Positions 1 through 64,000 of a stretch of DNA of 64,000 bases are shown here, in pieces. The notes under the pieces were generated by a model, which saw only the letters and a program-made list of their open reading frames with translations, was not told where the DNA came from and ran no database searches. The stretch's first letter is position 1; every line of letters begins with the position of its first letter. Both the position numbers and the translations under genes were made by a program. The stretch comes from Streptococcus marmotae (GTDB lineage: Bacteria; Bacillota; Bacilli; Lactobacillales; Streptococcaceae): the NCBI RefSeq assembly GCF_001623565.1, contig NZ_CP015196.1, positions 1,447,501 through 1,511,500 of the forward strand, in the 5' to 3' direction.

Positions 1-210
<210 letters not shown>

Positions 211-218
211 TAGTTAGA

Positions 219-259
219 AAGCTTAACAGGAGCAATAGTGACACCTGTTAAGCTTTTTT
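219..259 (+). terminator. intrinsic terminator of ddl
   Basis: A 12-bp perfect inverted repeat (AAGCTTAACAGG at 219-230, its complement at 244-255) closes on a 13-base loop and runs into a T tract at 254-259. It starts nine bases after the ddl stop codon. Confidence 0.88.
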
Positions 260-326
260 CTTGCGGTAATGTTACTTGAGAAATAGAAATATGAAGCTAA
301 ATGATGTGTCAAAATCGGACATCTAG

Positions 327-494
327 ACAGCCAGTTTGGATACGGAACGAGCTTTTGAAGTGGTAGCGCTCCTTGTTAGAGAAAGTAAAGAACGCCATAA
401 ATCCATTATCAAGGTCACCTACGATTACCGGATGATTGAAGAATGCGATAAGGTGTATGGAATGAAAAACGGCGTTTTAACTCAGGTTCGATAA
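327..494 (+). pseudogene. remnant of an ABC transporter ATP-binding protein (C-terminal fragment)
   Basis: From 333 to the TAA at 492-494 the frame reads like the end of a LolD/MacB-type ABC ATPase: SLDTERAFEVVALLVRES, then KSIIKVTYDYRMIEECDKVY and NGVLTQVR. A stop at 324-326 closes the frame upstream, and no Walker A, signature or Walker B region is present, so only about 54 codons survive. The switch histidine expected in the VTHDYR motif is a tyrosine here, as expected in decayed sequence. There is no start codon or ribosome site. The parent transporter is not in the window; the homology call is from motif recognition only. Confidence 0.72.
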
Positions 495-512
495 GAGCCT
501 TTTCCGAAAATA

Positions 513-521
513 TGATATAAT
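513..521 (+). promoter_or_regulatory. extended -10 promoter for murF
   Basis: TGATATAAT: a consensus TATAAT at 516-521 with the TG extension at 513-514. It lies about 95 bases before the murF start. No good -35 is visible. A small hairpin (GGTTCTTAAAGAACC, 572-586) sits in the leader. Confidence 0.6.
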
Positions 522-617
522 GAAAAGAGTGCAGGCTCTTTTTGTTTATAGTTCGACGATTTGGGAATACAGGTTCTTAAAGAACCAGACTAGACAAGAG
601 CGTTTTTGGAGAAAAAG

Positions 618-1982
618 ATGAAAGTAACAATCTATGAAGTTGCTCGTGTTGTCGGAGCAAAAAATGATGTAACGGTATATGAAGATGGCCCGCTGAATAA
701 GGTTGAATTTGATAGCCGATTGATAGCCGAAGGGGATTTATTTGTCCCGTTAAAGGGAGCAAGAGACGGTCATGATTTTATTCCAGTAGCTGTTGAAAAT
801 GGCTGTGCTATTACCTTTTCTGAAAAAGAAGTAGCGGCTCCCCATATTTTAGTTGAAGACTGTCTGCTTGCATTTCAGGCTTTAGCGGCTTACTATCTTG
901 AGAAAATGCAGGTCCAAGTGATAGCCGTGACAGGTTCAAATGGCAAAACGACGACGAAAGATATGATTCATGATATTCTAGCGACGACTTTTTCCACCTA
1001 TAAAACCCAAGGAAATTACAATAATGAAATTGGATTGCCCTATACGGTTCTTCATATGCCGGACAATACTGAAAAACTCGTTCTTGAAATGGGACAGGAT
1101 CATCTGGGAGATATTCATCTCTTGTCTGAAATTGCAAAGCCCAGTCTTGCTGTGATTACACTCTTTGGTGAAGCTCACTTGGAATTTTTTGGATCACGAG
1201 AGCAGATTGCACAAGGAAAATTACAGATTGCAGATGGAATGCCAGCTGGAGCAACCTTGTTGCTACCAAATGATTCAATTGGGGACGCCTACCTTCCTAG
1301 CAAGCAGCAGCTTGTTCGCTTTGGAGAAGGAGGAGAGATTTATCTCACCAGCTTGTCAGAAAATAAAACTAGTCTGACGTTTACAACCAACTTTATTGAC
1401 GGTGCCATCACCCTCCCTGTAACAGGTAAGTATAATGCTACCAATGCTATGGTAGCAAGCTATGTGGGAAAATGTCTCGGTATTTCAGATGAAGCGATTA
1501 AAGTGGCTTTAGCCCAATTACAACTGACTCGTAACCGAACAGAATGGAAAAAAGCGGGAAATGGGGCAGATATTTTAAGCGATGTCTACAATGCCAATCC
1601 GACAGCCATGCGGTTGATTTTAGAAACCTTCTCAAGTATTCCAGCTAATGATAATGGGAAAAAAATAGCCGTTTTGGCGGATATGAAAGAATTGGGTGAC
1701 CAGTCTGTTGCTCTGCACCAAAAAATGATAACCAGTCTGTCACCAGATTATCTGGATACGCTTTTCTTTTACGGACAAGATATAGAAGGCTTGGCTCAAT
1801 TGGCTTCCCAGATGTTTCCAATTGGAAAAGTGTATTTCTTTAGGAAAAATGAAGCAGAAGACCAGTTTGAGGAGCTTGTTGCGCGTGTCCTCGAATGTGT
1901 TGGGGCTCAGGATCAGATTTTACTCAAAGGCAGTAATTCCATGCACCTTGATCAGCTAGTAGTAGCACTGGAGAACAGATAA
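618..1982 (+). CDS. murF: UDP-N-acetylmuramoyl-tripeptide--D-alanyl-D-alanine ligase
   Basis: Cytoplasmic Mur ligase that adds D-Ala-D-Ala to UDP-MurNAc-tripeptide, the last soluble step of peptidoglycan precursor synthesis. The 454-residue product has the normal family length. It shows the N-terminal substrate domain (FDSRLIAEGDLFVPLKGARD), the ATP-binding P-loop TGSNGKTTTKD near residue 104, the central HLEFFGS region and the C-terminal domain with DVYNANPTAM. A TTG at 606 extends the frame, but the ATG at 618 is preferred because GGAG (608-611) is correctly spaced before it. It follows ddl, the enzyme that makes its dipeptide substrate, though a terminator and a gene remnant separate them. 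Confidence 0.97.
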   Translation: MKVTIYEVARVVGAKNDVTVYEDGPLNKVEFDSRLIAEGDLFVPLKGARDGHDFIPVAVENGCAITFSEKEVAAPHILVEDCLLAFQALAAYYLEKMQVQVIAVTGSNGKTTTKDMIHDILATTFSTYKTQGNYNNEIGLPYTVLHMPDNTEKLVLEMGQDHLGDIHLLSEIAKPSLAVITLFGEAHLEFFGSREQIAQGKLQIADGMPAGATLLLPNDSIGDAYLPSKQQLVRFGEGGEIYLTSLSENKTSLTFTTNFIDGAITLPVTGKYNATNAMVASYVGKCLGISDEAIKVALAQLQLTRNRTEWKKAGNGADILSDVYNANPTAMRLILETFSSIPANDNGKKIAVLADMKELGDQSVALHQKMITSLSPDYLDTLFFYGQDIEGLAQLASQMFPIGKVYFFRKNEAEDQFEELVARVLECVGAQDQILLKGSNSMHLDQLVVALENR

Positions 1983-2068
1983 TCAAGTATAGAAACGATT
2001 TTATCTGTCATCAGATAAGATGAAGGCGAATGGGGAGTTTGCTCTCAGTTCGTAAAAGGAAAAGCAAT

Positions 2069-2764
2069 ATGAAAGAATTTTTTACGGATCAGCCTGGTTT
2101 TCCACCTGAAATTGGCTTTTCTGAACATTTGTATTTAGTATTAGGTCTGATTTTAGTGATATATGGTGCTATCAAGTATCATGAAAATCAGAAGTGGCAG
2201 CGAACTTTTAAGGGACTTCAAGTGCTTCAACTAGTTCTGCTCTATGGCTGGTATCTAGCGATATCAGCATCACTTTCTGGAGCGTTACCGCTCTATCATT
2301 GCCGGATGGCGATGTTTGTGCTTTTGCTCGCACGAGATGAGTCATCCTATAAGGAATATTTTTCCTTGATGGGGGTGTTTGGTTCTATTGTCGCCCTTCT
2401 CTATCCAGTCTTTGATCCCTTTCCTTGGTTTCATGTGACGATTTTTTCCTTTATTGTGGGTCATTTGGCTCTCTTGGGAAATGCCTTGAACTATCTTTTG
2501 CGCCAGTCTACCTACCAATTAACCTTAGAAAAGATTGCGATGTTGACCTTCGGTATCAATACCTTTATTCTGATAGTAGATGTGGTAACTGGTGGAGATT
2601 ATGGTTTTTTACGCAAGTTACCCTTACTAGGTGATTTTGGACTTGTCAAGAATTACTTGATTGAATCTATTCTCTTCACGCTGATTTTAACTGCCTTATC
2701 TAAGTTGTTTCATGTGGTGCAGGCAGCTCATCAAGTAGAAAAACAAGATTATGAAAGAAGCTGA
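2069..2764 (+). CDS. YwaF-like (TIGR02206 family) integral membrane protein
   Basis: A 231-residue polytopic protein with about seven hydrophobic segments, including LYLVLGLILVIYGAIKY near the N-terminus and LIESILFTLILTALSKLF near the end. Length, topology and the HCRMAM segment match the YwaF/TIGR02206 family of conserved membrane proteins, whose function is unknown. The start at 2069 is chosen over the in-frame ATG at 2030 because AAAGGA (2055-2060) precedes it at good distance. The stop codon overlaps the first arm of what looks like the gene's original terminator, now split by the adjacent insertion element. Translation is intact, so only transcription termination should be affected. Confidence 0.8.
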   Translation: MKEFFTDQPGFPPEIGFSEHLYLVLGLILVIYGAIKYHENQKWQRTFKGLQVLQLVLLYGWYLAISASLSGALPLYHCRMAMFVLLLARDESSYKEYFSLMGVFGSIVALLYPVFDPFPWFHVTIFSFIVGHLALLGNALNYLLRQSTYQLTLEKIAMLTFGINTFILIVDVVTGGDYGFLRKLPLLGDFGLVKNYLIESILFTLILTALSKLFHVVQAAHQVEKQDYERS

Positions 2765-2772
2765 AAGGCTTC
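2760..2772. repeat. left copy of 13-bp direct repeat flanking the IS30-type insertion
   Basis: GCTGAAAGGCTTC here recurs at 4307-4319. The pair brackets everything between the YwaF-like stop codon and the prfC promoter region. Joining the left flank to the right copy restores GAAGC-TGAAAG-GCTTC followed by a T run, a plausible intrinsic terminator. Confidence 0.6.
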
Positions 2773-2835
2773 GCTAAATTCTCAAACTAGCTTCCATAGC
2801 CTCTTAAAGTGGCATTTAGTCTGATAAAAACGTTA

Positions 2836-2878
2836 AAAACCAGTGGAAATCTATGTCAGAGTAAGTTCCACTGGTTTT
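2836..2878. terminator. hairpin inside the left end of the IS30-type element
   Basis: AAAACCAGTGGAA (2836-2848) pairs perfectly with TTCCACTGGTTTT (2866-2878), with A and T tracts on the two sides, so it could terminate in either direction. It lies between the left outer repeat and the inner repeat and may insulate the transposase from read-through. Confidence 0.6.
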
Positions 2879-3026
2879 TATAATTGTTGATTTCATGGCT
2901 TTTTTAGGCGAATGGTAGTTGGAAAAAGAGCGCACAAAATCCCCTCATCTGAAAGCGTTTCAGATTAAGTTCCGCTATGGTGGAAGTTAGTGTGAGACGT
3001 TTGAGTGGATTTTATTCGGTTCGTTT

Positions 3027-4193
3027 TTAGGATTTATGTTGCAATACTTTAGGAGACTGGCAGACGTCTTCAGCGGGAATTAAGGAAATACCGAGAAGCT
3101 TAGCCAGTTCTTCGTCATAGGTAAACGTAAAAAGTTCATAAGCTGACTTTCCATTCAAAGCAGCGCGTTTCACGCTATTGACATGCGAACAGACCAGGTT
3201 GATATCGTCCTGAGTTAAGGTATCAAAGCTCGTTCCTTTAGGGAGAATATCTCGCATAAGGGTATGATTCTTCTCGATTCTTGCTTTCTGGTCAGACCGG
3301 TTAGGGTCACAGAAGAAGAGACTTACCTCTCCTCTCACGTCCATTTCAATATCATCGACTCTAGCGAACTCTCCGCCATTATCGGTAAGAATGACAGGAA
3401 AGATTTCGAAGAAATCTCTCTCAGTCTCATAAAGTGTATTCTTTATGGCATAGAGATGCTTAGCGACTTCAGCGGCAGTTTTATTGTCCAGAAGTCTAGC
3501 GAAGATAAAGTTACAGAAAGAGACATTGAAAGTGAGGAGTAGTTTCCCACCAATACGCCCCATAACCGTGTCCATTTCTAACCAAGAAGTTAGTTGGTTA
3601 TGGGTCAAATACTTTTGGAAGTCCTCATAAGACCGTCCTTTTTTCGCTTCTTTAGGGATAGAAGGTAGAGTCGATTTGCGTCTTTCTTTGAATTTTACGG
3701 CCCTAGCGAGATCAATAGGAGCGATAGAAAGATATCCTTTACGGATGTGTCGATAGACGGTTGAGGAGCTGACATCAAGGTTATGAGTTTTAAGGATGTG
3801 ATAGATGTGTTGTCCCTTTCTCACCCCATCTGAAATGATTTTATCCATGTCCCAGAAGGTTTGAGAATTGAGAGGTGTTCCTTCACGAGCCTCAATGAGA
3901 GTTTGTTCGTATTGTTTTTGAGCTTGTTTAGCGAAATAGAATATTTTTTTATAGCCACAATTTCGTCTTCTCTTAGGGCAAGCGTTACAGACAAAAGGAG
4001 CCTTATCAAGGAGAGGACAAGGAAGCCCATCACTAGTAGATGTTCTGATCTGTCTATTACGTTTGACTTCTTTGGAAACAGTAGTAGGATCTTTAAGGAT
4101 GAATTGTGCGATGGCTTTGAAGGATTCTCCTCTTTCTAATCCTATCTGGATATCATTGCGGTCTGAGAGGGTAAGGTGTTTGTATTTTGTCAT
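3027..4193 (-). CDS. IS30 family transposase
   Basis: DDE transposase of 388 residues, a normal length for IS30 enzymes. The N-terminus has a helix-turn-helix typical of the family (LTLSDRNDIQIGLERGESFK, then TTVSKEVKRNR). A cysteine cluster, CPLLDKAPFVCNACPKRR, follows. The catalytic core shows LEMDTVMG (first Asp), VILTDNGGEFA (second Asp) and ARIEKNHTLMRDILPKGTSF (Glu). No frameshift or stop interrupts it, so the element may be active. It is transcribed away from prfC, towards the YwaF-like gene. Confidence 0.95.
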   Translation of the reverse strand: MTKYKHLTLSDRNDIQIGLERGESFKAIAQFILKDPTTVSKEVKRNRQIRTSTSDGLPCPLLDKAPFVCNACPKRRRNCGYKKIFYFAKQAQKQYEQTLIEAREGTPLNSQTFWDMDKIISDGVRKGQHIYHILKTHNLDVSSSTVYRHIRKGYLSIAPIDLARAVKFKERRKSTLPSIPKEAKKGRSYEDFQKYLTHNQLTSWLEMDTVMGRIGGKLLLTFNVSFCNFIFARLLDNKTAAEVAKHLYAIKNTLYETERDFFEIFPVILTDNGGEFARVDDIEMDVRGEVSLFFCDPNRSDQKARIEKNHTLMRDILPKGTSFDTLTQDDINLVCSHVNSVKRAALNGKSAYELFTFTYDEELAKLLGISLIPAEDVCQSPKVLQHKS

Positions 4194-4306
4194 CGTAAGA
4201 GCTCATTTCTAACCCAAACGTCTCAGACTTAATTCCACCATAAAAATCCGTTTTAGACTAACTTCCGCTTCGAAAACGAAAGTGGAACTTACTTTGGGAA
4301 ATTACG

Positions 4307-4319
4307 GCTGAAAGGCTTC
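4307..4319. repeat. right copy of 13-bp direct repeat flanking the IS30-type insertion
   Basis: GCTGAAAGGCTTC, identical to 2760-2772. It is followed directly by TTTTTCTTTG, the T tract expected for the interrupted terminator. IS30 elements usually duplicate 2-3 bp, so a 13-bp duplication would be unusual though long ones are known in the family. Confidence 0.6.
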
Positions 4320-4341
4320 TTTTTCTTTGTCTCACTCTTAT

Positions 4342-4370
4342 TTGAAAAATCCTATTCTTTTAGTTATAAT
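4342..4370 (+). promoter_or_regulatory. promoter for prfC
   Basis: TTGAAA at 4342-4347 and a consensus TATAAT at 4365-4370, separated by 17 bp. It lies outside the IS element, so prfC transcription should survive the insertion. Confidence 0.75.
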
Positions 4371-4435
4371 GATAAGGATATAGGAGAGTAGCTCTGCTAT
4401 TTTCAAAGAGAATAAAAAACGAAAAAGGAATGAAG

Positions 4436-5980
4436 ATGACATTACAAGATGAGATAAAAAAACGCCGTACCTTTGCCATTATTTCCCACCCGGATGCGGG
4501 GAAAACAACGATTACAGAGCAGCTGCTCTACTTCGGTGGGGAAATTCGTGAAGCTGGTACGGTTAAGGGGAAAAAGACAGGAAATTTTGCCAAGTCTGAC
4601 TGGATGGATATTGAGAAACAGCGGGGAATTTCAGTGACTTCTTCTGTGATGCAGTTTGACTACGATGGCAAGCGGGTTAATATCTTAGATACCCCAGGAC
4701 ACGAGGACTTCTCAGAAGATACTTATCGGACGCTGATGGCAGTTGATGCGGCGGTCATGGTGATTGACTCCGCAAAGGGGATCGAGGCTCAGACGAAGAA
4801 ATTATTTGAAGTCGTAAAACACCGCAATATCCCTGTTTTTACCTTTATCAATAAATTGGACCGTGACGGTCGTGAGCCACTTGATCTCTTGGAAGAATTG
4901 GAAGAAGTTCTTGGGATTGCAAGTTTTCCAATGAATTGGCCAATTGGTATGGGAAAATCGTTTGAGGGCTTGTATGACTTGCACAACAAGCGTTTAGAAC
5001 TCTATCGTAGTGAGGAACGCTTTGCCAGTTTTGATGAGGGAGAAGCGCTCTTTGGAAGCAATCCTTTCTATGCTCAAGTCTTAGAGGACATTGAACTTTT
5101 GAGCGAAGCGGGAAATGAATTTTCAGAAAGTTCCATTTTAGAAGGAAAATTAACACCTGTTTTCTTTGGCTCGGCCCTAACGAATTTTGGGGTGCAAACC
5201 TTCCTTGAAACCTTCTTGCAATTCGCACCAGAACCGCATGGGCATTTGAAAACGGACGGTGAAATAGTCGAGCCCTTATCTAATGACTTCTCTGGTTTTG
5301 TTTTTAAAATCCAAGCCAACATGGATCCTCGTCATCGCGACCGCATTGCCTTTGTCCGCATTGTTTCTGGTGAATTTGAGCGTGGGATGGATGTCAATCT
5401 TACTCGCACAGGAAAGAAAGCCAAACTGTCCAATGTGACCCAGTTTATGGCAGAAGCGCGTGAAAATGTTGAAAATGCAGTAGCAGGTGATATTATTGGG
5501 GTCTACGATACAGGAACCTACCAAGTCGGTGATACGCTAACGGTTGGAAAAAACAAGTTTGAATTTGAACCCTTGCCAACCTTTACTCCTGAAATTTTCA
5601 TGAAAGTTTCTGCCAAAAATGTGATGAAACAAAAATCCTTCCACAAGGGAATTGAACAGTTGGTGCAAGAAGGGGCCATTCAGCTTTACACCAATTATCA
5701 GACAGGCGAGTATATGCTGGGGGCCGTTGGTCAGCTCCAGTTTGAAGTTTTTAAACACCGCATGGAAAATGAATACAATGCAGAAGTTGTGATGACTCCA
5801 ATGGGGAAAAAGACCGTGCGTTGGATTTCTGAGGAACAGTTGGATGAGCGGATGTCGTCTAGCCGTAATATTCTTGCCAAGGATCGCTTTGACCATCCTG
5901 TATTCCTCTTTGAAAATGACTTTGCCCTTCGTTGGTTTGCGGACAAGTATCCAGATGTGGTACTAGAAGAAAAGATGTAA
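4436..5980 (+). CDS. prfC: peptide chain release factor 3
   Basis: Translational GTPase RF3, which recycles RF1 and RF2 from the ribosome after termination. The 514-residue product has the family length. G1 is HPDAGKTT (near residue 18), G3 is DTPGHEDF (near 84) and G4 is NKLD (near 138), followed by the RF3-type C-terminal domains. I place the start at ATG 4436 ([10 protein letters not shown]) and not at 4430, because AAAGGA (4423-4428) is too close to 4430 and well spaced from 4436. It has its own promoter. The class-specific partner gene prfB lies at the far end of this window. Confidence 0.96.
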
Positions 5981-5995
5981 GAAAGAAGGCTTAAA

Positions 5996-6376
5996 ATGGG
6001 ACTATTATCTGGTTTAATGGGAAATGCTGGCCAAACGGATGCAGCAAGAGTAGAAGCACAACTAGAGGTGATTTTATTGCCAAACGAGCAAGTCAATGAA
6101 GCCTTTAGTCTGATTCGTGATTTAATCGTCTTTACCGATAAGCGCTTGATTTTGGTAGATAAACAAGGAATGACCGGAAAGAAAACATCCTATAAATCTA
6201 TTCCCTACCGTTCGATTTCGCGTTTTGAAGTCGAAACATCTGGGCATTTTGATTTGGATGCTGAGTTGAAAATCTGGATTTCATCTAGTATAGAACCTGC
6301 AGAAATCTTGCAATTTAAGAGTGATAAAAGCGTCATTGCCATTCAGCAGGCTCTTGCCGAAGCGGTGCTAGGTTAA
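5996..6376 (+). CDS. PH domain-containing protein (bacterial PH domain, YvbH-like)
   Basis: A 126-residue soluble protein with the bacterial pleckstrin-homology pattern: LPNEQVNEAFSLIRDLIVFT, then DKRLILVDKQGMTGKK, SIPYRSISRFEVETSGHFD and AELKIWISS. Family members are small cytoplasmic proteins of unknown function. It begins 15 bases after the prfC stop with a GAAGG site at 5986-5990, so it is likely co-transcribed with prfC. The gene ends before a bidirectional terminator. Confidence 0.85.
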   Translation: MGLLSGLMGNAGQTDAARVEAQLEVILLPNEQVNEAFSLIRDLIVFTDKRLILVDKQGMTGKKTSYKSIPYRSISRFEVETSGHFDLDAELKIWISSSIEPAEILQFKSDKSVIAIQQALAEAVLG

Positions 6377-6500
6377 GATAAGGATGATGAAAAAAGAAGA
6401 ACTCAAAAATACAGCCTTAGTTATTCTTAGGTCACTGAAAAAGCCAAAGTGATAGAAAATATAACAAATAATTTAATATAAAATTTAGAATAAAAAGATA

Positions 6501-6557
6501 AAAACCGAATGATTGAGATTTGATTTCCTTTAAGAAAGTACCAATCATTCGATTTTT
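6501..6557. terminator. bidirectional terminator between converging genes
   Basis: The arm CGAATGATTG (6506-6515) pairs with CAATCATTCG (6542-6551), flanked by an A run on the left and a T run on the right. It separates the PH-domain gene from the minus-strand gene at 6622-7245. Confidence 0.72.
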
Positions 6558-6621
6558 ATCTTTTAATTTTTTATCAAAAAACTTTTTCGGTGGGCATGGT
6601 GGCTCAACTCTTTTTGAGAGG

Positions 6622-7245
6622 TTAGGGAAGTTTGTTGAAGCGATAGTCATGATTTCCAGCAAAGGAAATGGTAGAGCCAGAACGCCAGTAAGGAATGACG
6701 CTGCCCTCTTTGAGGCCAGTGGCTTCTAAGCCTGTCCAAGGAGCGGTATTGATAGTTTCAATCGTGATGATATGAAGAAGTGGATTGAGGTGCCCTTCAA
6801 AGAGTGTGGTGGAAAGGGTTCCTTTGGCGCTATCATAGTGAATTCCTTGGTTTTGCAGGGTGGTGGTCATGGCCTGCTCGAGAGTCGCAGTCAAGGTTTC
6901 TGCAAGAAAAGAATCAGCTGAAATTCCTATGCTAGCAAGGAGGGATTCCTTGTCCAAAGTAGCAGTGAGCTTGAGAGTCGCTCTATCGTCTTTGACTTCT
7001 AAGATGACTTGCTGTTGCTTTAATAGACTATTAAGGTTAAGTTCTGTTCCAAGTCCTTCCACTTGCTTGTTCAGCTCTTCTTGGATTTTCTGACGAGCGA
7101 TTTGTTCTAGATTTGGGCTATGCCATTGTCCAGCGATACGACCATTTTGGTAGAGAAAAATGCTGGCCGTAAGGAGTAGGGCTGAAATGATGAGAATTGT
7201 ACGAAGGAATTTTCCCTTCTTTTTTCTTGATTTTTGACGTTTCAT
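6622..7245 (-). CDS. membrane-anchored protein of unknown function
   Basis: A 207-residue protein with a very basic N-terminus (MKRQKSRKKKGK), one hydrophobic segment (residues about 14-32, LRTILIISALLLTASIFLY) and an extracytoplasmic remainder. That part has a helical stretch (IARQKIQEELNKQVEGL), then a mixed alpha/beta body ending AGNHDYRFNKLP. I do not recognise the family. AAGAAGG precedes the start on the minus strand. It converges on the PH-domain gene and is divergent from the helicase gene. Single-pass topology with a large outside domain is the only firm inference. Confidence 0.72.
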   Translation of the reverse strand: MKRQKSRKKKGKFLRTILIISALLLTASIFLYQNGRIAGQWHSPNLEQIARQKIQEELNKQVEGLGTELNLNSLLKQQQVILEVKDDRATLKLTATLDKESLLASIGISADSFLAETLTATLEQAMTTTLQNQGIHYDSAKGTLSTTLFEGHLNPLLHIITIETINTAPWTGLEATGLKEGSVIPYWRSGSTISFAGNHDYRFNKLP

Positions 7246-7363
7246 AGACCTTCTTCTTTCTCTTTTTTTGGCATTATACTACATCCTTTTTCTTCTGTCA
7301 AAAGTTTGAAAACGAAATCTCTTTGAAATAAAAGGATAAAAAGCTATCTATTTCTGAGATTTG

Positions 7364-7372
7364 TGTTATACT
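7364..7372 (+). promoter_or_regulatory. extended -10 promoter for the DEAD-box helicase
   Basis: TGTTATACT with a TG extension at 7364-7365 and TATACT at 7367-7372. Transcription from here would give a leader of about 275 bases before the helicase start. Confidence 0.6.
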
Positions 7373-7440
7373 AGAGAAGTTGCAATGCAACAAGATTGTA
7401 AATATTGGGAAAAAAGCTCCACTTCTTGCACCAGAGTGAT

Positions 7441-7486
7441 GTCTAAAAAAACCTGTCCTACGTAGACAGTTTTCTTTTTTAGACGA
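7441..7486 (+). promoter_or_regulatory. terminator-like hairpin inside the helicase leader
   Basis: CTGTC (7453-7457) pairs with GACAG (7465-7469) and is followed by TTTTCTTTTTT. Outside it GTCTAAAAAA (7441-7450) pairs with TTTTTTAGAC (7475-7484). The inner stem plus T tract could terminate; the outer pairing would sequester the T tract in a longer hairpin. It looks like an attenuator in the 5' leader. I see no T-box or known riboswitch core. Confidence 0.5.
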
Positions 7487-7653
7487 GGGCTACTGTCCCA
7501 TTGGTGTTTAGAGTGGAATATCTGTTTGGCCTCTTCAATTCCTTTTATAAAAAAGTATTTGAGCGCAGTAATGTCGAGTTTGTCATAGACCTTCGACAAC
7601 CTTGCGGAGGCGAAACGACAAAGATAACTCCACTCTCTTAGAAAGAAGGATAA

Positions 7654-9219
7654 ATGAAATTTAATGAATTACAGTTATCTGCTGACTTGCTAGCAGAAAT
7701 TGAAACAGCAGGGTTTGTGGAAGCCAGCCCCATTCAAGAGAAGACCATTCCCCTTGCCCTTGAGGGAAGAGATGTTATCGGTCAAGCACAGACAGGAACA
7801 GGAAAAACAGCTGCCTTTGGTTTGCCAACTCTTGAAAAAATTCGCACAGATGAGCTGATTGTGCAAGCCTTAGTGATTGCACCAACGCGCGAATTAGCCG
7901 TTCAAAGTCAGGAAGAGCTCTTCCGTTTTGGACGAGGTAAGGGGGTCAAAGTACGCTCAGTCTACGGTGGTTCGAGTATTGAAAAACAAATCAAGGCACT
8001 GAAAACAGGTGCGCACATTGTCGTTGGAACGCCAGGTCGTCTTCTTGATTTGATTAAACGCAAGGCCTTGAAACTCAATCATGTGGAAACCCTTATCCTT
8101 GATGAAGCAGATGAAATGCTCAACATGGGCTTCTTGGAAGATATTGAGTCTATTATTTCTCGTGTTCCAGAAGAGCGCCAAACCCTTCTCTTTTCAGCGA
8201 CTATGCCAGCTCCAATCAAGCGGATTGGCGTTCAATTTATGAAAAATCCTGAACATATTCAGATTGAAGCCAAAGAATTGACAACGGAATTAGTGGATCA
8301 ATACTATGTTCGTGTCAAAGAGCAGGAAAAATTTGATACCATGACTCGTCTCATGGATGTCGATCAGCCAGAATTGTCGATTGTATTTGGTCGGACCAAG
8401 CGCCGTGTGGATGAATTGACCCGTGGATTGAAAATAAGAGGTTTTCGTGCAGAAGGGATCCACGGTGACTTGGATCAAAGCAAGCGGCTCCGTGTTCTGC
8501 GTGATTTCAAAACGGGCGGTCTTGATGTCCTTGTTGCAACGGATGTTGCAGCCCGTGGTTTAGATATTTCAGGCGTGACGCATGTCTATAACTATGATAT
8601 TCCGCAGGATCCAGAAAGCTATGTTCACCGTATCGGCCGGACAGGTCGTGCAGGAAAATCTGGTCAATCCATTACCTTTGTATCGCCAAATGAAATGGGC
8701 TACCTCAAGATTATTGAAGATTTGACCAAAAAACGCATGACAGGCATGAAACCTGCGACAGCAGAAGAAGCCTTTCAGGCCAAGAAAAAAATTGCACTGA
8801 AGAAAATCGAACGTGATTTTGCCGATGAAAGTATCCGCAAAAACTTTGATAAATTTGGAAAAGATGCAATCAAATTAGCCAGCGAATTTTCACCAGAAGA
8901 ATTGGCGATGTATATCTTGAGCCTAACGGTACAAGATCCTGAATCCATGCCAGAAGTAGAAATTGCGCGTGAAAAACCATTACCATTTAAGTATGTCCCA
9001 GGTGATAAGGGCGGTAGCCGTGGCAAGTCTGGTAAAGGTGGCAGATCTTCAAACAACCGCCGTGGAGATGACCGTCGTAATGGTGGCCGCAGAGATTACA
9101 AGGAAAAACGCCGTTCTAATGACCGTGACCGCTTTGGAAAAGACAATAAAAAACCACGCAAACGCATTTCTAGCGAGAAAAAGACAGGCTTCGTCATCCG
9201 CAATAAGGGAGATAAGTAA
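7654..9219 (+). CDS. cshA: DEAD-box ATP-dependent RNA helicase (CshA-type)
   Basis: Cytoplasmic RNA helicase of 521 residues, the length of the major Firmicute CshA linked to RNA decay, ribosome assembly and cold growth. Seen in order: Q motif (ASPIQEKTIP), Walker A AQTGTGKT near residue 47, PTRELA, GTPGR, DEAD at 150-153, SAT near 181, then ATDVAARGLD and HRIGRTGRAG. The last 70 residues are a basic Gly/Arg/Asn-rich tail (GGRSSNNRRGDDRRNGGRRD), typical of RNA-tethering extensions. AAGGA precedes the ATG. The long structured leader suggests post-initiation control. Confidence 0.95.
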   Translation: MKFNELQLSADLLAEIETAGFVEASPIQEKTIPLALEGRDVIGQAQTGTGKTAAFGLPTLEKIRTDELIVQALVIAPTRELAVQSQEELFRFGRGKGVKVRSVYGGSSIEKQIKALKTGAHIVVGTPGRLLDLIKRKALKLNHVETLILDEADEMLNMGFLEDIESIISRVPEERQTLLFSATMPAPIKRIGVQFMKNPEHIQIEAKELTTELVDQYYVRVKEQEKFDTMTRLMDVDQPELSIVFGRTKRRVDELTRGLKIRGFRAEGIHGDLDQSKRLRVLRDFKTGGLDVLVATDVAARGLDISGVTHVYNYDIPQDPESYVHRIGRTGRAGKSGQSITFVSPNEMGYLKIIEDLTKKRMTGMKPATAEEAFQAKKKIALKKIERDFADESIRKNFDKFGKDAIKLASEFSPEELAMYILSLTVQDPESMPEVEIAREKPLPFKYVPGDKGGSRGKSGKGGRSSNNRRGDDRRNGGRRDYKEKRRSNDRDRFGKDNKKPRKRISSEKKTGFVIRNKGDK

Positions 9220-9240
9220 AATAATCCAGTGGATTATTTT
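9218..9240 (+). terminator. terminator of the helicase gene, AGT-loop type
   Basis: AAAATAATCC (9218-9227), loop AGT, GGATTATTTT (9231-9240). It is followed by AGCCCGAGCCTAGAAA, a tail that recurs after a related hairpin at 60271-60308. Confidence 0.85.
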
Positions 9241-9422
9241 AGCCCGAGCCTAGAAATTCGAAAGCGAGGTTCACCCGGTAGATTTCTTTAGATGTCCAGT
9301 GAACCAGTTTGTCTTAACAAATTAGTGGATTTCTTTAGCGACTGTTCTTCAGGTTCAGCCAACCTCAAGATTTAGTCAGTCTGCTATTCAAGTAACAAGT
9401 AGACCTATGAAGGAAATAATCG
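9241..9422. other. noncoding stretch between two terminators
   Basis: No open frame with a ribosome site. It contains the AGCCCGAGCCTAGAAA tail and a motif, TAGATTTCTTTAGATGTCC, with partial self-similarity to GTGGATTTCTTTAGCG further on. Otherwise I see nothing. Confidence 0.4.
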
Positions 9423-9466
9423 AACCAGTTTCAGCTGAAATAGTTGGAGCTGGTTTTCTTTTTTGA
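9423..9466 (+). terminator. second terminator downstream of the helicase gene
   Basis: AACCAG (9423-9428) pairs with CTGGTT (9450-9455), with an inner palindrome TTTCAGCTGAAA (9429-9440) and a T-rich tract to 9466. Confidence 0.65.
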
Positions 9467-9489
9467 AACTATTTCGATTTTTTTAATAT

Positions 9490-9546
9490 TCAATGAAAAT
9501 CAAAGGGAACATTTGTACTACTTTCTTAGATGGTTCGGATGGAAAC
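9490..9546. repeat. intergenic repeat, copy A
   Basis: Begins TCAATGAAAATCAAAG and continues to TTAGATGGTTCGGATGGAAAC. Copy B at 60218-60274 matches at roughly four in five positions. In copy B an AGT-loop hairpin follows at once. The opening words resemble a repeat I recall from pneumococcal intergenic regions. Confidence 0.6.
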
Positions 9547-9600
9547 TAGTCTCTTTTTTATTTCTGCCCATTTCACATTTTTGAAAACTATCATAACAAT

Positions 9601-9643
9601 TTTGACAAAAATAGTTGTCAAAACGAAAAAGATGTATTACAAT
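9601..9643 (+). promoter_or_regulatory. promoter with palindromic operator for the HTH cassette
   Basis: -35 TTGTCA (9615-9620) and -10 TACAAT (9638-9643) are 17 bp apart. The perfect inverted repeat TTTGACAA (9601-9608) / TTGTCAAA (9615-9622) has a 6-bp centre and covers the -35. This is the arrangement expected for an autoregulating repressor such as the HTH protein encoded two genes on. Confidence 0.65.
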
Positions 9644-9669
9644 AAAATCAAGTTAAGGAAGAAGATGCT

Positions 9670-9885
9670 ATGAAACTGAAAATCATGCAGGAAGTTCTGA
9701 TAAGTTTTTTATTTGGATTTTTTGGGATAGCAAGTTTCATTCTTCTTATTAAGGTGCTACATACAGGATTTGGGAGAGAAAATCGTTATTTTCCAGTGTT
9801 ACTAATGAGGCTAGGAATTTGCTTTTATCAAAAAATAAAAGTGTTTTTAAAGAAAGGAGCTGACATGCATGATTCTCAAAAATAG
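9670..9885 (+). CDS. small membrane protein at head of HTH cassette
   Basis: A 71-residue product with one strong hydrophobic segment near the N-terminus (VLISFLFGFFGIASFILLIKVL) and a basic remainder. GGAAGAAG sits just before the ATG and the promoter/operator lies directly upstream. Its last codons overlap the HTH regulator start at 9869 in another frame, which suggests coupling. No family recognised. The C-terminal MHDSQK may simply be the sequence between the regulator's ribosome site and its start. Confidence 0.6.
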   Translation: MKLKIMQEVLISFLFGFFGIASFILLIKVLHTGFGRENRYFPVLLMRLGICFYQKIKVFLKKGADMHDSQK

Positions 9886-10075
9886 GCTCAAGGAATTACG
9901 AGCCAGAGATGGGTTAAACCAAACAGCCCTAGCCAAGGCTGCTGAGGTGTCGAGACAGACCATTAGCCTGATTGAGCGGGGAGAATACACACCCTCGGTC
10001 ATCATTGCTTTAAAAATTGCACAAATATTCGACGAACCCTTGGAGCAAGTCTTTCGCTTGGTGGAAGAAGAATAG
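9869..10075 (+). CDS. XRE-family HTH regulator (YozG/Cro-like, 68 aa)
   Basis: A 68-residue protein made almost entirely of one Cro/C1 helix-turn-helix: NRLKELRARDGLNQTALAKA, then AEVSRQTISLIERGEYTPSV and ALKIAQIFDEPLEQVF. This is the compact repressor type often found with DUF3169 and small membrane proteins. AAAGGAG (9853-9859) precedes the ATG at 9869. It probably binds the TTTGACAA palindrome over the cassette promoter, but that is inferred from position only. No effector domain is present. Confidence 0.88.
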   Translation: MILKNRLKELRARDGLNQTALAKAAEVSRQTISLIERGEYTPSVIIALKIAQIFDEPLEQVFRLVEEE

Positions 10076-10119
10076 TTCTTCCATCAAGCATGAAGTAGAG
10101 TGAGAGTAGGAGAAATAAT

Positions 10120-10317
10120 ATGAAAAAGAAACAGATTCAAGCAGGAAATGAGATATCTTTTAAAGTAGTCGCGTTGCTATTTGGACTATTTATGATGGGC
10201 TATGTAGCTGGGAAAATCTTTGCAGGAAACTATGATGTGACAAACGAATTTCTCATTATCCTACCAGCTCTGTTTTGCTTGCTGATAGAAGAAGACAGCA
10301 AAGGAGATCAAAAATGA
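10120..10317 (+). CDS. small two-TM membrane protein
   Basis: A 65-residue protein with two hydrophobic segments (FKVVALLFGLFMMGYVAGKIF and FLIILPALFCLLI) and charged ends. GTAGGAG precedes the start. It lies in the HTH cassette and overlaps the next start by an ATGA junction, so translation is likely coupled. Function unknown. Confidence 0.7.
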   Translation: MKKKQIQAGNEISFKVVALLFGLFMMGYVAGKIFAGNYDVTNEFLIILPALFCLLIEEDSKGDQK

Positions 10318-10493
10318 AGAAAAATGAAATCGTTATTACAGGGAGAATGGTTCTAAGGTTCGTTTTTGCACTTGCTATCATTGTTACGATGGTAAGATTG
10401 TTGCTAAAACAAACCTTTGAGAAGGAAGATGTGATTATCATTGCACTGCTTGTATCTAGTATGAGTTTGAATTTTGCTATAGATAAAAAGTAA
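10314..10493 (+). CDS. small two-TM membrane protein
   Basis: A 59-residue protein starting at ATG 10314 with AAGGAG at 10301-10306. The frame is open upstream but that part overlaps the previous gene and lacks a ribosome site. Two hydrophobic segments are visible (MVLRFVFALAIIVTMVRLLL and VIIIALLVSSMSLNFAI). It overlaps the preceding stop codon by ATGA. It is similar in layout to its neighbour, perhaps a diverged pair. Confidence 0.68.
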   Translation: MKKNEIVITGRMVLRFVFALAIIVTMVRLLLKQTFEKEDVIIIALLVSSMSLNFAIDKK

Positions 10494-10533
10494 AAAAGAT
10501 GAGATGAAAAAGGAAGAATAGGAGGACGAAAAG

Positions 10534-11280
10534 ATGAAAAAATGGAAACGAGTAAGGTATTTTAGTACATTATTTTTGTTAGGGGCATTGTTGGGAGTTA
10601 TTGGGGCTTTCTTAGCAGGATTTGTTGTTGGCTATACTGGAGACTATCTATCCTTTAAGAGTCTTCAAAGTTCCCTCGTGTGGATTGCGAGAGGAACGTT
10701 CATTGTTATAATATGTAGCAGTTTGCATTTTTTGGATTCTGCAAAGAAAGACTACAGATATTATAGTGAGAATGAACTAGAGGATGATGAGTATGATCGA
10801 TTTTATCGAAAAACGTTTCGTTCTCTTGAATATGCGACTATCGGCTTCGATATTGCAGGAGCACTGACTATTTTGAGTTTGTTTCTAGGAATGAACTTGG
10901 TCGATTTAGAGGATGCTCTATCTTATCAGTTTTCCTTAGTAGATGTCTGTTTCTTAGTGAGTTTAGTTGTATTGCAGAAGAATCTATACAAGCTAACTAG
11001 TAAAATTAGAGAACATTCTATCTCATTATTTCCTACTTTACAAGAACTGAAAGACTATATCTATTCTTATGATGAGGGAGAAAGAGAGTCCATCTTTGAA
11101 AATAATTTTCTCATCGTTTTTGGATTAAATCAACGGATTCTTCCGATCATCTATGCTGTCTTATTTATAATTTCTATGGTAACTGGTGAGATACAGATTG
11201 TAGCCTACCTAGTGATTGCTTTTATTCATATCTATATCAATGTCCAACAATTTAAACGAGTACGGAATTATTTTAAATAA
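10534..11280 (+). CDS. DUF3169-like multi-pass membrane protein
   Basis: A 248-residue protein with about six hydrophobic segments arranged in pairs. A conserved-looking cytoplasmic part carries YYSENELEDDEYDRFYRKTF, which fits the DUF3169 family often encoded beside small XRE regulators in streptococci. GGAGG precedes the ATG. It follows the HTH regulator and two tiny membrane proteins in one direction, so it is probably the main output of the cassette. The biochemical role is not known. Confidence 0.7.
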   Translation: MKKWKRVRYFSTLFLLGALLGVIGAFLAGFVVGYTGDYLSFKSLQSSLVWIARGTFIVIICSSLHFLDSAKKDYRYYSENELEDDEYDRFYRKTFRSLEYATIGFDIAGALTILSLFLGMNLVDLEDALSYQFSLVDVCFLVSLVVLQKNLYKLTSKIREHSISLFPTLQELKDYIYSYDEGERESIFENNFLIVFGLNQRILPIIYAVLFIISMVTGEIQIVAYLVIAFIHIYINVQQFKRVRNYFK

Positions 11281-11290
11281 GGAGAAAAAG

Positions 11291-11959
11291 ATGAAAAAAA
11301 TACTTATTCGCATTGTTTTATGGTTTCTTGCCCTATATGCCTATTTAAATGGAGCCGGTTTATTAACGTTTGATATGGTAGCACATCAGAGACCTGATAT
11401 ACCTGCTGAATGGGTAGAGCGTATGGTGCCGATTTTTGGAGTGATTGGTCTCGTTTTTCTGACAGCAATGTCCTATCTCTACTGGAAGTATGTCTATAGC
11501 AAAAAAGACATTACAATTGAACTGCCAAAACCGTGGATGTCTAACATCCTCTATCCAATCGGTTTATTTCTCCTAGTCCTTGTTGGGCAACAGGTTCTGC
11601 CAGTTCCTCCTAGTAATAACCAACAGCTTGTAGAACAAAGTGTCTTATCACAGCCTCTCTTTTCTTTCTTTGCAGTTGTCGTGTTTGCACCTATTATGGA
11701 AGAATTGCTCTTTAGAGGGGTGTTTGCGGGTTACTTCTTCCCAACTTTAACAAAAAAGATTAGTATCATTTTCTATTTGTTCTTGAGCAGTGGTCTGTTC
11801 TGCTTGGCACATGGGCCACGTACGTTATCAGACTTTTTGATTTATTTTACCATGGGAGTGAGTCTAGGATGGCTGTACTTGGCAAAACGAGATTTGCGCT
11901 ACTCTGTCGGACTGCATTTCGCCAACAATCTCTTATCCTTTGTGACGATTTTGTTATAA
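11291..11959 (+). CDS. CPBP-family intramembrane metalloprotease
   Basis: A 222-residue membrane protein of the Abi/CAAX-protease-like family. Motif 1 is MEELLFRGVF (Glu-Glu and Arg), motif 2 is LAHGP and motif 3 is HFANN, all in hydrophobic segments, so the expected catalytic residues are present. The start is ATG 11291 behind AAGGAGAAA (11279-11287). An upstream in-frame extension overlaps the DUF3169 gene and is rejected. In lactic acid bacteria such proteins often give bacteriocin self-immunity, but nothing here shows that directly. A second CPBP gene lies at 50187. Confidence 0.88.
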   Translation: MKKILIRIVLWFLALYAYLNGAGLLTFDMVAHQRPDIPAEWVERMVPIFGVIGLVFLTAMSYLYWKYVYSKKDITIELPKPWMSNILYPIGLFLLVLVGQQVLPVPPSNNQQLVEQSVLSQPLFSFFAVVVFAPIMEELLFRGVFAGYFFPTLTKKISIIFYLFLSSGLFCLAHGPRTLSDFLIYFTMGVSLGWLYLAKRDLRYSVGLHFANNLLSFVTILL

Positions 11960-11961
11960 AG

Positions 11962-12660
11962 TCATAACCACCCGTGAAAACGGGTGGCTTGTACACCGGC
12001 TATAAGCCGTTTCCCTCCAGCGGGCGTCTAAAGACGCTCGCTGAACTTCGTTCAGGTTAGCTTCTATTACTTGACTAATGCTAGTCACAACGGGCTTTTA
12101 TCTTGTTCTAAAACCTCCATCTGAAAATGGATCTTCATACTCTTTAACACTCAAGAATCAAGAGCGATGTCAGTCTTTTCCTGCTCACGGATATACTTCG
12201 CAACAGTTTTCTCGTTTAATCCTACCGTACTGACGTAATAGCCTCTTGCCCAAAACTTGCGATTTCCATACTTATATTTTTAATTCGCATGTTTATCAAA
12301 TATCATTAAGGCACTTTTACTTTTCAGATAGCCCATAAAATCAGAAATCGCAAGTTTTGGAGGAATGAGAACTAACATGTGAACATGATCTGACATCATG
12401 TGACCTTCAATAATTTCAACTCCTTTATATTGGCATAGATGACGGAAAATATCGATTAAATCCTGCCTAATTTTGTAGTATATGGCTTTTCTTCGGTACT
12501 TCGGTGTGAAGACAATATGATATTTGCACATCCATTTGGTGTGTGATAAACTATAACTGCTTTTACTCCCCCTTTATCTAACCTGAGCAATTAGATTATA
12601 CTAGGAAAAATAAATGAAAGCTAGAAGCCTTGTTAGCCACCAGCTTAGCTGGTGGTTTTC
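11962..12660 (-). mobile_element. IS200/IS605-type element (tnpA-only), decayed
   Basis: About 700 bp, the size of an IS200 element. It contains one Y1 transposase frame and has a subterminal hairpin at each side: CCACCCG-TGAAAA-CGGGTGG at 11968-11987 and CCACCAGC-TTA-GCTGGTGG at 12637-12655. Further short hairpins lie inside the right-end side (around 11998-12058). There are no inverted terminal repeats, as expected for this family. The exact cleavage ends cannot be read from the sequence. The transposase is broken, so the copy is probably immobile by itself. Confidence 0.72.
12151..12531 (-). pseudogene. tnpA: IS200-family Y1 transposase with internal stop codon
   Basis: The first frame (12531 down to 12280) gives MCKYHIVFTPKYRRKAIYY and the HUH motif region GHMMSDHVHMLVLIPPK, then ends at a TAA after FDKHAN. 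The same frame continues past that stop as KYKYGNRKFWARGYYVSTVG, which holds the catalytic tyrosine, and ends at 12151. A single change from TTA to TAA explains this. Sequence before 12531 (SLSHTKW) also belongs to the protein, but no start codon is visible there. The truncated product lacks the nucleophile and should be inactive. Confidence 0.85.
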
Positions 12661-12701
12661 TTGTTCTTCTCTGCGAGAAGAACTGGCTTGAAGCCATAAT
12701 A

Positions 12702-12734
12702 AAAGCAATTAAGGCCAACTTAATTGCTTTTTAG
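12702..12734 (-). terminator. terminator of the nrdF transcript
   Basis: AAGCAATTAAG pairs with CTTAATTGCTT around a 5-base loop, with T-rich sequence on both sides. It lies immediately after the nrdF stop on the minus strand. Confidence 0.82.
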
Positions 12735-12737
12735 ATA

Positions 12738-13697
12738 TTATAAACCGTAGAGATAGTCATTGTCTTGCATGGCTTCAACACTACCGAGGAGGTAGCCATT
12801 TCCGACTTGCGAGAAGAAATCGTGGTTAGATGTTCCTGTTGAGATACCGTTCATGACAATTGGATTGACATCATCGGCTGAATCAGGAAAGAGTGGATCT
12901 TGCCCTAGGTTCATGAGGGCCTTATTAGCATTGTAGCGAAGGAAGGTCTTGACTTCCTCGGTCCAGCCCACACCATCATAGAGGCTCTCTGTATAGCCTT
13001 CTTCATTTTCATAAAGTTGATAGAGGAGGTCATACATCCAGTCTCGGAGCTTTTCTTGCTCATCTTCAGATAATTCGTTAAATCCAAGCTGGAATTTGTA
13101 GCCGATATAAGTACCGTGCACAGATTCGTCACGAATGATCAGTTTGATGATTTCTGCTACGTTGGCTAGTTTATTATTTCCAAGATAGTAGAGTGGTGTA
13201 AAGAAACCAGAGTAGAAAAGGAAGGTTTCCAAGAATACACTCGCTACTTTCTTTTCAAGTGGAGAGCCTGTTTCATAAATCTCATTGATGATTTTAGCCT
13301 TGCGTTGGAGGTATTCGTTGCTATTGGTCCAGTCAAAAATCTCATCAATTTCAGATTTAGTATTGAGGGTTGAAAAGATGGATGAATAGGATTTGGCATG
13401 GACCGACTCCATAAATTGGATATTGTTAAAGACGGCTTCTTCATGTGGTGTACGAATATCGTTACGAAGTGCCTGAACACCTGTTTCAGACTGAAGGGTA
13501 TCAAGTAAGGTCAAGCCGCCGAAAACTTTTCCAACCAGGTCTTTTTCTTCTGCACTTAATTTCCGCCAGTCATCTAAGTCATTCGAAAGTGGGATACGGG
13601 TATCGAGCCAGAATTGCTCGGTTAATTTTTCCCAAGTGGACTTGTCGATGACATCTTCAATTGCGTTCCAGTTTATGGCTTTGTAGTAAGTTTCCAT
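12738..13697 (-). CDS. nrdF: class Ib ribonucleoside-diphosphate reductase, beta subunit
   Basis: The 319-residue R2F subunit carries the dimetal/tyrosyl radical cofactor that starts ribonucleotide reduction in NrdE. Metal ligands are visible in FNNIQFMESVHAKSYSSIF and in KLIIRDESVHGTYIGYKF, with the radical-tyrosine region near ESVHAKSY. The start is ATG 13697; the longer frame adds only MIL from a GTG. GAAAG lies eight bases before this ATG. It follows nrdH and nrdE in the same direction but a 300-base gap with a hairpin separates it from nrdE. No nrdI is seen in the window. Confidence 0.96.
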   Translation of the reverse strand: METYYKAINWNAIEDVIDKSTWEKLTEQFWLDTRIPLSNDLDDWRKLSAEEKDLVGKVFGGLTLLDTLQSETGVQALRNDIRTPHEEAVFNNIQFMESVHAKSYSSIFSTLNTKSEIDEIFDWTNSNEYLQRKAKIINEIYETGSPLEKKVASVFLETFLFYSGFFTPLYYLGNNKLANVAEIIKLIIRDESVHGTYIGYKFQLGFNELSEDEQEKLRDWMYDLLYQLYENEEGYTESLYDGVGWTEEVKTFLRYNANKALMNLGQDPLFPDSADDVNPIVMNGISTGTSNHDFFSQVGNGYLLGSVEAMQDNDYLYGL

Positions 13698-14004
13698 AAG
13701 TATCACTTTCTATTACAGTATTCAGACCATTATACCATATTTTTAGCGAGTGGTCTAAAGGATAGCGATTTATGCAAAAAGAGAGGGAGTGGGCTTCATC
13801 GTGATTTCCATGAAATCCTATCCACACTCCGTTCTATTTATCTTAGAACCTGTATTCTCAACTCAGCAACTCTATTCAGGACTTATTTTCCGCTACATAT
13901 CGTTGCTTTTTTTCGAAATACAGCCCGTTTTCCTTCAAAAAAGCGCCTTGATTATCGTAAAATAAGCTCCTAATTAGAATAACTTCGCTTATAAATACAG
14001 CTTC
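13698..14004 (-). other. nrdE-nrdF intergenic region with hairpin
   Basis: No gene. GATTTC-CAT-GAAATC (13803-13817) sits within a longer imperfect hairpin that pairs GGAGTG (13786-13791) with CACTCC (13824-13829). It may tune nrdF expression or protect an mRNA end. The layout recalls the stem at 40954-41010. Confidence 0.5.
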
Positions 14005-16164
14005 TTAAATCACACAGCTTTCACATTGGTTTGCGCCAACTTCTTCACCGTCATCTGTAAAGGTTCGGACGTAATAGATGGATTTCACACCCTTGTTAAA
14101 GGCATAGTTGCGCAAGATTGAAAGGTCACGTGTGGTTTGTTTGTTTTCTGTCTTCCACTCGTAGATACCTTGTGGAATGTCACTGCGCATAAAGAGGGTT
14201 AGTGATAGTCCTTGATCGACATGCTCGGTAGCAGCAGCATAGACATCGATAACTTTTCTCATATCCATATCATAGGCTGACTTGTAGAATGGAATGGTTT
14301 CTGTTGCAAGACCTGCTGCTGGATAGTAGATTTTACCGATTTTCTTTTCTTGGCGCTCTTCAATTCGCTGGGTAATTGGGTGAATCGAAGCAGAAACATC
14401 ATTGATATAGCTGATTGATCCGTTTGGAGCAACTGCTAGGCGGTTTTGATGGTAGAGGCCGTCTGCTTGTACCTTGTCACGAAGCGCTGCCCAATCATCT
14501 CCACTTGGGATAAAGATGCCTTCAAAGAGTTCTTTGACACGAGAAGAATGGGGTTGGTAGTCACCAGTGATGTATTTATCGAAGTAAGATCCATTTGCGT
14601 ATTTTGATTTGTCAAAGTTGTGGAAGGTGGTCTTGCGTTCACGGGCAATGTTGTTTGACTCGACCAATGTCCAGTAGTTGAGGAGCATGAAGTAGATATT
14701 GGTAAATTCAACCGCTTCAGCTGATCCATAATCAATCAAGTTTTGGGCCAGGAAACTATGTAGTCCCATTGCACCCAGTCCGATTGAGTGGGCTTGGCTA
14801 TTTCCATGTTCGATAGACGGTACAGCTGAGATATGAGAATGGTCTGTTACATAGGTCAAAGCGCGTGTCATCGTACGGACAGAGCGACCAAAGTCAGGTG
14901 ATTTCATGAGGTTGACAATGTTGGTTGATCCCAGATTACATGAAACATCTGTCCCCATTTTGAGGTACTCTTGTGCATCGTTCAATTCGCTTGGAGTCTG
15001 AACTTGGAGAATCTCTGAGCAAAGGTTGGACATGATGATTTTGCCGTCAACAGGATTGCTGCGGTTAGCCGTATCAATGTTAATGACATAAGGATAGCCA
15101 GATTCTTGCTGGAGTTTTGAAATTTCTGTTTCCAAGTCACGAGCCTTAATCTTAGTTTTGCGAATCTTTGGATTGGCAACTAATTCATCATATTTTTCAG
15201 TAATATCAATGTAGCTGTATGGAATACCATATTCACGCTCGATAGAGTAGGGACTAAAGAGGTACATATCCTCGTTCTTACGTGCCAATTCGTAGAATTT
15301 ATCTGGAATGGTAATTCCAAGAGATAGGGTTTTAACGCGAACTTTTTCATCCGCATTTTCTTTCTTAGTAGAAAGAAAGGCAATAATATCTGGGTGGAAG
15401 ACATCGAGATAGACGACTCCAGCTCCCTGACGTTGTCCTAATTGATTAGAGTAAGAAAAGCTGTCTTCAAAGAGCTTCATGACAGGTACAACCCCTGAAG
15501 CAGCTCCTTCGTAGCCTTTGATAGGAGCACCTGCTTCACGCAGATTGCTGAGGGAAATCCCAACGCCACCACCGATACGAGAGAGTTGGAGGGCTGAGTT
15601 AATGGAGCGACCAATCGCATTCATGTCATCTGTCACTTGGATCAAGAAACAAGATACCAGCTCTCCACGGCGAGCACGACCAGCGTTCAAAAAACTTGGG
15701 GTTGCAGGCTGATAGCGGAGGTGGATCATTTCATTTGCCAAGTCCATAGCTAATTCTTCGTTGCCTTCTGCAAAGTATAGAGCGTTGAAGAGAACGCGGT
15801 CTTCCATACTTTCCAAATAATAGGCACCGTCATTGGTTTTGAGAGCATATTGATTATAGAATTTATAGGCTGCCATGAACGATTTGAAGCGGAAGTTCTG
15901 CTTTTGCAAGAACTGAGCTAATTTCTCAATAAAAGCAGGACTATACTGCTCTAAAAAGGCTTGCTCCAAGTAGTTTTCGTCTAATAGGTACTGAATTTTT
16001 TCTGTAATGCTCACAAATGATTTGGTATTTGGGAGTACATTTTCCTTAAAAAAGGCCTTGAGAGCTTCTTGGTCTTTGTGAAGTGGGATTTGTCCATTGA
16101 CTGGACGGTTGATTTCATTATTTAGACGGAAGTAGGAAACATCTCCTAAGTCTTTCAAACTCAT
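14005..16164 (-). CDS. nrdE: class Ib ribonucleoside-diphosphate reductase, alpha subunit
   Basis: Catalytic subunit of 719 residues that reduces NDPs to dNDPs. Visible signatures include the N-terminal domain lacking a full ATP cone (normal for class Ib), PATPSFLNAGRARRGELVSC with the first active-site cysteine, the MSNLCSEILQ active-site region, and the C-terminal thiol pair in NQCESCVI that is reduced by NrdH. The start ATG at 16164 follows GAAAGAG on the minus strand. It is 33 bases downstream of nrdH and forms one unit with it under the NrdR-box promoter. Confidence 0.97.
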   Translation of the reverse strand: MSLKDLGDVSYFRLNNEINRPVNGQIPLHKDQEALKAFFKENVLPNTKSFVSITEKIQYLLDENYLEQAFLEQYSPAFIEKLAQFLQKQNFRFKSFMAAYKFYNQYALKTNDGAYYLESMEDRVLFNALYFAEGNEELAMDLANEMIHLRYQPATPSFLNAGRARRGELVSCFLIQVTDDMNAIGRSINSALQLSRIGGGVGISLSNLREAGAPIKGYEGAASGVVPVMKLFEDSFSYSNQLGQRQGAGVVYLDVFHPDIIAFLSTKKENADEKVRVKTLSLGITIPDKFYELARKNEDMYLFSPYSIEREYGIPYSYIDITEKYDELVANPKIRKTKIKARDLETEISKLQQESGYPYVINIDTANRSNPVDGKIIMSNLCSEILQVQTPSELNDAQEYLKMGTDVSCNLGSTNIVNLMKSPDFGRSVRTMTRALTYVTDHSHISAVPSIEHGNSQAHSIGLGAMGLHSFLAQNLIDYGSAEAVEFTNIYFMLLNYWTLVESNNIARERKTTFHNFDKSKYANGSYFDKYITGDYQPHSSRVKELFEGIFIPSGDDWAALRDKVQADGLYHQNRLAVAPNGSISYINDVSASIHPITQRIEERQEKKIGKIYYPAAGLATETIPFYKSAYDMDMRKVIDVYAAATEHVDQGLSLTLFMRSDIPQGIYEWKTENKQTTRDLSILRNYAFNKGVKSIYYVRTFTDDGEEVGANQCESCVI

Positions 16165-16197
16165 ATTGTAACTCTTTCTATCTATTTATAGTGGGTG

Positions 16198-16422
16198 TTA
16201 AGCTGAAACAAGATTTTTTAATTTTCCGGGTTGGAAACCAGAAAAACTTTCCGTTTCAGTCTCGATGACAGGGGCAGCAGAAAAGCCGAGACTTTTGACA
16301 TGCTCGATAAACTCAGGTTGCTCATCAAGGTTGATTTCCTTAAATGGAACCTGGTGTTGGTCCAAGAAACGCTTGGTCATTTTGCATTGCACGCAATCAT
16401 TTTTTGAATAAACAGTAATCAT
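16198..16422 (-). CDS. nrdH: glutaredoxin-like NrdH redoxin
   Basis: A 74-residue redoxin with the active site CVQC (residues 10-13, MITVYSKNDCVQCKMTKRFL), then the typical APVIE segment and the C-terminal GFQPGKLKNL. It passes electrons, usually from thioredoxin reductase, to the C-terminal cysteines of NrdE. GGAGAA precedes the ATG. It is first in the nrdH-nrdE-nrdF cluster, the usual order. A thioredoxin reductase gene lies 3.5 kb away on the other strand. Confidence 0.95.
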   Translation of the reverse strand: MITVYSKNDCVQCKMTKRFLDQHQVPFKEINLDEQPEFIEHVKSLGFSAAPVIETETESFSGFQPGKLKNLVSA

Positions 16423-16451
16423 ATCGTTCTCCTTTTTTTAATCACCCATAT

Positions 16452-16480
16452 AGGATACAATGAAAAAGCAAGATTGTCAA
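16452..16480 (-). promoter_or_regulatory. promoter of nrdHEF
   Basis: Read on the minus strand: TTGACA (16480-16475), 17-bp spacer, TATCCT (16457-16452). It sits just downstream of two NrdR boxes. Confidence 0.72.
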
Positions 16481-16488
16481 CCGAAAAA

Positions 16489-16534
16489 ACTAAATATAGT
16501 GTTTTAGCAAATCAGAAAACACTATATATAGTAT
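16489..16534 (-). promoter_or_regulatory. pair of NrdR boxes
   Basis: Box 1 is ACTAAATATAGTGT (16489-16502) and box 2 is ACACTATATATAGTAT (16519-16534). Box 2 differs at one position or so from the NrdR consensus ACACWATATATWGTGT. The boxes start 30 bp apart, about three helical turns, as is typical. NrdR represses ribonucleotide reductase genes when dATP is high. The nrdR gene is not in the window. Confidence 0.82.
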
Positions 16535-16665
16535 AAAAAGCTATAGCTAGGCTAGTCTTGGTATTTTTTGTTTTCTTACAATAAGTTTTCACCTCTTTTA
16601 AGTGAAAATACGACGGAAGAGAGGTTTACAGCTCTTACTATTTTTGAAAGAAAGATAAAAAATTC

Positions 16666-16694
16666 TTGAAAATGATTTCAAAAAATGGTATAAT
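16666..16694 (+). promoter_or_regulatory. ptsH promoter with cre-like site
   Basis: TTGAAA (16666-16671), 17-bp spacer, TATAAT (16689-16694) with TG extension. TGAAAATGATTTCA (16667-16680) overlaps the -35 and matches the CcpA cre consensus TGWAANCGNTNWCA at every fixed position but one (T for C). Confidence 0.72.
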
Positions 16695-16757
16695 GTCGAT
16701 TGTAAGGGTTATCACAAATAACCTTCAATATTGAAAAAAATAAAGGAGAATCCAATT

Positions 16758-17021
16758 ATGGCTTCAAAAGATTTCCACATTGTGGCAGAAACAGGTATCC
16801 ACGCACGTCCAGCAACCTTGCTTGTGCAAACAGCTAGCAAATTTGCTTCAGATATCACTTTGAACTACAAAGACAAATCAGTAAACCTTAAGTCTATCAT
16901 GGGTGTGATGAGTCTTGGTGTTGGTCAAGGTGCTGATGTAACAATCTCTGCTGAAGGTGCTGATGCTGATGATGCAATCGCAGCAATTACTGAAACAATG
17001 AACAAGGAAGGTTTGGCATAA
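16758..17021 (+). CDS. ptsH: phosphocarrier protein HPr
   Basis: The 87-residue HPr carries phosphate from enzyme I to the sugar-specific EIIA proteins. The phosphorylated histidine lies in [13 protein letters not shown] (His15). The regulatory serine for HPr kinase is in [13 protein letters not shown] (Ser46). Ser-phosphorylated HPr is the co-repressor of CcpA, so a cre-like element at its own promoter fits. The start ATG 16758 follows AAAGGAG (16742-16748); an in-frame extension upstream is rejected. The ptsI start is six bases downstream. Confidence 0.98.
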
Positions 17022-17026
17022 AGAGT

Positions 17027-18760
17027 ATGACAGAAATGCTTAAAGGAATTGCAGCATCTGATGGTGTTGCGGTTGCGAAGGCATATCTACTCGTTCAACC
17101 AGATTTGTCATTTGAAACTGTTGCAGTTACAGATACAGATGCAGAAGAAGCTCGTTTGGATGCTGCTTTAGAAGCGTCACAAAACGAGCTTTCTGTTATT
17201 AGAGAGAACGCAGTAGCAAGCCTTGGTGAAGAAGCGGCAGCTGTTTTTGATGCCCATTTGATGGTTCTTGGTGACCCAGAGATGGTTGGTCAAATCAAAG
17301 AAACGATTCGTGCAAAAAAAGTCAATGCTGAAGCTGGTTTGACAGAAGTCACAGATATGTTCATTGCTATTTTTGAAGGCATGGAAGACAACCCATACAT
17401 GCAGGAGCGAGCAGCGGATATTCGCGATGTCACAAAACGTGTCTTGGCTCATTTGTTGGGTGTTCGCTTGCCGAATCCTGCAGCCATTTCAGAAGAATCA
17501 ATCGTCATTGCACATGACTTGACACCTTCTGATACAGCACAATTAGATAAGAACTTTGTAAAAGCCTTTGTTACCAATATCGGTGGCCGTACAAGTCACT
17601 CAGCAATTATGGCGCGTACACTTGAAATTGCGGCTGTTCTTGGTACAAATAACATCACTGAAATGGTGAAAGATGGCGATGTTCTTGCGGTAAATGGTAT
17701 TACTGGTGAAGTGATTATCAACCCGTCAGAAGAACAAATCGCTACTTTCAAAGAAGCTGGTGAAGCCTATGCGAAGCAAAAGGCAGAATGGGCCTTGTTG
17801 AAAGACGCTCAAACAGTCACAGCTGACGGCAAGCATTTTGAATTGGCTGCCAACATCGGTACACCAAAAGACGTTGAAGGTGTGAATGACAATGGTGCAG
17901 AAGCAGTCGGTCTTTACCGTACAGAGTTCCTTTACATGGATTCACAAGACTTCCCAACAGAAGATGAGCAGTATGAAGCATATAAAGCTGTCCTTGAAGG
18001 AATGAATGGCAAACCGGTTGTCGTTCGTACAATGGATATTGGTGGAGATAAGGAGCTTCCTTATTTCGATCTTCCACATGAAATGAACCCATTCCTTGGT
18101 TTCCGTGCCCTTCGTATTTCGATTTCTGAAACTGGAAATCAAATGTTCCGTACGCAGTTGCGTGCTCTTCTTCGTGCATCTGTTCATGGTCAATTGCGGA
18201 TTATGTTCCCAATGGTAGCCCTGATTACAGAATTCCGTGCAGCCAAAGCAATCTATGAAGAAGAAAAAGCAAAATTGCTTGCAGAAGGTATTCCAGTTGC
18301 GGATAACATCCAAGTCGGAATCATGATTGAGATTCCAGCGGCAGCAATGCTTGCGGATCAATTTGCAAAAGAAGTTGATTTCTTCTCAATCGGTACAAAC
18401 GACTTGATCCAATACACAATGGCTGCTGACCGGATGAATGAGCAAGTTTCATACCTTTACCAACCATATAATCCATCTATCCTTCGCTTGATTAACAATG
18501 TAATCAAAGCAGCACATGCAGAAGGCAAATGGGCTGGTATGTGTGGAGAAATGGCAGGTGACCAAAAAGCGGTACCGCTTCTCGTAGGTATGGGCTTGGA
18601 TGAGTTCTCAATGAGTGCAACTTCCGTCCTTCGTACACGTAGCTTGATGAAACAATTGGATACTGTGAAAATGCAAGAATATGCAAACCGTGCATTGACA
18701 GAATGCGCAACGGCAGAAGAAGTCCTAGCTTTGCAAAAAGAATACGTAAATTTTGATTAA
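17027..18760 (+). CDS. ptsI: phosphoenolpyruvate-protein phosphotransferase (PTS enzyme I)
   Basis: Enzyme I, 577 residues, takes phosphate from PEP and passes it to HPr in the cytoplasm. Seen: the swivelling phosphohistidine site [12 protein letters not shown] (His near 191), the PEP-binding barrel with [10 protein letters not shown] and [11 protein letters not shown], the IMIEIPAAA motif, and the C-terminal MCGEMAG active-site cysteine. It begins six bases after ptsH stops and ends at a strong terminator, so ptsHI is a two-gene unit. The codon choice is noticeably that of a highly expressed gene. Confidence 0.98.
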
Positions 18761-18761
18761 A

Positions 18762-18786
18762 AAAACAGCCCAGTGGGCTGTTTTTT
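18762..18786 (+). terminator. ptsI terminator, AGT-loop type
   Basis: AAAACAGCCC, loop AGT, GGGCTGTTTTTT. It is followed by CACGAGCCAGGAAA, a relative of the tail after the 9218 and 60271 hairpins. Confidence 0.9.
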
Positions 18787-18813
18787 CACGAGCCAGGAAA
18801 TATGCGAGCGAGT

Positions 18814-18836
18814 CAGGCCCAGTGGGCTGTTTTTTA
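18814..18836 (+). terminator. second ptsI terminator, near-copy of the first
   Basis: CAGGCCC-AGT-GGGCTG followed by TTTTTT. It nearly repeats the terminator at 18762, with one extra G in the left arm. Confidence 0.75.
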
Positions 18837-18840
18837 CGCA

Positions 18841-19206
18841 TTAAGAGATGCAAAAGGTAGCTGGATAGTATAGGACAAGATTAGCGTCTCGTAATATTTG
18901 GGACAATCTCCCCGATGTTATAATTCATGCAACCAAGCTTCATGATACAATAAGGGATCTTAGTAGCACGTAAAGTGATGGATCAGTGTTCAATAGATAT
19001 TTTTGAAACAATCAGAGGAAGTTGGTAAATGCTCATGCTAAAAAATTCAGGTGACAAAAAGAATCTTCTTTTGATTGAACTACTGTAGAAGATTATCCAA
19101 ATGACAGGGAGCAGTTTATACTAGGAGCGAGTCTTTTTGCCGTGTTTTGGTTTTTAAGAGGCTTTTTTGGCTGACAGGCTGCTTGATTTATCGGAAAATG
19201 GTCTAG
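18841..19206. other. noncoding stretch with possible gene debris
   Basis: No frame longer than about 40 codons with a start and ribosome site. Short stretches look protein-like (for example frame 3 gives DYPNDREQFILGASLFAVFW near 19095-19150), but frames break repeatedly. I cannot name the ancestor. Confidence 0.4.
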
Positions 19207-19299
19207 TATTTGTGGAATTTGCAATCCTTAGGCTATCCTACTTTCAGCCTCAATCGCAGTTTCGCCGATTGGAAGTGGGGCAAACGTGAAGAATGTTAA
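19207..19299 (+). pseudogene. gene remnant ending before a terminator
   Basis: After a TAG at 19204-19206 the frame reads WNLQSLGYPTFSLNRSFADW then KWGKREEC to a TAA at 19297-19299. Its composition is protein-like and it is followed 12 bases on by an intrinsic terminator, so it is probably the tail of a lost gene. Family not recognised. Confidence 0.35.
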
Positions 19300-19311
19300 A
19301 ACAGTACATGG

Positions 19312-19343
19312 TCAGTTTGATGGATTTTTCAAACTGATTTTTT
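19312..19343 (+). terminator. terminator after the gene remnant
   Basis: TCAGTTTGA (19312-19320) pairs with TCAAACTGA (19329-19337) and is followed by six T. It insulates the redox operon from upstream. Confidence 0.78.
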
Positions 19344-19369
19344 GTCTATTCATGTTTTGAGCAAAATAC

Positions 19370-19397
19370 TTGATTTCTATTTTTCATCTGTTAAAAT
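19370..19397 (+). promoter_or_regulatory. candidate promoter of the redox operon
   Basis: TTGATT (19370-19375), 16-bp spacer, TAAAAT (19392-19397) with TG at 19389-19390. The predicted start falls at the edge of the first operator-like palindrome. Confidence 0.5.
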
Positions 19398-19402
19398 ATA
19401 AC

Positions 19403-19481
19403 TATTCAACAAAATGATTGAATTGATAACAATTCGGTCATCTATTATTTTGAAAGGATTATTCAACAAAAATGTTGAATA
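19403..19481 (+). promoter_or_regulatory. two related palindromic operators upstream of trxA
   Basis: The distal site (19460-19481) is a perfect inverted repeat, TATTCAACA / TGTTGAATA, around AAAA. The proximal site (19403-19424) is a weaker copy, TATTCAACA / TGATTGAATT, overlapping the likely start of transcription. The two centres are 57 bp apart. Two copies at a promoter suggest a dimeric repressor, possibly redox- or electrophile-sensing given the operon content. The regulator is not encoded nearby. Confidence 0.62.
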
Positions 19482-19562
19482 GGGTTTAAGAAATGAACAA
19501 ACGATGTTGATGGATATGAACGAGAAGAACAGTCACTAAATAAAAAGAATGGAGAAAAGACG

Positions 19563-19874
19563 ATGACAAAACAATTAACAACCGAAACCTTTGCAAAAGA
19601 AATTGAATCAGGTGTTACCTTGGTAGATTTTGGTGCGACCTGGTGCCCTCCTTGCCAAATGATGGAGCCTATCGTTGAAGAGTTGGCTCAGGAATTTGAA
19701 GGAAGAGCGAGTGTGACCAAGGTGGATGTGGATCAATCCCCAGAATTAGCCCAACTCTTCAATGTGCGTTCTATTCCCACCCTTGTGCTTTTCAAAGATG
19801 GGAAGCCGGTTGATGCCACGCTTGGTGTCCAACCAAAGAAGGTATTGGCAGAGAAGATTTCAAGTCAATTATAG
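19563..19874 (+). CDS. trxA: thioredoxin
   Basis: A 103-residue thioredoxin with the fold pattern LVDFGATWCPPCQMMEPIVE, KVDVDQSPELAQLF and the cis-proline segment RSIPTLVLFKDG. The active site is WCPPC and not the usual WCGPC; the middle residues tune redox potential, so this one may differ in function from a housekeeping thioredoxin. GGAGAAAAG precedes the ATG. It is the first gene of a redox operon and lies nine bases before trxB, its likely reductase. Confidence 0.93.
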   Translation: MTKQLTTETFAKEIESGVTLVDFGATWCPPCQMMEPIVEELAQEFEGRASVTKVDVDQSPELAQLFNVRSIPTLVLFKDGKPVDATLGVQPKKVLAEKISSQL

Positions 19875-19883
19875 GAGAAACAA

Positions 19884-20804
19884 ATGTACGATGCAATTAT
19901 TATTGGTTCAGGCCCTGCGGGCTATACGGCGGGGATCTATCTTAGTCGAGCAGGTCTTAAAAATCGATTGATTACGGGCTATTCAGAAGGTGGTCAGCTT
20001 ACAACGACTACGCTGGTTGAGAATTATCCAGGATTTGAAAAGGGAATTGACGGGAATGAACTGGTCAAAAATATGCGTCAGCAAGCAGCCTCTTTTGGAA
20101 CAGAGATGACCTTTGGTTTCGTTGAAAAAATCGAAGGAGAAAGCTCTCCTTTTACAGTGCACCTTGATTCTGGCGAAATGCTGGAAACCAAGGCTGTTAT
20201 TATTGCGACTGGCTCAAGTGCGAATTACCTAGGAATTGAAGGGGAAGTAGAAGCAATCGGTAAAGGTGTTAGTGCCTGTGCAACGTGTGATGCCTTCTTT
20301 TACAAGGATCGTGAAATTATTGTCGTTGGTGGTGGAGACGTTGCCATGGAAGAAGCTATCTATTTGACTCGCTTTGCTTCTAAAGTTACAGTTGTCCACC
20401 GTAGAGATGAGTTACGTGCGTCTGATATCATGGTACAGCGAGCTAAAAGTCATAAGGAGATTAACTGGGTCTTGAATGCAACTCCAGTTAAGGTTCATTC
20501 AGACATGATGGGAATGACGGGGCTGGATATTCGGGATAATGCGACTGGTGAGGTTAGACACCTCAAGGCAGATGGGCTTTTTGTAGCAATTGGTCATCAT
20601 CCAAATACGGAATTTCTGGGAGGAAAACTAGAATTGGATGCCAAAGGCTATATTCAGACGCAGCCAGGGACTTCTAAGACTTCTGTGCCAGGGATTTTTG
20701 CTGCTGGTGATGTTCAAGATTCTAAGTACCAGCAAGCCGTTACTGCAGCAGCCAGTGGTGCAGTCGCAGCCTTGGATACCTTAGAATTTATTGAAAATAA
20801 ATGA
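19884..20804 (+). CDS. trxB: thioredoxin reductase
   Basis: A 306-residue low-molecular-weight flavoprotein that reduces thioredoxin with NADPH. The FAD site is IIGSGPAGYTAGIY at the N-terminus, the redox pair is CATC (near 131-134, SACATCDAFFY), the NADPH site is VVGGGDVAMEE and the C-terminal FAD motif is GIFAAGDVQD. AGGAGAAA precedes the ATG. Its stop overlaps the next start in an ATGA junction. It could serve both TrxA and NrdH. Confidence 0.96.
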   Translation: MYDAIIIGSGPAGYTAGIYLSRAGLKNRLITGYSEGGQLTTTTLVENYPGFEKGIDGNELVKNMRQQAASFGTEMTFGFVEKIEGESSPFTVHLDSGEMLETKAVIIATGSSANYLGIEGEVEAIGKGVSACATCDAFFYKDREIIVVGGGDVAMEEAIYLTRFASKVTVVHRRDELRASDIMVQRAKSHKEINWVLNATPVKVHSDMMGMTGLDIRDNATGEVRHLKADGLFVAIGHHPNTEFLGGKLELDAKGYIQTQPGTSKTSVPGIFAAGDVQDSKYQQAVTAAASGAVAALDTLEFIENK

Positions 20805-21124
20805 TAAAGACAATCACGTCTAGCCTAGAACTGGACGAACTCTTACAGGAAATGGGGCACCTAGCCCTCCTTGTGTCTCCCAATCAGTGCAGTATTGCAT
20901 CAGTAGAGCAAGGAGTGCTTCTTGCTTTAGCCAAGGAGAAGGGATTGCCACTGTATCAGGCGGATTTGTTTCAAGTGCCAAGGTTGCTATCTCTGTATGC
21001 CCTCAATCCCTCTATGACGAGCCTATTAATCTTTGAGCAAGGCCGCTTAGTGACAAAGGAGGAATATGGATATGGCACGACAAGCCCTGCTACAAACGAC
21101 AAACCATCTCGTTTAGGGATATAG
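20801..21124 (+). CDS. thioredoxin-like protein without a CXXC pair
   Basis: A 107-residue product whose pattern fits a thioredoxin fold: an N-terminal helix, LALLVSPNQCSIASVEQGVL in the place of the active site, LPLYQADLFQVPRLLSLYAL, and PSMTSLLIFEQGRLVTKEEY. Only one cysteine of the usual pair is present (PNQCSI). It overlaps the trxB stop by ATGA, so it is translated with it. The C-terminal 15 residues look unrelated to the fold; another frame remains open to 21222, so a recent frameshift near 21080 is possible. Confidence 0.7.
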   Translation: MIKTITSSLELDELLQEMGHLALLVSPNQCSIASVEQGVLLALAKEKGLPLYQADLFQVPRLLSLYALNPSMTSLLIFEQGRLVTKEEYGYGTTSPATNDKPSRLGI

Positions 21125-21234
21125 GAGATGGTTGGAGTGAGGTAGAACTCAATCTATCAAAAATTGAACTTATGTCGGCTTTGTTTGAGAAAATTTGCTT
21201 ACAAAGGCATCGTGATAAATAGAAAGGAAACCTT

Positions 21235-21891
21235 ATGGAAATTAGTTATTGGTCAGATATTGCTTGTCCCTTTTGCTATATTGGTGCAAGCCGTATGAAA
21301 CGTGCGATGGAAGCAGTTGGCTTGGATCCTCATGATTTGAAAATGAAGGCTTACCAACTTAATCCTCATGCTCCTTTAGCAACAGATGAAACCATGTTGA
21401 CGCAGTTTGCGGCTAGTCATGGTATGACTGAGGAGCAGGCAAGGATGCAGTTTCAGCACATGGCAGATATGGGAGCTGAAGAAGGCCTCAAGCTAGATGT
21501 TGCAGGAGCCATCCCGACAAATACCTTTTCAGCACACCGTCTCATCAAATGGGCAGAAAGTCGTTTGGATAAAAAGACGCATCATCGCCTTATCACGAAA
21601 CTTTATCAACTCTATTTTGAAGAGCATGCCTCGATTGCTGATACAGCGGTTTTACTGGAAGCGGCAAAGGGAGTGGGCCTACCGCAAGAAGAAGTGACAG
21701 CTTTGCTTGAAGGAACGGACTTTAGCACTGCTGTCCAGCAAGATATCCTAGAAGCTCAAGAAGCTAGAGTGCAAGGAGCGCCCTTCTTTGTGCTGAATAA
21801 TAAATATGGTATCTCAGGTGCGCAACCGTATGAATACATGCTTGCAGCCCTCAAACAAGTTCAAGCAGAGGAAGGGAACAATAAAAAATGA
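21235..21891 (+). CDS. DsbA-family oxidoreductase (FrnE-like)
   Basis: A 218-residue thioredoxin-fold protein with the active site CPFC in EISYWSDIACPFCYIGASRM, an inserted helical domain, and the late motif GVQGAPFFVLN-type segment (RVQGAPFFVLNNKYGISGAQ). This matches the FrnE subfamily. There is no signal peptide, so it acts in the cytoplasm and not as an exported disulfide maker. GAAAGG precedes the ATG. Its stop codon overlaps the start of a 45-codon ORF. In the redox operon it may handle oxidised thiols or a polyketide-like or electrophilic substrate; substrate unknown. Confidence 0.88.
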   Translation: MEISYWSDIACPFCYIGASRMKRAMEAVGLDPHDLKMKAYQLNPHAPLATDETMLTQFAASHGMTEEQARMQFQHMADMGAEEGLKLDVAGAIPTNTFSAHRLIKWAESRLDKKTHHRLITKLYQLYFEEHASIADTAVLLEAAKGVGLPQEEVTALLEGTDFSTAVQQDILEAQEARVQGAPFFVLNNKYGISGAQPYEYMLAALKQVQAEEGNNKK

Positions 21892-22025
21892 AAGAATTGA
21901 AAATGGACTTTTTTGGATCTGAGAGTGAAAATGGTGCTTCACTCGTTTGCGGAATTGATGGCTGTATGATAGATACAGGGTTACAGCAGGAAAATGCAGA
22001 TGATTTCGAAGAAAGAAAGGACTAA
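21888..22025 (+). CDS. small 45-aa protein in the redox operon
   Basis: ATG at 21888 overlaps the DsbA-like stop (ATGA), behind GAGGAAGGG at 21869-21877. The product begins MKELKMDFFGSESENGASLV and continues with CGIDGCMIDTG and an acidic end. Two cysteines stand in C-G-I-D-G-C. It ends three bases before the next gene, and the next gene's AAAGG lies at its 3' end. The tight fit on both sides and the cysteine pair suggest a real, coupled small gene, perhaps a thiol or metal-binding partner. Too short for most gene finders. Function unknown. Confidence 0.62.
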   Translation: MKELKMDFFGSESENGASLVCGIDGCMIDTGLQQENADDFEERKD

Positions 22026-22028
22026 AGG

Positions 22029-23081
22029 ATGGAATTATCAGCCTTAAATTTGGTGCCGTTGCGGTCGGGCCAGAATTTTCACGAAGCGATAGAGGATATG
22101 GTTGAGCTGGCTCAACAATTAGAAGGTTTTGGCTATAAGCGGTATTGGATTGCCGAACACCACAATAGCAAAACCATCGCGAGTAGTGCAACGCAGCTTC
22201 TTATCCAGCATACGCTGTCGCAGACGAACACTATCAGAGTAGGTTCAGGTGGTGTCATGCTCCCTAATCACAGCCCTTATCTGGTTGCGGAGCAATATGG
22301 AACGCTTGAAACCCTGTATCCAAAGCGGATTGATTTGGGTTTGGGACGAGCGCCAGGGACAGATATGCAAACAGCACGAGCGTTACGGCGTTCGGATAAT
22401 CTCAATCCAGATTTTGAAACGGATTTGGCAGAATTGGAGTCCTATTTTAAAGATAGCTCATCTGTCCATGCCTACCCGGCTGCAGGGCTGGATGTACCAT
22501 TTTATATCTTAGGTTCAAGTACGGATTCTGCTCATTTGGCTGCTAAACTGGGACGACCCTATGTTTTTGCGGCGCATTTTGCACCAGCAGCTATGGAAGA
22601 GGCGATTCGGATTTACAGGCAGGAATTTACACCTTCTGCCTACTTGGATAAACCGTACGTTATCCTAGCTTTAAATGCCATTCTTGCTGAAACAGATGAG
22701 GAGGCAAAGGTTTTAGCGACCAGCCAGACTCAGACGTTCTTGAGTATCGTGACCAATGCCCAGAAAGGATTACAGCCTCCTAAGGCGAGCGAGGACGACG
22801 TTTGGCGGCATTATGTCGCTGCGGAAAAAGTTCCTCACTTTGGGCCGGTAGCTTTTACAAAGGATTCCCTCATCCGAAGAGAAAAAGCGATTGTGCAACA
22901 AATGTCGGCTGTCACCTTGGTTGGAAGTCCAGATACCGTAGCTCGTCAAATTGCCCAATTACACAGTCGTGTGCAGATGGATGAAATCATGGCCAATAGT
23001 TTCATTTATGACCAAACAGCCCAAGCGAGGTCGTATGAGTTGCTAGCTAAGGTCATTCAGAAAGAGAATAGCGAGGGATAA
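22029..23081 (+). CDS. LLM-class (luciferase-like) flavin-dependent monooxygenase
   Basis: A 350-residue luciferase-like TIM-barrel protein: LSALNLVPLRSGQNFHEAIE, then RYWIAEHHNSKTIASSA, IRVGSGGVMLPNHSPYLVAE and RIDLGLGRAPGTD are the usual flavin/substrate segments of the MsnO8 type. Such enzymes oxidise organic substrates with reduced FMN supplied by another enzyme. It follows the 45-aa ORF by three bases. Clustering with thioredoxin and a DsbA-like protein points to a role in handling oxidants or xenobiotics; the substrate cannot be told from sequence. Confidence 0.9.
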   Translation: MELSALNLVPLRSGQNFHEAIEDMVELAQQLEGFGYKRYWIAEHHNSKTIASSATQLLIQHTLSQTNTIRVGSGGVMLPNHSPYLVAEQYGTLETLYPKRIDLGLGRAPGTDMQTARALRRSDNLNPDFETDLAELESYFKDSSSVHAYPAAGLDVPFYILGSSTDSAHLAAKLGRPYVFAAHFAPAAMEEAIRIYRQEFTPSAYLDKPYVILALNAILAETDEEAKVLATSQTQTFLSIVTNAQKGLQPPKASEDDVWRHYVAAEKVPHFGPVAFTKDSLIRREKAIVQQMSAVTLVGSPDTVARQIAQLHSRVQMDEIMANSFIYDQTAQARSYELLAKVIQKENSEG

Positions 23082-23084
23082 TCA

Positions 23085-23648
23085 GTGGATAAAAAACGAA
23101 TTGAAGCCTTCTCAGACGCTATTTTGGCTATTATTGTCACGATTATGGCGTTAGAATTGCAATTACCACAAGAATTAACACTCTCTGGCTTTGTGGGTAT
23201 TCTTCCTATGGTCTTCGTCTACATCGCCAGTTTCTTGCAGATTATGACTGTTTGGCTCTACTATCACGAGCTCTTTCAATTGCTGGATCAGATGACCTTT
23301 CGTGTGTTTGTCGCAAATAGCGTCTGGCTCTTAACGGCCAGCTTGGTGCCCCTAGCAACGAGAGCTGTTGGTCAATACTCTGGTAGTTTTTCTGCCCTCT
23401 TATTTTATATCCTTATCTTAGGATTGTGGGATGTCGCCTGGGTCATCATGGCCACTGTCTTGTTGAAATCAACTTCCAGACAACTTTCCTTGGACGATAA
23501 ACGAATTCCCTATCGCTGGGCGAAGCTTTATGCTGTTCAATTATTAGTCATTTTACTTGTGGGGTATTTGGTTCCATCCTTCATCCCCTTTGGTCCCTTA
23601 CTTATGATTGTCAATGTCATCTACGGATTTTTGAGTGATCGAAAATAA
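23085..23648 (+). CDS. TMEM175/DUF1211-family membrane protein (possible potassium channel)
   Basis: A 187-residue protein with about six transmembrane segments. The N-terminal RIEAFSDAILAIIVTIMALE holds the FSD motif of the TMEM175/DUF1211 family, whose bacterial members form potassium-permeable channels. The start is a GTG at 23085, three bases after the previous stop, with GAGGGA upstream. It closes the redox operon and is followed by a terminator. Confidence 0.88.
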   Translation: MDKKRIEAFSDAILAIIVTIMALELQLPQELTLSGFVGILPMVFVYIASFLQIMTVWLYYHELFQLLDQMTFRVFVANSVWLLTASLVPLATRAVGQYSGSFSALLFYILILGLWDVAWVIMATVLLKSTSRQLSLDDKRIPYRWAKLYAVQLLVILLVGYLVPSFIPFGPLLMIVNVIYGFLSDRK

Positions 23649-23696
23649 TATTAAAGACAACGAACATGGTTAGGTTAGCATATTAGACAGACTTCT

Positions 23697-23714
23697 TTTG
23701 AGGTCTGTTTTTTT
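23697..23714 (+). terminator. terminator of the redox operon
   Basis: ACAGAC pairs with GTCTGT around TTCTTTTGAG and runs into TTTTTTT. Confidence 0.82.
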
Positions 23715-23744
23715 GTTGAGGAAAATAAAAAACGTGATACTTCT

Positions 23745-23759
23745 GAATTTCTGAAAATT
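23745..23759. promoter_or_regulatory. CodY-box-like site upstream of the ABC/TCS locus
   Basis: GAATTTCTGAAAATT matches 13 of 15 positions of the CodY consensus AATTTTCWGAAAATT. It lies about 100 bp before the candidate promoter. Position and match are suggestive only. Confidence 0.4.
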
Positions 23760-23853
23760 TGTTGAAATGGGTCAGAAAAAGGGGAGGAGGGGGTAGAAGC
23801 AATCAAAACGTAGAGAAAAAATAGGTGACCGATAGAGAAAGAAGATAGGCGTT

Positions 23854-23862
23854 TGTTATACT
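23854..23862 (+). promoter_or_regulatory. extended -10 promoter for the FtsX-type ABC operon
   Basis: TGTTATACT, identical to the helicase promoter core, about 145 bases before the first permease. The rest of the 23715-24007 gap holds no gene that I can see. Confidence 0.5.
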
Positions 23863-24007
23863 GAGCTTAGGATAGAAAATGAGGAAGTGTAGCTAGGCCA
23901 GATTGATGTTAGGAAAGATAGACAGGCCTGTTTTACCACTTGCATTTTCATCAGTTATTGTCAGTATTAAACCCATTTTGAACTGATTGCATCAGAAAGG
24001 AGAAGAG

Positions 24008-25276
24008 ATGAATTCCTTTACCCGTGCGAGATTGTATCTTAAGCGTCATCCGGTTAAAACAGCTATCTTAACCACGTTTCTTTTATTTATTAGTATTGCC
24101 CTAAGCCTACTGATTAGCCTCAATACATCATTAACCCAAGATAGGAAACGCTTATCAGATAGTCAACTGCACCAATCCCTTGTGACACGATTGAGAGATG
24201 TTCCAGCCGCACAAGTGAATCCTGCAAGCCGAACCTATTTTGAAGAAGTTGTGTCTGAAAATCATCTGAACGCCCATCATTTAATTTCAGAAGAAGTGAC
24301 AATTGGAGAGACTGAATCTGAACAAACAAGGGTTTATAGTTTGGTCAATCAAGATTTCTTTGAAAAAAGCCAGTTGGTCGACAAGGAATTGGTATTGGAA
24401 GCAGGAACTTTTTTAAATGAAAACAGTGGTAGTGAGGCTCTCATTAGTCGTAATCTTGCTAATCGCTATCATCTTGCTGTAGGAGATACTATTTCAATCA
24501 CATCAACAACAGGTCAAAAGCTAGCCTTACGGATTGAGGGCATATTTAAGACCAAACATTCTCCCTTTGCGAATAGGGAAAGCGATACACTTGAACATAC
24601 TATTTTAACGACAAGAAAAACTCTTGAGCAATTGAATCCTCAGTATAGCTACCATACCAGTATTTATCATGCTAAAAATGAAGCAAATATGACACAGGCT
24701 AGAGCTTGCCTGCAGGCAGGAACAGAACTAAAAGACTATCAATTAACACAAAATACCAGTATTCAACTGTTCTTAAAAACCTTGAATAGCCAGCAAGGTC
24801 TTCTCAAATGGATTCTATGGGGGACCATTGTACTTAGTCACCTCGTTCTTCTCTTTTTCCTTCATTTATGGATGAAGGGTCGGCAATTGGAGATTGGGGT
24901 TTTACAATCGCTGGGTAAAAGTCGGATGGAAATCCTACTCCAGTATATGCTGGAAGTACTGATTCTGGCAAGTATCACCTTGACGATTGGTCTAGTAGTG
25001 ACAAACCTGTTTCTTCCTTCATTAAGGGAAGTCTTGCTAAGCGATATGCTGAAAACAAGTTACGAGAATGCCGATAATGGCGAATGGTTGCCGGCTGTCT
25101 TCTTGGCCAACCATCACTATGTAAAAGATTTACTTTCTCACCCTGTTCGCCTTGCGCCTCTTGATATACTCTTGATTGTTGGCAGTGTCTTAGGCTTGTC
25201 TGTGGGAGCAGTGCTTCTTTCTTGTTTGTCACTGCTTCGGTATTCACCGAAAAAAATATTTGCAATGATGTTATAA
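24008..25276 (+). CDS. FtsX-type ABC transporter permease (first of two)
   Basis: A 422-residue MacB/FtsX-type permease. One transmembrane segment lies at residues about 18-38 (TAILTTFLLFISIALSLLIS), then a large extracellular domain of some 220 residues, then three segments near the C-terminus. ATG 24008 is chosen because AAAGGAG (23998-24004) stands just before; the longer frame adds seven codons. It is followed by a second permease and an ATPase, giving a heterodimeric transporter. Four segments per subunit argue against a BceB-type (ten-segment) permease. The substrate is unknown; peptide or lipid-active compounds are the usual cargo. Confidence 0.88.
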   Translation: MNSFTRARLYLKRHPVKTAILTTFLLFISIALSLLISLNTSLTQDRKRLSDSQLHQSLVTRLRDVPAAQVNPASRTYFEEVVSENHLNAHHLISEEVTIGETESEQTRVYSLVNQDFFEKSQLVDKELVLEAGTFLNENSGSEALISRNLANRYHLAVGDTISITSTTGQKLALRIEGIFKTKHSPFANRESDTLEHTILTTRKTLEQLNPQYSYHTSIYHAKNEANMTQARACLQAGTELKDYQLTQNTSIQLFLKTLNSQQGLLKWILWGTIVLSHLVLLFFLHLWMKGRQLEIGVLQSLGKSRMEILLQYMLEVLILASITLTIGLVVTNLFLPSLREVLLSDMLKTSYENADNGEWLPAVFLANHHYVKDLLSHPVRLAPLDILLIVGSVLGLSVGAVLLSCLSLLRYSPKKIFAMML

Positions 25277-25303
25277 GCTATATGAAGATATAAAGGAGAA
25301 ATC

Positions 25304-26671
25304 ATGTCATTTATTACGAGAGCGTTGTATTATTTACGACGAAAAACAGTCCGAAATCTGGTTACCTTTTTCCTATTTGCTACCGTTGCTAGCTCCTTAG
25401 TGGCGGTCATGGCCCTATCAAAATCTATGTCGGGAAAGGTTATTGAAAAAAATAATATTGCCCAGACGGTTACATTATCTGCCAGCAACATTTTTGTTGG
25501 AGATGGGTATGGATCAGGAGAATTATCCGAAAAAGCTCTGCAAGAAATTGGCCATCATCCAGATGTGGAGAGCTTTGTTTCATCCGTTTCATCCTTTGCT
25601 AGTTTAGAAAATGCAAAACCTGTCCCTATTGGAACGAGCGAAGGGGATTATCGTCCTGGAAATCTTGAAACAGTAGTCAATGTTGAAGGGATTTCGACCA
25701 GTGAGAAGGATAATCGGTTTACAACCGGTATGCTCAGTCTTGTCAGTGGTCGGCATATCACAGCAGGAGACAAGCATAAGGTGATTGTCCACGAAGATTT
25801 TGCCAAGCATAACCATTTAAAAGTGGGAGATCAGTTGACACTTGGTCGTGACCCGATTCGCTATATTGGGACAGATAAGACACCAATTCAAGCAGAAATC
25901 ATTGGAATTTTCAAAGGAAAAACCTTTAATAGGCCAAACTATAGTGATGAATTAGTTTCTAATACTCTCTTATCGGATACGACAATAGCCAGTGAATTAT
26001 TTGGTTTTGAAACAGGAAAAACCCTCTATAGTGAAGCAACCTATACCTTGAAAAAATCTGCAGACACCAAGGCATTTATTGCCAATATTAAGCAGACAGT
26101 TGATACGGTTAACTGGCAAAATTATCAATTAACCGAGCAAAATCCTGCTCTAAAATCCTATAATCGGAGTATTGTTCTTTTGCAAAAGACGGTCAAACGG
26201 CTCTTGATTGGGACGATTATCACAAGTGCTATCGTACTCATCTTGCTCTTGATTTTTAATAGTCAAAGTCGTTTACGTGAATCGGGTGTGCTACTAGCGC
26301 TTGGTCGTTCAAAATGGGATATTATGGCTCAACACATCCTTGAAAATATTCTCTTAGCCCTTCCGGCTTTTGCGATTGCTAGTCTCTTAGGACAAATGCT
26401 GGGACAATCGTTTGCTAACCAGACAGTAGACTCTGTTGCGAAAACAGTACGTGCGGATATTTTGAAACAGTTAGGAGGCTATAGTCTTGGTGCAGATAGC
26501 CAGACGGACTTGATTATGCAAACCGTCAAGCATTTCCAAGTACAATTCACACCAAGAGAATTGTCTCAGATGTTGGTCGTATGTGCTGGTTTGATTGTAG
26601 TCGGTATTCTCATTGCAAGCATACCGCTGATGTCTTATAAGCCAAAAGATATTTTAACGAAGATTTCATAA
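25304..26671 (+). CDS. FtsX-type ABC transporter permease (second of two)
   Basis: A 455-residue permease related in plan to its neighbour: one N-terminal segment (TFFLFATVASSLVAVMALS, about residues 20-40), a long extracellular domain with a MacB-like core, and three C-terminal segments ending in SYKPKDILTKIS, a typical FtsX-type tail. AAAGGAG precedes the ATG. It lies between the first permease and the ATPase and should pair with both. Confidence 0.9.
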   Translation: MSFITRALYYLRRKTVRNLVTFFLFATVASSLVAVMALSKSMSGKVIEKNNIAQTVTLSASNIFVGDGYGSGELSEKALQEIGHHPDVESFVSSVSSFASLENAKPVPIGTSEGDYRPGNLETVVNVEGISTSEKDNRFTTGMLSLVSGRHITAGDKHKVIVHEDFAKHNHLKVGDQLTLGRDPIRYIGTDKTPIQAEIIGIFKGKTFNRPNYSDELVSNTLLSDTTIASELFGFETGKTLYSEATYTLKKSADTKAFIANIKQTVDTVNWQNYQLTEQNPALKSYNRSIVLLQKTVKRLLIGTIITSAIVLILLLIFNSQSRLRESGVLLALGRSKWDIMAQHILENILLALPAFAIASLLGQMLGQSFANQTVDSVAKTVRADILKQLGGYSLGADSQTDLIMQTVKHFQVQFTPRELSQMLVVCAGLIVVGILIASIPLMSYKPKDILTKIS

Positions 26672-26681
26672 GGAGAAGAGT

Positions 26682-27305
26682 ATGTTAGCGATTAAAGATT
26701 TATCCTATACCTATGCAAGTATTAGTCAGCAATCCGTCTTTCAAAACTTGAATTACCAATTTGAAGAAGGGACTTTTTATTCCATTGTCGGCCATTCAGG
26801 AACTGGAAAGACCACCTTATTATCGCTGTTAGCAGGACTAGACAAGCCAACCTCAGGTCAGGTATTGCTCGACGGTCAAGATGTCCGAGAAATTGGTTAT
26901 CAAGCCTATCGCAGAAACCATGTATCCTTGGTTTTTCAAAATTACAACTTGCTAGACTATCTTACTCCTTTGGAAAATATTCGCTTAGTGAATAAAAAAG
27001 CTGCTCCACAGGTCTTGCTCGATTTGGGCTTATCCCAAGAGCAGATTCATCGCAATATCCTGCAATTATCAGGTGGGCAGCAGCAACGGGTAGCTATTGC
27101 CCGTTCCCTCGTTTCTGGTGCCAACGTCATGCTACTAGATGAACCTACTGGTAATTTGGATGAAGACATTGCAATCGATATTGTAGAGCATCTAAAAACC
27201 ATTGCCCATGAGGAGAAGAAATGTGTCATTATGGTGACCCATAGCAAGGCCTTGGCCAATATGGCGGACGTGCAGTTGACTTTACGCAATGGTCAATTTC
27301 GTTGA
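26682..27305 (+). CDS. ABC transporter ATP-binding protein (MacB/LolD type)
   Basis: A 207-residue ATPase with Walker A GHSGTGKTT, the Q-loop in LVFQNYNLLDYLTPLENIRL, signature LSGGQQQRVAIARSL, Walker B VMLLDEPTGNLDE and switch histidine VTHSKALA. It is ten bases after the second permease and forms the engine of the two-permease transporter. The product is intact. Confidence 0.95.
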   Translation: MLAIKDLSYTYASISQQSVFQNLNYQFEEGTFYSIVGHSGTGKTTLLSLLAGLDKPTSGQVLLDGQDVREIGYQAYRRNHVSLVFQNYNLLDYLTPLENIRLVNKKAAPQVLLDLGLSQEQIHRNILQLSGGQQQRVAIARSLVSGANVMLLDEPTGNLDEDIAIDIVEHLKTIAHEEKKCVIMVTHSKALANMADVQLTLRNGQFR

Positions 27306-27323
27306 TAAAAGAAAAAAAGAAGA

Positions 27324-27356
27324 ACTGGCTGGATGGAAATAACCGATTCAGCCAGT
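27324..27356 (+). terminator. weak hairpin after the ABC operon
   Basis: ACTGGCTG (27324-27331) pairs with CAGCCAGT (27349-27356). The T tract is poor, so termination may be partial and the two-component genes could be co-transcribed at a low level. Confidence 0.45.
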
Positions 27357-27422
27357 ATTCTTGTGCAAGTCTAGGAACAAAGCTTATCTGTACTTTGTCT
27401 GTTTTTTGGGCCATAAGCAGAA

Positions 27423-27446
27423 AGTTTCTTGAAACTAGTGTATAAT
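27423..27446 (+). promoter_or_regulatory. -10 with palindrome in front, for the two-component system
   Basis: The palindrome AGTTTCTTGAAACT (27423-27436) ends four bases before TATAAT (27441-27446). There is no fitting -35 other than within this region, so the palindrome may be an activator or repressor site, possibly for the response regulator encoded downstream. Confidence 0.5.
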
Positions 27447-27498
27447 TAAGAGGGAACTTTTTCAAAAAAGCGAGTAGAGTAGGAAAAGGAGAGCAAGA

Positions 27499-28152
27499 AT
27501 GTACAAAATTTTAGTCGTTGAAGACGATGCAACTATCAACCAAGTTATTTGTGAATTTTTAAAAGAACATGGCTACCAAGTGAAGGCAGCAGTAGATGGC
27601 AAAGAAGCCCTAAATTATTTTGAACAAGACAGCTTTGACTTGATCCTCTTAGATATTATGCTGCCAACTGTCAGTGGTCTAGATGTGTTAAAAGAAATCC
27701 GCAAAACTTCTCAGGTACCAGTGATGATGCTAACAGCTCTTGATGATGAATATACCCAGCTCGTCAGCTTCAACCATTTAATCAGTGATTATGTGACTAA
27801 ACCGTTTTCGCCCTTAATTTTGATGAAACGAATTGAAAATGTTTTACGCAGTTCTATCACCTATTCTGAAATTATCGTTGATGACTTACGTGTATCCTTA
27901 GAAGACTGCACTGTTTATTGGAAAGGGGAGAAAATGTCCCCAACCAAGACAGAGTATGAGTTGATCGAAACCCTTGCCAAACGCAAGTACCACCTTGTGA
28001 CCAGAGAGCAGCTGATGGATGTTATCTGGGGTTATAGCGAATTAGATACGCGGGTTCTGGATAACCACATCAAGAATATTCGGAAGAAGATACCGGGAAT
28101 TCCTTTGGTGACCATCACCGGTATGGGTTATCAGTTGGGGAGAGATGACTAG
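27499..28152 (+). CDS. OmpR-family response regulator
   Basis: A 217-residue regulator. The receiver has VVEDDA, the phospho-acceptor Asp52 in LILLDIMLPTVSG, the switch threonine in MMLTALDD and lysine in YVTKPFSP. The C-terminal winged helix shows KTEYELIETLAKRK and the DNA-recognition part ending NHIKNIRKKI. It lies after the two-permease ABC operon and directly before its sensor kinase, so the pair probably controls that transporter, as in Vnc/Bce-like loci; this is inference from position. Confidence 0.94.
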   Translation: MYKILVVEDDATINQVICEFLKEHGYQVKAAVDGKEALNYFEQDSFDLILLDIMLPTVSGLDVLKEIRKTSQVPVMMLTALDDEYTQLVSFNHLISDYVTKPFSPLILMKRIENVLRSSITYSEIIVDDLRVSLEDCTVYWKGEKMSPTKTEYELIETLAKRKYHLVTREQLMDVIWGYSELDTRVLDNHIKNIRKKIPGIPLVTITGMGYQLGRDD

Positions 28153-29507
28153 TGAAAATCGCTAAAAAACATTTTCTCTTGGTCAGCGGAATGGTCTTTG
28201 TTGTCGTAACGGCTTTACTGACGACCTTGTACTTTGTCATGCCGATATATTATCAGTCGGTTAAAACCGCAGAAGTAACACGGGAATTTACACAAGTTTC
28301 TCAAAGCATTCAGGGAAAGTCTGAAGATGAGATGACGGCTCTTCTGACCTACTATGATAAAAAGAATTTGCGTATGTGGTATGCCTTGTCGGATGCGACA
28401 GGAAAACTCCACTATCCAAAGGTAGAGACCTCAGATGAAGGGATAGCCGTCCAAGTCAGTCCTTTTATTGCCGCAGATAATGAGCGGGCTCAACTAACAG
28501 AAATCATCACAGATGCAGAAGGTCAAAGCTATACCTTAGAAGGTGAGTATTCCTTGCAGCCTGTTTCAGATGCCAGTCAGGTACTGTTTGAGTTGTCTCC
28601 CTATTTGTTGTTCTTTTCTTTGTGTTTAGGTATCAGCCTTTCCTTTGTTTATAGCCGAATTTCGACCAGACGGCTCAAGGAGATTTCTGCGACAACCCGA
28701 AAAATGGTCAGCTTATCCCCAGATGTTCTTTGCCAAGTCAATGGAAACGATGAAATTGCGGATTTGGCGCAGGATGTCAATACGCTCTATGAAAGCCTCT
28801 TGCGCAATATGGAGGCCTTGCGATTGGAAAACGAGAAAGTTGCAGAAAGCGAGCGAAGCAAGGCCGAATTTTTACGGATGACCTCGCATGAACTTAAGAC
28901 ACCGATTGCAGGTATGCTGGGCATTGTAGACGGCATGATTTATGGAATTGGCGATTTTAAGGATCGAGACAAGTACCTCAAAAAATGCCGTGAAATACTG
29001 GAAGAGCAGTCCCAGCTTGTCCAATCCATTCTAGCGATTTCCAAGTTAGAAATGCAGGATGTAGAAGAAGAAACCAGTGTCTTTTCCTTATCGGATGTCT
29101 TGGAAGAGCAGGTTGGATTTTACCAGACCTTGGCTACTGTAGAAGGGTATCACTTTATCGCAAAGCTGTCACCGCTAGAGGTAGAAGGCAATCAAACGTA
29201 TTTACTCAAGGCCATCAAAAATATTTTAGACAACGCCTTTCATTATACGAAGGCTGGTGGGGAGATTTTGTTATCCGTAGATGAAAACCAGCTGGTCATT
29301 GAAAATGAGGCAGAAAAAATCTTAAGCAAGGAGCAAATCAAGCAGATTTTCCAACCTTTTTATCGACCGGATTACAGTCGTAGCCGCAAGGACGGTGGAA
29401 CAGGACTAGGTCTCTTTATTGTACAGCAGATTTTAGAACAGCACCAGTTGACCTACCGTTTTGAAGCAATTGATGAGAAGTGGATGCGTTTTAGCATTTT
29501 CTTTTAG
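28152..29507 (+). CDS. sensor histidine kinase
   Basis: A 451-residue membrane kinase: transmembrane segment near residues 8-28, an extracellular sensor of about 120 residues, a second segment near 145-170 (LLFFSLCLGISLSFVYSRIS), a HAMP linker, the H-box SHELKTPIAG with the phosphorylated His near 246, then N-box KNILDNAFHYT and the G-box GGTGLGLFIV. The GTG start overlaps the last base of the response regulator, so the two are coupled. A long extracellular sensor means a direct external signal, unlike the short BceS type. Confidence 0.93.
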   Translation: MKIAKKHFLLVSGMVFVVVTALLTTLYFVMPIYYQSVKTAEVTREFTQVSQSIQGKSEDEMTALLTYYDKKNLRMWYALSDATGKLHYPKVETSDEGIAVQVSPFIAADNERAQLTEIITDAEGQSYTLEGEYSLQPVSDASQVLFELSPYLLFFSLCLGISLSFVYSRISTRRLKEISATTRKMVSLSPDVLCQVNGNDEIADLAQDVNTLYESLLRNMEALRLENEKVAESERSKAEFLRMTSHELKTPIAGMLGIVDGMIYGIGDFKDRDKYLKKCREILEEQSQLVQSILAISKLEMQDVEEETSVFSLSDVLEEQVGFYQTLATVEGYHFIAKLSPLEVEGNQTYLLKAIKNILDNAFHYTKAGGEILLSVDENQLVIENEAEKILSKEQIKQIFQPFYRPDYSRSRKDGGTGLGLFIVQQILEQHQLTYRFEAIDEKWMRFSIFF

Positions 29508-29516
29508 AGGATAGAA

Positions 29517-29552
29517 GAAAAGCATAGAAACAGGTAGGTCTCTATGCTTTTC
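29517..29552. terminator. bidirectional terminator
   Basis: AAAAGCATAGA pairs with TCTATGCTTTT around a ten-base loop, between the kinase gene and the converging MetE-like gene. Confidence 0.85.
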
Positions 29553-29571
29553 GTATGTTATAGTGGGAATT

Positions 29572-30720
29572 TTAGTTTGCCCAGAATTTTTCTGCAATCG
29601 CTTGGCCTTGTTTGATTTTAGCCCATTGTTCAGCAGCAGACAATTCATTTCCAGAATCGCATGAGGCAAAGCCGCATTGGTGAGAAAGGTAGAGGCGTTC
29701 TTTTGGAATGATTTGACTAGCTTGCTCGAGTAATTGGTAGACCCGATCTTCATCATCTAGGGTGTTGGTCTTACTAGAAAGGAGGCCTAAGACGATTTCA
29801 GCCTTGGAATCTTTGAGGCTTTCAAGTGCTTTTAAATCTCCAGCACGCTCGTCATCCCATTCAAGGAAGAAGCGGTCATAGTGTTGGTCACGGAGGAATT
29901 TCTGAGCGATAGCTTCATAGGTGCCACCAGCTGCATGACGACTTTCGTAGTTTCCACGGCAGTTGTGAGTCCAAACTGTCAAGCCAAGTTCATGAGCGAA
30001 ATCGACTACCTCATTATTGAGTGCGACGAAGGAATCTGCTAAACCAGATAAGGCGGCATTGCCCTCAGCAAAGAAACTAGCTGGATTGTTCTCATCGAAT
30101 AATTCCCAGAGACAGTCATCGAATTGAATAATGTTACCACCAGCGGCCTTGTAATCTTCAAGGAATTCTTTGTAGGCCTTGACAACTCCAGCTTGTAATG
30201 CCTCTGCTGTTGGGTAAATCTGCTCTTCTCCATATAGGCGGTCAAATACAGAGAGTTCGGTAAAGGCATGGGCAGGCCCCCAGATGGTTAGTTTTGTTGC
30301 AGTATCTCCTGCTTCAGCTTGAACCAATTTGTAAATGTCGATAAAATGGTGGTTTTTCCCAGATAATTCTTCCGTAATGCGGATACCAATGTCCTTACGT
30401 GTTTCAAAATGTCCACCGTCATGATCCTTGAATGGATAACCATGCTCTGCGATATAGCGCTCAATACCTTTGAAACCCCAGATAAAGTCAAGATGCCACA
30501 TTGATTTTGAATATTCACCATCTGTCACGATGTCAATGCCATTTTCCTTTTGTTCAGCGATAATCGCCTTGATATCCTTAGTTTCCGTTTCTTGGTAGCC
30601 TGGAAAATCTTGATAGAAAGGATAGTTGATGTCATCACGGTGCTCGATTTGCGTCTTGTAGTCCCGCAAATCAGCTGGACGTAGGAGTGAGCCTACGAGT
30701 TGAAATCTTGATCTTGTCAT
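29572..30720 (-). CDS. cobalamin-independent methionine synthase-like protein (MetE C-terminal domain type)
   Basis: A 382-residue protein matching the C-terminal barrel of MetE (YxjG/YxjH-type, annotated as 5-methyltetrahydropteroyltriglutamate-homocysteine methyltransferase). Zinc-ligand regions are visible: WTHNCRGNYESRHAAGG, LEWDDERAGD and LSHQCGFASC. The N-terminal half of full MetE is absent, so it may use a simpler methyl donor. A MET box lies 83 bp upstream, which supports a role in methionine metabolism and control by MtaR. It is monocistronic. Confidence 0.86.
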   Translation of the reverse strand: MTRSRFQLVGSLLRPADLRDYKTQIEHRDDINYPFYQDFPGYQETETKDIKAIIAEQKENGIDIVTDGEYSKSMWHLDFIWGFKGIERYIAEHGYPFKDHDGGHFETRKDIGIRITEELSGKNHHFIDIYKLVQAEAGDTATKLTIWGPAHAFTELSVFDRLYGEEQIYPTAEALQAGVVKAYKEFLEDYKAAGGNIIQFDDCLWELFDENNPASFFAEGNAALSGLADSFVALNNEVVDFAHELGLTVWTHNCRGNYESRHAAGGTYEAIAQKFLRDQHYDRFFLEWDDERAGDLKALESLKDSKAEIVLGLLSSKTNTLDDEDRVYQLLEQASQIIPKERLYLSHQCGFASCDSGNELSAAEQWAKIKQGQAIAEKFWAN

Positions 30721-30802
30721 GTTCGTTTCTCCATTTCTCGTTGATGTTTTTATTCTATCGAAAATAGAGGGAAAAGAAAAATAGTTATTTTAAAAGAAAG
30801 GA

Positions 30803-30819
30803 TATAGTTGAAAACTATA
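30803..30819. promoter_or_regulatory. MET box (MtaR/MetR-type site)
   Basis: TATAGTTGAAAACTATA differs at one base from the streptococcal MET box TATAGTTTNAAACTATA. It stands between the divergent MetE-like and MFS genes; the MetE-like gene is the likely target. Confidence 0.78.
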
Positions 30820-30863
30820 CCTTATCGGAATGCCTCTCCCACCTATCTTCTTTCCGTAAAATA

Positions 30864-30872
30864 TGATATAAT
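30864..30872 (+). promoter_or_regulatory. extended -10 promoter for the MFS transporter
   Basis: TGATATAAT with TG at 30864-30865 and TATAAT at 30867-30872, 33 bases before the start codon. Confidence 0.65.
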
Positions 30873-30905
30873 AACCGCAGTGAACGTTAGAAAAATGAGG
30901 TCTCT

Positions 30906-32069
30906 ATGAAGAAACAATCAGTCTTTATTGCAGTAGGAATTGTGATGTTAGGAGCAGTGATGCGCGTGCCGATTACAGCCATTCCTCCGATTTTAACAGA
31001 TATTGCAAGTAGCTTGGGAGTGTCGGTCAGTGAGTTGGGTCTTCTTACTTCTATTCCGCTTCTCATGTTTGCTCTCTGCTCTTCTATCGCTCCGAAATTA
31101 GCCAATCGCTTTGGCATGGAGCGGTTGATGAGTGGGGTCTTACTCACTATGGCAATCGGCTCGCTGTTGCGGATTGTCAATCTCCCTTTCTTATATCTGG
31201 GAACGATTCTAGTCGGGGCAACGATTGCCATGATTAATGTCCTATTGCCCAGTATCGTTGCAGCCAGCTTTCCGCATAAGATTGGTCTGTATACCACCTT
31301 ATACATTACGATGATGGGGCTCATGTCTACGGTAGCATCAATGGTGGCTGTTCCCATTGTGGCAGCAACATCATGGTCTTTCTTTATCATCTTGGTGACA
31401 GGCTTTGTCGGACTAGCTTTTCTGTTTTGGCTCCCAAATATGCGACAGAATCATCATACTGCCCAAACAGAAGTAATGGCAACTTCATCGCTTTGGAAGA
31501 ACAAGTATGCGGTCATTTTTCTAGTCTTTAGCGGTCTGCAATCCATGCTCTTTTACACCGAGTTGACATGGTTGCCAACGATGGCACAAACCGCAGGTTT
31601 AGCTCAAGCTCAGGCAGGATTTTTAGCTGGGATTTTTAGCTTGGTGAGTATACCTGTTTCCATGGTGATTCCTGGAATTGTTTCACGCCTGAAAAAAGAG
31701 CAACGAGCAATCATGATGACTGGCTTATCTTGCCTAACCCTAATGGGTCTCGTCCTGATGTTATTCACACCAACAACCTTTATCATGTGGTTGATTATTC
31801 ATCTCTTGCTCGGCTTATCTGTCAGTGCTTTGTTCCCTTACATGATGTTGTCGCTGTCCCTAAAAACTAGTAATAGTCAAGCAACGGCTCGCTTATCAGG
31901 GATGGTTCAGACCGGAGGCTATCTCATTGCAGCGATAGGACCTGCTGCCTTAGGGTATAGCTATTCGATTGCAGCTTCTTGGATACCCCTGATTATCAGT
32001 CTACTCCTTGTGACACTTGGTATGATAGTCACGATTTTCTTGATTGAAAAAGAAGATGTGATTGTGTGA
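30906..32069 (+). CDS. MFS transporter, CynX/NimT family
   Basis: A 387-residue protein with 12 predicted transmembrane segments. The opening VGIVMLGAVMRVPITAIPPI and the central loop between segments 6 and 7 fit the CynX/NimT (cyanate permease-like) branch of the major facilitator superfamily. It is a proton-driven transporter of the cytoplasmic membrane; the substrate is unknown. It has its own promoter. The MET box is near but faces the other gene better. Confidence 0.88.
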   Translation: MKKQSVFIAVGIVMLGAVMRVPITAIPPILTDIASSLGVSVSELGLLTSIPLLMFALCSSIAPKLANRFGMERLMSGVLLTMAIGSLLRIVNLPFLYLGTILVGATIAMINVLLPSIVAASFPHKIGLYTTLYITMMGLMSTVASMVAVPIVAATSWSFFIILVTGFVGLAFLFWLPNMRQNHHTAQTEVMATSSLWKNKYAVIFLVFSGLQSMLFYTELTWLPTMAQTAGLAQAQAGFLAGIFSLVSIPVSMVIPGIVSRLKKEQRAIMMTGLSCLTLMGLVLMLFTPTTFIMWLIIHLLLGLSVSALFPYMMLSLSLKTSNSQATARLSGMVQTGGYLIAAIGPAALGYSYSIAASWIPLIISLLLVTLGMIVTIFLIEKEDVIV

Positions 32070-32150
32070 TGAAAAGAAGAAGCTGATTAGAGGTAATTTA
32101 TGGGAAAATTGTTAGCGACTAGAATGCGAGCTAGAAGGAAGGAGCTAATC

Positions 32151-32999
32151 TTACTCACTAGAGTTTTTTTGTGTGTCAATGATATGCTGCATCCTTTTGA
32201 GCCACTCATGTTCCTCGGTAATGGTTAATAGATCTACTCCAGACTGAATGAGTTGCTCATCATCAGTGGCCAGTCCTAGATAGATCCGCCCCGTTGCTAG
32301 GTAGTCGTAGCGTTTTTGCTCTTTGGCGAGTTGAATGGTTTTTTCAGCGAAGAATTGTGTTTTCTCAGTGAGATGATGATTTAAAAAGATATTTGATAAC
32401 TGCCTATACAGGGAGAGGGCAGTAACTTGAATATTTTTATAATCCCCAAACTTTTCGAGATGTTTCAGTAGCAAATCAGAGACGATTTCAAGAGTTTCAA
32501 TGGGGAAGTGTCCGATGATACTACCGACCAATCGAATATCATTGTGATACCAGATATCATAGGCGGATAATTCCCTCCAAAGGAGTCGGTCAATGATATC
32601 TTTAGAATTTTTTGAAGGTTCTTGTAGTTCAAGTACAGCTTGAAGCACGAGCATTCTTCGTCTAATGGGTACTGAGTCTGGCTGTCGCTTGAGGACTTCC
32701 TGGCATTGCGAGACGAGCTCCTCCATTTTTTCTCGGCTAGGAAACTTGAGATTGTCAATCTCATAGAGGAGTTTTTGACTTTGGCTAGGCTGGTAAGAGT
32801 AGCAGATGTATTCAAACTCTTCAAAGGTCATGTCCACTTGCTGGAGCAGGAAGTGCATATGCTCGTAGGAGGGGACTGTTTCGTTGTTTTCAAAGCGTAC
32901 GAGGGTACTACGGTTGAGGTGGTTTCCGCAGACCTGCTTTTGACTGAGCTGTTTCGCCCGACGAATCTCCTTATAGACACTTCCATAATCCCATCTCAT
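32151..32999 (-). CDS. Rgg/PlcR-like (HTH plus helical repeat) transcriptional regulator
   Basis: A 282-residue cytoplasmic regulator. Residues about 5-60 form an XRE helix-turn-helix (VYKEIRRAKQLSQKQVCGNH, LNRSTLVRFENNETVPSYEH); the rest is all-helical with TPR-like repeats, the peptide-binding fold of Rgg, PlcR and TprA proteins. ATG 32999 follows TAGGAGGTGAAG on the minus strand; the longer frame is rejected. It is divergent from a 47-codon exported-peptide gene and the bacteriocin operon, so it probably senses a secreted peptide and controls that operon. Whether it activates or represses cannot be told. Confidence 0.88.
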   Translation of the reverse strand: MRWDYGSVYKEIRRAKQLSQKQVCGNHLNRSTLVRFENNETVPSYEHMHFLLQQVDMTFEEFEYICYSYQPSQSQKLLYEIDNLKFPSREKMEELVSQCQEVLKRQPDSVPIRRRMLVLQAVLELQEPSKNSKDIIDRLLWRELSAYDIWYHNDIRLVGSIIGHFPIETLEIVSDLLLKHLEKFGDYKNIQVTALSLYRQLSNIFLNHHLTEKTQFFAEKTIQLAKEQKRYDYLATGRIYLGLATDDEQLIQSGVDLLTITEEHEWLKRMQHIIDTQKNSSE

Positions 33000-33039
33000 C
33001 TCTTCACCTCCTAAAAATGTGAGAATTTGCAACAAATGA

Positions 33040-33054
33040 TACCATTTTCTGGTA
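33040..33054. promoter_or_regulatory. dyad in the divergent regulator/peptide promoter region
   Basis: TACCA-TTTTC-TGGTA. It covers the expected -35 position of a promoter with TATCAT at 33062-33067 (17-bp spacing from 33044), which has no consensus -35 of its own. This is a likely operator for the divergent regulator. Confidence 0.52.
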
Positions 33055-33107
33055 ATTAGTATATCATAAAAGTGTAAAAAAATTCATAAATAAAGGAGGA
33101 AAATTTT

Positions 33108-33251
33108 ATGAATAGAATGCAATTGGTAGCAAAAGCTTTATTTGGACTGTTACTTATTGGCAGTATGCTGTTTGCTATTCATCTCTTGACGGTAGATGAA
33201 GGTTATCTTCCTTTAGAAGTTCAAGGGGTGAATCGGATGATTGAAGTATAA
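33108..33251 (+). CDS. 47-aa exported peptide, candidate pheromone precursor
   Basis: ATG 33108 has a near-perfect ribosome site, AAAGGAGGA at 33092-33100, with seven bases between. The product opens MNRMQLVAKALFGLLLIGSM, a basic start and hydrophobic segment like a signal sequence, followed by LLTVDEGYLPLEVQGVNRMI and EV at the end. Size, charge and layout fit Phr-like or other Rgg-linked signalling peptides, which are processed from the C-terminus. It is divergent from the helical-repeat regulator and 98 bases before the bacteriocin. It has no double-glycine leader, so it is not itself a typical class II bacteriocin. Confidence 0.72.
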   Translation: MNRMQLVAKALFGLLLIGSMLFAIHLLTVDEGYLPLEVQGVNRMIEV

Positions 33252-33349
33252 AGTGCTTACAGAAAGGATGTGGTGGAGATGTACAGTGAGGAAGATATGT
33301 AGAAGCGCCCTTTAAATATTATAAAATAGTTAATTATAGGAGTAAAAAT

Positions 33350-33688
33350 ATGAAAAAAAGAATTAGTAACAAAGCGTTAGCTTTGCTAGCTGTAGGCTTT
33401 TTAGGTTTTGGACTTGCTACTACAGCTACTGTCGTTAGTGCAGAAACAGCATATCCAGCTCCGTATCCAATTATTGACGAATGGAATTATGGTGTAAGTG
33501 ATAACTATGGTTACTCTAACTATTATGTTAAGTCTCCAAATAATATTGGTTCAAAATCTTCGGTAACAAATTTTTGGGGAACAGTGAAGGCATCCGATTC
33601 TCAAAGATATGGCTGGGCACTGTCAAGCGCAACAAAAGCTTGGAATGATGTACGATTAAATGCACATTGGAATTACTTTAGATTTTAA
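33350..33688 (+). CDS. lactococcin 972 family bacteriocin precursor
   Basis: A 112-residue secreted precursor. Residues 1-31 form a Sec signal peptide (KALALLAVGFLGFGLATTAT, cleavage likely after VVSA). The mature part of about 81 residues is rich in Tyr, Trp, Ser and Asn (EWNYGVSDNYGYSNYYVKSP, TNFWGTVKASDSQRYGWALS), has no cysteine, and ends AHWNYFRF, all as in the lactococcin 972 family. Lactococcin 972 binds lipid II and blocks septum formation. ATAGGAG precedes the ATG. The downstream membrane protein and ATPase are the usual partners of this family. The product is somewhat longer than lactococcin 972 itself. Confidence 0.9.
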   Translation: MKKRISNKALALLAVGFLGFGLATTATVVSAETAYPAPYPIIDEWNYGVSDNYGYSNYYVKSPNNIGSKSSVTNFWGTVKASDSQRYGWALSSATKAWNDVRLNAHWNYFRF

Positions 33689-33705
33689 AATGGTTGATGA
33701 AAGTT

Positions 33706-33733
33706 AAGACCCTATCATACTACTGGGTCTTTT
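33706..33733 (+). terminator. partial terminator between bacteriocin and transporter genes
   Basis: AAGACCC (33706-33712) pairs with GGGTCTT (33725-33731), followed by a short T run. It would let the bacteriocin be made in excess over the downstream proteins. Confidence 0.68.
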
Positions 33734-33754
33734 GTAATATATAGGTAGGTGATT

Positions 33755-35728
33755 ATGAAATTAAAATTAGCTGTTATCGGCTTCTTCTTTTGTTTAATTG
33801 CTGCAATTGGTCTGGTGAATATTAGTGATACTCAAACCCCAATCCCGTTACCAATTGATGGTGCTTTTTCAATTCAAGGGAAAAGTAAGCTTTCTAGTAA
33901 CGAAATATACGAAGTAATTCGGAATCTATCAGAAACGAAAAAAGTAAAGATTTACAAGCCGATAGTTCAGAGTTCAGGTCAGTTGACTTATCTAAGTTTC
34001 GATGATACAAACGACGAACTATTAAAGTCGGCACCGATAACAGGGATGTATTATACCCTCGGGAAAATAGATTCAACTAGTTTACAAACACTTACAGATA
34101 CAGGACTGAAAACAGCCTATATGGCCTATCCTTGGCATATAGGAGGAATTGTACAATTCTCTGGAACTTTAAGATTGTTGTTAATGGCTACCATTTACTT
34201 AACCTTATTAGTTGTTTTATTTGTTGTCCGAACGAGGCAGATTAAAGAAGGGGTCATACGACGTTCTTTAGGCTTACCGATATACAACCTAAGAAAAGAT
34301 TATGTTATTTCTTTGCTGTTTGAACTGGCTTTGGTTGCATTATTGATGATTTCTTACAGTCATTTTTTGGGAAGTGGTTTCTTCACCTATAGTTCTAAGT
34401 TGTTTTTCTCCCTGCTCCTAACTAATTTTATACTATTTCAAATCATTGACCTCCTCACTTTTGTTCTCTTTTGGTTGACGATTAAGGTTGAAAAACCAAT
34501 TGAAATTATAAAAAACAAGGCAAAAAATAGACTCATTTTTATCGTATGGCTTGCAATTATTTCTGCTATCATCGTTGTTTCAGGGAGTTTGTTACACGAA
34601 ACAAAGAGTAGTCAATCCAGAATCAATCGACAGATACAGCATTTAGAACCGTGGAAAGAAGTAAAAGACTGGAAAAGACTAGAGTTTCTGGGGATTGATG
34701 ATGAACCTGTTCATGATGGACAAGCAAATGATTCAGGAGCTAAATATATACAGATAGCCTCTTCCTTCAAAAAATTAGATTTTTTATATATCAAACCATC
34801 GTCGGTGTATATTCCAGATCAGATGAAAACTTCTAATTTTGCAGAAGATTTTTCTAAGCAATTAAAAAGTGATGGGATAACGAATCCAGAAGTCAATAAA
34901 GAGTTGATCTACATCAACCGAACAGGTGTTCAAGTACAAAATGCAGCGAGTGGAACAAACTATCAAGTGTTAGATAATAAGGTAGCCACCGTCTATATTC
35001 CTGATAAATTTAAAAAGTATAGGACATCAATTGAGAACACCGTCGTGGCCGAACAATTCACTGGAACAAACTTCACAAAAGAGAATCTTGCAGTGCAAAT
35101 CATTCCTAATGGGAAAACATTCTTTCATTTCAATGAGAATGGAGATGATGGTCATGAAGACAGTCTACCATTTGCAAATGCGTCAGAAACCAAGGATAAC
35201 ATAGTCGTGGTATTAGACACAGATAAGATGATTGAAGGCAAAGATTTTATTTTGGCTAGCAATATACTATATAACTCACTTTTTAGTCCTGAAGCGATAA
35301 AGAAGGTAAATGATGTGAGTGGCCAGTTGAATTTTTCAATCAATCCAGTAGACGTTTACCAAATTGTAAAGCTGAATATTCAATCTTTAGAGCACCAAAT
35401 TTTCCTTTCAAAAATCTTGCAGAAGATTATTTATGGTATTGTATTTCTACTCATTTATCAGTATATTCAACTATTTATTTCTTCAAAACAAAATGATTAC
35501 GTGAAAAAAATCATTTTAGGTCTATCAAAAACAGGGATAGCCTTGTCTAGTCTCAAATATTTTATTGTAACGATTACAATGGTTATCCTATTTACATTTG
35601 TTAGGACAAGGCAAGTAGAACTACTGTACATTGGTACCGCTTCTTTAATGGTGTTAATTATTTCAACGACAATGAGTTTCAGAAAATTATCTGAAAAATA
35701 TACTCAAATTTTAAAAGGAGATGAATAA
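33755..35728 (+). CDS. bacteriocin-associated integral membrane protein (lactococcin 972 locus, DUF1430/TIGR01654 type)
   Basis: A 657-residue membrane protein with an N-terminal segment (LAVIGFFFCLIAAIGLVNI), a first extracellular part, a cluster of segments around residues 145-285, a second large extracellular domain of about 240 residues, and three or four segments at the end (YGIVFLLIYQYIQLFIS). This plan matches the putative immunity or export membrane protein that accompanies lactococcin 972 homologues. The start at 33755 is preferred to a GTG at 33749; TAGGTAGGTG lies before it. It ends on a TAATG overlap with the ATPase gene. Together they form an FtsX-like ABC unit for immunity or secretion. 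Confidence 0.88.
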   Translation: MKLKLAVIGFFFCLIAAIGLVNISDTQTPIPLPIDGAFSIQGKSKLSSNEIYEVIRNLSETKKVKIYKPIVQSSGQLTYLSFDDTNDELLKSAPITGMYYTLGKIDSTSLQTLTDTGLKTAYMAYPWHIGGIVQFSGTLRLLLMATIYLTLLVVLFVVRTRQIKEGVIRRSLGLPIYNLRKDYVISLLFELALVALLMISYSHFLGSGFFTYSSKLFFSLLLTNFILFQIIDLLTFVLFWLTIKVEKPIEIIKNKAKNRLIFIVWLAIISAIIVVSGSLLHETKSSQSRINRQIQHLEPWKEVKDWKRLEFLGIDDEPVHDGQANDSGAKYIQIASSFKKLDFLYIKPSSVYIPDQMKTSNFAEDFSKQLKSDGITNPEVNKELIYINRTGVQVQNAASGTNYQVLDNKVATVYIPDKFKKYRTSIENTVVAEQFTGTNFTKENLAVQIIPNGKTFFHFNENGDDGHEDSLPFANASETKDNIVVVLDTDKMIEGKDFILASNILYNSLFSPEAIKKVNDVSGQLNFSINPVDVYQIVKLNIQSLEHQIFLSKILQKIIYGIVFLLIYQYIQLFISSKQNDYVKKIILGLSKTGIALSSLKYFIVTITMVILFTFVRTRQVELLYIGTASLMVLIISTTMSFRKLSEKYTQILKGDE

Positions 35729-36351
35729 TGGCAATTGAACTGTTGAATGTTAGCAAAAAATTCGGCTCAAAAGAGATATTTACAGACTTAAATTTAAGAT
35801 TCGAAGCTGGAAAAAGCTACGCATTGATTGGAGGTTCTGGTTCAGGTAAAAGTACACTGCTTAATATTATAGGAAGACTAGAAAAAATCAACAATGGGAA
35901 CGTTTTAGTTGATGAGCAGGATATTTGGAAAACAAAAGAAAGAACTTTCTTTAAAAATGTAATTGGGTATGTGTTTCAGAACTATTCTTTAATAGAAAAT
36001 AAAACAGTATATGAGAATTTAAGGCTCATCAATAAAGACAAAAACATAATCTCTGATGTACTTGAAAAAGTAGGGCTTTCTAGTGACTATTTAAACCAAA
36101 AAATATATGAACTGTCGGGAGGGCAGGCTCAGCGTGTAGCGATTGCAAGAATGTTACTGAAACCACGTAAAATTATTTTAGCGGACGAACCTACAGGGGC
36201 TTTGGATGGTGAGATTGGAAAAGAAATCATTCAGTTACTTTTGAGTGAAGCAACTAAAAATAAATATGTTATTATAGCAACACATGACCCAGCGGTATAT
36301 AATAAAGTTGATGTTATCATTGATATGAAAGAGATAGGGAGCAAGATATGA
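35728..36351 (+). CDS. ABC transporter ATP-binding protein of the bacteriocin locus
   Basis: A 207-residue ATPase with Walker A GGSGSGKST, Q-loop VFQNYSLIENKTVYENL, signature LSGGQAQRVAIARML, Walker B IILADEPTGALDG and switch His in ATHDPAVYN. It overlaps the membrane-protein stop by one base (TAATG) and the next start by ATGA, so all three are translated together. It should energise the large membrane protein for bacteriocin export or self-protection. The closest family by pattern is the bacteriocin-associated MacB-like group. Confidence 0.93.
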   Translation: MAIELLNVSKKFGSKEIFTDLNLRFEAGKSYALIGGSGSGKSTLLNIIGRLEKINNGNVLVDEQDIWKTKERTFFKNVIGYVFQNYSLIENKTVYENLRLINKDKNIISDVLEKVGLSSDYLNQKIYELSGGQAQRVAIARMLLKPRKIILADEPTGALDGEIGKEIIQLLLSEATKNKYVIIATHDPAVYNKVDVIIDMKEIGSKI

Positions 36352-36839
36352 AAAAGAAAATGTATATTACAGTAATACTAATAGCAGGAATACTCGCCGT
36401 TTTCTTATTTGGGAAATACGTTATAAAAAATGAACATCAAAATAAACCTACGATAGATTTAACAGTCTATACAATTTCTTCTAGTGATACCCAAAAATGG
36501 AACAAAGTAAAGCAATTTGAAACGGAAGAAGCGATATACCCAATAACGGTAAAAGAAGCAGCGTCTTCAGAAGAAATATTTTCCAATATCATTGAAGATG
36601 GATTTGCTATTGGCTTTGGCGTTCGTGAAGAAGAAGTGAAGCAATTTAACAGTCATTTAGGAAGTGATATAGAAGATGCTAAGAACAATAAATTAATTGG
36701 AATAGAATTTTTCACTTTTTCAAATGAGGATGAGGGATTTGTGGTAGCTGATTTTGACTACGGTAAAAAAGAGTATAATTCGCAGAAAAACGAAAAGAAA
36801 GAATTATATAAAAAACTATATGAAGCTTTTAAGGAGTAA
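36348..36839 (+). CDS. exported or membrane-anchored protein of the bacteriocin operon
   Basis: A 163-residue protein with one N-terminal hydrophobic segment (MYITVILIAGILAVFLFGKY) and a polar, acidic, extracytoplasmic rest containing EEIFSNIIEDGFAIGFGVRE and a lysine/glutamate-rich end. No lipobox cysteine is visible, so it is probably a membrane-anchored or secreted protein. ATG overlaps the ATPase stop (ATGA) and makes it the last gene of the bacteriocin operon. An accessory immunity role is a natural guess but is not shown by any motif. I do not recognise the family. Confidence 0.68.
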   Translation: MKKKMYITVILIAGILAVFLFGKYVIKNEHQNKPTIDLTVYTISSSDTQKWNKVKQFETEEAIYPITVKEAASSEEIFSNIIEDGFAIGFGVREEEVKQFNSHLGSDIEDAKNNKLIGIEFFTFSNEDEGFVVADFDYGKKEYNSQKNEKKELYKKLYEAFKE

Positions 36840-37203
36840 ATGATGAGATATCTGTAGGCTAGAATACCTATTATGTTTGAGAGAAATCCTTGTACTTTTC
36901 TATAAAAGGAACCACCTCACGTAAAAGGAGTTTTAAGGTAATTTTAAATAAATATGTAAAAAGTAAAAAAAATTTCTTCTATCAACTATGCCAGCGATTA
37001 GGAGAAAGTAGTAGTTTTTCCATATTGCAGCAGTCATTAAGGGGAAGGCTTGATGTGCTGATTGGCTCAACTAAAAGAACAGAATTTTCTGAAAATAATT
37101 GACCAAGCCATTGAAGTAGGATAGAATAGTAAGAAAAGAATACGAGCCTGTAAGGGCTTCGTAGATGGTATGTTGGATAGTTTCTGGGTGTGAGGGAAGT
37201 CAA
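36840..37203. other. noncoding stretch after the bacteriocin operon
   Basis: A frame at 36890-37102 lacks a ribosome site and is A-rich; I do not accept it. A possible -10, TAGAAT, lies at 37121-37126 before the next gene. A small hairpin (CGAGCC...GGCTTCG) lies near 37142-37159. No terminator with a clear T tract is visible. Confidence 0.4.
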
Positions 37204-37497
37204 ATGAATAGCATTAGGAGAAAGATTGACAAAATCAAAGAAGAATATCAAGAAACAAGAAGCCATGCAGGAGAAGACTTTTTAGAGTGGGTCATTAAAC
37301 GAAAGCTTAGCTGGGGAGTGAGGTGGGTCCTTGTTCTCCTGATTGTAGTTGGTTGGCATCTTTTTTTGCTTGATGTGATGAATCTAGCAAGGCTGTTTGG
37401 GCTCCTAGTGCTTTTCTTCCTTTGCTTTATGTTAAGGAGTTTGTTCCACTTTTTCAGTTCAATTTATAGGCAAATAAAAAAGAAATGGATAGAATAG
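37204..37497 (+). CDS. small two-TM protein of unknown function
   Basis: A 97-residue protein with a charged, helical N-terminal third (SIRRKIDKIKEEYQETRSHA) and two hydrophobic segments (WVLVLLIVVGWHLFLLDVMN and LFGLLVLFFLCFMLRSLF). GAGGGAAG stands seven bases before ATG 37204. Its last codons (KKWIE and stop) lie within the left copy of a 56-bp direct repeat, so the 3' end could have been rebuilt by recombination. No family recognised. Confidence 0.6.
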   Translation: MNSIRRKIDKIKEEYQETRSHAGEDFLEWVIKRKLSWGVRWVLVLLIVVGWHLFLLDVMNLARLFGLLVLFFLCFMLRSLFHFFSSIYRQIKKKWIE

Positions 37498-37532
37498 AAT
37501 CCGTTACGCTCTTATCTTGTGGAAATGAAAAA
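37477..37532. repeat. 56-bp direct repeat, left copy
   Basis: Starts AAAAAGAAATGGATAG and ends GTGGAAATGAAAAA; 53 of 56 bases equal those at 40667-40722. It contains TAGAATCCGTTACGCTCTTA. The pair brackets the ABC/Rgg module. Confidence 0.78.
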
Positions 37533-37746
37533 GAGGTTGGGACAAGCTCAATTTTGAGTCAAAATATAAAAAACACATAAAATCAAGGTTCAGAGAACAT
37601 GATCTTATGTGTTTTTACTATTTGAAGAGCTTTGCTCAGCTTTTTTATATGATAATGTTCACACTCAATTTTTTATACGTACTCGTCCCAGATTACCTTC
37701 TTTTGTGGGTGAGGACGAAGTCACAATGGAGGTTTGTCCCAGCCTC
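37533..37746. repeat. inverted repeat arms enclosing terminator hairpins
   Basis: GAGGTTGGGACAA (37533-37545) and TTGTCCCAGCCTC (37734-37746) can pair at 12 of 13 positions and enclose about 190 bases. Inside, AAACACATAA (37571-37580) pairs with TTATGTGTTT (37605-37614) next to a T run, a terminator usable by the minus-strand ABC operon or the plus-strand gene. Confidence 0.6.
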
Positions 37747-37751
37747 TGAAG

Positions 37752-38447
37752 TTATTTCAATTCTTTCTTTTTGAATAAGTAGAAGCTACTTGCTAGATAG
37801 ATAATCGTAAAAAAGCAAGCGATGATTGTGCTAGCAGTCCAATTTGTATCTGTATTTTGTAAAGCTAGGAAGAGGAAGATACTATTTGGAAGGGGGATAT
37901 GGAGGAGATTTTCAGTAATCAGATGAAGAACATTATCGAACAGGAGAACGATGAGAATAAAGGAAAGATAGGCCTGATTGATTTTCTTAAAGGCGATAAA
38001 GAGGGTAGAAGCGAGTAGGATAATACAGATGTAAAGAGGGAGTTGGTGAATAAAAATCGACCAACTAGTTGTGATATCAACTTCGCCTCCTAGAAGAATA
38101 CGCATGAGAAGTGCTAGAGTGTAAGCAAAAAGGATGTATAGTAGGTTGATAACAAGATTTGTGAGAATTTTGTAGAGAAAAATAGCATTTCGTTTTTGTT
38201 TTTTGACAATGAGATTGTTAATTGTTCGGTGATGGAAATCTTCTCCAAATAGGAGATTTGTAGGAGCAAGAAAAAAGAGTGGAAGAAACTGTGTCAAGAG
38301 TTGAATTAGGTTGTAGGAATCCTCCTTTGAAGGGCTACTGCTGAGTAAAAAGGCAGATAGTAGTGATAAGGCAAATAGGATTGAAAGGGATAAAATCAGT
38401 TTTCTTTCTTTTAGGATACGATAAAGGTCTGCTTTAAGATAATTCAT
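37752..38447 (-). CDS. ABC-2 type transporter permease
   Basis: A 231-residue protein with six hydrophobic segments, beginning MNYLKADLYRILKERKLILS, the usual cytoplasmic start of lantibiotic-immunity-type (ABC-2) permeases. The start at 38447 is chosen because GGAGAA precedes it on the minus strand; it overlaps the ATPase end by 14 bases. It pairs with the adjacent BcrA-type ATPase, so the pair probably exports or resists a peptide. The gene converges on the terminator region at 37.5-37.75 kb. Confidence 0.85.
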   Translation of the reverse strand: MNYLKADLYRILKERKLILSLSILFALSLLSAFLLSSSPSKEDSYNLIQLLTQFLPLFFLAPTNLLFGEDFHHRTINNLIVKKQKRNAIFLYKILTNLVINLLYILFAYTLALLMRILLGGEVDITTSWSIFIHQLPLYICIILLASTLFIAFKKINQAYLSFILIVLLFDNVLHLITENLLHIPLPNSIFLFLALQNTDTNWTASTIIACFFTIIYLASSFYLFKKKELK

Positions 38448-39330
38448 TGCTAGATTCTCCTTCTTGAATGAGTTGTAGATAGTAGCTTTCAAAAGCGATT
38501 TTCTTATTAAAAATTGCTTTTAGTTCAATGCGTTCGTGAATTAGCTGTGCTATGAGGGACATAATCTCTGTTTCCTTTGGAAGAATGAGGTAATCATCTT
38601 CTTCTTGGAACGAAATGTCTTGTTTTTGCAGAAGAATTTTAGTTGCTTTAAGATTGGTTGTTGCTAGATAGAGTTTTTCTTCTAGTTCTTGCTGGAGTTC
38701 TGTTTTTGAAAATTGTCGTAAGACTTTCCCTTTATGCATGATAATATATCGATCTACGACTAATTCTAATTCTGATAAGATATGGCTAGAGATTAAAATA
38801 GTCATGTTGTACTGTTCACGTAGAGTAAGAATGATATTTCGCATATCTCGGATACCTGCGGGGTCTAAGCCGTTGATAGGTTCATCGAGAATGAGAAAAT
38901 CTGGACGATCCAAGATAGCCATAGCAATCGCTAGTCTTTGCCGCATACCAAGGGAAAAATCCTTAGCTTTCTTGTGTGGATTAACCTCTTGGAGACCAAC
39001 TATTTCAAGAGTTTCTTCAATAATCTGCTGTCTATTTTTTAATCCTAGTTGTAGGGCAATATAGTGAAGATTTCCTTCCGCTGAGAGATTTGGTTGCAGA
39101 GCAGGTGATTCAATGAGTGCACCGATGCGATAGGGTTGGGATGAAAAAATTTCACCGGATGTTGGTGCGATTAGACCAGAGAGGATTCGCAAAAGAGTCG
39201 TCTTTCCTGCTCCATTTTCTCCGACAAGACCACAGATTTCCCCTTTTTGAATGGAGAAGGAAATGTGGTTGACAGCCTTTTGAGAGGCATACTGTTTTGT
39301 TAAGGATTGTAAGGTTAAAAGTGTGGACAT
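38434..39330 (-). CDS. ABC transporter ATP-binding protein, BcrA/lantibiotic-immunity type
   Basis: A 298-residue ATPase with Walker A GENGAGKTT, signature FSLGMRQRLAIAMAIL, Walker B FLILDEPINGLDPAG and switch His in ISSHILSELE. The C-terminal extension of about 80 residues and the SLGMRQR signature are typical of BcrA and related peptide-resistance transporters. AAAGGAGA precedes the ATG on the minus strand. It is divergent from an Rgg-family regulator with 94 bases between, so that regulator is a likely controller. Confidence 0.93.
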   Translation of the reverse strand: MSTLLTLQSLTKQYASQKAVNHISFSIQKGEICGLVGENGAGKTTLLRILSGLIAPTSGEIFSSQPYRIGALIESPALQPNLSAEGNLHYIALQLGLKNRQQIIEETLEIVGLQEVNPHKKAKDFSLGMRQRLAIAMAILDRPDFLILDEPINGLDPAGIRDMRNIILTLREQYNMTILISSHILSELELVVDRYIIMHKGKVLRQFSKTELQQELEEKLYLATTNLKATKILLQKQDISFQEEDDYLILPKETEIMSLIAQLIHERIELKAIFNKKIAFESYYLQLIQEGESSNELS

Positions 39331-39424
39331 GTTGTCTCCTTTCCAATTTCTATTAAACTAGAACTATGGTATACTATTTTTTAACTGAAATAGATTTTAT
39401 TACATATCTGTAAAGAGGTGTTAC

Positions 39425-40285
39425 ATGAAAGAACAGTATGGAAAAGTTTTTAAAATTATTCGAGAATCAAAGAATATGTCTTTAAAAGAGGTCGCTGGAG
39501 ATTTTGTAACTCCTGCTCAGTTATCACGTTTTGAGAATGGAAAGAGCAATCTGACCGTTGATACATTTTTCCATTGTTTGAATAATATGGATGTTTTGCA
39601 GGGAGAGTTCTCAACTTTTTATAATACTTATTATCAAGATGAAGATGTGAGAACTTCTAAAGAACTATATTTAGCTATAGAAGCCCGTAATATTGAATTT
39701 TTTCAAAGGTATATTAAAGATTATGAAAAAAGATATGGAGATTATAAGAGAAAGTCAGATAGACTGATGATTGCGGTTTTTCATGTTTTTATGAATAGAT
39801 GTGACCCATCTATTATTATTCCTGAAGAAGAAAAGAGAGTGATAACCGATTATTTGATGTCTATTGATGAGTGGTGCAGATATGAGTTATGGATATTAAG
39901 TAATTGTGCTCGTTCTCTAAGTACAAAAACGTTAGAAATTTTAGGTATGGAAGTAATAAAGCGCAGTCAGTTTTATGATAATATTGAGGAAAATGCGAGA
40001 AAAACGTATGGATTATTATTAAATATAATAGGTCATTTATTAGATAGAAAAGAAGAACGATTCGCTTCTAAGTTTATTAAGATGTTAGATAGTGCGAATA
40101 TGCTAGAAACATACATGTTAGAAAGGTTACAGTTAAAATTTTGTAAAGCACATTTACGTTATTTACAGGGAGTTGTAGGAGGTTTAGATGAGATGAAGGA
40201 GTGTAAGCATATAATGGAGTTTTTGGATTGTTACGAGCTATCTATTCAAATTTCTGATACAATCAGCCAACTTACAGATATGTAA
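39425..40285 (+). CDS. Rgg family transcriptional regulator
   Basis: A 286-residue regulator: an N-terminal HTH (VFKIIRESKNMSLKEVAGDF, then VTPAQLSRFENGKSNLTVDT) and a helical Rgg/GadR/MutR C-terminal domain (for example IDEWCRYELWILSNCARSLS). This is the clearest Rgg pattern in the window. AGAGGTG precedes the ATG. Divergent lies a two-gene ABC exporter and downstream a small exported acidic peptide. Rgg proteins usually bind short peptides imported by Opp, so the downstream peptide is a possible ligand source. The coding sequence is notably A/T-rich. Confidence 0.92.
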   Translation: MKEQYGKVFKIIRESKNMSLKEVAGDFVTPAQLSRFENGKSNLTVDTFFHCLNNMDVLQGEFSTFYNTYYQDEDVRTSKELYLAIEARNIEFFQRYIKDYEKRYGDYKRKSDRLMIAVFHVFMNRCDPSIIIPEEEKRVITDYLMSIDEWCRYELWILSNCARSLSTKTLEILGMEVIKRSQFYDNIEENARKTYGLLLNIIGHLLDRKEERFASKFIKMLDSANMLETYMLERLQLKFCKAHLRYLQGVVGGLDEMKECKHIMEFLDCYELSIQISDTISQLTDM

Positions 40286-40324
40286 CGATTTTAAAATGAA
40301 TTGATTTTTCCTGTAGAATGATTC

Positions 40325-40339
40325 TTGTAAGTCTTACAA
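40325..40339. promoter_or_regulatory. palindrome downstream of a -10, before the acidic peptide gene
   Basis: TTGTAAG-T-CTTACAA follows TAGAAT (40314-40319) by five bases. A palindrome over the start of transcription suggests a repressor site for the 84-aa peptide gene. Confidence 0.45.
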
Positions 40340-40378
40340 ACAACAAGCATATATTGATCATCCATTGGAGGGAAAATT

Positions 40379-40633
40379 ATGAAAAAATTATTAGTCGTTA
40401 TATTATTAGTGGGAATTAGTTTTGCGTCAATATTTCATTTTGCTAAACCATCATTAGAAGAGCCAATGAATACTAAATTTATTCCATTTGGGAAGGTTGA
40501 TTTTTCCGATGATTATGATGATTATAATTCTGATTCTGATTATGATACAGATGACTCAGATGATATTACCAGTCGATTTGGAAATTTTATTAAGAATCAC
40601 AAAACTCCGTTTTCTAAAACAATTGAAAGATAG
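40379..40633 (+). CDS. 84-aa exported protein with acidic Asp/Ser repeat
   Basis: GGAGGG precedes the ATG by seven bases. Residues 1-22 are a signal-like segment (MKKLLVVILLVGISFASIFH). The middle is strikingly acidic (SDDYDDYNSDSDYDTDDSDD). The end is basic: ITSRFGNFIKNHKTPFSKTI. An acidic propeptide followed by a basic tail fits a secreted precursor cleaved to a small cationic peptide, but no cleavage site is proven. It lies next to an Rgg regulator and a BcrA-type exporter. I do not recognise a named family. Confidence 0.68.
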   Translation: MKKLLVVILLVGISFASIFHFAKPSLEEPMNTKFIPFGKVDFSDDYDDYNSDSDYDTDDSDDITSRFGNFIKNHKTPFSKTIER

Positions 40634-40666
40634 TTGTCTTCTTCTTTTGAGCATGAAAAGATACTG

Positions 40667-40722
40667 AAAAAGAAATGGATAGGCTAGAATCCGTTACGCT
40701 CTTATCTTGTAGAAATGAAAAA
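40667..40722. repeat. 56-bp direct repeat, right copy
   Basis: Matches 37477-37532 at 53 of 56 bases. It is followed by a chain of terminator-like hairpins. Confidence 0.78.
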
Positions 40723-41010
40723 ATACCCTAGTAGGGTATAACTCGCCTGTTTATTTCTAGGCTCGCGAAAAACGAGGTTGAGACAAAAGTCTCTTACCTC
40801 GTTACGTTACATAGTTTTAACAGTTTAGCGCAGTAGTTGTCTGGTTTGTAAAATGTTGATAAATCAACATTCTAGTAGAAGAGGCTAGCGAACATTTCGC
40901 TAGCTCTATTTCCAACCTTTCACAATTCTTAATTGTGAAAGCTAGTCAACTTGCGGGGGTGGGACAACGAAATCGAACTCTTACGAGTTACTGATTTCTG
41001 TCCCACTCCC
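40721..41010. repeat. array of five hairpins without a gene
   Basis: In order: ATACCCT-AGT-AGGGTAT (40724-40740); AACGAGGT...ACCTCGTT (40771-40803); ATGTTGAT-AA-ATCAACAT (40853-40870); GCTAGCG...CGCTAGC (40884-40904); CTTTCACAATT-CTT-AATTGTGAAAG (40917-40941); and a long stem pairing GGGGTGGGACA near 40955 with TGTCCCACTCCC (40999-41010), with AACTC-TTAC-GAGTT inside. No open frame of note lies here. Confidence 0.7.
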
Positions 41011-41038
41011 AACTCGCTTTTTGATTTTCAGGCTCGTG

Positions 41039-41066
41039 AAAAAATGCTCCAGTGGAGCATTTTTTT
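41039..41066. terminator. bidirectional terminator of the DUF3042 gene, AGT-loop type
   Basis: AAAATGCTCC, loop AGT, GGAGCATTTTTT. On the outer side lies CAGGCTCGTG, the reverse of the family's conserved tail. Confidence 0.82.
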
Positions 41067-41235
41067 AATGTGCGACACGGCGGCGTGCTGCTTTTTTGCG
41101 ATTTTCTTCGATGAACGCTTCTTTCTTTTCTTCAGGTTCAATGATTGTTTTATGAATCGTAAAGACAGCACCTGCAGCAAGAGCGACTGTACTAGCTACT
41201 CCCGTTAAGAAACCTTTTCCAAAACCTTTAGCCAT
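41065..41235 (-). CDS. DUF3042 family small protein
   Basis: A 56-residue protein, MAKGFGKGFLTGVASTVALA, one hydrophobic segment, then EPEEKKEAFIEENRKKAARR, which matches the DUF3042 family of Lactobacillales. ATG 41235 follows AGGAGAAAG on the minus strand; a long upstream extension of the frame is rejected since it overlaps the miaA promoter. Function unknown. It is divergent from miaA. Confidence 0.88.
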   Translation of the reverse strand: MAKGFGKGFLTGVASTVALAAGAVFTIHKTIIEPEEKKEAFIEENRKKAARRRVAH

Positions 41236-41303
41236 AGTTCTTTCTCCTTTACTTATGTTATAATAGATTGTAGCGAAAAAACAAAAAATTTTCAAGGAAA
41301 AAG

Positions 41304-42194
41304 ATGAAAACAAAGATAATAGCAGTGGTAGGACCGACTGCGGTGGGGAAAACTGCCCTAGGAATTGAGCTTGCACAGCGCTATAATGGAGAGATTATTA
41401 GTGGCGACAGTCAGCAGGTTTATCGACAATTAGATATTGGAACAGCCAAGGCAACCAAGGAAGAGCAGGGCCTTGCGCCCCACCATTTGATTGATGTGCG
41501 CGATGTGACAGAAGGCTATTCTGCCTATGATTTTGTAGCAGAAGCTAGCCAGTTGATTGCGGAACTTGCTGAAAAAGGAAAGGTGCCGATTATCGTAGGT
41601 GGCACAGGTCTTTATATTCAAAGTTTGCTGGAGGGCTATCATTTGGGTGGTCAGGTGGCACATGAGGAGATTCTTGCCTACCGAAAAGAGCTAGACACTT
41701 GGCCAGATGAGCGTTTATTTGGGAAAATAGCAGAGCTGGGAATTGAAATTCCCCAAATCAACCGCCGTCGTGCTATGAGGCAATTGGAGTTGGCACATTT
41801 TGGTCAAGAGTTGGAAAACCAAGAACCACCTTATGAAGCCTTAGTGATTGGCCTGTCAGATGAACGAGCTGTCTTATATGAACGCATCAACCAGCGTGTG
41901 GATCAGATGGTGGAAGTCGGCTTGCTAGAAGAAGCCAAGTGGCTCTATGAAACCTATCCAACAGCTCAAGCCAGTTTGGGAATTGGATACAAGGAATGGT
42001 TTCCTTATTTTAAAGGGGAGATAACTGTCACAGAAGCGATTGACAAGGTCAAGCAAAACACCCGCCGCTTTGCCAAACGCCAATTGACATGGTTTCGTAA
42101 CCGCATGCAGGTGGTGTTTGACCTCGTATCTGAAGAGGGGTTCAAGGACCAGATTTTCCAACGAGTAACGGAATTTTTAGAGGAAAAATCATGA
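41304..42194 (+). CDS. miaA: tRNA dimethylallyltransferase
   Basis: The 296-residue enzyme adds a dimethylallyl group to A37 of tRNAs reading UNN codons. The P-loop [11 protein letters not shown] is at residues 10-20, followed by [31 protein letters not shown], and the RRAMRQLE and [14 protein letters not shown] regions, all standard for MiaA. AAGGAAA precedes the ATG. It begins a tight operon with hflX, a hypothetical gene, rnz and an SDR gene; the hflX start overlaps its stop by ATGA. Confidence 0.97.
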
Positions 42195-43441
42195 TTGAAA
42201 CGAGAAAAGAAGAAGAGCGTGCCTTGCTGATTGGAGTAGAACTGCAGCAGACAGAAAACTTTGTCATGTCTATGGAAGAACTTGCGAGTCTTGCTAAAAC
42301 AGCTGGTGCAGTTGTAAAAGGTAGCTACACCCAGAAGCGAGAAAAGTACGACAGCAAGACCTTTATCGGTTCAGGAAAATTAGAAGAAATCAAGCTCATG
42401 GTGGAAGCAGATGGCATTGATACCGTCATTGTCAATAATCGCTTGACCCCACGGCAGAACGTCAATTTAGAGGAAATCTTGGGCGTGAAAGTCATTGACC
42501 GCATGCAATTGATTTTGGACATCTTTGCCATGAGAGCAAGGAGCCATGAGGGGAAATTACAAGTGCACTTGGCTCAATTGAAGTACATGCTACCACGTCT
42601 GATTGGACAGGGAATTATGCTGAGTCGTCAGGCTGGGGGAATTGGTTCTCGTGGACCTGGTGAAAGTCAGCTAGAGCTCAATCGTCGTAGCATTCGTAAC
42701 CAGATTGCTGATATTGAACGGCAATTGAAAATCGTTAAGAAAAATCGTGCAATGATTCGAGAGCGCAGAATCCAATCAGGTGTGTTCAAAATCGGTCTTA
42801 TTGGTTATACTAATGCAGGAAAGTCTACGATTATGAATGCTCTGACAGATAAACGCCAGTATGAGGCAGATGAATTGTTTGCGACCTTAGATGCAACGAC
42901 TAAGCAGGTACAGCTGTCCGATACCTTCCAAGTAACGGTGACCGATACGGTTGGATTTATCCAGGATTTACCGACAGAGTTGATTTCAGCTTTTAAATCA
43001 ACCTTGGAAGAATCGATGACTGTCGACTTGCTACTCCATGTGATTGATGCTTCTGATCCCAATCATACTGAGCAGGAAGAAGTTGTCTTGACCATTTTGC
43101 AAGAGTTAGAGATGTTGGACATTCCCCGCCTCGCCCTTTATAATAAATTAGATAAGACAGATGACAGCTTTACACCGAGTCAATTTCCGCATGTCATGCT
43201 ATCTGCCAAAGATGAGAATGCCAAATCCCATATCCAGATGATGGTCTTAGCAAAAATCAAAACCATGTTTGAGCCATTTGAGATTCGCGTCCCCCTGAAA
43301 GACAGTTATACACTGCATGACCTTGGGCGGATAGCCTTAATCGATAAGCGCTTTTATGAAGATGATGTGGAGGTCATCAAGGGCTATATTTCAAAGAAAG
43401 ATAAGTGGAAATTAGAGGAATTTGAAAATGGATTATATTGA
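42191..43441 (+). CDS. hflX: GTPase HflX
   Basis: A 416-residue ribosome-splitting GTPase. The N-terminal domain includes [17 protein letters not shown]; the linker has the conserved [17 protein letters not shown]; the G domain has G1 GYTNAGKST (near residue 205), G3 DTVGFI and G4 NKLD. A short C-terminal domain follows. It is translationally coupled to miaA (ATGA) and overlaps the next gene by 14 bases. HflX rescues stalled ribosomes under heat or antibiotic stress in known species. Confidence 0.96.
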
Positions 43442-44054
43442 TCTGGCCTTGAAATACGGTGGTTTTACGAGTCTTGATAGGGTGTATCTGACACGGCAAT
43501 TAAAATGCTTAACGGATCGTCAAAAGCTGGCCTTTATCACACCGCCACCCTCTGTGATTAATGCTTATTTTGCAGAAATCTATCAGAAACAAGGGCCACA
43601 GGCTGCGACCGATTATTATCTCGAACTATCCTGTCAACTTCATCTCTTGACAGCTTGTCCGTCATTTGAAGAGAAAAAACCATTTGTTCGCCTGAATCTA
43701 TCTGGAAAGTCGTTTGGTTTTGCCTATCATAATGAGGCAGAATTAGCACAAGTATTTGCTGAAAAAAATGAGCCAGTAACGTCTGATTTGCTTTTTGAGA
43801 TTGCACAGATTTTTCCTCATTACTCCGTTTTTGTCAAAGATGACCTGATTTGGATGCAGCCCTTGGCTATCGATGAGGACAGTCTTATAGCAGTAGAGAG
43901 TTCTTATCTCTTAACAGACCTTGCTGAAAGTGCGGACTGGGTGCAGATTTCAGGTTTTAACCAAGAAGAGGTGATAGAGATTGCAAGCCAGTATTCCGGT
44001 CAAGCCTACTATGCTTGGTCAGGAAGAAAAGCAATTATCTCTATTCAAAAATAG
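43428..44054 (+). CDS. conserved hypothetical protein of the hflX operon
   Basis: A 208-residue soluble protein starting [20 protein letters not shown], with [20 protein letters not shown] and a C-terminal [17 protein letters not shown] 43428 lies six bases after AGAGGA, inside the end of hflX. It sits at this place in many streptococci as far as I recall, sometimes annotated as a cystathionine beta-lyase, which the sequence does not support: there is no PLP-lysine motif. Function unknown; co-expression with hflX and rnz points to RNA or ribosome upkeep. Confidence 0.78.
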
Positions 44055-44064
44055 AAAGAAGTAT

Positions 44065-44994
44065 ATGTATATTCAATTTTTAGGAACTGGAGCGGGACAG
44101 CCCTCCAAAGCACGTAATGTATCGAGTTTAGCATTGAAATTACTCGATGAAATCAATGAAGTCTGGTTGTTTGATTGTGGGGAGGGAACGCAAAACCGGA
44201 TTTTAGAAACTGCTATTCGACCACGAAAGATTAGTAAGATTTTTATTACTCATTTACATGGTGACCATATCTTTGGTTTACCAGGCTTTTTATCGAGTCG
44301 CTCTTTTCAAGGAAATGAAGAGCAGACTGATATTGATATGTATGGACCGACAGGTATCCGCCAGTTTGTCTTGACGAGTCTGAAAGTATCGGGTTCTCGC
44401 CTACCTTACCGCATTCATTTTCATGAGTTTGATGTTGATACGGTAGAAAGGGTGCTTGATACAGATAAATTCACGGTATTTGCAGATCAACTTGACCATA
44501 CGGTACCCTGTGTCGGCTATCGTGTGATTCAAAAAGATTTGGAAGGAACGTTAGATGCAGAAGCGCTTCGTGCGGTAGGTGTACCATTTGGTCCCCTTTT
44601 TGGAAAGATTAAAAATGGTGAAAATGTCATCTTAGAAGACGGCAGAGAAATTGTAGCTAGCGACTATCTTTCTCCTCCGCGACCTGGTAAGGTTGTCACA
44701 ATCTTAGGGGATACCCGCAAATGCCATGCTAGTGTGCGGCTAGCGGTTAATGCAGATGTATTGGTGCATGAGGCGACTTATGGTAAGGGTGATGAGGTCA
44801 TCGCTCGAAAACATGGTCATTCGACCAATATGGAGGCAGCCTTGGTGGCAAAAGATGCAGGAGCCAAACGCTTGTTGCTCAACCATATTAGTCCGCGCTT
44901 CTTATCTAAGGATATTAGTCAGCTTCGCAAGGATGCAAGTACGATTTTTGAGAATGTCCACATTGTAAAAGATTTGGAAGAGGTTGAAGTGTGA
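44065..44994 (+). CDS. rnz: ribonuclease Z
   Basis: A 309-residue metallo-beta-lactamase-fold enzyme that trims tRNA 3' ends. The zinc motif is [13 protein letters not shown] (near residue 63), with further ligands in LDHTVPC, LGDTRKC, VHEATY and the final GHSTNMEAA and LNHISPR. The start is ATG 44065, ten bases after the previous stop, with AGAAAGAAG upstream; the longer frame overlapping the previous gene is rejected. Its stop overlaps the SDR start (GTGA). Confidence 0.96.
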
Positions 44995-45746
44995 GAAAGA
45001 TTTTAATAACAGGAGCTTCTGGTGGTCTAGTACAAGAAATGGTGCCACTTTTAGCAGAGGATTTTCTGATTTTATTGGGACGAGATAAGGAAAAATTAGA
45101 GCAATTATATGCCTTTCATGAGCAAAAGGTTATTTATGATACAGATCTTCGAGACGAAGAGGCCCTAAAGACCCTCATCCAAAAAGTAGAGCAGGAAATT
45201 GGTCGGATTGATATTTTGGTCAATAACGCTGGATATGGGCGGTTTGCGGATTTTGATGAATTTTCAAGTCAAGAAGTACGGGACATGTTTGAAATTAATA
45301 CCTTTGCCTTGATGACCCTATCTCGCTTGGTCGGTGAGCAGATGAAGCAGGTACAAAAGGGACAGATTATCAATATTGTCAGCATGGCTGGCTTAATTGC
45401 GTCAAGTAAATCTTCTGTTTATTCGGCTAGTAAATTTGCAGCAATTGGTTTTTCCAATGCCCTTCGCTTGGAATTGGCTCCTTCACAGGTTGTCGTCACA
45501 ACCGTCAATCCTGGTCCAATTGCAACGACCTTCTTTGATCAGGCAGATCCAGAGGGAGCCTATTTAGAATCTGTCAAGGCCTTTTTACTACAGCCTAAAG
45601 ATGTCGCACGTAAGATTGTTTCCGTTATGGGAACGAAAAAGCGAGAATTGAATCTGCCCTGGGTCTTGGCAGTAGCCCATAAATGCTATACCTTGTGGCC
45701 TAGCTTAGCTGATTTTTTAGCCCGAACCGTTTTTAATTATAAGTGA
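44991..45746 (+). CDS. short-chain dehydrogenase/reductase
   Basis: A 251-residue classical SDR: cofactor motif [17 protein letters not shown], the catalytic serine in [20 protein letters not shown] and the YxxxK pair in YSASKFA, then NPGPIATTF. The GTG start overlaps the rnz stop. Such genes next to rnz are common in streptococci. The substrate is unknown. It is the last gene before a stretch of structured repeats. Confidence 0.93.
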
Positions 45747-45793
45747 TTACTATTATGGATGAATGGAACATGGATTAAAAACTATGTAAAAAA

Positions 45794-45896
45794 GGGACGC
45801 AGATGTTCCAACTTTAGTTGGTTACAACTGAGGCTCCCTTTAGTGGGGACGCAGATGTTCCAGCTTTAGTTGATTACAACTGAGACGCCCTTTAGG
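45794..45896. repeat. tandem pair of 53-bp structured repeats
   Basis: GGGACGCAGATGTTCCA starts at 45794 and again at 45847. Both continue with a CTTTAGTTG segment, TTACAACTGAG and CCCTTTAG. The first copy holds the stem CCAAC-TTTA-GTTGG, and GGGACGCAG can pair with CTGAG(G/ACG)CCC at the other end. Two near-identical copies head to tail suggest a small structured RNA or a duplicated regulatory unit. Confidence 0.68.
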
Positions 45897-45909
45897 CATA
45901 AGTCTTCCT

Positions 45910-45940
45910 AGCTCCAAAGGTATAGTATACCTTTGGAGCT
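45910..45940. repeat. perfect 15-bp inverted repeat
   Basis: AGCTCCAAAGGTATA, one base, and its exact complement. A very stable hairpin with no T run, so not an ordinary terminator. Confidence 0.8.
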
Positions 45941-45948
45941 GAGTGATA

Positions 45949-45971
45949 GGAGTTTGCAGAGCAAACTCTCC
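45949..45971. repeat. hairpin next to the perfect inverted repeat
   Basis: GGAGTTTGC-AGA-GCAAACTCTCC, nine pairs with one bulge. Confidence 0.65.
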
Positions 45972-45975
45972 TCTG

Positions 45976-46104
45976 ATTCTTCGTCAGACTTCCTATTTTG
46001 CCGTAGCTGTTACGAGCTTACTCGTCTTACAGATACGGATGCCCTAGGGGTACACTGTGTGCTTTTAACGCTCTCGTATCTTATGAAATTGAACTCGAGC
46101 TAAG
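45976..46104. repeat. structured direct repeat, copy 1
   Basis: Identical over long stretches to copy 2, 167 bp further on: TTCGTCAGACTTCCTATTTT, then the stem CCGTA.CTGT.ACGAG / CTCGT...ACAG.TACGG (46001-46038), then GGATGCCCTAGGGGTACA and TTTTAACGCTCTCGTATCTT. The three-part stem with matched internal bulges looks like a folded RNA. Confidence 0.75.
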
Positions 46105-46142
46105 CACTGTGTGAAAAAGATAAGTCTTCCTAGAGTTTGCTG

Positions 46143-46271
46143 ACTCTTCGTCAGACTTCCTATTTTGCCGTAGCTGTTACGAGCTTACTCGTCTTACAGA
46201 TACGGATGCCCTAGGGGTACACCGTGTGCTTTTAACGCTCTCGTATCTTATGAAACTGAACTCGAGCTACA
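46143..46271. repeat. structured direct repeat, copy 2
   Basis: Second copy of the unit at 45976; the stem is at 46168-46205. Only a few bases differ. A third, partial copy (TTCCTATTTTG at 46323 and TTTAACGCTCTCGTATCTTA at 46346) ends in the ribosome site of cls. Confidence 0.75.
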
Positions 46272-46379
46272 ACTCACTGACAAAAAGATAAATCTCATTG
46301 GTTGCAAGCCAACCTGCTTCGATTTCCTATTTTGTCTAGGAGTTGTTTAACGCTCTCGTATCTTATGAAAGGAGATGGA

Positions 46380-47927
46380 ATGACAAAGTTATGGAGATTA
46401 ATCTATAGTCGTACTTTTATTGTTCTTTTATTGCTTGGAGTGACGGTTGGAGCTGTTTTATGGACTGTGACCTCGGCGACAGCATTGGCTCCAGCCTTGT
46501 TATCTGTTTTACAACTCTTTTCGATTCTTGTAGCGATTTCGGTCATCAACCGGCCTATGAATGCTAGTTTCAAGTTGACCTGGCTTATTTTTATCATTGG
46601 TATTCCTATTTTCGGTGCTCTTTTTTACTTTATTTTACAGTCCAATATTGAAACCAAACGCTATCGTAAGACGTTTAAACGGCAGAGTTTGTTGCTCCGC
46701 CAGTATGGGCATACCTCTCATAAGGTGCTAAATGCCCTTGCTGAGCAGGATAAGGATCAATTAAAATTAGCCCATTACATGAATCAGTATGTCGGCTATG
46801 CCCTTCATGCCAATACAGATGCGACCTATTTTTCATCTGGAGAAGCTAAGTTTGAAGCCTTGTTAAGGGAATTGCGCAAGGCCGAAAAATATATCTTCAT
46901 GGAATATTTTATCGTTGATTTTGGCTATATGTGGGATTCTATCCTAGAAATTTTAAAGGAAAAGGCAGCTCAAGGTGTAGAAGTTCGTTTTTTGTATGAT
47001 GGGACCAATTCCTTGACTTTGTTGCCCTATACCTATTATAAAACCCTGAGAAAATATGGTATTAAAGCTAAGGTCTTTTCTCAGATTATCCCAGCCTTAT
47101 CCACTGTGCAAAACAATCGTGACCACCGAAAAATTGCGGTCATAGACGGGAAGGTGGCCTTTACCGGTGGTGTCAATATTGCAGATGAGTACATCAACCG
47201 CAAAGAGCGCTTTGGTCATTGGAAAGATGCGGCGATTATGGTCAAGGGAGAAGCGGTTGCCAATTTTACTCTCATGTTCTTGCAGATGTGGAATTTCAAT
47301 GAAAAGACACAAAATAATGATTTGACCTACCTGAAAGACCACCATGACCAAGAAAAGGCAATCGTTGACTCAGAAGGCTTTTTCTTGCCCTATGGGGAAA
47401 GTCCATTTGACGGAGATGAGGTGGCAAAGCGTGTCTGCTTGGATATGATTCAGTCAGCTACCAAGTATATCTATATCATGACTCCTTATCTTGTCTTGGA
47501 TGATGAAATGATGGACAATTTGACTTATGCAGCCAAACGTGGGGTAACTGTCCGCTTGCTCTTGCCTCATATTTATGATAAGCAGTCGGCTTATCTGGCG
47601 GCTCGAACAGATTTTCCAACCTATTTGGAAGCAGGCGTTGAGATTTATGAATACACACCTGGTTTTGTCCATTCTAAGGTGGTCCTTGTTGATGATAAAA
47701 AAGCAACGGTTGGTACGGTCAATATGGATTTTCGTAGTTTCTATCTCAATTTTGAATGTGGTCTGTATATCTACAAACACCGTCAAGTCCTAGCAGATAT
47801 TCACAAGGATTTTGAAGAATCCTTTGCCAAGTCAGAGCGTATTACCCTCATCGATTTTGCTCGAACTTATCCGTGGTATAAGCGCTTTGCAGGCGCATTT
47901 ATGAAGATTATCGCTCCCCTCTTATAA
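46380..47927 (+). CDS. cls: cardiolipin synthase
   Basis: A 515-residue phospholipase D-type enzyme that joins two phosphatidylglycerols in the membrane. Two N-terminal transmembrane segments (TFIVLLLLGVTVGAVLW and LTWLIFIIGIPIFGALFYF) precede two HKD motifs, HRKIAVIDG (near 248) and HSKVVLVDD (near 430). The ATG at 46380 follows AAAGGAG. That ribosome site directly continues the partial third copy of the upstream repeat (TCTTATGAAAGGAG), so the repeats may shape its translation. A longer frame from 46302 runs through the repeat and is rejected. Confidence 0.95.
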   Translation: MTKLWRLIYSRTFIVLLLLGVTVGAVLWTVTSATALAPALLSVLQLFSILVAISVINRPMNASFKLTWLIFIIGIPIFGALFYFILQSNIETKRYRKTFKRQSLLLRQYGHTSHKVLNALAEQDKDQLKLAHYMNQYVGYALHANTDATYFSSGEAKFEALLRELRKAEKYIFMEYFIVDFGYMWDSILEILKEKAAQGVEVRFLYDGTNSLTLLPYTYYKTLRKYGIKAKVFSQIIPALSTVQNNRDHRKIAVIDGKVAFTGGVNIADEYINRKERFGHWKDAAIMVKGEAVANFTLMFLQMWNFNEKTQNNDLTYLKDHHDQEKAIVDSEGFFLPYGESPFDGDEVAKRVCLDMIQSATKYIYIMTPYLVLDDEMMDNLTYAAKRGVTVRLLLPHIYDKQSAYLAARTDFPTYLEAGVEIYEYTPGFVHSKVVLVDDKKATVGTVNMDFRSFYLNFECGLYIYKHRQVLADIHKDFEESFAKSERITLIDFARTYPWYKRFAGAFMKIIAPLL

Positions 47928-47937
47928 GAAGAAAGTT

Positions 47938-47966
47938 CCTTGGTGCTCCAACACCAAGGCTTTTTT
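47938..47966 (+). terminator. cls terminator
   Basis: CCTTGGTG-CTCCAA-CACCAAGG followed by CTTTTTT. Confidence 0.88.
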
Positions 47967-48111
47967 AGTACTAGGCGTGTTTCCTAGAAGCAAATTTTTT
48001 AAAGGGAAATGGCCTATTTTATAAGTGAAAACGGTTTATTTTATGGTAAAATAGGAACTAGATAGATGATGTTGTAGTTCGGCTGAACAGTCGCTTACGG
48101 TTAGACAATTC

Positions 48112-48261
48112 ATGAAAAAAACGTGGTTCTTTCAACTCATCATGATTGGGCTATTCATTTGGAATTTGCTGAATCAGAGTAGCCCCTTTAATCCATTTTT
48201 TCATCTAGTTGTCTTACTGTTATGTTATATGGTTGGTTTTATCAAAGTGATGAAGGGATAG
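48112..48261 (+). CDS. tiny membrane protein (49 aa), first of three
   Basis: MKKTWFFQLIMIGLFIWNLL starts a product with two hydrophobic segments separated by NQSSPFNPFF. The ribosome site is poor, but the stop is followed at once by a strong site for the next small gene, giving a tight row of three. Function unknown. Confidence 0.48.
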   Translation: MKKTWFFQLIMIGLFIWNLLNQSSPFNPFFHLVVLLLCYMVGFIKVMKG

Positions 48262-48276
48262 AAAAGGAGAAGGAAT

Positions 48277-48432
48277 ATGGAAAAACAACTACAAAAAGGG
48301 AATTGGCTTGTTATCACCCTTGATATTGCGCTCTTTTTTGCATGGATTATTGGAAAGAGAAGTAGCTTTCCTTATTTTATTATCTGTGCAATTCTTGTCT
48401 TTATAGGGACTCTAGTTCTTACCATCTTTTGA
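48277..48432 (+). CDS. tiny membrane protein (51 aa), second of three
   Basis: AAAGGAGAAGG (48263-48273) precedes ATG 48277. The product, MEKQLQKGNWLVITLDIALF then FAWIIGKRS and ILVFIGTLVLTIF, has two membrane segments. Its stop overlaps a TTG start for the third gene. The strong ribosome site makes this the best supported of the three. No family recognised. Confidence 0.6.
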   Translation: MEKQLQKGNWLVITLDIALFFAWIIGKRSSFPYFIICAILVFIGTLVLTIF

Positions 48433-48641
48433 GACAGAAGGGGATTTCTTATCACTGGCCTCCATATCAAAAATGGATGATTGGAGTGACCTTCTTGGCG
48501 ACCCTTGTTCTTTCGGTGCTTGACGGTCAGACCCCAGTGCAATTTTGCTCGACCTTTTTTATGTTTTTGACAGGGGTGGTCTTACAGGCCTATCCCAATC
48601 GTGAAGGATATAAGCAGGCTATTTCATCTGAAATCAGCTAG
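48429..48641 (+). CDS. small membrane protein (70 aa), third of three
   Basis: A TTG at 48429 overlaps the preceding stop (TTGA). The product carries a basic start, two hydrophobic segments (KWMIGVTFLATLVLSVLD and CSTFFMFLTGVVLQAY) and ends YPNREGYKQAISSEIS. The HWPPYQKW segment is a little like small membrane proteins of gene clusters I cannot name. The start is uncertain. Confidence 0.5.
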   Translation: MRQKGISYHWPPYQKWMIGVTFLATLVLSVLDGQTPVQFCSTFFMFLTGVVLQAYPNREGYKQAISSEIS

Positions 48642-48736
48642 TGATGGATTTCTTGAAAGACAAACTATAAGAAAAGTCAAGTTTAATTTTTTAGATTGTT
48701 GTTTTCTTGTAATGAGTTTGAAGGTAAGCTGAAAAG

Positions 48737-48764
48737 CCTTTGAAAGACGTCGAATTTTCAAAGG
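48737..48764 (-). terminator. hairpin downstream of the IS110-type transposase
   Basis: CCTTTGAAA pairs with TTTCAAAGG. On the minus strand it is followed by CTTTTC, so it may end transposase transcription. It lies in the 48642-48786 gap, which has no gene. Confidence 0.55.
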
Positions 48765-48779
48765 TATGTACTATTGAAT

Positions 48780-50165
48780 TTTATCCTTACCTTAGCCTCT
48801 TCTCGTCAAAAGGTATGTCATGCTTAAGCAAGTAAAAGATTACTCGAATAAGCTTTTTAGCGACATGTGTGATAGCCACATTGTAGTGTTTCCCTTGTTC
48901 CAGCTTAAGACTAAGGAACTGTCTAAATTGGGGCGAATAGCGAGTACATGCTTTTGCGGCCTGTAAGATTGCCCATCGTAGATGTGGGGAACCTCTTTTG
49001 ACCATCTTTCCCGTCATCTCCATCTGCCCAGATTGGTAAATGGCTGGCTCTAAACCAGCGAATGCCTGGAGTTGAGCAGGGTTGTCAAAGGTATGGATGT
49101 TCCTTATCTCGGCTAGAATAACAGCCTCTAGACGATTTCCAATCCCCGTAACAGTGGTGATGACCGACTTGATGTCAGCCATCAGTTCATCAATCTGCGT
49201 CTCTGCGGTCTTGATAAGCCTGTTATAGTGCTGGATGTTCTCGATAATCTCTCTGAGTTCAAACTCACGGGCTAGTGAGCTTGTTCCGATGGAAGATGGA
49301 GCGATGTCGAGAATATCCTTGATTTTATGGGCTGATAGCCTCTTGATGTCAAGGAGGTTATCGAATCCCGCCTGTACCATTTTCTCAGGGCTAGGGTAGC
49401 GTGAGAGGAGCTCGTAGGCATAGTCAGAATGCTTTCCGATAAGTTTATCCAACTCAGGGAAGATGATGTCAATGCACTTGGTATACTGGACTTTCCAGTC
49501 AGTTTGTTTCTTCTTGAGTCGGTTAAGGTGTCTGGTTAGGATTTTCAACTCTTCTTGTCGTTTATCGTGTTTGAACTGTTCCCGATTTGGGTCAGATAAG
49601 AGTTTTAAGGCAATGACACGAGCGTCCTTCTTGTCTGTTTTAGTCTTTCTAAGTGATAAGGACTTGGCGAATTCCTTGATGAGTAGCGGATTGTAGGTAT
49701 AAACCTGATAATGGTGTTCATGTAGGAAGTTCAAGAGGTTAAAGGTATAGTGTCCTGTATCTTCCAGAGCGATGAGACAGTCTTGGTTGAGCTGTTTGAG
49801 AGATTGATGTAGTAAGTCAAAACCAGCTCTGCTATTTGACACCGTCAAAGATGTGAGAATGGTCTTTCCTTTGTCGTTTAAGACAGCGATATCGTGTTTA
49901 TTTTTAGCGACATCAATGCCAATATAAAGCATAGGTCATACCTCCGTATCATGTATTCAAGTCCACTTGGTTATCCACGAACTTTTTGCCTTGTGACCTT
50001 ACACGAGATAAAACGTCTAGCGTTATCAAACTCATTACCAATTGAAACAAAAAGCTGTGGTTAGAGCCTTTCACAAATCGTCTAGCGATTGGAGGTGATA
50101 AACTAATCCACAGTGGCTTATTCCAAGTGTAGCACTTGGGCTTTGGCAGTAGCTAACTGCACTAA
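48780..50165 (-). mobile_element. IS110-family insertion sequence
   Basis: One intact IS110-type transposase and a noncoding region of about 240 bases on its 5' side. There are no inverted terminal repeats, as expected for this family, so both ends are estimates. The long 5' noncoding side is the hallmark of the IS110 group, where it encodes the bridge RNA. It separates three tiny membrane protein genes from a CPBP protease gene. Confidence 0.72.
48787..49932 (-). CDS. IS110 family transposase (DEDD recombinase)
   Basis: A 381-residue transposase. The RuvC-like N-terminal domain begins MLYIGIDVAKNKHDIAVLND with the first Asp; ALEDTGHYTF gives the Glu, and KTDKKDARVIALKLL the two Asp. The C-terminal Tnp domain has the helix-hairpin-like TTVTGIGNRLEAVILAEIRN, then FAGLEPAIYQSG and KRGSPHLRWAILQAA with the conserved serine. 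No frameshift. GGAGGT precedes the ATG on the minus strand. Confidence 0.95.
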   Translation of the reverse strand: MLYIGIDVAKNKHDIAVLNDKGKTILTSLTVSNSRAGFDLLHQSLKQLNQDCLIALEDTGHYTFNLLNFLHEHHYQVYTYNPLLIKEFAKSLSLRKTKTDKKDARVIALKLLSDPNREQFKHDKRQEELKILTRHLNRLKKKQTDWKVQYTKCIDIIFPELDKLIGKHSDYAYELLSRYPSPEKMVQAGFDNLLDIKRLSAHKIKDILDIAPSSIGTSSLAREFELREIIENIQHYNRLIKTAETQIDELMADIKSVITTVTGIGNRLEAVILAEIRNIHTFDNPAQLQAFAGLEPAIYQSGQMEMTGKMVKRGSPHLRWAILQAAKACTRYSPQFRQFLSLKLEQGKHYNVAITHVAKKLIRVIFYLLKHDIPFDEKRLR

Positions 50166-50170
50166 ATCTA
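49933..50170 (-). ncRNA. candidate bridge RNA region of the IS110-type element
   Basis: Noncoding, upstream of the transposase. It folds well: an outer stem CTGTGGTTAG (50055-50064) / CTAATCCACAG (50103-50113), inside it TCAC...GTGA and AATCG-TCTAG-CGATT (50076-50090); beside it GATAAAACG-TCTAG-CGTTATC (50007-50027), and CCAAGTG-TAG-CACTTGG near 50126. Two hairpins share the loop TCTAG. Known IS110 bridge RNAs come from this side and have several stem-loops with guide loops. Confidence 0.5.
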
Positions 50171-50186
50171 ATATAAGGAGATTTTA

Positions 50187-50801
50187 ATGATTTTTGAGAA
50201 GATGATGTCATTTTTTGCTGCTACCTTGGGCTATTTTGTCTCTGCTCTGATTTGCTGGCAGCTGAACCAAGGAGATTTTCACCAACATCAGCTAGTCTAT
50301 ATTGTGGGCAATAGCCTGCTTGTCTTGCTTCTCCTCTATGTGATTTCCAAAGGGAAGATTGCGACCTTAGAGCTTCCAAGCTGGTCGGACTTGGGACTGG
50401 TCGTTCTTGCCTTTCTAGCTCTCTTCTTGTTTGACGTGGTGTATACGAATGTTATTTCCTTTCAGTCAGGAGCAGCTCGGGAAGTCCATGATACAATAGT
50501 ACAGGGGATTAGCCTTTCCTTCTTCATCGATGTTTGCTTTTTTGGTCCAATCCGCGAGGAAATCTTGACGCGAGGTTTTTTGCAAAAAGGTGTCTGTAAC
50601 AATAGTTGGTGGGGCTTGTTGCTAGCAGCTACCTATTTCTCTATCCTACATGGGCCTGAAAATAGTGCCACTTTTCTATACTACGGAGTCATGGGGGCGA
50701 CGTTTGGCTGGCTTCATAAGAAGTCAGATAATTTAGTGTTGCCGATATTGCTACATATTGCTTGGAACAGCATGGTGATGTTCTTTGTACTGCGTCATTA
50801 G
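50187..50801 (+). CDS. CPBP-family intramembrane metalloprotease
   Basis: A 204-residue membrane protein with the Abi/CAAX-like motifs IREEILTRGFLQK, ILHGPENSATF and LLHIAWNSMV. All expected catalytic residues are present. ATAAGGAG precedes the ATG, and the IS110 element ends only a few bases upstream, so its native promoter may have been displaced. It is unlike the CPBP protein at 11291 apart from the motifs. Function unknown; protein processing or peptide immunity are typical for the family. Confidence 0.87.
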   Translation: MIFEKMMSFFAATLGYFVSALICWQLNQGDFHQHQLVYIVGNSLLVLLLLYVISKGKIATLELPSWSDLGLVVLAFLALFLFDVVYTNVISFQSGAAREVHDTIVQGISLSFFIDVCFFGPIREEILTRGFLQKGVCNNSWWGLLLAATYFSILHGPENSATFLYYGVMGATFGWLHKKSDNLVLPILLHIAWNSMVMFFVLRH

Positions 50802-50941
50802 GGACAGGGAGATAACTTCCTGCCTTTTTCGTTTTCCAATAGCTGACGATAACTCTGCTTCGTGATATAATGATAGACAAACATCATACTCATGTAACAT
50901 CATTGAATTCTTGATGTTCAAAGGGTATAAGGAGAATGATC

Positions 50942-53167
50942 GTGATACAATCAACTTATGAATGGACCTTGGTTCCGACAATTTCAGATCAAGCCTTTGT
51001 TAAAGCAGCCAAAAAAGAGGGCTTGGACTCGGTGGCAGCAAATGTGCTGTATACGAGAGGAATCCAGACAGAAGAAGCGCTAAAGAAATTTTTACAACCG
51101 AGCTTGGACGACTTGCATGATCCCTATTTACTCTATGGAATGGATAAGGCTGTGGAGCGGATTCGTCAGGCTATTCAGGCAAATGAACTGATTTTGGTCT
51201 ACGGTGACTATGATGCAGACGGCATGACTTCAGCGTCCATTGTTAAAGAAGCCTTGGAAGAACTTGGTGCAGAATGCATGGTCTATCTGCCGAATCGCTT
51301 TACAGACGGTTATGGTCCCAATCAGTCGGTTTACAAGTATTTTATTGAGCAACAGGGCGTTTCTCTCATTGTCACAGTTGACAATGGTGTGGCAGGGCAT
51401 GAGGCTATAGACTATGCCCAGAGTGTCGGTGTTGATGTCATCGTAACAGACCACCACTCACTTCCTGAAACCCTGCCTGAGGCCTATGCCATTATCCATC
51501 CCGAACATCCAGACGGAGCCTATCCTTTTCCTTTCTTAGCAGGCTGTGGAGTAGCTTTTAAGCTAGCCTGTGCTTTGTTGGAGACGGTGCAGGTGGAATG
51601 GCTTGATTTGGTTGCCATTGGGACAATCGCCGATATGGTTAGTTTGACAGATGAAAACCGTGTCTTGGTCAAGTATGGTCTTTCCATGCTCAAACAAACA
51701 GAGCGAATTGGTTTGCAGGAGTTGATGGCTCTAGCTGAGATTCAAGCAGACATACTAGATGAGGAAACCATTGGCTTTCAACTGGCTCCGCGTTTAAATG
51801 CCCTAGGGCGTTTGGATGATCCTAATCCTGCTATTGACTTGTTGACAGGATTTGATGAGGAAGAAGCGCAAGCAATTGCCCAGCTGATTGACCATAAAAA
51901 TGGCGAGCGCAAAGCGATTGTCCAAGCTATTTATGATGAAGCAAAGACAATGGTTAACAAGGAAAAGCCGGTTCAAGTCTTGGCTCAGGAAGGCTGGAAT
52001 CCCGGTGTATTAGGTATTGTCGCAGGTCGGTTATTGGAAGAATTACAGCAGCCGATTATTGTATTGTCCATTGAAGACGGAAAAGCAAAGGGCTCTGCTC
52101 GGTCGGTTGCCGCAATTGATATTTTTGAAGCCTTGCAAGCTCATCGTGATTTATTTATCGCCTTTGGTGGGCATGCAGGTGCGGCAGGAATGACCTTGGA
52201 AGTGGACAAGCTAGATGCATTATCTGAAGCTCTTTCTGACTACATCCTTGATAATGGGTTGGATCAGGTTCGTAAGGGCGAGTTGTGCCTTGATGAGGAA
52301 TTGGATTTGGAGGAGTTATCGCTTGATACCCTAAAATCATTTGAGAAATTAGCTCCCTATGGCATGGACAATAAAAAGCCGGTCTTTTATCTTAAACATG
52401 TTCAGGTCGAATCCGCTCGTACGATGGGGCAACAAAATGCTCATCTCAAATTCCGAATCAGTAAGGGGAAGGCTAGTTTTGATGTTCTTGCCTTTGGCAT
52501 GGGACAGTTTGCTTTAGAAATTGGGCAGAGTAAAGACCTAGAACTGGCTGTTAGTCTGTCAGTCAATCAATGGAATGGACAGACCACCTTACAATTGATG
52601 CTGGTTGACTTGCGGGTAGAGGGGGTTCAGCTCTACAATCTGCGCAGTAAGAAAACACGTTTTCCAGCAGACCTGGTCGTGGTGGATTTTGCACAAGAAA
52701 TCCCAGATGTGACGGGACAAAAAGCGATTGGAATTGCGACAGTTCCAGACGATATCCAAGTCCTCAAGGATTTCTTGCAAGCGAATGACTTTCAAGCCAT
52801 TTATTTTAAAAATGAGATGGCACAGCCTTATTATTTGGATGGTTATGGTAGCAGGGAGCAATTTGCGCGCCTTTACAAGACCATTTATCAGTTTAAGGAA
52901 TTTGATGTGCGCTACAAATTAAAAGAATTGGCAGCTTATTTGAAAATGAAAGAACATCTCTTAATTAAGATGATTCAGATTTTCCAAGAATTGGACTTTG
53001 TTACGATTACAGATGGGGTCATGAGGGTCAATAAAGAGGCAGAAAAACGAGAGATTAGCAGCAGTAGTATTTACCAACAGTTGAAAAAACAGGTCGAAGA
53101 ACAAGAACTACTGGCACTTGGGACAGTCCAAGAAATCTATGCTTACCTAATGGAGAAAACAGTCTGA
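50942..53167 (+). CDS. recJ: single-stranded-DNA-specific exonuclease RecJ
   Basis: A 741-residue 5'-3' exonuclease of the DHH family used in recombination and repair. Visible: YGDYDADGMTSASIV (motif I), TVDNGV, VTDHHSLPE (DHH), RLNALGRLDDPN and AFGGHAGAAGMTL (DHHA1), followed by the OB-fold and a streptococcal C-terminal extension. Two starts are close: ATG 50936, only two bases after AAGGAG, and GTG 50942, spaced eight; I choose 50942. The length is usual for streptococcal RecJ. apt follows. Confidence 0.95.
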   Translation: MIQSTYEWTLVPTISDQAFVKAAKKEGLDSVAANVLYTRGIQTEEALKKFLQPSLDDLHDPYLLYGMDKAVERIRQAIQANELILVYGDYDADGMTSASIVKEALEELGAECMVYLPNRFTDGYGPNQSVYKYFIEQQGVSLIVTVDNGVAGHEAIDYAQSVGVDVIVTDHHSLPETLPEAYAIIHPEHPDGAYPFPFLAGCGVAFKLACALLETVQVEWLDLVAIGTIADMVSLTDENRVLVKYGLSMLKQTERIGLQELMALAEIQADILDEETIGFQLAPRLNALGRLDDPNPAIDLLTGFDEEEAQAIAQLIDHKNGERKAIVQAIYDEAKTMVNKEKPVQVLAQEGWNPGVLGIVAGRLLEELQQPIIVLSIEDGKAKGSARSVAAIDIFEALQAHRDLFIAFGGHAGAAGMTLEVDKLDALSEALSDYILDNGLDQVRKGELCLDEELDLEELSLDTLKSFEKLAPYGMDNKKPVFYLKHVQVESARTMGQQNAHLKFRISKGKASFDVLAFGMGQFALEIGQSKDLELAVSLSVNQWNGQTTLQLMLVDLRVEGVQLYNLRSKKTRFPADLVVVDFAQEIPDVTGQKAIGIATVPDDIQVLKDFLQANDFQAIYFKNEMAQPYYLDGYGSREQFARLYKTIYQFKEFDVRYKLKELAAYLKMKEHLLIKMIQIFQELDFVTITDGVMRVNKEAEKREISSSSIYQQLKKQVEEQELLALGTVQEIYAYLMEKTV

Positions 53168-53205
53168 GAACTTCATTTCAAAATCTCCCAAATACGGAAA
53201 AAACA

Positions 53206-53214
53206 TGGTATAAT
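53206..53214 (+). promoter_or_regulatory. extended -10 promoter for apt
   Basis: TGGTATAAT, 68 bases before the apt start. Confidence 0.6.
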
Positions 53215-53281
53215 AAAGAGTAATGCTCTTGACGATTTTTGAGATAGTCGGAGCACAAAACAACTAAAAAGTGAGAATACG

Positions 53282-53794
53282 ATGAATTTAAAAGATTATA
53301 TTGCTTCTATTGAAAACTATCCGCAAGAAGGGATTACCTTCCGTGATATTAGCCCTTTGATGGCTGACGGAAATGCCTATAGCTATGCTGTTCGTGAGAT
53401 TGTCCAATATGCAACAGATAAGAAAATTGATATGATTGTAGGGCCTGAAGCGCGTGGGTTTATTGTGGGTTGTCCAGTCGCTTTTGAGCTTGGAATTGGC
53501 TTTGCCCCAGTTCGTAAGCCAGGGAAATTACCACGCGAAGTGATTTCAGCAGATTACGAAAAAGAATACGGTGTTGATACCCTCACTATGCACTCAGATG
53601 CGATTAAGCCAGGTCAACGTGTCTTGATTGTGGATGATTTATTGGCAACTGGTGGAACAGTGAAGGCGACGATTGACATGATTGAACGCCTAGGTGGAAT
53701 CGTTGCAGGCTGTGCCTTTTTGATTGAATTGGATGATCTTAAAGGCCGCGAAGCGATTGGCGATTATGATTACAAGGTCTTGATGCATTATTGA
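53282..53794 (+). CDS. apt: adenine phosphoribosyltransferase
   Basis: The 170-residue purine salvage enzyme makes AMP from adenine and PRPP. The PRPP loop is [13 protein letters not shown], the N-terminal [20 protein letters not shown] and [17 protein letters not shown] are typical of Apt. AAAGTGAG stands before the ATG. It follows recJ but has its own promoter. Confidence 0.97.
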
Positions 53795-53835
53795 TAGTGT
53801 CATTCAGTTTGGCATTAGGTCGTTAGCGTATCTTA

Positions 53836-53852
53836 TATAGTTTAAAACTATA
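53836..53852. promoter_or_regulatory. perfect MET box upstream of metA
   Basis: TATAGTTTAAAACTATA equals the streptococcal MET box TATAGTTTNAAACTATA. It lies 22 bp upstream of the metA -35. Confidence 0.88.
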
Positions 53853-53874
53853 AGGATTACTATTTTTCTTCTAA

Positions 53875-53903
53875 TTGCAAGGTATACCCTCCTGTTATAT
53901 AAT
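53875..53903 (+). promoter_or_regulatory. metA promoter
   Basis: TTGCAA (53875-53880), 17-bp spacer, TATAAT (53898-53903). Confidence 0.78.
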
Positions 53904-53924
53904 AGACAAAAGGAGGAGGGAAGT

Positions 53925-54866
53925 ATGCCGATTACATTAAAAAAATCATTACCAGCTGTCGAACAACTAAAAGCAGAAAACATCTTTGTCATGGACGATG
54001 ATCGCGCAACGCATCAGGATATTCGTCCTTTGAATATCTTGATTTTAAATTTGATGCCACAAAAGATTGTGACAGAAACACAGTTGTTGCGCCTCTTGGC
54101 CAATACACCTCTACAATTGGAAATTGACTTTCTCTACATGGCTAGTCACGAGTCAAAGACGACTCAAGCAGCTCACATGGAGGAGTTCTACCATACGTTT
54201 GATGAAGTCAAAGATCGTTATTTTGATGGTTTGATTGTGACAGGGGCTCCTGTTGAGAATTTGGCGTTTGAAGAAGTGGACTACTGGGAGGAACTGGTAG
54301 AGGTTTTCCGTTGGGCAAAGCAGCATGTCTATTCGACCTTGCATATTTGCTGGGGTGCCCAAGCAGGTCTTTATGCTCGCTATGGGATTGAAAAGCATAG
54401 CCTGCCTAAGAAGTTATCCGGAGTTTATTGCCAGGAAGTAGTGGCTGATCGCAATCCCTTGATGAGAGGTTTTGATGATGAGTTTCGCTCGCCTCATTCT
54501 CGTCACACAGATGTGAAAGTAGAAGATTTGGAGCGATTAGATAATCTGCATGTCTTGGCAAGAGGAGAAGAGGTTGGTGTCTCTATTGTTGCAAGTAGTG
54601 ACTTACGTGAGGTGTATAGCTTTGGGCATTTGGAGTATGACCGCGATACCCTTGCAAAAGAATACGAAAGAGACTGTCTAGCCGGTCTACAACCAGACCT
54701 TCCAGAACATTATTTCAAACAGGATGATCCAAACTCACGTCCAGCCTTATCATGGAATCTTCCAGCAGCCCAGTTTTTTACTAACTGGATTAACTACGCT
54801 GTCTATCAAGAAACGCCGTATGATTGGCAGATTTTTGAGCAATCTGCCTTATCAGCTAGCCTATAA
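53925..54866 (+). CDS. metA: homoserine O-acyltransferase (MetA)
   Basis: A 313-residue enzyme that activates homoserine for methionine synthesis. The family core is clear: [40 protein letters not shown], the cysteine in [16 protein letters not shown], the SPHSRHTD segment, and [12 protein letters not shown] with the catalytic histidine and glutamate. Acetyl versus succinyl specificity cannot be read here, though most Firmicute MetA enzymes use acetyl-CoA. AGGAGGAGG precedes the ATG. The perfect MET box predicts control by an MtaR-type activator. Confidence 0.96.
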
Positions 54867-54875
54867 AGAGGAACT

Positions 54876-55553
54876 ATGAATTATTTACAGCAATTTCAGA
54901 AGGGCTATTTGGTCTTACCACCAGATTTGCTCTTTCATTTCAAGGATTTATTTCCCTCAGCCGATGATTATGTGGTCTGGCAATTCTTCTTTTATCAAAA
55001 TACAACGAATATAGAAGGATTGGCTCCGAGTCAGATTGCCGAGGCCTGTGGAAAGACGGTTTCTGAAATCAATCGTTCCATTGAACACTTACAAGAAGCA
55101 GGTCTGCTTGATTTTAAAACGATTAATTTATCGGGTGAAATTGAGATGATTTTTGATGCTTCCCCTGCTTTGGAAAAACTAGATGCTTTGCTACAACCCA
55201 AGGAATCAGGGTATGGACCAACAGCGATTGGCTATGACTTGAAGCAATTGGTTACAGAGTTTGAGGCAGAATTGGGTAGATTGTTGTCTCCGCTTGAATT
55301 GGAAGATTTACAAAAAACAGTAGGTGATGATCAAGTTGCGCCAGAACTAGTGCGCGAAGCTCTTCGTGAGGCTGTATTTAATAACAAGACAAATTGGAAA
55401 TACATCCAAGCTATTTTAAGAAACTGGCGTCGTGAGGGAATCACGACAGTCGCCCAAGTTGAGGCCAAGCGTGCCGAGCGAGAAGGACAGCTTCCTCGAA
55501 ATGTCGCTGTATCATCCGATTTCTTAGAAGCCATGGATTATTGGAAAGAGTAG
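54876..55553 (+). CDS. dnaD: DnaD domain protein
   Basis: A 225-residue protein with an N-terminal winged helix (QIAEACGKTVSEINRSIEHL) and a C-terminal DnaD domain (EFEAELGRLLSPLELEDLQK, AVFNNKTNWKYIQAILRNWR). DnaD helps load the replicative helicase in Firmicutes. AGAGGA precedes the ATG, ten bases after metA. The YIQAILRNW motif is the usual DNA-binding signature of the family. Confidence 0.92.
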   Translation: MNYLQQFQKGYLVLPPDLLFHFKDLFPSADDYVVWQFFFYQNTTNIEGLAPSQIAEACGKTVSEINRSIEHLQEAGLLDFKTINLSGEIEMIFDASPALEKLDALLQPKESGYGPTAIGYDLKQLVTEFEAELGRLLSPLELEDLQKTVGDDQVAPELVREALREAVFNNKTNWKYIQAILRNWRREGITTVAQVEAKRAEREGQLPRNVAVSSDFLEAMDYWKE

Positions 55554-55556
55554 AAA

Positions 55557-56243
55557 ATGAATCAGAAAATCTCAAAACGTTTAGAAACAGTGGCAAGTTT
55601 TGTACCACAGGGGGCTCGTTTGGTAGATGTAGGGAGTGACCATGCTTATCTCCCTCTTTTTTTGGTAGAAAACGCAGTGATTTCTTACGCCATTGCAGGA
55701 GAAGTCGTACAAGGACCCTATCAATCCGCCCTGCAACATGTCAGAGAATCAGGCTATGTTCAGCAGATTGAGGTGCGCTTGGCGAATGGACTTGCTGCCT
55801 TTGAACAAGCAGACCAGATGACAACTATTACCATTGCCGGTATGGGTGGTCGTTTAATTGCAGATATCTTGGAAGCTGGGAAAGGTCAGTTGGAAGGAAT
55901 TGAACGGCTTATCTTACAACCAAATAATCGAGAAGATGATGTGAGAGAATGGCTGGAAGCACATCATTTTAGGCTAGTTGCAGAAACCATGGTCGCAGAA
56001 AATGGGAAGTTCTATGAGATTCTTGTCGCAGAGCCTGGGGAACAGTCGCTGACAGCCCTGGAGAAACGGTTTGGCCCCTATCTCTTACAAGAGATTTCTC
56101 CTGTTTTTCAGCAAAAATGGGAGCGCGAAGCTGACAAATTGCAGCATGCCTTGGCACAAATTCCGACAGAGCATAGCCTAGAACGTGCCCGCATTGAGGA
56201 AAAGATTCAGCAAATCAAGGAGGTTTTACATGTTAGCAAGTAA
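55557..56243 (+). CDS. trmK: tRNA (adenine(22)-N(1))-methyltransferase
   Basis: A 228-residue Rossmann methyltransferase of the TrmK family: [20 protein letters not shown] (SAM motif I), [20 protein letters not shown] (motif IV region with GMGG) and [16 protein letters not shown]. It methylates A22 of tRNAs in known Firmicutes. It starts three bases after dnaD and overlaps the Nif3-like gene by 14 bases. Confidence 0.94.
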
Positions 56244-57024
56244 AGTGATTGAACGATATCAGGCTTTTTGTCCTCCGAGTCTGTCCCTGGAGGGCGATGT
56301 ATCAGGTCTTCAGATTGGAACCTTACAGAAAGAAATAAAGAAGGTTATGGTGGCACTCGACATTCGTGAAACAACGGTCGCTGAAGCGATTGACAAAAAG
56401 GTAGACTTGATTATCGTCAAACATGCCCCAATTTTTCGTCCGTTAAAGGACTTAGTGGCAGATGACTTGCAAACGAAAATTTGCCTTGATTTGATCAAGC
56501 ATGATATTGCAGTTTATGTTAGCCATACCGATATTGATGTGGTTTCGGGTGGGCTAAATGACTGGTTTTGTGACCTGTTAGATATCAAGGATACAGACTA
56601 TCTGCACGAAACACAGGAAGGTTATGGGCTTGGTCGGATTGGAAGAGTTGAGCAGCAGACTCTAGAAGAATTGGCGTTCAAGGTGAAGCGAGTCTTTGGT
56701 TTGGATGCGGTTCGCTTGGTGACCTACGGCCATCAGGCCCAACAATATGTAGAACGAGTAGCTATTTGTGGTGGTAGTGGTGGCAGTTTTTACAAGGATG
56801 CACTTGCAAAAGGAGCAGATGTCTATATCACAGGAGATATTTACTACCATACGGCTCAAGAAATGCTAACACAGGGCTTGCTTGCTATCGATCCAGGGCA
56901 TCATATTGAGGTACTCTTTGTGGAAAAAATTGCCCAAGAATTACAGAAATGGAAAACAGAAGAAGGCTGGGATATCACTATTGAGGCTTCAACCGTCTCA
57001 ACCAATCCGTTTCGCCATTTGTAA
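56230..57024 (+). CDS. Nif3-like dinuclear metal centre protein
   Basis: A 264-residue NIF3/DUF34 protein. Metal-ligand segments are [20 protein letters not shown] (HxP region), [15 protein letters not shown] and the late [13 protein letters not shown]. Members lie next to trmK in many Firmicutes, as here. ATG 56230 follows AAGGAGG inside the end of trmK; the longer frame is rejected. The molecular function is unsettled; a GTP cyclohydrolase-like metal enzyme has been suggested for relatives. Confidence 0.93.
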
Positions 57025-57106
57025 CGTAGCTATCCTTGGAGCAAGAAGTGACATTTATAGTGAAAAATGGTAGAATAGTAAAAAACACGGAAAGGCTTTC
57101 GCAACT

Positions 57107-57976
57107 ATGAAAGGTATTATTCTCGCAGGAGGGTCAGGTACTCGTTTGTATCCCTTGACTCGTGCAGCATCGAAACAATTGATGCCCATTTATGATAAAC
57201 CCATGGTTTACTATCCCCTCTCAACCCTTATGTTGGCAGGAATTAAGGATATTTTAATTATTTCGACACCAACTGATCTACCTCGTTTTGAGGAAATGTT
57301 AGGAGATGGATCTGAGCTTGGGATTTCACTTTCTTATGCCGTTCAGCCAAGTCCAGATGGTCTTGCTCAGGCCTTTATTATCGGAGAAGAATTTATCGGT
57401 GACGACAGGGTTGCACTAATTCTTGGAGACAATATCTATCATGGAAATGGTTTGACCAAGATGTTGCAACGGGCAGCCAGCAAGGAAAAAGGTGCAACTG
57501 TTTTTGGCTATCAAGTCAAAGATCCAGAACGCTTTGGTGTTGTGGAATTTGATGCGGATATGAATGCCATTTCGATTGAAGAAAAACCGGAGCAGCCAAA
57601 ATCAAATTTTGCTGTAACAGGTCTTTATTTCTATGACAATGATGTGGTAGAGATTGCCAAAAATATTCAGCCGTCTCCTCGTGGAGAATTAGAAATCACA
57701 GATGTGAATAAGGCTTATTTGGAACGTGGCGACTTGTCTGTTGAGTTGATGGGGCGTGGTTTTGCTTGGCTTGATACTGGGACACATGAGAGTTTGTTAG
57801 AAGCAGCGCAATACATCGAAACGGTTCAGCGTTTGCAAAATGTTCAAGTGGCAAATCTTGAAGAAATTGCCTATCGCATGGGCTACATTACCAAGGAGCA
57901 AGTTTATGAACTCGCTCAACCATTGAAGAAAAATGAATACGGACAATACTTGCTCCGTCTGATTGGAGAGGCCTAA
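57107..57976 (+). CDS. rmlA: glucose-1-phosphate thymidylyltransferase
   Basis: A 289-residue nucleotidyltransferase making dTDP-glucose, the first step of dTDP-L-rhamnose synthesis. The N-terminal [41 protein letters not shown] and [12 protein letters not shown] motifs are diagnostic. A GGAAAGG site precedes the ATG. Its stop overlaps the rmlC start (TAATG). dTDP-rhamnose feeds rhamnose-containing wall polysaccharides, important in streptococci. Confidence 0.97.
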
Positions 57977-58569
57977 TGACAGAGAATTTTTTTGGTAAGA
58001 CCTTAGCAGCTAGAAAGATTGATGCTATTCCTGGCATGTTAGAGTTTGACATTCCTGTTCATGGGGACAATCGTGGTTGGTTTAAGGAGAATTTTCAAAA
58101 AGAGAAAATGCTACCCTTAGGATTTCCAGAGACTTTCTTTGCGGAAGGAAAATTGCAAAACAATGTCAGCTTTTCTCGTAAGCATGTCTTGCGTGGACTT
58201 CATGCAGAGCCTTGGGACAAATACATTTCTGTCGCAGATGGTGGAAAAGTACTTGGTTCTTGGGTTGATTTACGTGAGGGAGATACGTTTGGAAATGTCT
58301 ACCAGACAGAGATTGATGCGAGTAAGGGTATTTTTGTTCCGCGTGGTGTGGCAAATGGTTTTCAAGTCCTATCTGATACGGTAGCCTACAGCTACTTGGT
58401 GAACGATTACTGGGCCTTGGAATTAAAACCAAAATACGCCTTTGTCAACTATGCAGATCCAAGTTTGGGCATCAAATGGGAAAATCTTGAGGCAGCAGAA
58501 GTATCTGAGGCTGATAAGAATCACCCAATGCTCCAGGATGTTAAACCATTGAAAAAAGAAGATTTGTAG
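57976..58569 (+). CDS. rmlC: dTDP-4-dehydrorhamnose 3,5-epimerase
   Basis: A 197-residue cupin-fold epimerase, third step of dTDP-rhamnose synthesis. The core HGDNRGWFKENFQKEKM, NNVSFSRKHVLRGLHAEPWD (catalytic His) and VPRGVANGFQVLSD are visible. It is somewhat longer than single-domain relatives, as usual in streptococci. It is coupled to rmlA by overlap. Confidence 0.96.
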   Translation: MTENFFGKTLAARKIDAIPGMLEFDIPVHGDNRGWFKENFQKEKMLPLGFPETFFAEGKLQNNVSFSRKHVLRGLHAEPWDKYISVADGGKVLGSWVDLREGDTFGNVYQTEIDASKGIFVPRGVANGFQVLSDTVAYSYLVNDYWALELKPKYAFVNYADPSLGIKWENLEAAEVSEADKNHPMLQDVKPLKKEDL

Positions 58570-58570
58570 G

Positions 58571-59059
58571 ATGTATCATCGTTTTTTAGAGATTGCGCAA
58601 GCCTTAAATGAATTGGGAATTATTCCTCTTTTAATGGGATCAGTTGGTCTAGAGCAGCGAACAGGTAGAAGTTGGGCGGCTCGTGATTTGGATATTCATG
58701 TCCCCAGTGATCCTAGGGGTTGGGAAGCTCCTGATGAAGAGCGAATTTATCGAACAACTGAATTGATTGCAATGATGGAACAACTAGGTTATACCTTGGT
58801 AGATCGCCACGAACATGAATTTCAAAAGGAAGATTGTTCAGTAGAATTCGGTGGTCTTCATTCGCTCCCAGCTTTTGCAGGTATTCCACTAGAAGAATTA
58901 GAGGAGATAAGAGATGGCGATGTCCGCTATTATTTGCCCACTCTAGAGCAATATCTAAACATCTATCAAGCATCTTCCAAAGACAGTTATCGTAATGATA
59001 AGAATAATCAAAAAGACTTTGCTAAAATTGCATATTTAAAAGAAGTATTAAAAAAATAA
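58571..59059 (+). CDS. nucleotidyltransferase-fold protein inside the rml operon
   Basis: A 162-residue protein with a minimal nucleotidyltransferase pattern: LLMGSVGLEQ then ARDLDIHVP (the GS and D-x-D elements), and a third acidic position in DCSVEFGG. It begins one base after the rmlC stop with only a weak GTAGG site, so it depends on coupling. It ends in a Lys/Asn-rich tail. It stands between rmlC and rmlB, an unusual place. The substrate is unknown; an older label I recall for such genes, phosphoribosylanthranilate isomerase, does not fit. Confidence 0.72.
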   Translation: MYHRFLEIAQALNELGIIPLLMGSVGLEQRTGRSWAARDLDIHVPSDPRGWEAPDEERIYRTTELIAMMEQLGYTLVDRHEHEFQKEDCSVEFGGLHSLPAFAGIPLEELEEIRDGDVRYYLPTLEQYLNIYQASSKDSYRNDKNNQKDFAKIAYLKEVLKK

Positions 59060-59065
59060 GCCTAG

Positions 59066-60148
<1,083 letters not shown>

Positions 60149-60217
60149 GGAGGAGAGGTATCCTATATAGGTAGTAGGGTACCTTTTATAAGTATGATTC
60201 GAAAAATCTATTCATAC

Positions 60218-60308
60218 TCAATGAAAATCAAAGTTAGCATTATTGCAACTTACCTAGATGGTTCGGACGTAAACGAATCCAGTGGATTCGTTTAGCCCGA
60301 ACCTAGAA
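60218..60308. repeat. intergenic repeat copy B joined to an AGT-loop hairpin
   Basis: 60218-60274 matches copy A at 9490-9546. It runs straight into AAACGAATCC-AGT-GGATTCGTTT (60271-60293) and the tail AGCCCGAACCTAGAAA, which matches 9241-9256 at all but one base. Confidence 0.68.
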
Positions 60309-60310
60309 AG

Positions 60311-60366
60311 AAAGGAGTGAGGCCAATCGATTTCTTTGAAATCGTAATTGAGTCTCGCTCCTTTTC
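60311..60366 (+). terminator. terminator of the rml operon
   Basis: GGAG...CTCC outer pairing around CGATTTC-TTT-GAAATCG (60328-60344), followed by TTTTCT. With the AGT hairpin just before it, this forms a double terminator. Confidence 0.68.
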
Positions 60367-60457
60367 TACTGCTCTAAAATAGGAATAGAAGCTGTAAAGA
60401 AACTGTAATACGTAGCCTGATTTGTCATCATTGTGTAACGTTTTCTCTATGATTTTT

Positions 60458-60466
60458 TGATATAAT
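60458..60466 (+). promoter_or_regulatory. extended -10 promoter for the VanZ-like gene
   Basis: TGATATAAT with TATAAT at 60461-60466, 32 bases before the ATG. Confidence 0.6.
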
Positions 60467-60497
60467 GATACAATGCTTATAAAGGGGAGGAATCAGA

Positions 60498-60995
60498 ATG
60501 CAGTCTCGCAACGTAACGATTCTTTTATTTGGAATCTATCTCATGTTTTTGACATGGATTATTTTGTTTAAATTAGACATTTTTTCCACTCTCCAGCTGG
60601 CTTATATCGGCTCACGAGAGTCTAGTATCAATTTGATTCCTTTTGCAGGGACAGCTATGTATAATGGGATGCTGGATTTTCAAGAAATCGGCTTAAATGT
60701 CCTATGTTTTGTTCCCTTTGGAATCTACCTGGAAATGTTAAATCGAACAGCTACTTGGGGCAAAAATCTTAGCCTTATGATAGCGGTTAGTCTAGCCTAT
60801 GAAGTACTTCAATACACGTTTAGAATAGGTGTAGCAGATGTGACAGACATTCTTGCTAATGGCTTTGGTGGTGCAATTGGTATCAACATCATGTATGTTT
60901 TGACCAGCATTTGGCGTGAAAAAACCTATGAGCGAGTCAATCAACTGGCTTTGCTACTGACGATTTTAGTAGCTAGTCTGCTCTTTTTGATTTAG
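60498..60995 (+). CDS. VanZ-like family membrane protein
   Basis: A 165-residue protein with four or five membrane segments and the family signatures INLIPF near residue 47, EIGLNVLCFVPFGIYLE, and EVLQYTFRIGVADVTDILAN followed by GFGG. VanZ gives low-level teicoplanin resistance in the vanA cluster; most chromosomal relatives have unknown roles in the envelope. GGGGAGG precedes the ATG. Single gene with its own promoter. Confidence 0.9.
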   Translation: MQSRNVTILLFGIYLMFLTWIILFKLDIFSTLQLAYIGSRESSINLIPFAGTAMYNGMLDFQEIGLNVLCFVPFGIYLEMLNRTATWGKNLSLMIAVSLAYEVLQYTFRIGVADVTDILANGFGGAIGINIMYVLTSIWREKTYERVNQLALLLTILVASLLFLI

Positions 60996-60998
60996 ATA

Positions 60999-61026
60999 TT
61001 GCAAAGTTTACTATTTTTGTTACAAT
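60999..61026 (+). promoter_or_regulatory. candidate queG promoter
   Basis: TTGCAA (60999-61004), 16-bp spacer, TACAAT (61021-61026), close before the start codon. Confidence 0.5.
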
Positions 61027-61033
61027 AAAAGAA

Positions 61034-62161
61034 ATGAATCTAAAAGAACAAATCATCGCCTTATCGAAGGAAATTGGTATTTCGAAGATTGGCTTTACAA
61101 CAGCTGACGATTTTGCCTATTTGGAGAAATCCTTGCGGGCTGCAGTCGAAGAAGGGCGTACATCAGGCTTTGAGCATAAAAACATTGAAGAACGCATCCA
61201 GCCCAAATTGAGCCTAGCCTCTGCTAGGACCATTATCTCGATTGCCGTTGCTTACCCAAGAAGGCTACCACAAAAACCGCAGAAAACCCAGTATAAACGA
61301 GGGAAAATTACGCCCAATTCTTGGGGCCTAGATTACCACTATATTTTACAGGACAAGTTGGAACGCTTGGCGCGTGGCATTGAAGAATTGACGGCTAATT
61401 TTGAATATAAGGGCATGGTAGATACCGGTGCACTTGTTGATACAGCGGTCGCAAGACGGGCAGGTATAGGCTTTATTGGTAAAAATGGCCTGGTCATTTC
61501 AAAGGAATTTGGTTCCTACATGTTTTTGGGCGAACTTATTACCAATTTAGAAATAGAGCCTGATCAACCAGTTGACTATGACTGTGGGGACTGCAATCGT
61601 TGTGTGACAGCCTGCCCCACATCTTGTTTGATTGGGGATGGAACCATGAATGCCAAACGTTGTCTGTCCTTTCAGACCCAAGATAAGGGCATGATGGATC
61701 TTGAATTTCGAAAGAAAATCAAGACGGTCATCTATGGCTGTGATATTTGTCAGATTTGCTGCCCCTATAATAAGGGAATTGACAGTCCACCAGTTGTGGA
61801 CATTGACCCTGATTTGGCTGAGCCAGAACTCATTCCCTTTTTGGAGTTGTCAAATGGCCAGTTTAAGGAAAAATTTGGCATGATTGCTGGTAGCTGGCGT
61901 GGAAAAAATATTCTTCAGCGAAATGCCATTATCGCACTTGCCAATGCAAATGACAAATCGAGCGTCCCAAAACTTTTAGAAATTATTGATAAAAAGCAAA
62001 ATCCGATTCACATGGCAACGGCAATTTGGGCGCTTAGTCAGCTGGTCAAACAACCCAATGAGGAGTTGATTTCCTTTATCGAAGACATTACCAGTGACCA
62101 TCCAGATGTCCTAGCAGAGCGCGAAGTCTTTCTAACACTCGCTAAAAAGCCACAAGTATGA
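61034..62161 (+). CDS. queG: epoxyqueuosine reductase
   Basis: A 375-residue iron-sulfur and cobalamin enzyme, the last step of queuosine synthesis in tRNA. Two ferredoxin-like clusters are visible, CGDCNRCVTACPTSC and CDICQICCPYN. The N-terminal YKRGKITPNSWGLDYHYILQ and MVDTGALVDTAVARRAGIGF belong to the QueG core; a C-terminal HEAT-like part (LEIIDKKQNPIHMATAIWAL) follows. The leader is very short (start codon only seven bases after the -10), with a weak ribosome site. prfB follows. Confidence 0.95.
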   Translation: MNLKEQIIALSKEIGISKIGFTTADDFAYLEKSLRAAVEEGRTSGFEHKNIEERIQPKLSLASARTIISIAVAYPRRLPQKPQKTQYKRGKITPNSWGLDYHYILQDKLERLARGIEELTANFEYKGMVDTGALVDTAVARRAGIGFIGKNGLVISKEFGSYMFLGELITNLEIEPDQPVDYDCGDCNRCVTACPTSCLIGDGTMNAKRCLSFQTQDKGMMDLEFRKKIKTVIYGCDICQICCPYNKGIDSPPVVDIDPDLAEPELIPFLELSNGQFKEKFGMIAGSWRGKNILQRNAIIALANANDKSSVPKLLEIIDKKQNPIHMATAIWALSQLVKQPNEELISFIEDITSDHPDVLAEREVFLTLAKKPQV

Positions 62162-62194
62162 TATAATAAAAAGAATATAGAAAATGAGGTATTT

Positions 62195-63290
62195 ATGGAT
62201 ATAGCAGAAATTCGACAAAAAATAGACGAGCTAGAAGCCAAATTAAACTCATTCAGGGGGTCTCTTTGACTTAGAAGGTTTGGAAGAAGAAATTGCCATC
62301 TTGGAAAACAAGATGACCGAACCTGACTTTTGGAATGATAATTTGGCAGCTCAGAAAACATCTCAAGAGCTCAATGAATTAAAAGCTACGTATCAGAATT
62401 TTCATCAGATGATGGAATTACTTGATGAAGCGGGGATTCTCATGGAATTTTTAGCAGAAGATGATTCTGTTCAAGAAGAACTAGAAGAAAAGCTGTTGGA
62501 ATTAGACAAATTGATGACGAGCTATGAGTTAACTCTTCTTTTATCTGATCCTTATGATAGCAATAATGCTATTTTAGAAATCCATCCTGGATCAGGTGGT
62601 ACAGAGGCACAGGACTGGGGAGAAATGCTGTTACGAATGTATACACGCTTTGGGAATGCCAAAGGTTTCAAGGTGGAAACCTTAGACTATCAAGCAGGAG
62701 ATGAAGCAGGGATTAAATCTGTTACGCTCAGTTTTACAGGGCCTAATGCCTACGGTTTGCTCAAGTCTGAAATGGGGGTCCACCGCTTAGTGCGTATCTC
62801 ACCATTTGATTCGGCGAAACGCCGTCACACCTCCTTTACATCAGTGGAAGTCATGCCAGAATTGGATGACACGATTGAAATTGAGATTCGTGACGATGAG
62901 ATAAAAATGGATACCTTCCGTAGTGGCGGTGCTGGTGGACAGAACGTCAATAAGGTATCAACAGGGGTTCGTCTGACCCATATCCCGACAGGCATTGTGA
63001 CTCAATCGACTGTTGATCGTACCCAATATGGAAACAGAGATCGTGCCTTGAAATTGCTGCAAGCCAAGCTCTATCAATTGGAGCAAGAAAAGAAAGCAGC
63101 TGAAGTGGATTCCTTAAAAGGGGATAAAAAGGAAATTACCTGGGGCAGTCAGATTCGTTCCTATGTTTTTACTCCCTATACCATGGTCAAAGATCACCGC
63201 ACAGGCTATGAAGTTGCTCAGGTAGATAAGGTCATGGACGGAGATATTGAAGGATTTATCGATGCCTATCTCAAATGGCGTATTAGCTAA
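62195..63290 (+). CDS. prfB: peptide chain release factor 2, with programmed +1 frameshift
   Basis: RF2 reads UGA and UAA stops. The first 24 codons (62195-62266) end in CTT followed by an in-frame TGA (62267-62269). The classic signal AGGGGG-TCT-CTT-TGA-C is at 62255-62270: a Shine-Dalgarno-like AGGGGG just before the slippery CTT. Reading shifts by one base to GAC at 62268 and continues to 63290, 364 residues in all. The SPF anticodon tripeptide ([13 protein letters not shown]) and GGQ motif ([11 protein letters not shown]) are present. Low RF2 favours the shift, so the gene controls itself. Confidence 0.97.
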
Positions 63291-63326
63291 AATAAAAAGA
63301 AAGGACTGTCTTAGACAGAGTACCTT

Positions 63327-64000
63327 ATGAGAATTATCGAAATGAAAGACGTTTCCAAGAAATATGGAAACGGGACGACTGCACTTCGAGGAGTGTCTGT
63401 CAATGTTGAATCAGGAGAGTTTGCCTATATTGTAGGACCTTCTGGTGCCGGGAAATCAACTTTTATCAAGCTCTTGTATCGTGAAGAAAAGTTGGATAAA
63501 GGTTCGCTTAAGGTTGGAAAATTCAATCTTGCTAAAATCAAGAAAAAAGATGTCCCAATGCTACGCCGTAGTGTTGGAGTTGTCTTCCAGGATTATAAAC
63601 TGCTTCCAAAGAAGACGGTATTTGAAAATATCGCCTATGCCATGGAAGTTATTGGTGAGAAACCACGTAATATTAAAAAGCGGGTTATGGAAGTCCTAGA
63701 TTTAGTTGGTTTGAAGCATAAGATTCGCTCGTTTCCAAATGAATTATCCGGTGGGGAGCAACAGCGGATTGCAATTGCTCGTGCGATTGTGAATAATCCC
63801 AAAGTTTTAATTGCCGATGAGCCAACGGGAAACTTGGACCCTGAGAATTCTTGGGAAATTATGAATCTTTTGGAGCGGATCAACCTCCAAGGAACGACGA
63901 TTTTGATGGCAACGCATAATAGCCAAATCGTAAATACACTTCGCCATCGCGTTATCGCAATCGAAGACGGTCGAGTGGTACGTGATGAAGTAGAAGGAGA
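63327..64000 (+). CDS. ftsE: cell division ATP-binding protein FtsE (cut by window end)
   Basis: The first 224 codons of an ABC-type ATPase starting MRIIEMKDVSKKYGNGTTAL. Walker A GPSGAGKST is near residue 38, the Q-loop in VFQDYKLLPKKTVFENIAYA, signature LSGGEQQRIAIARAI, Walker B VLIADEPTGNLDP and switch His in ATHNSQIV. FtsEX drives PcsB peptidoglycan hydrolase at the septum in streptococci. Typical length is about 230, so nearly all is present. The only good ribosome site, AAAGGA, lies 22 bases upstream, with a hairpin (CTGTC-TTA-GACAG, 63306-63318) between it and the ATG. Confidence 0.95.
   Translation, partial: MRIIEMKDVSKKYGNGTTALRGVSVNVESGEFAYIVGPSGAGKSTFIKLLYREEKLDKGSLKVGKFNLAKIKKKDVPMLRRSVGVVFQDYKLLPKKTVFENIAYAMEVIGEKPRNIKKRVMEVLDLVGLKHKIRSFPNELSGGEQQRIAIARAIVNNPKVLIADEPTGNLDPENSWEIMNLLERINLQGTTILMATHNSQIVNTLRHRVIAIEDGRVVRDEVEG

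Follow-up and report, generated by a model that had tools for sequence, protein, structure and literature searches.

In a stretch of 64,000 nucleotides of the Streptococcus marmotae genome (hereafter the window), a six-gene locus (32151–36839) probably constitutes a self-signalling bacteriocin module under the control of an RtgR-type Rgg receptor. A regulator gene is divergent from a short peptide gene, which is followed by the gene of a bacteriocin precursor, a hairpin and three overlapping genes (Table 1). The start of the ATPase gene overlaps the stop of the membrane protein gene by 1 nt and the gene of the 163-aa protein overlaps the ATPase gene by 4 nt. The original prediction, drawn from the sequence itself, had proposed this gene order, and reading of the ORFs finds all the parts where it placed them, including the overlapping starts and stops that join the three downstream genes, the overlooked 47-codon frame with its strong ribosome-binding site and the divergent helical-repeat regulator, which turns out to be a member of the Rgg pheromone-receptor family. 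The locus is a fresh combination of known parts, not a new kind of system.

Table 1. Features of the locus and of the segment that holds it (positions in the window)
Feature	Positions	Strand	Basis
RtgR-type Rgg-family regulator, 282 aa, HTH + helical repeats	32151..32999	-	ORF, Pfam, profile, tree
Putative regulator box GTGAGAATTTGCAACA	33019..33034	+	Shared upstream pattern
-10-like TATATCATAA, peptide promoter	33060..33069	+	Variants in other upstreams
Ribosome-binding site AGGAGG	33094..33099	+	8 nt before peptide ATG
Exported-type peptide, 47 aa, candidate pheromone precursor	33108..33251	+	ORF; chance simulation
Lactococcin-972-type bacteriocin precursor, 112 aa	33350..33688	+	Family models, profile comparisons
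Hairpin, 7-bp stem, possible partial terminator	33706..33731	+	Folding; stem kept in relatives
Membrane protein, 657 aa	33755..35728	+	ORF; 23–25% identity to proteins matching TIGR01654 below cut-off
ABC ATPase, lactococcin-972 transporter type, 207 aa	35728..36351	+	TIGR03608 best family; below cut-off
Exported or anchored protein, 163 aa, no assigned function	36348..36839	+	ORF; operon comparison
Segment of about 8.9 kb holding the whole locus, probably an insertion	32075..41010		Absent from one relative; low GC

Sequence comparisons place the regulator among the Rgg proteins, in the group of RtgR, Rgg1518 and SSA_2251. It carries the HTH and the Rgg-type helical-repeat domain that characterize RtgR-type regulators. 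As a single sequence it reaches 24.9 bits with the Pfam model Rgg_C (cut-off 27) and likewise stays below the cut-offs of NCBIfam, PF21259 is among the precomputed annotations of the protein (P0001), and a profile built from 31 of its relatives matches solved chains of Rgg/MutR, ComR and RopB. It is 34% identical over its length to the regulator of L205, a locus whose peptide tail is exactly that of RtgS type A. Another related locus, L113, encodes a peptide with the tail of SHP1518 (both tails as tabulated in PMC13361665), and the peptides of L058, L059 and L061 are closely similar to the SSA_2251 pheromone reported in PMC7018657, that of L060 less so. The nearest regulator (86% identical) belongs to Streptococcus sp. 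ZJ93; in 284 genomes of the genus, which do not include this strain, the best other match is 53% identical. A search of 197 genomes of the genus at E 1e-10 finds relatives in 101; some of these relatives are no more than distant Rgg proteins. A quick tree of 106 of the 109 distinct regulators (SH-aLRT support only, midpoint root), with rows of the RtgR and Rgg1518 types among them, groups the regulator of the window, which sits on a long branch, and 18 others in one clade (support 100). The twelve named loci whose regulators are 49–51% identical to it come from Streptococcus suis (11) and from an uncultured Streptococcus (1). RtgR and Rgg1518 are published as activators of the operon divergent from them and need the C-terminal part of their own peptide (PMC7018657, PMC9426450).

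The bacteriocin precursor, whose start looks like a signal peptide by eye, is a diverged relative of lactococcin 972, below the curated cut-offs but set apart from decoys by profile. Its assignment to the lactococcin 972 family by the original prediction thus holds at the level of profiles but not at that of the curated models, as neither recognizes it above cut-off: it reaches 17.1 bits with TIGR01653 (lactococcin_972, cut-off 32.1) and does not match PF09683. One may ask whether the operon merely encodes a secreted protein and an unrelated ABC exporter and no bacteriocin system, as the score of the ATPase (236.7 bits with TIGR03608, L_ocin_972_ABC) also lies below its cut-off (254.85). Moreover, the profiles A3 and A4, built without classic members, do not match the solved lactococcin 972 chain, and the reverse search with A4 is less clean, with a few unrelated ORFs ranking among the weakest recognized members. 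This reading is nevertheless very improbable. With a profile of 16 recognized lactococcin 972 proteins, eight proteins, namely five like that of the window and three from the distant group L057/L072/L073, score 21–32 bits and rank directly after the recognized members, above every unrelated ORF among the 599 compared (at most 3.3 bits for the next one). Profile-profile comparisons by hhalign give 96.7 and 97.4% (single pairs, no database background), and it is these comparisons and the ranking by the 16-member profile that point to a diverged relative of lactococcin 972. In addition, alignment A2 comprises 23 members, of which 10, two classic ones included, have a TIGR01653 match with E no higher than 0.1; A2 also matches the solved chain 2LGN but contains these two classic members. 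Among 197 families, the best one for the ATPase is that of lactococcin 972, and two of 45 homologues bear the UniRef name Lactococcin 972 family, the others being called hypothetical protein or having no name. The bacteriocin has no match in plasmid records.

The order of the operon, i.e. bacteriocin, then membrane protein, then ATPase, is that of the lactococcin-972 type. The membrane protein itself matches no family, TIGR01654 included; the three proteins to which it is related at 23–25% identity match this bacteriocin-associated family below its cut-off. The 163-aa protein only has family matches at chance level; it is kept in the close operons (69–77% identical) and was not found in the distant operons L057, L072, L073 and L075. 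The hairpin located behind the bacteriocin gene had been taken for a partial terminator. It is present, and its stem (AGACCC/GGGTCT) is found at the same place in seven of the ten relatives that were folded, but shuffled versions of its own sequence fold just as stably (z 0.65). The remaining three, which are the distant operons L057, L072 and L073, have other predicted folds.

The pairing of such a regulator with such a bacteriocin recurs, as found by a search of homologous loci for the arrangement that the original prediction expected to be conserved. The count covers 92 lactococcin-972-type places, some of them fragments, in 197 genomes. They originate from two bacteriocin searches, one of which contributed 24 of its 26 places (the second pieces of two places were dropped) and the other 68 of its 104 (the rest are in genomes outside the regulator search), and were compared with 112 of 139 regulator places, the 27 weakest or fragmentary ones being left out. 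A divergent regulator lies within 1 kb at 18 of the 92 places, the two loci of the window itself included, versus about 0.02 expected from a simple density estimate, and within 2.5 kb at 21. Pairs less than 1 kb apart number 18, and every one of them is divergent. Mapped onto the 106-regulator tree, the pairing label needs 14 changes, losses included (at least 11 by the well-supported branches), versus a mean of 16.9 for shuffled labels, five of 500 shuffles being as low as the observed value. The pairing would thus have been made or lost many times, and it appears scattered over the tree and only mildly clustered.

The loci L058–L061 encode operon proteins that are 70–85% identical to those of the window behind another regulator–peptide pair, whose regulator belongs to a different clade (35% identity). 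Twelve loci carry the same bacteriocin operon without any regulator match in the stretch that was fetched. Regulators of the L058 kind are also found in L199, L200, L202 and L230, where no match to the bacteriocin operon lies alongside; in L199, another small secreted protein follows the peptide (one sequence, by eye). Co-occurrence of the regulator with unrelated genes, which had been put forward as a point that would speak against the proposed switch, is therefore partly observed, since such regulators also face other cargo. As similar operons are found with other regulators and regulators with other cargo, signal and weapon look exchangeable. The two seem to have been exchanged independently of each other, which matters for rival recognition among strains.

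The upstream regions of the regulators have promoter elements in common. The box GTGA-N(8-12)-ACA is present in 72 of 109 upstreams (33 of 2180 simulated ones), variants of the -10-like element in 100 of 109 (119 of 2180), and the box and a -10 of type TATATCAT both stand between the regulator and peptide genes in 67 of 109 (2 of 2180), all these patterns having been chosen after seeing the data. A stricter form of the box has one exact match in the whole window. Furthermore, of the 20 other genomes with a match to the intergenic DNA, nine conserve the stretch 33013–33087 beside the regulator homologue. In the RtgR-type pheromone promoter, an inverted repeat is required for induction; a shared box is present in the upstreams compared here. 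The palindrome TACCA-N5-TGGTA at 33040, which is perfect in the window, was dropped as a candidate, as it occurs with at most two mismatches in 9 of 109 upstreams versus 217 of 2180 simulated ones. No second box precedes the bacteriocin gene in the locus of the window, so that its co-transcription with the peptide gene must be assumed.

The short frame has the divergent position, the ribosome-binding site and the small exported-type product that are expected of an RtgR-type pheromone gene. By eye, the peptide shows a positive start, a hydrophobic stretch and a tail of some 18 residues that is first acidic and then polar. When the 350-nt intergenic stretch was simulated 10,000 times with a first-order Markov model, 33 copies contained a hydrophobic ORF of 40 or more codons behind a strong ribosome-binding site. 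Among the 109 distinct regulators (that of the window included, repeats and partial matches dropped), 72 have a candidate peptide ORF (hydrophobic, with a ribosome-binding site and at the right place) and 37 have none, versus 398 candidates in 2180 simulated upstreams. The great length of this tryptophan-free peptide is an unusual feature of the locus. It lacks the Trp-X-Trp near the C-terminus that marks the studied RtgR-type pheromones, matches no family in Pfam or NCBIfam and has no relative in the protein database. The search with the intergenic DNA found conservation adjoining the regulator and none within the peptide frame, if short matches dispersed over other places are disregarded. 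Outside the clade of the window, 42 of the 61 first candidates have a tryptophan among their 14 C-terminal residues; inside it, none of the 11 does. Of the 18 relatives in this clade, seven have a recognizable ETQP-type peptide of 41–43 aa that is also tryptophan-free, three have spurious-looking candidates and eight have no candidate. The tail is ETQPATHLVG in six rows and ETQPIINQLA in one; that of the window differs from both. The pN/pS of the ETQP peptides (0.60 overall and 0.79 in the tail half, for six pairs of four sequences, too few to decide) gives no sign of strong constraint. The identity of the last ten residues in five distinct ETQP sequences, four of which are near-copies, is a better sign.

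The 47-aa peptide is assumed here to be the ligand of the regulator. Alternatively, the regulator might answer a peptide made elsewhere, by another strain, species or locus, as reported for ScbR, whose only effective peptide in the pneumococcus came from a gene of S. pseudopneumoniae (PMC11796350); the eight clade relatives devoid of a candidate and the lack of any homologue of the frame in the protein database would fit. We regard this as unlikely, because the frame combines a strong ribosome-binding site, the usual position of pheromone genes in the family and a low frequency by chance, and because a peptide laid out in the same way is retained by seven of the 18 clade relatives, with one and the same tail in six. 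Under the assumption that the ligand is the 47-aa peptide, the window and its Streptococcus suis-type relatives might represent a separate pheromone class for RtgR-type receptors, with precursors of 41–47 aa, a membrane-crossing start and a polar tail free of tryptophan. The tail of the window peptide would then act as a signal private to the lactococcin-972-type weapon of the same locus, and receptor, signal and weapon would travel on one segment. This proposal is tentative, and we give it somewhat less than an even chance.

Taking the studied relatives as a guide, the following model can be drawn. The RtgR-type regulator would bind the putative box. The 47-aa peptide would be exported and its C-terminal part trimmed off, and this fragment would re-enter the cell via an oligopeptide (Ami/Opp) importer. 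Bound to the regulator, it would turn on the peptide promoter, leading to positive feedback on peptide synthesis, and transcription would read on into the bacteriocin gene. The hairpin would lower the expression of the membrane protein, the ATPase and the 163-aa protein, which are most likely involved in immunity and/or export. The bacteriocin would leave by the Sec route and, like its published relatives, attack the cell-wall synthesis of neighbours. The activation, export and import steps, the positive feedback and the target are all inferred from relatives. The host genome encodes oligopeptide-binding proteins at three places and, in one frame, an EcsB protein; PptB is an EcsB-like protein.

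That the bacteriocin is switched by its own pheromone was the core of the original prediction, and it stands as the probable reading: a receptor-family regulator lies opposite an exported-type peptide gene and an operon of the lactococcin-972 type, this arrangement recurs far above chance and two relatives are peptide-dependent activators (PMC7018657, PMC9426450). The missing Trp-X-Trp, the peptide without homologue, the recognizable peptides in only seven of 18 clade relatives, the missing second box, the 12 operon loci without a regulator match, the mild clustering of the label and the long branch of the window weigh against the self-signalling module. Some Rgg proteins are repressors. The regulator could be a repressor, or could respond to nutrients or stress independently of any peptide, with the short frame serving as a leader or upstream ORF in the bacteriocin transcript; another peptide receptor, TprA, is described as a negative regulator in most cases (PMC7595303). 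However, RtgR and Rgg1518, the relatives that have been studied, activate transcription and depend on their peptide to do so (PMC7018657, PMC9426450), and a mere leader of 47 aa that combines a hydrophobic stretch with a polar tail was judged unusual, which makes this explanation very unlikely.

Self-signalling control of a bacteriocin of this family had been put forward as undescribed, which no longer stands. The lactococcin-972-like streptococcin B was reported in 2024 to be activated by the peptide SIP via the adjacent ComR-type ScbR (PMC11796350), so that the principle of pheromone control is not new, and streptococcin E is predicted to be under TprA/PhrA (PMC11796350). As in the window, a peptide receptor lies beside a lactococcin-972-like operon in the ScbR/SIP system, where the peptide switches the bacteriocin on. 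Nevertheless, ScbR is of the ComR type and directly upstream, with a 19-aa double-tryptophan XIP, and the pneumococcus itself uses competence (ComE) control (PMC11796350). In ComRS systems, comS is not divergent from comR and type II XIP has a double tryptophan (PMC7018657, PMC11796350), whereas the peptide gene of the window is divergent and its product tryptophan-free. Predicted SHPs also differ, with 20–26 aa and a hydrophobic C-terminal stretch (PMC12445099) instead of 47 aa and a polar tail.

RtgR/RtgS from Streptococcus pneumoniae shares with the locus of the window the kind of regulator, the divergent peptide gene and a conserved promoter element (PMC7018657). However, RtgS is shorter than the 47-aa peptide and has a Trp-Gly-Trp near its end, and the pair drives double-glycine peptides and a peptidase-containing transporter, whereas the regulator of the window faces a lactococcin-972-type operon (PMC7018657). 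SSA_2251 from Streptococcus sanguinis has a predicted WxW pheromone (PMC7018657). The peptides of L058, L059 and L061, which resemble it, lie before an operon like that of the window, but this pair involves another regulator clade and another peptide, and is named without a bacteriocin link in the available text of PMC7018657. Streptococcins and Lcn351 are lactococcin-972-type bacteriocins that come, as in the window, with membrane protein and transporter genes; the accessible parts of their descriptions mention no RtgR-type regulator–peptide pair, and the protein of the window, in contrast, lies below the family cut-off (PMC6120550, PMC9067509). The words Rgg, regulator and quorum are absent from the S. 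suis Lcn351 paper (PMC9067509). Pneumococcal bacteriocin clusters were noted to have Rgg and PlcR regulators commonly at their flanks and to switch beside TprA and Rgg (PMC6120550). Furthermore, SP_0109 belongs to the lactococcin 972 family (PMC6722419) and RtgS lies beside sp_0114 (PMC7595303), so that, by locus tag alone, the two are near neighbours in the pneumococcus, which counts against novelty. In L205, whose peptide has the RtgS type A tail, a lactococcin-972-type gene is located 4.2 kb away and is not divergent. No publication joining an RtgR-type Rgg protein with a lactococcin-972-type bacteriocin was found in the open literature, nor any long tryptophan-free RtgR-type peptide; both are weak absences, as subscription papers and preprints lie outside the search.

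The control of streptococcins A, C and D is called unclear (PMC11796350), and the recurring pairing bears on how many lactococcin-972-type bacteriocins are switched on. It predicts that a short frame between an RtgR-type regulator and such a bacteriocin gene encodes the inducer and that the synthetic C-terminus of this frame switches the bacteriocin on.

The whole locus lies on a segment that was probably acquired. In the one relative aligned, which belongs to the same genus (G010, sequence L269), a block corresponding to positions 29579–32074 of the window is followed by 113 bases and then by a block corresponding to 41011–45843. This relative carries the upstream transporter gene at 79% identity. 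Its lack of the 8.9 kb could also be due to a deletion, but the low GC of the segment (34.9% versus 42% in both flanks) favours an insertion in the window. No direct repeats longer than 10 bases were found at the ends of the segment. Also on this segment are another Rgg gene and a pair of ABC genes of a lantibiotic-protection-like type.

A second set of genes arranged as at the studied locus is found in the same genome (G000:C1:1990180-1993488; L054, of which L057 is a wider stretch). It encodes a regulator, a short peptide whose C-terminal end is FPFLWEIF, a lactococcin-972-type protein, a membrane protein and an ATPase, and shares 25-56% identity with the studied locus.

The low-GC segment that carries the studied locus also harbours, at 37752-40633 of the window, an ABC pair, a second Rgg gene and an 84-aa ORF, which possibly constitute a second peptide-regulated module. 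The best family of the ATPase is lantibiotic protection TIGR03740 (214 bits, below the cut-off of 309.75).

Other genes on the segment of the studied locus (window positions)
Feature	Position	Remarks
ABC pair	within 37752-40633	ATPase member 38434-39330
Second Rgg gene	39425-40285	Above cut-off for RGG_Cterm (108 bits)
Acidic exported-type ORF	40379-40633	84 aa

Loci L062-L071 carry the bacteriocin operon without the Rgg gene in front; their upstream sequences differ from that of the studied locus, and some include TGTAAACGGATACA-like elements. Some copies of the bacteriocin gene (G076, G155, as well as G071 and L074) display stops or split frames.

No recognizable peptide was found beside eight regulators of the window's clade (L077, L078 and L183-L188), which are perhaps receivers of a neighbour's signal. 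In place of the peptide, several of these loci have a hydrophobic ORF of 70 aa together with another ABC gene.

L199, read by eye, has a regulator close to those of L058-L061 and a PWWWPWE peptide, and these face another small secreted protein, behind which lies a short ORF; this is possibly an unstudied bacteriocin locus. L202 and L230 resemble it at the peptide.
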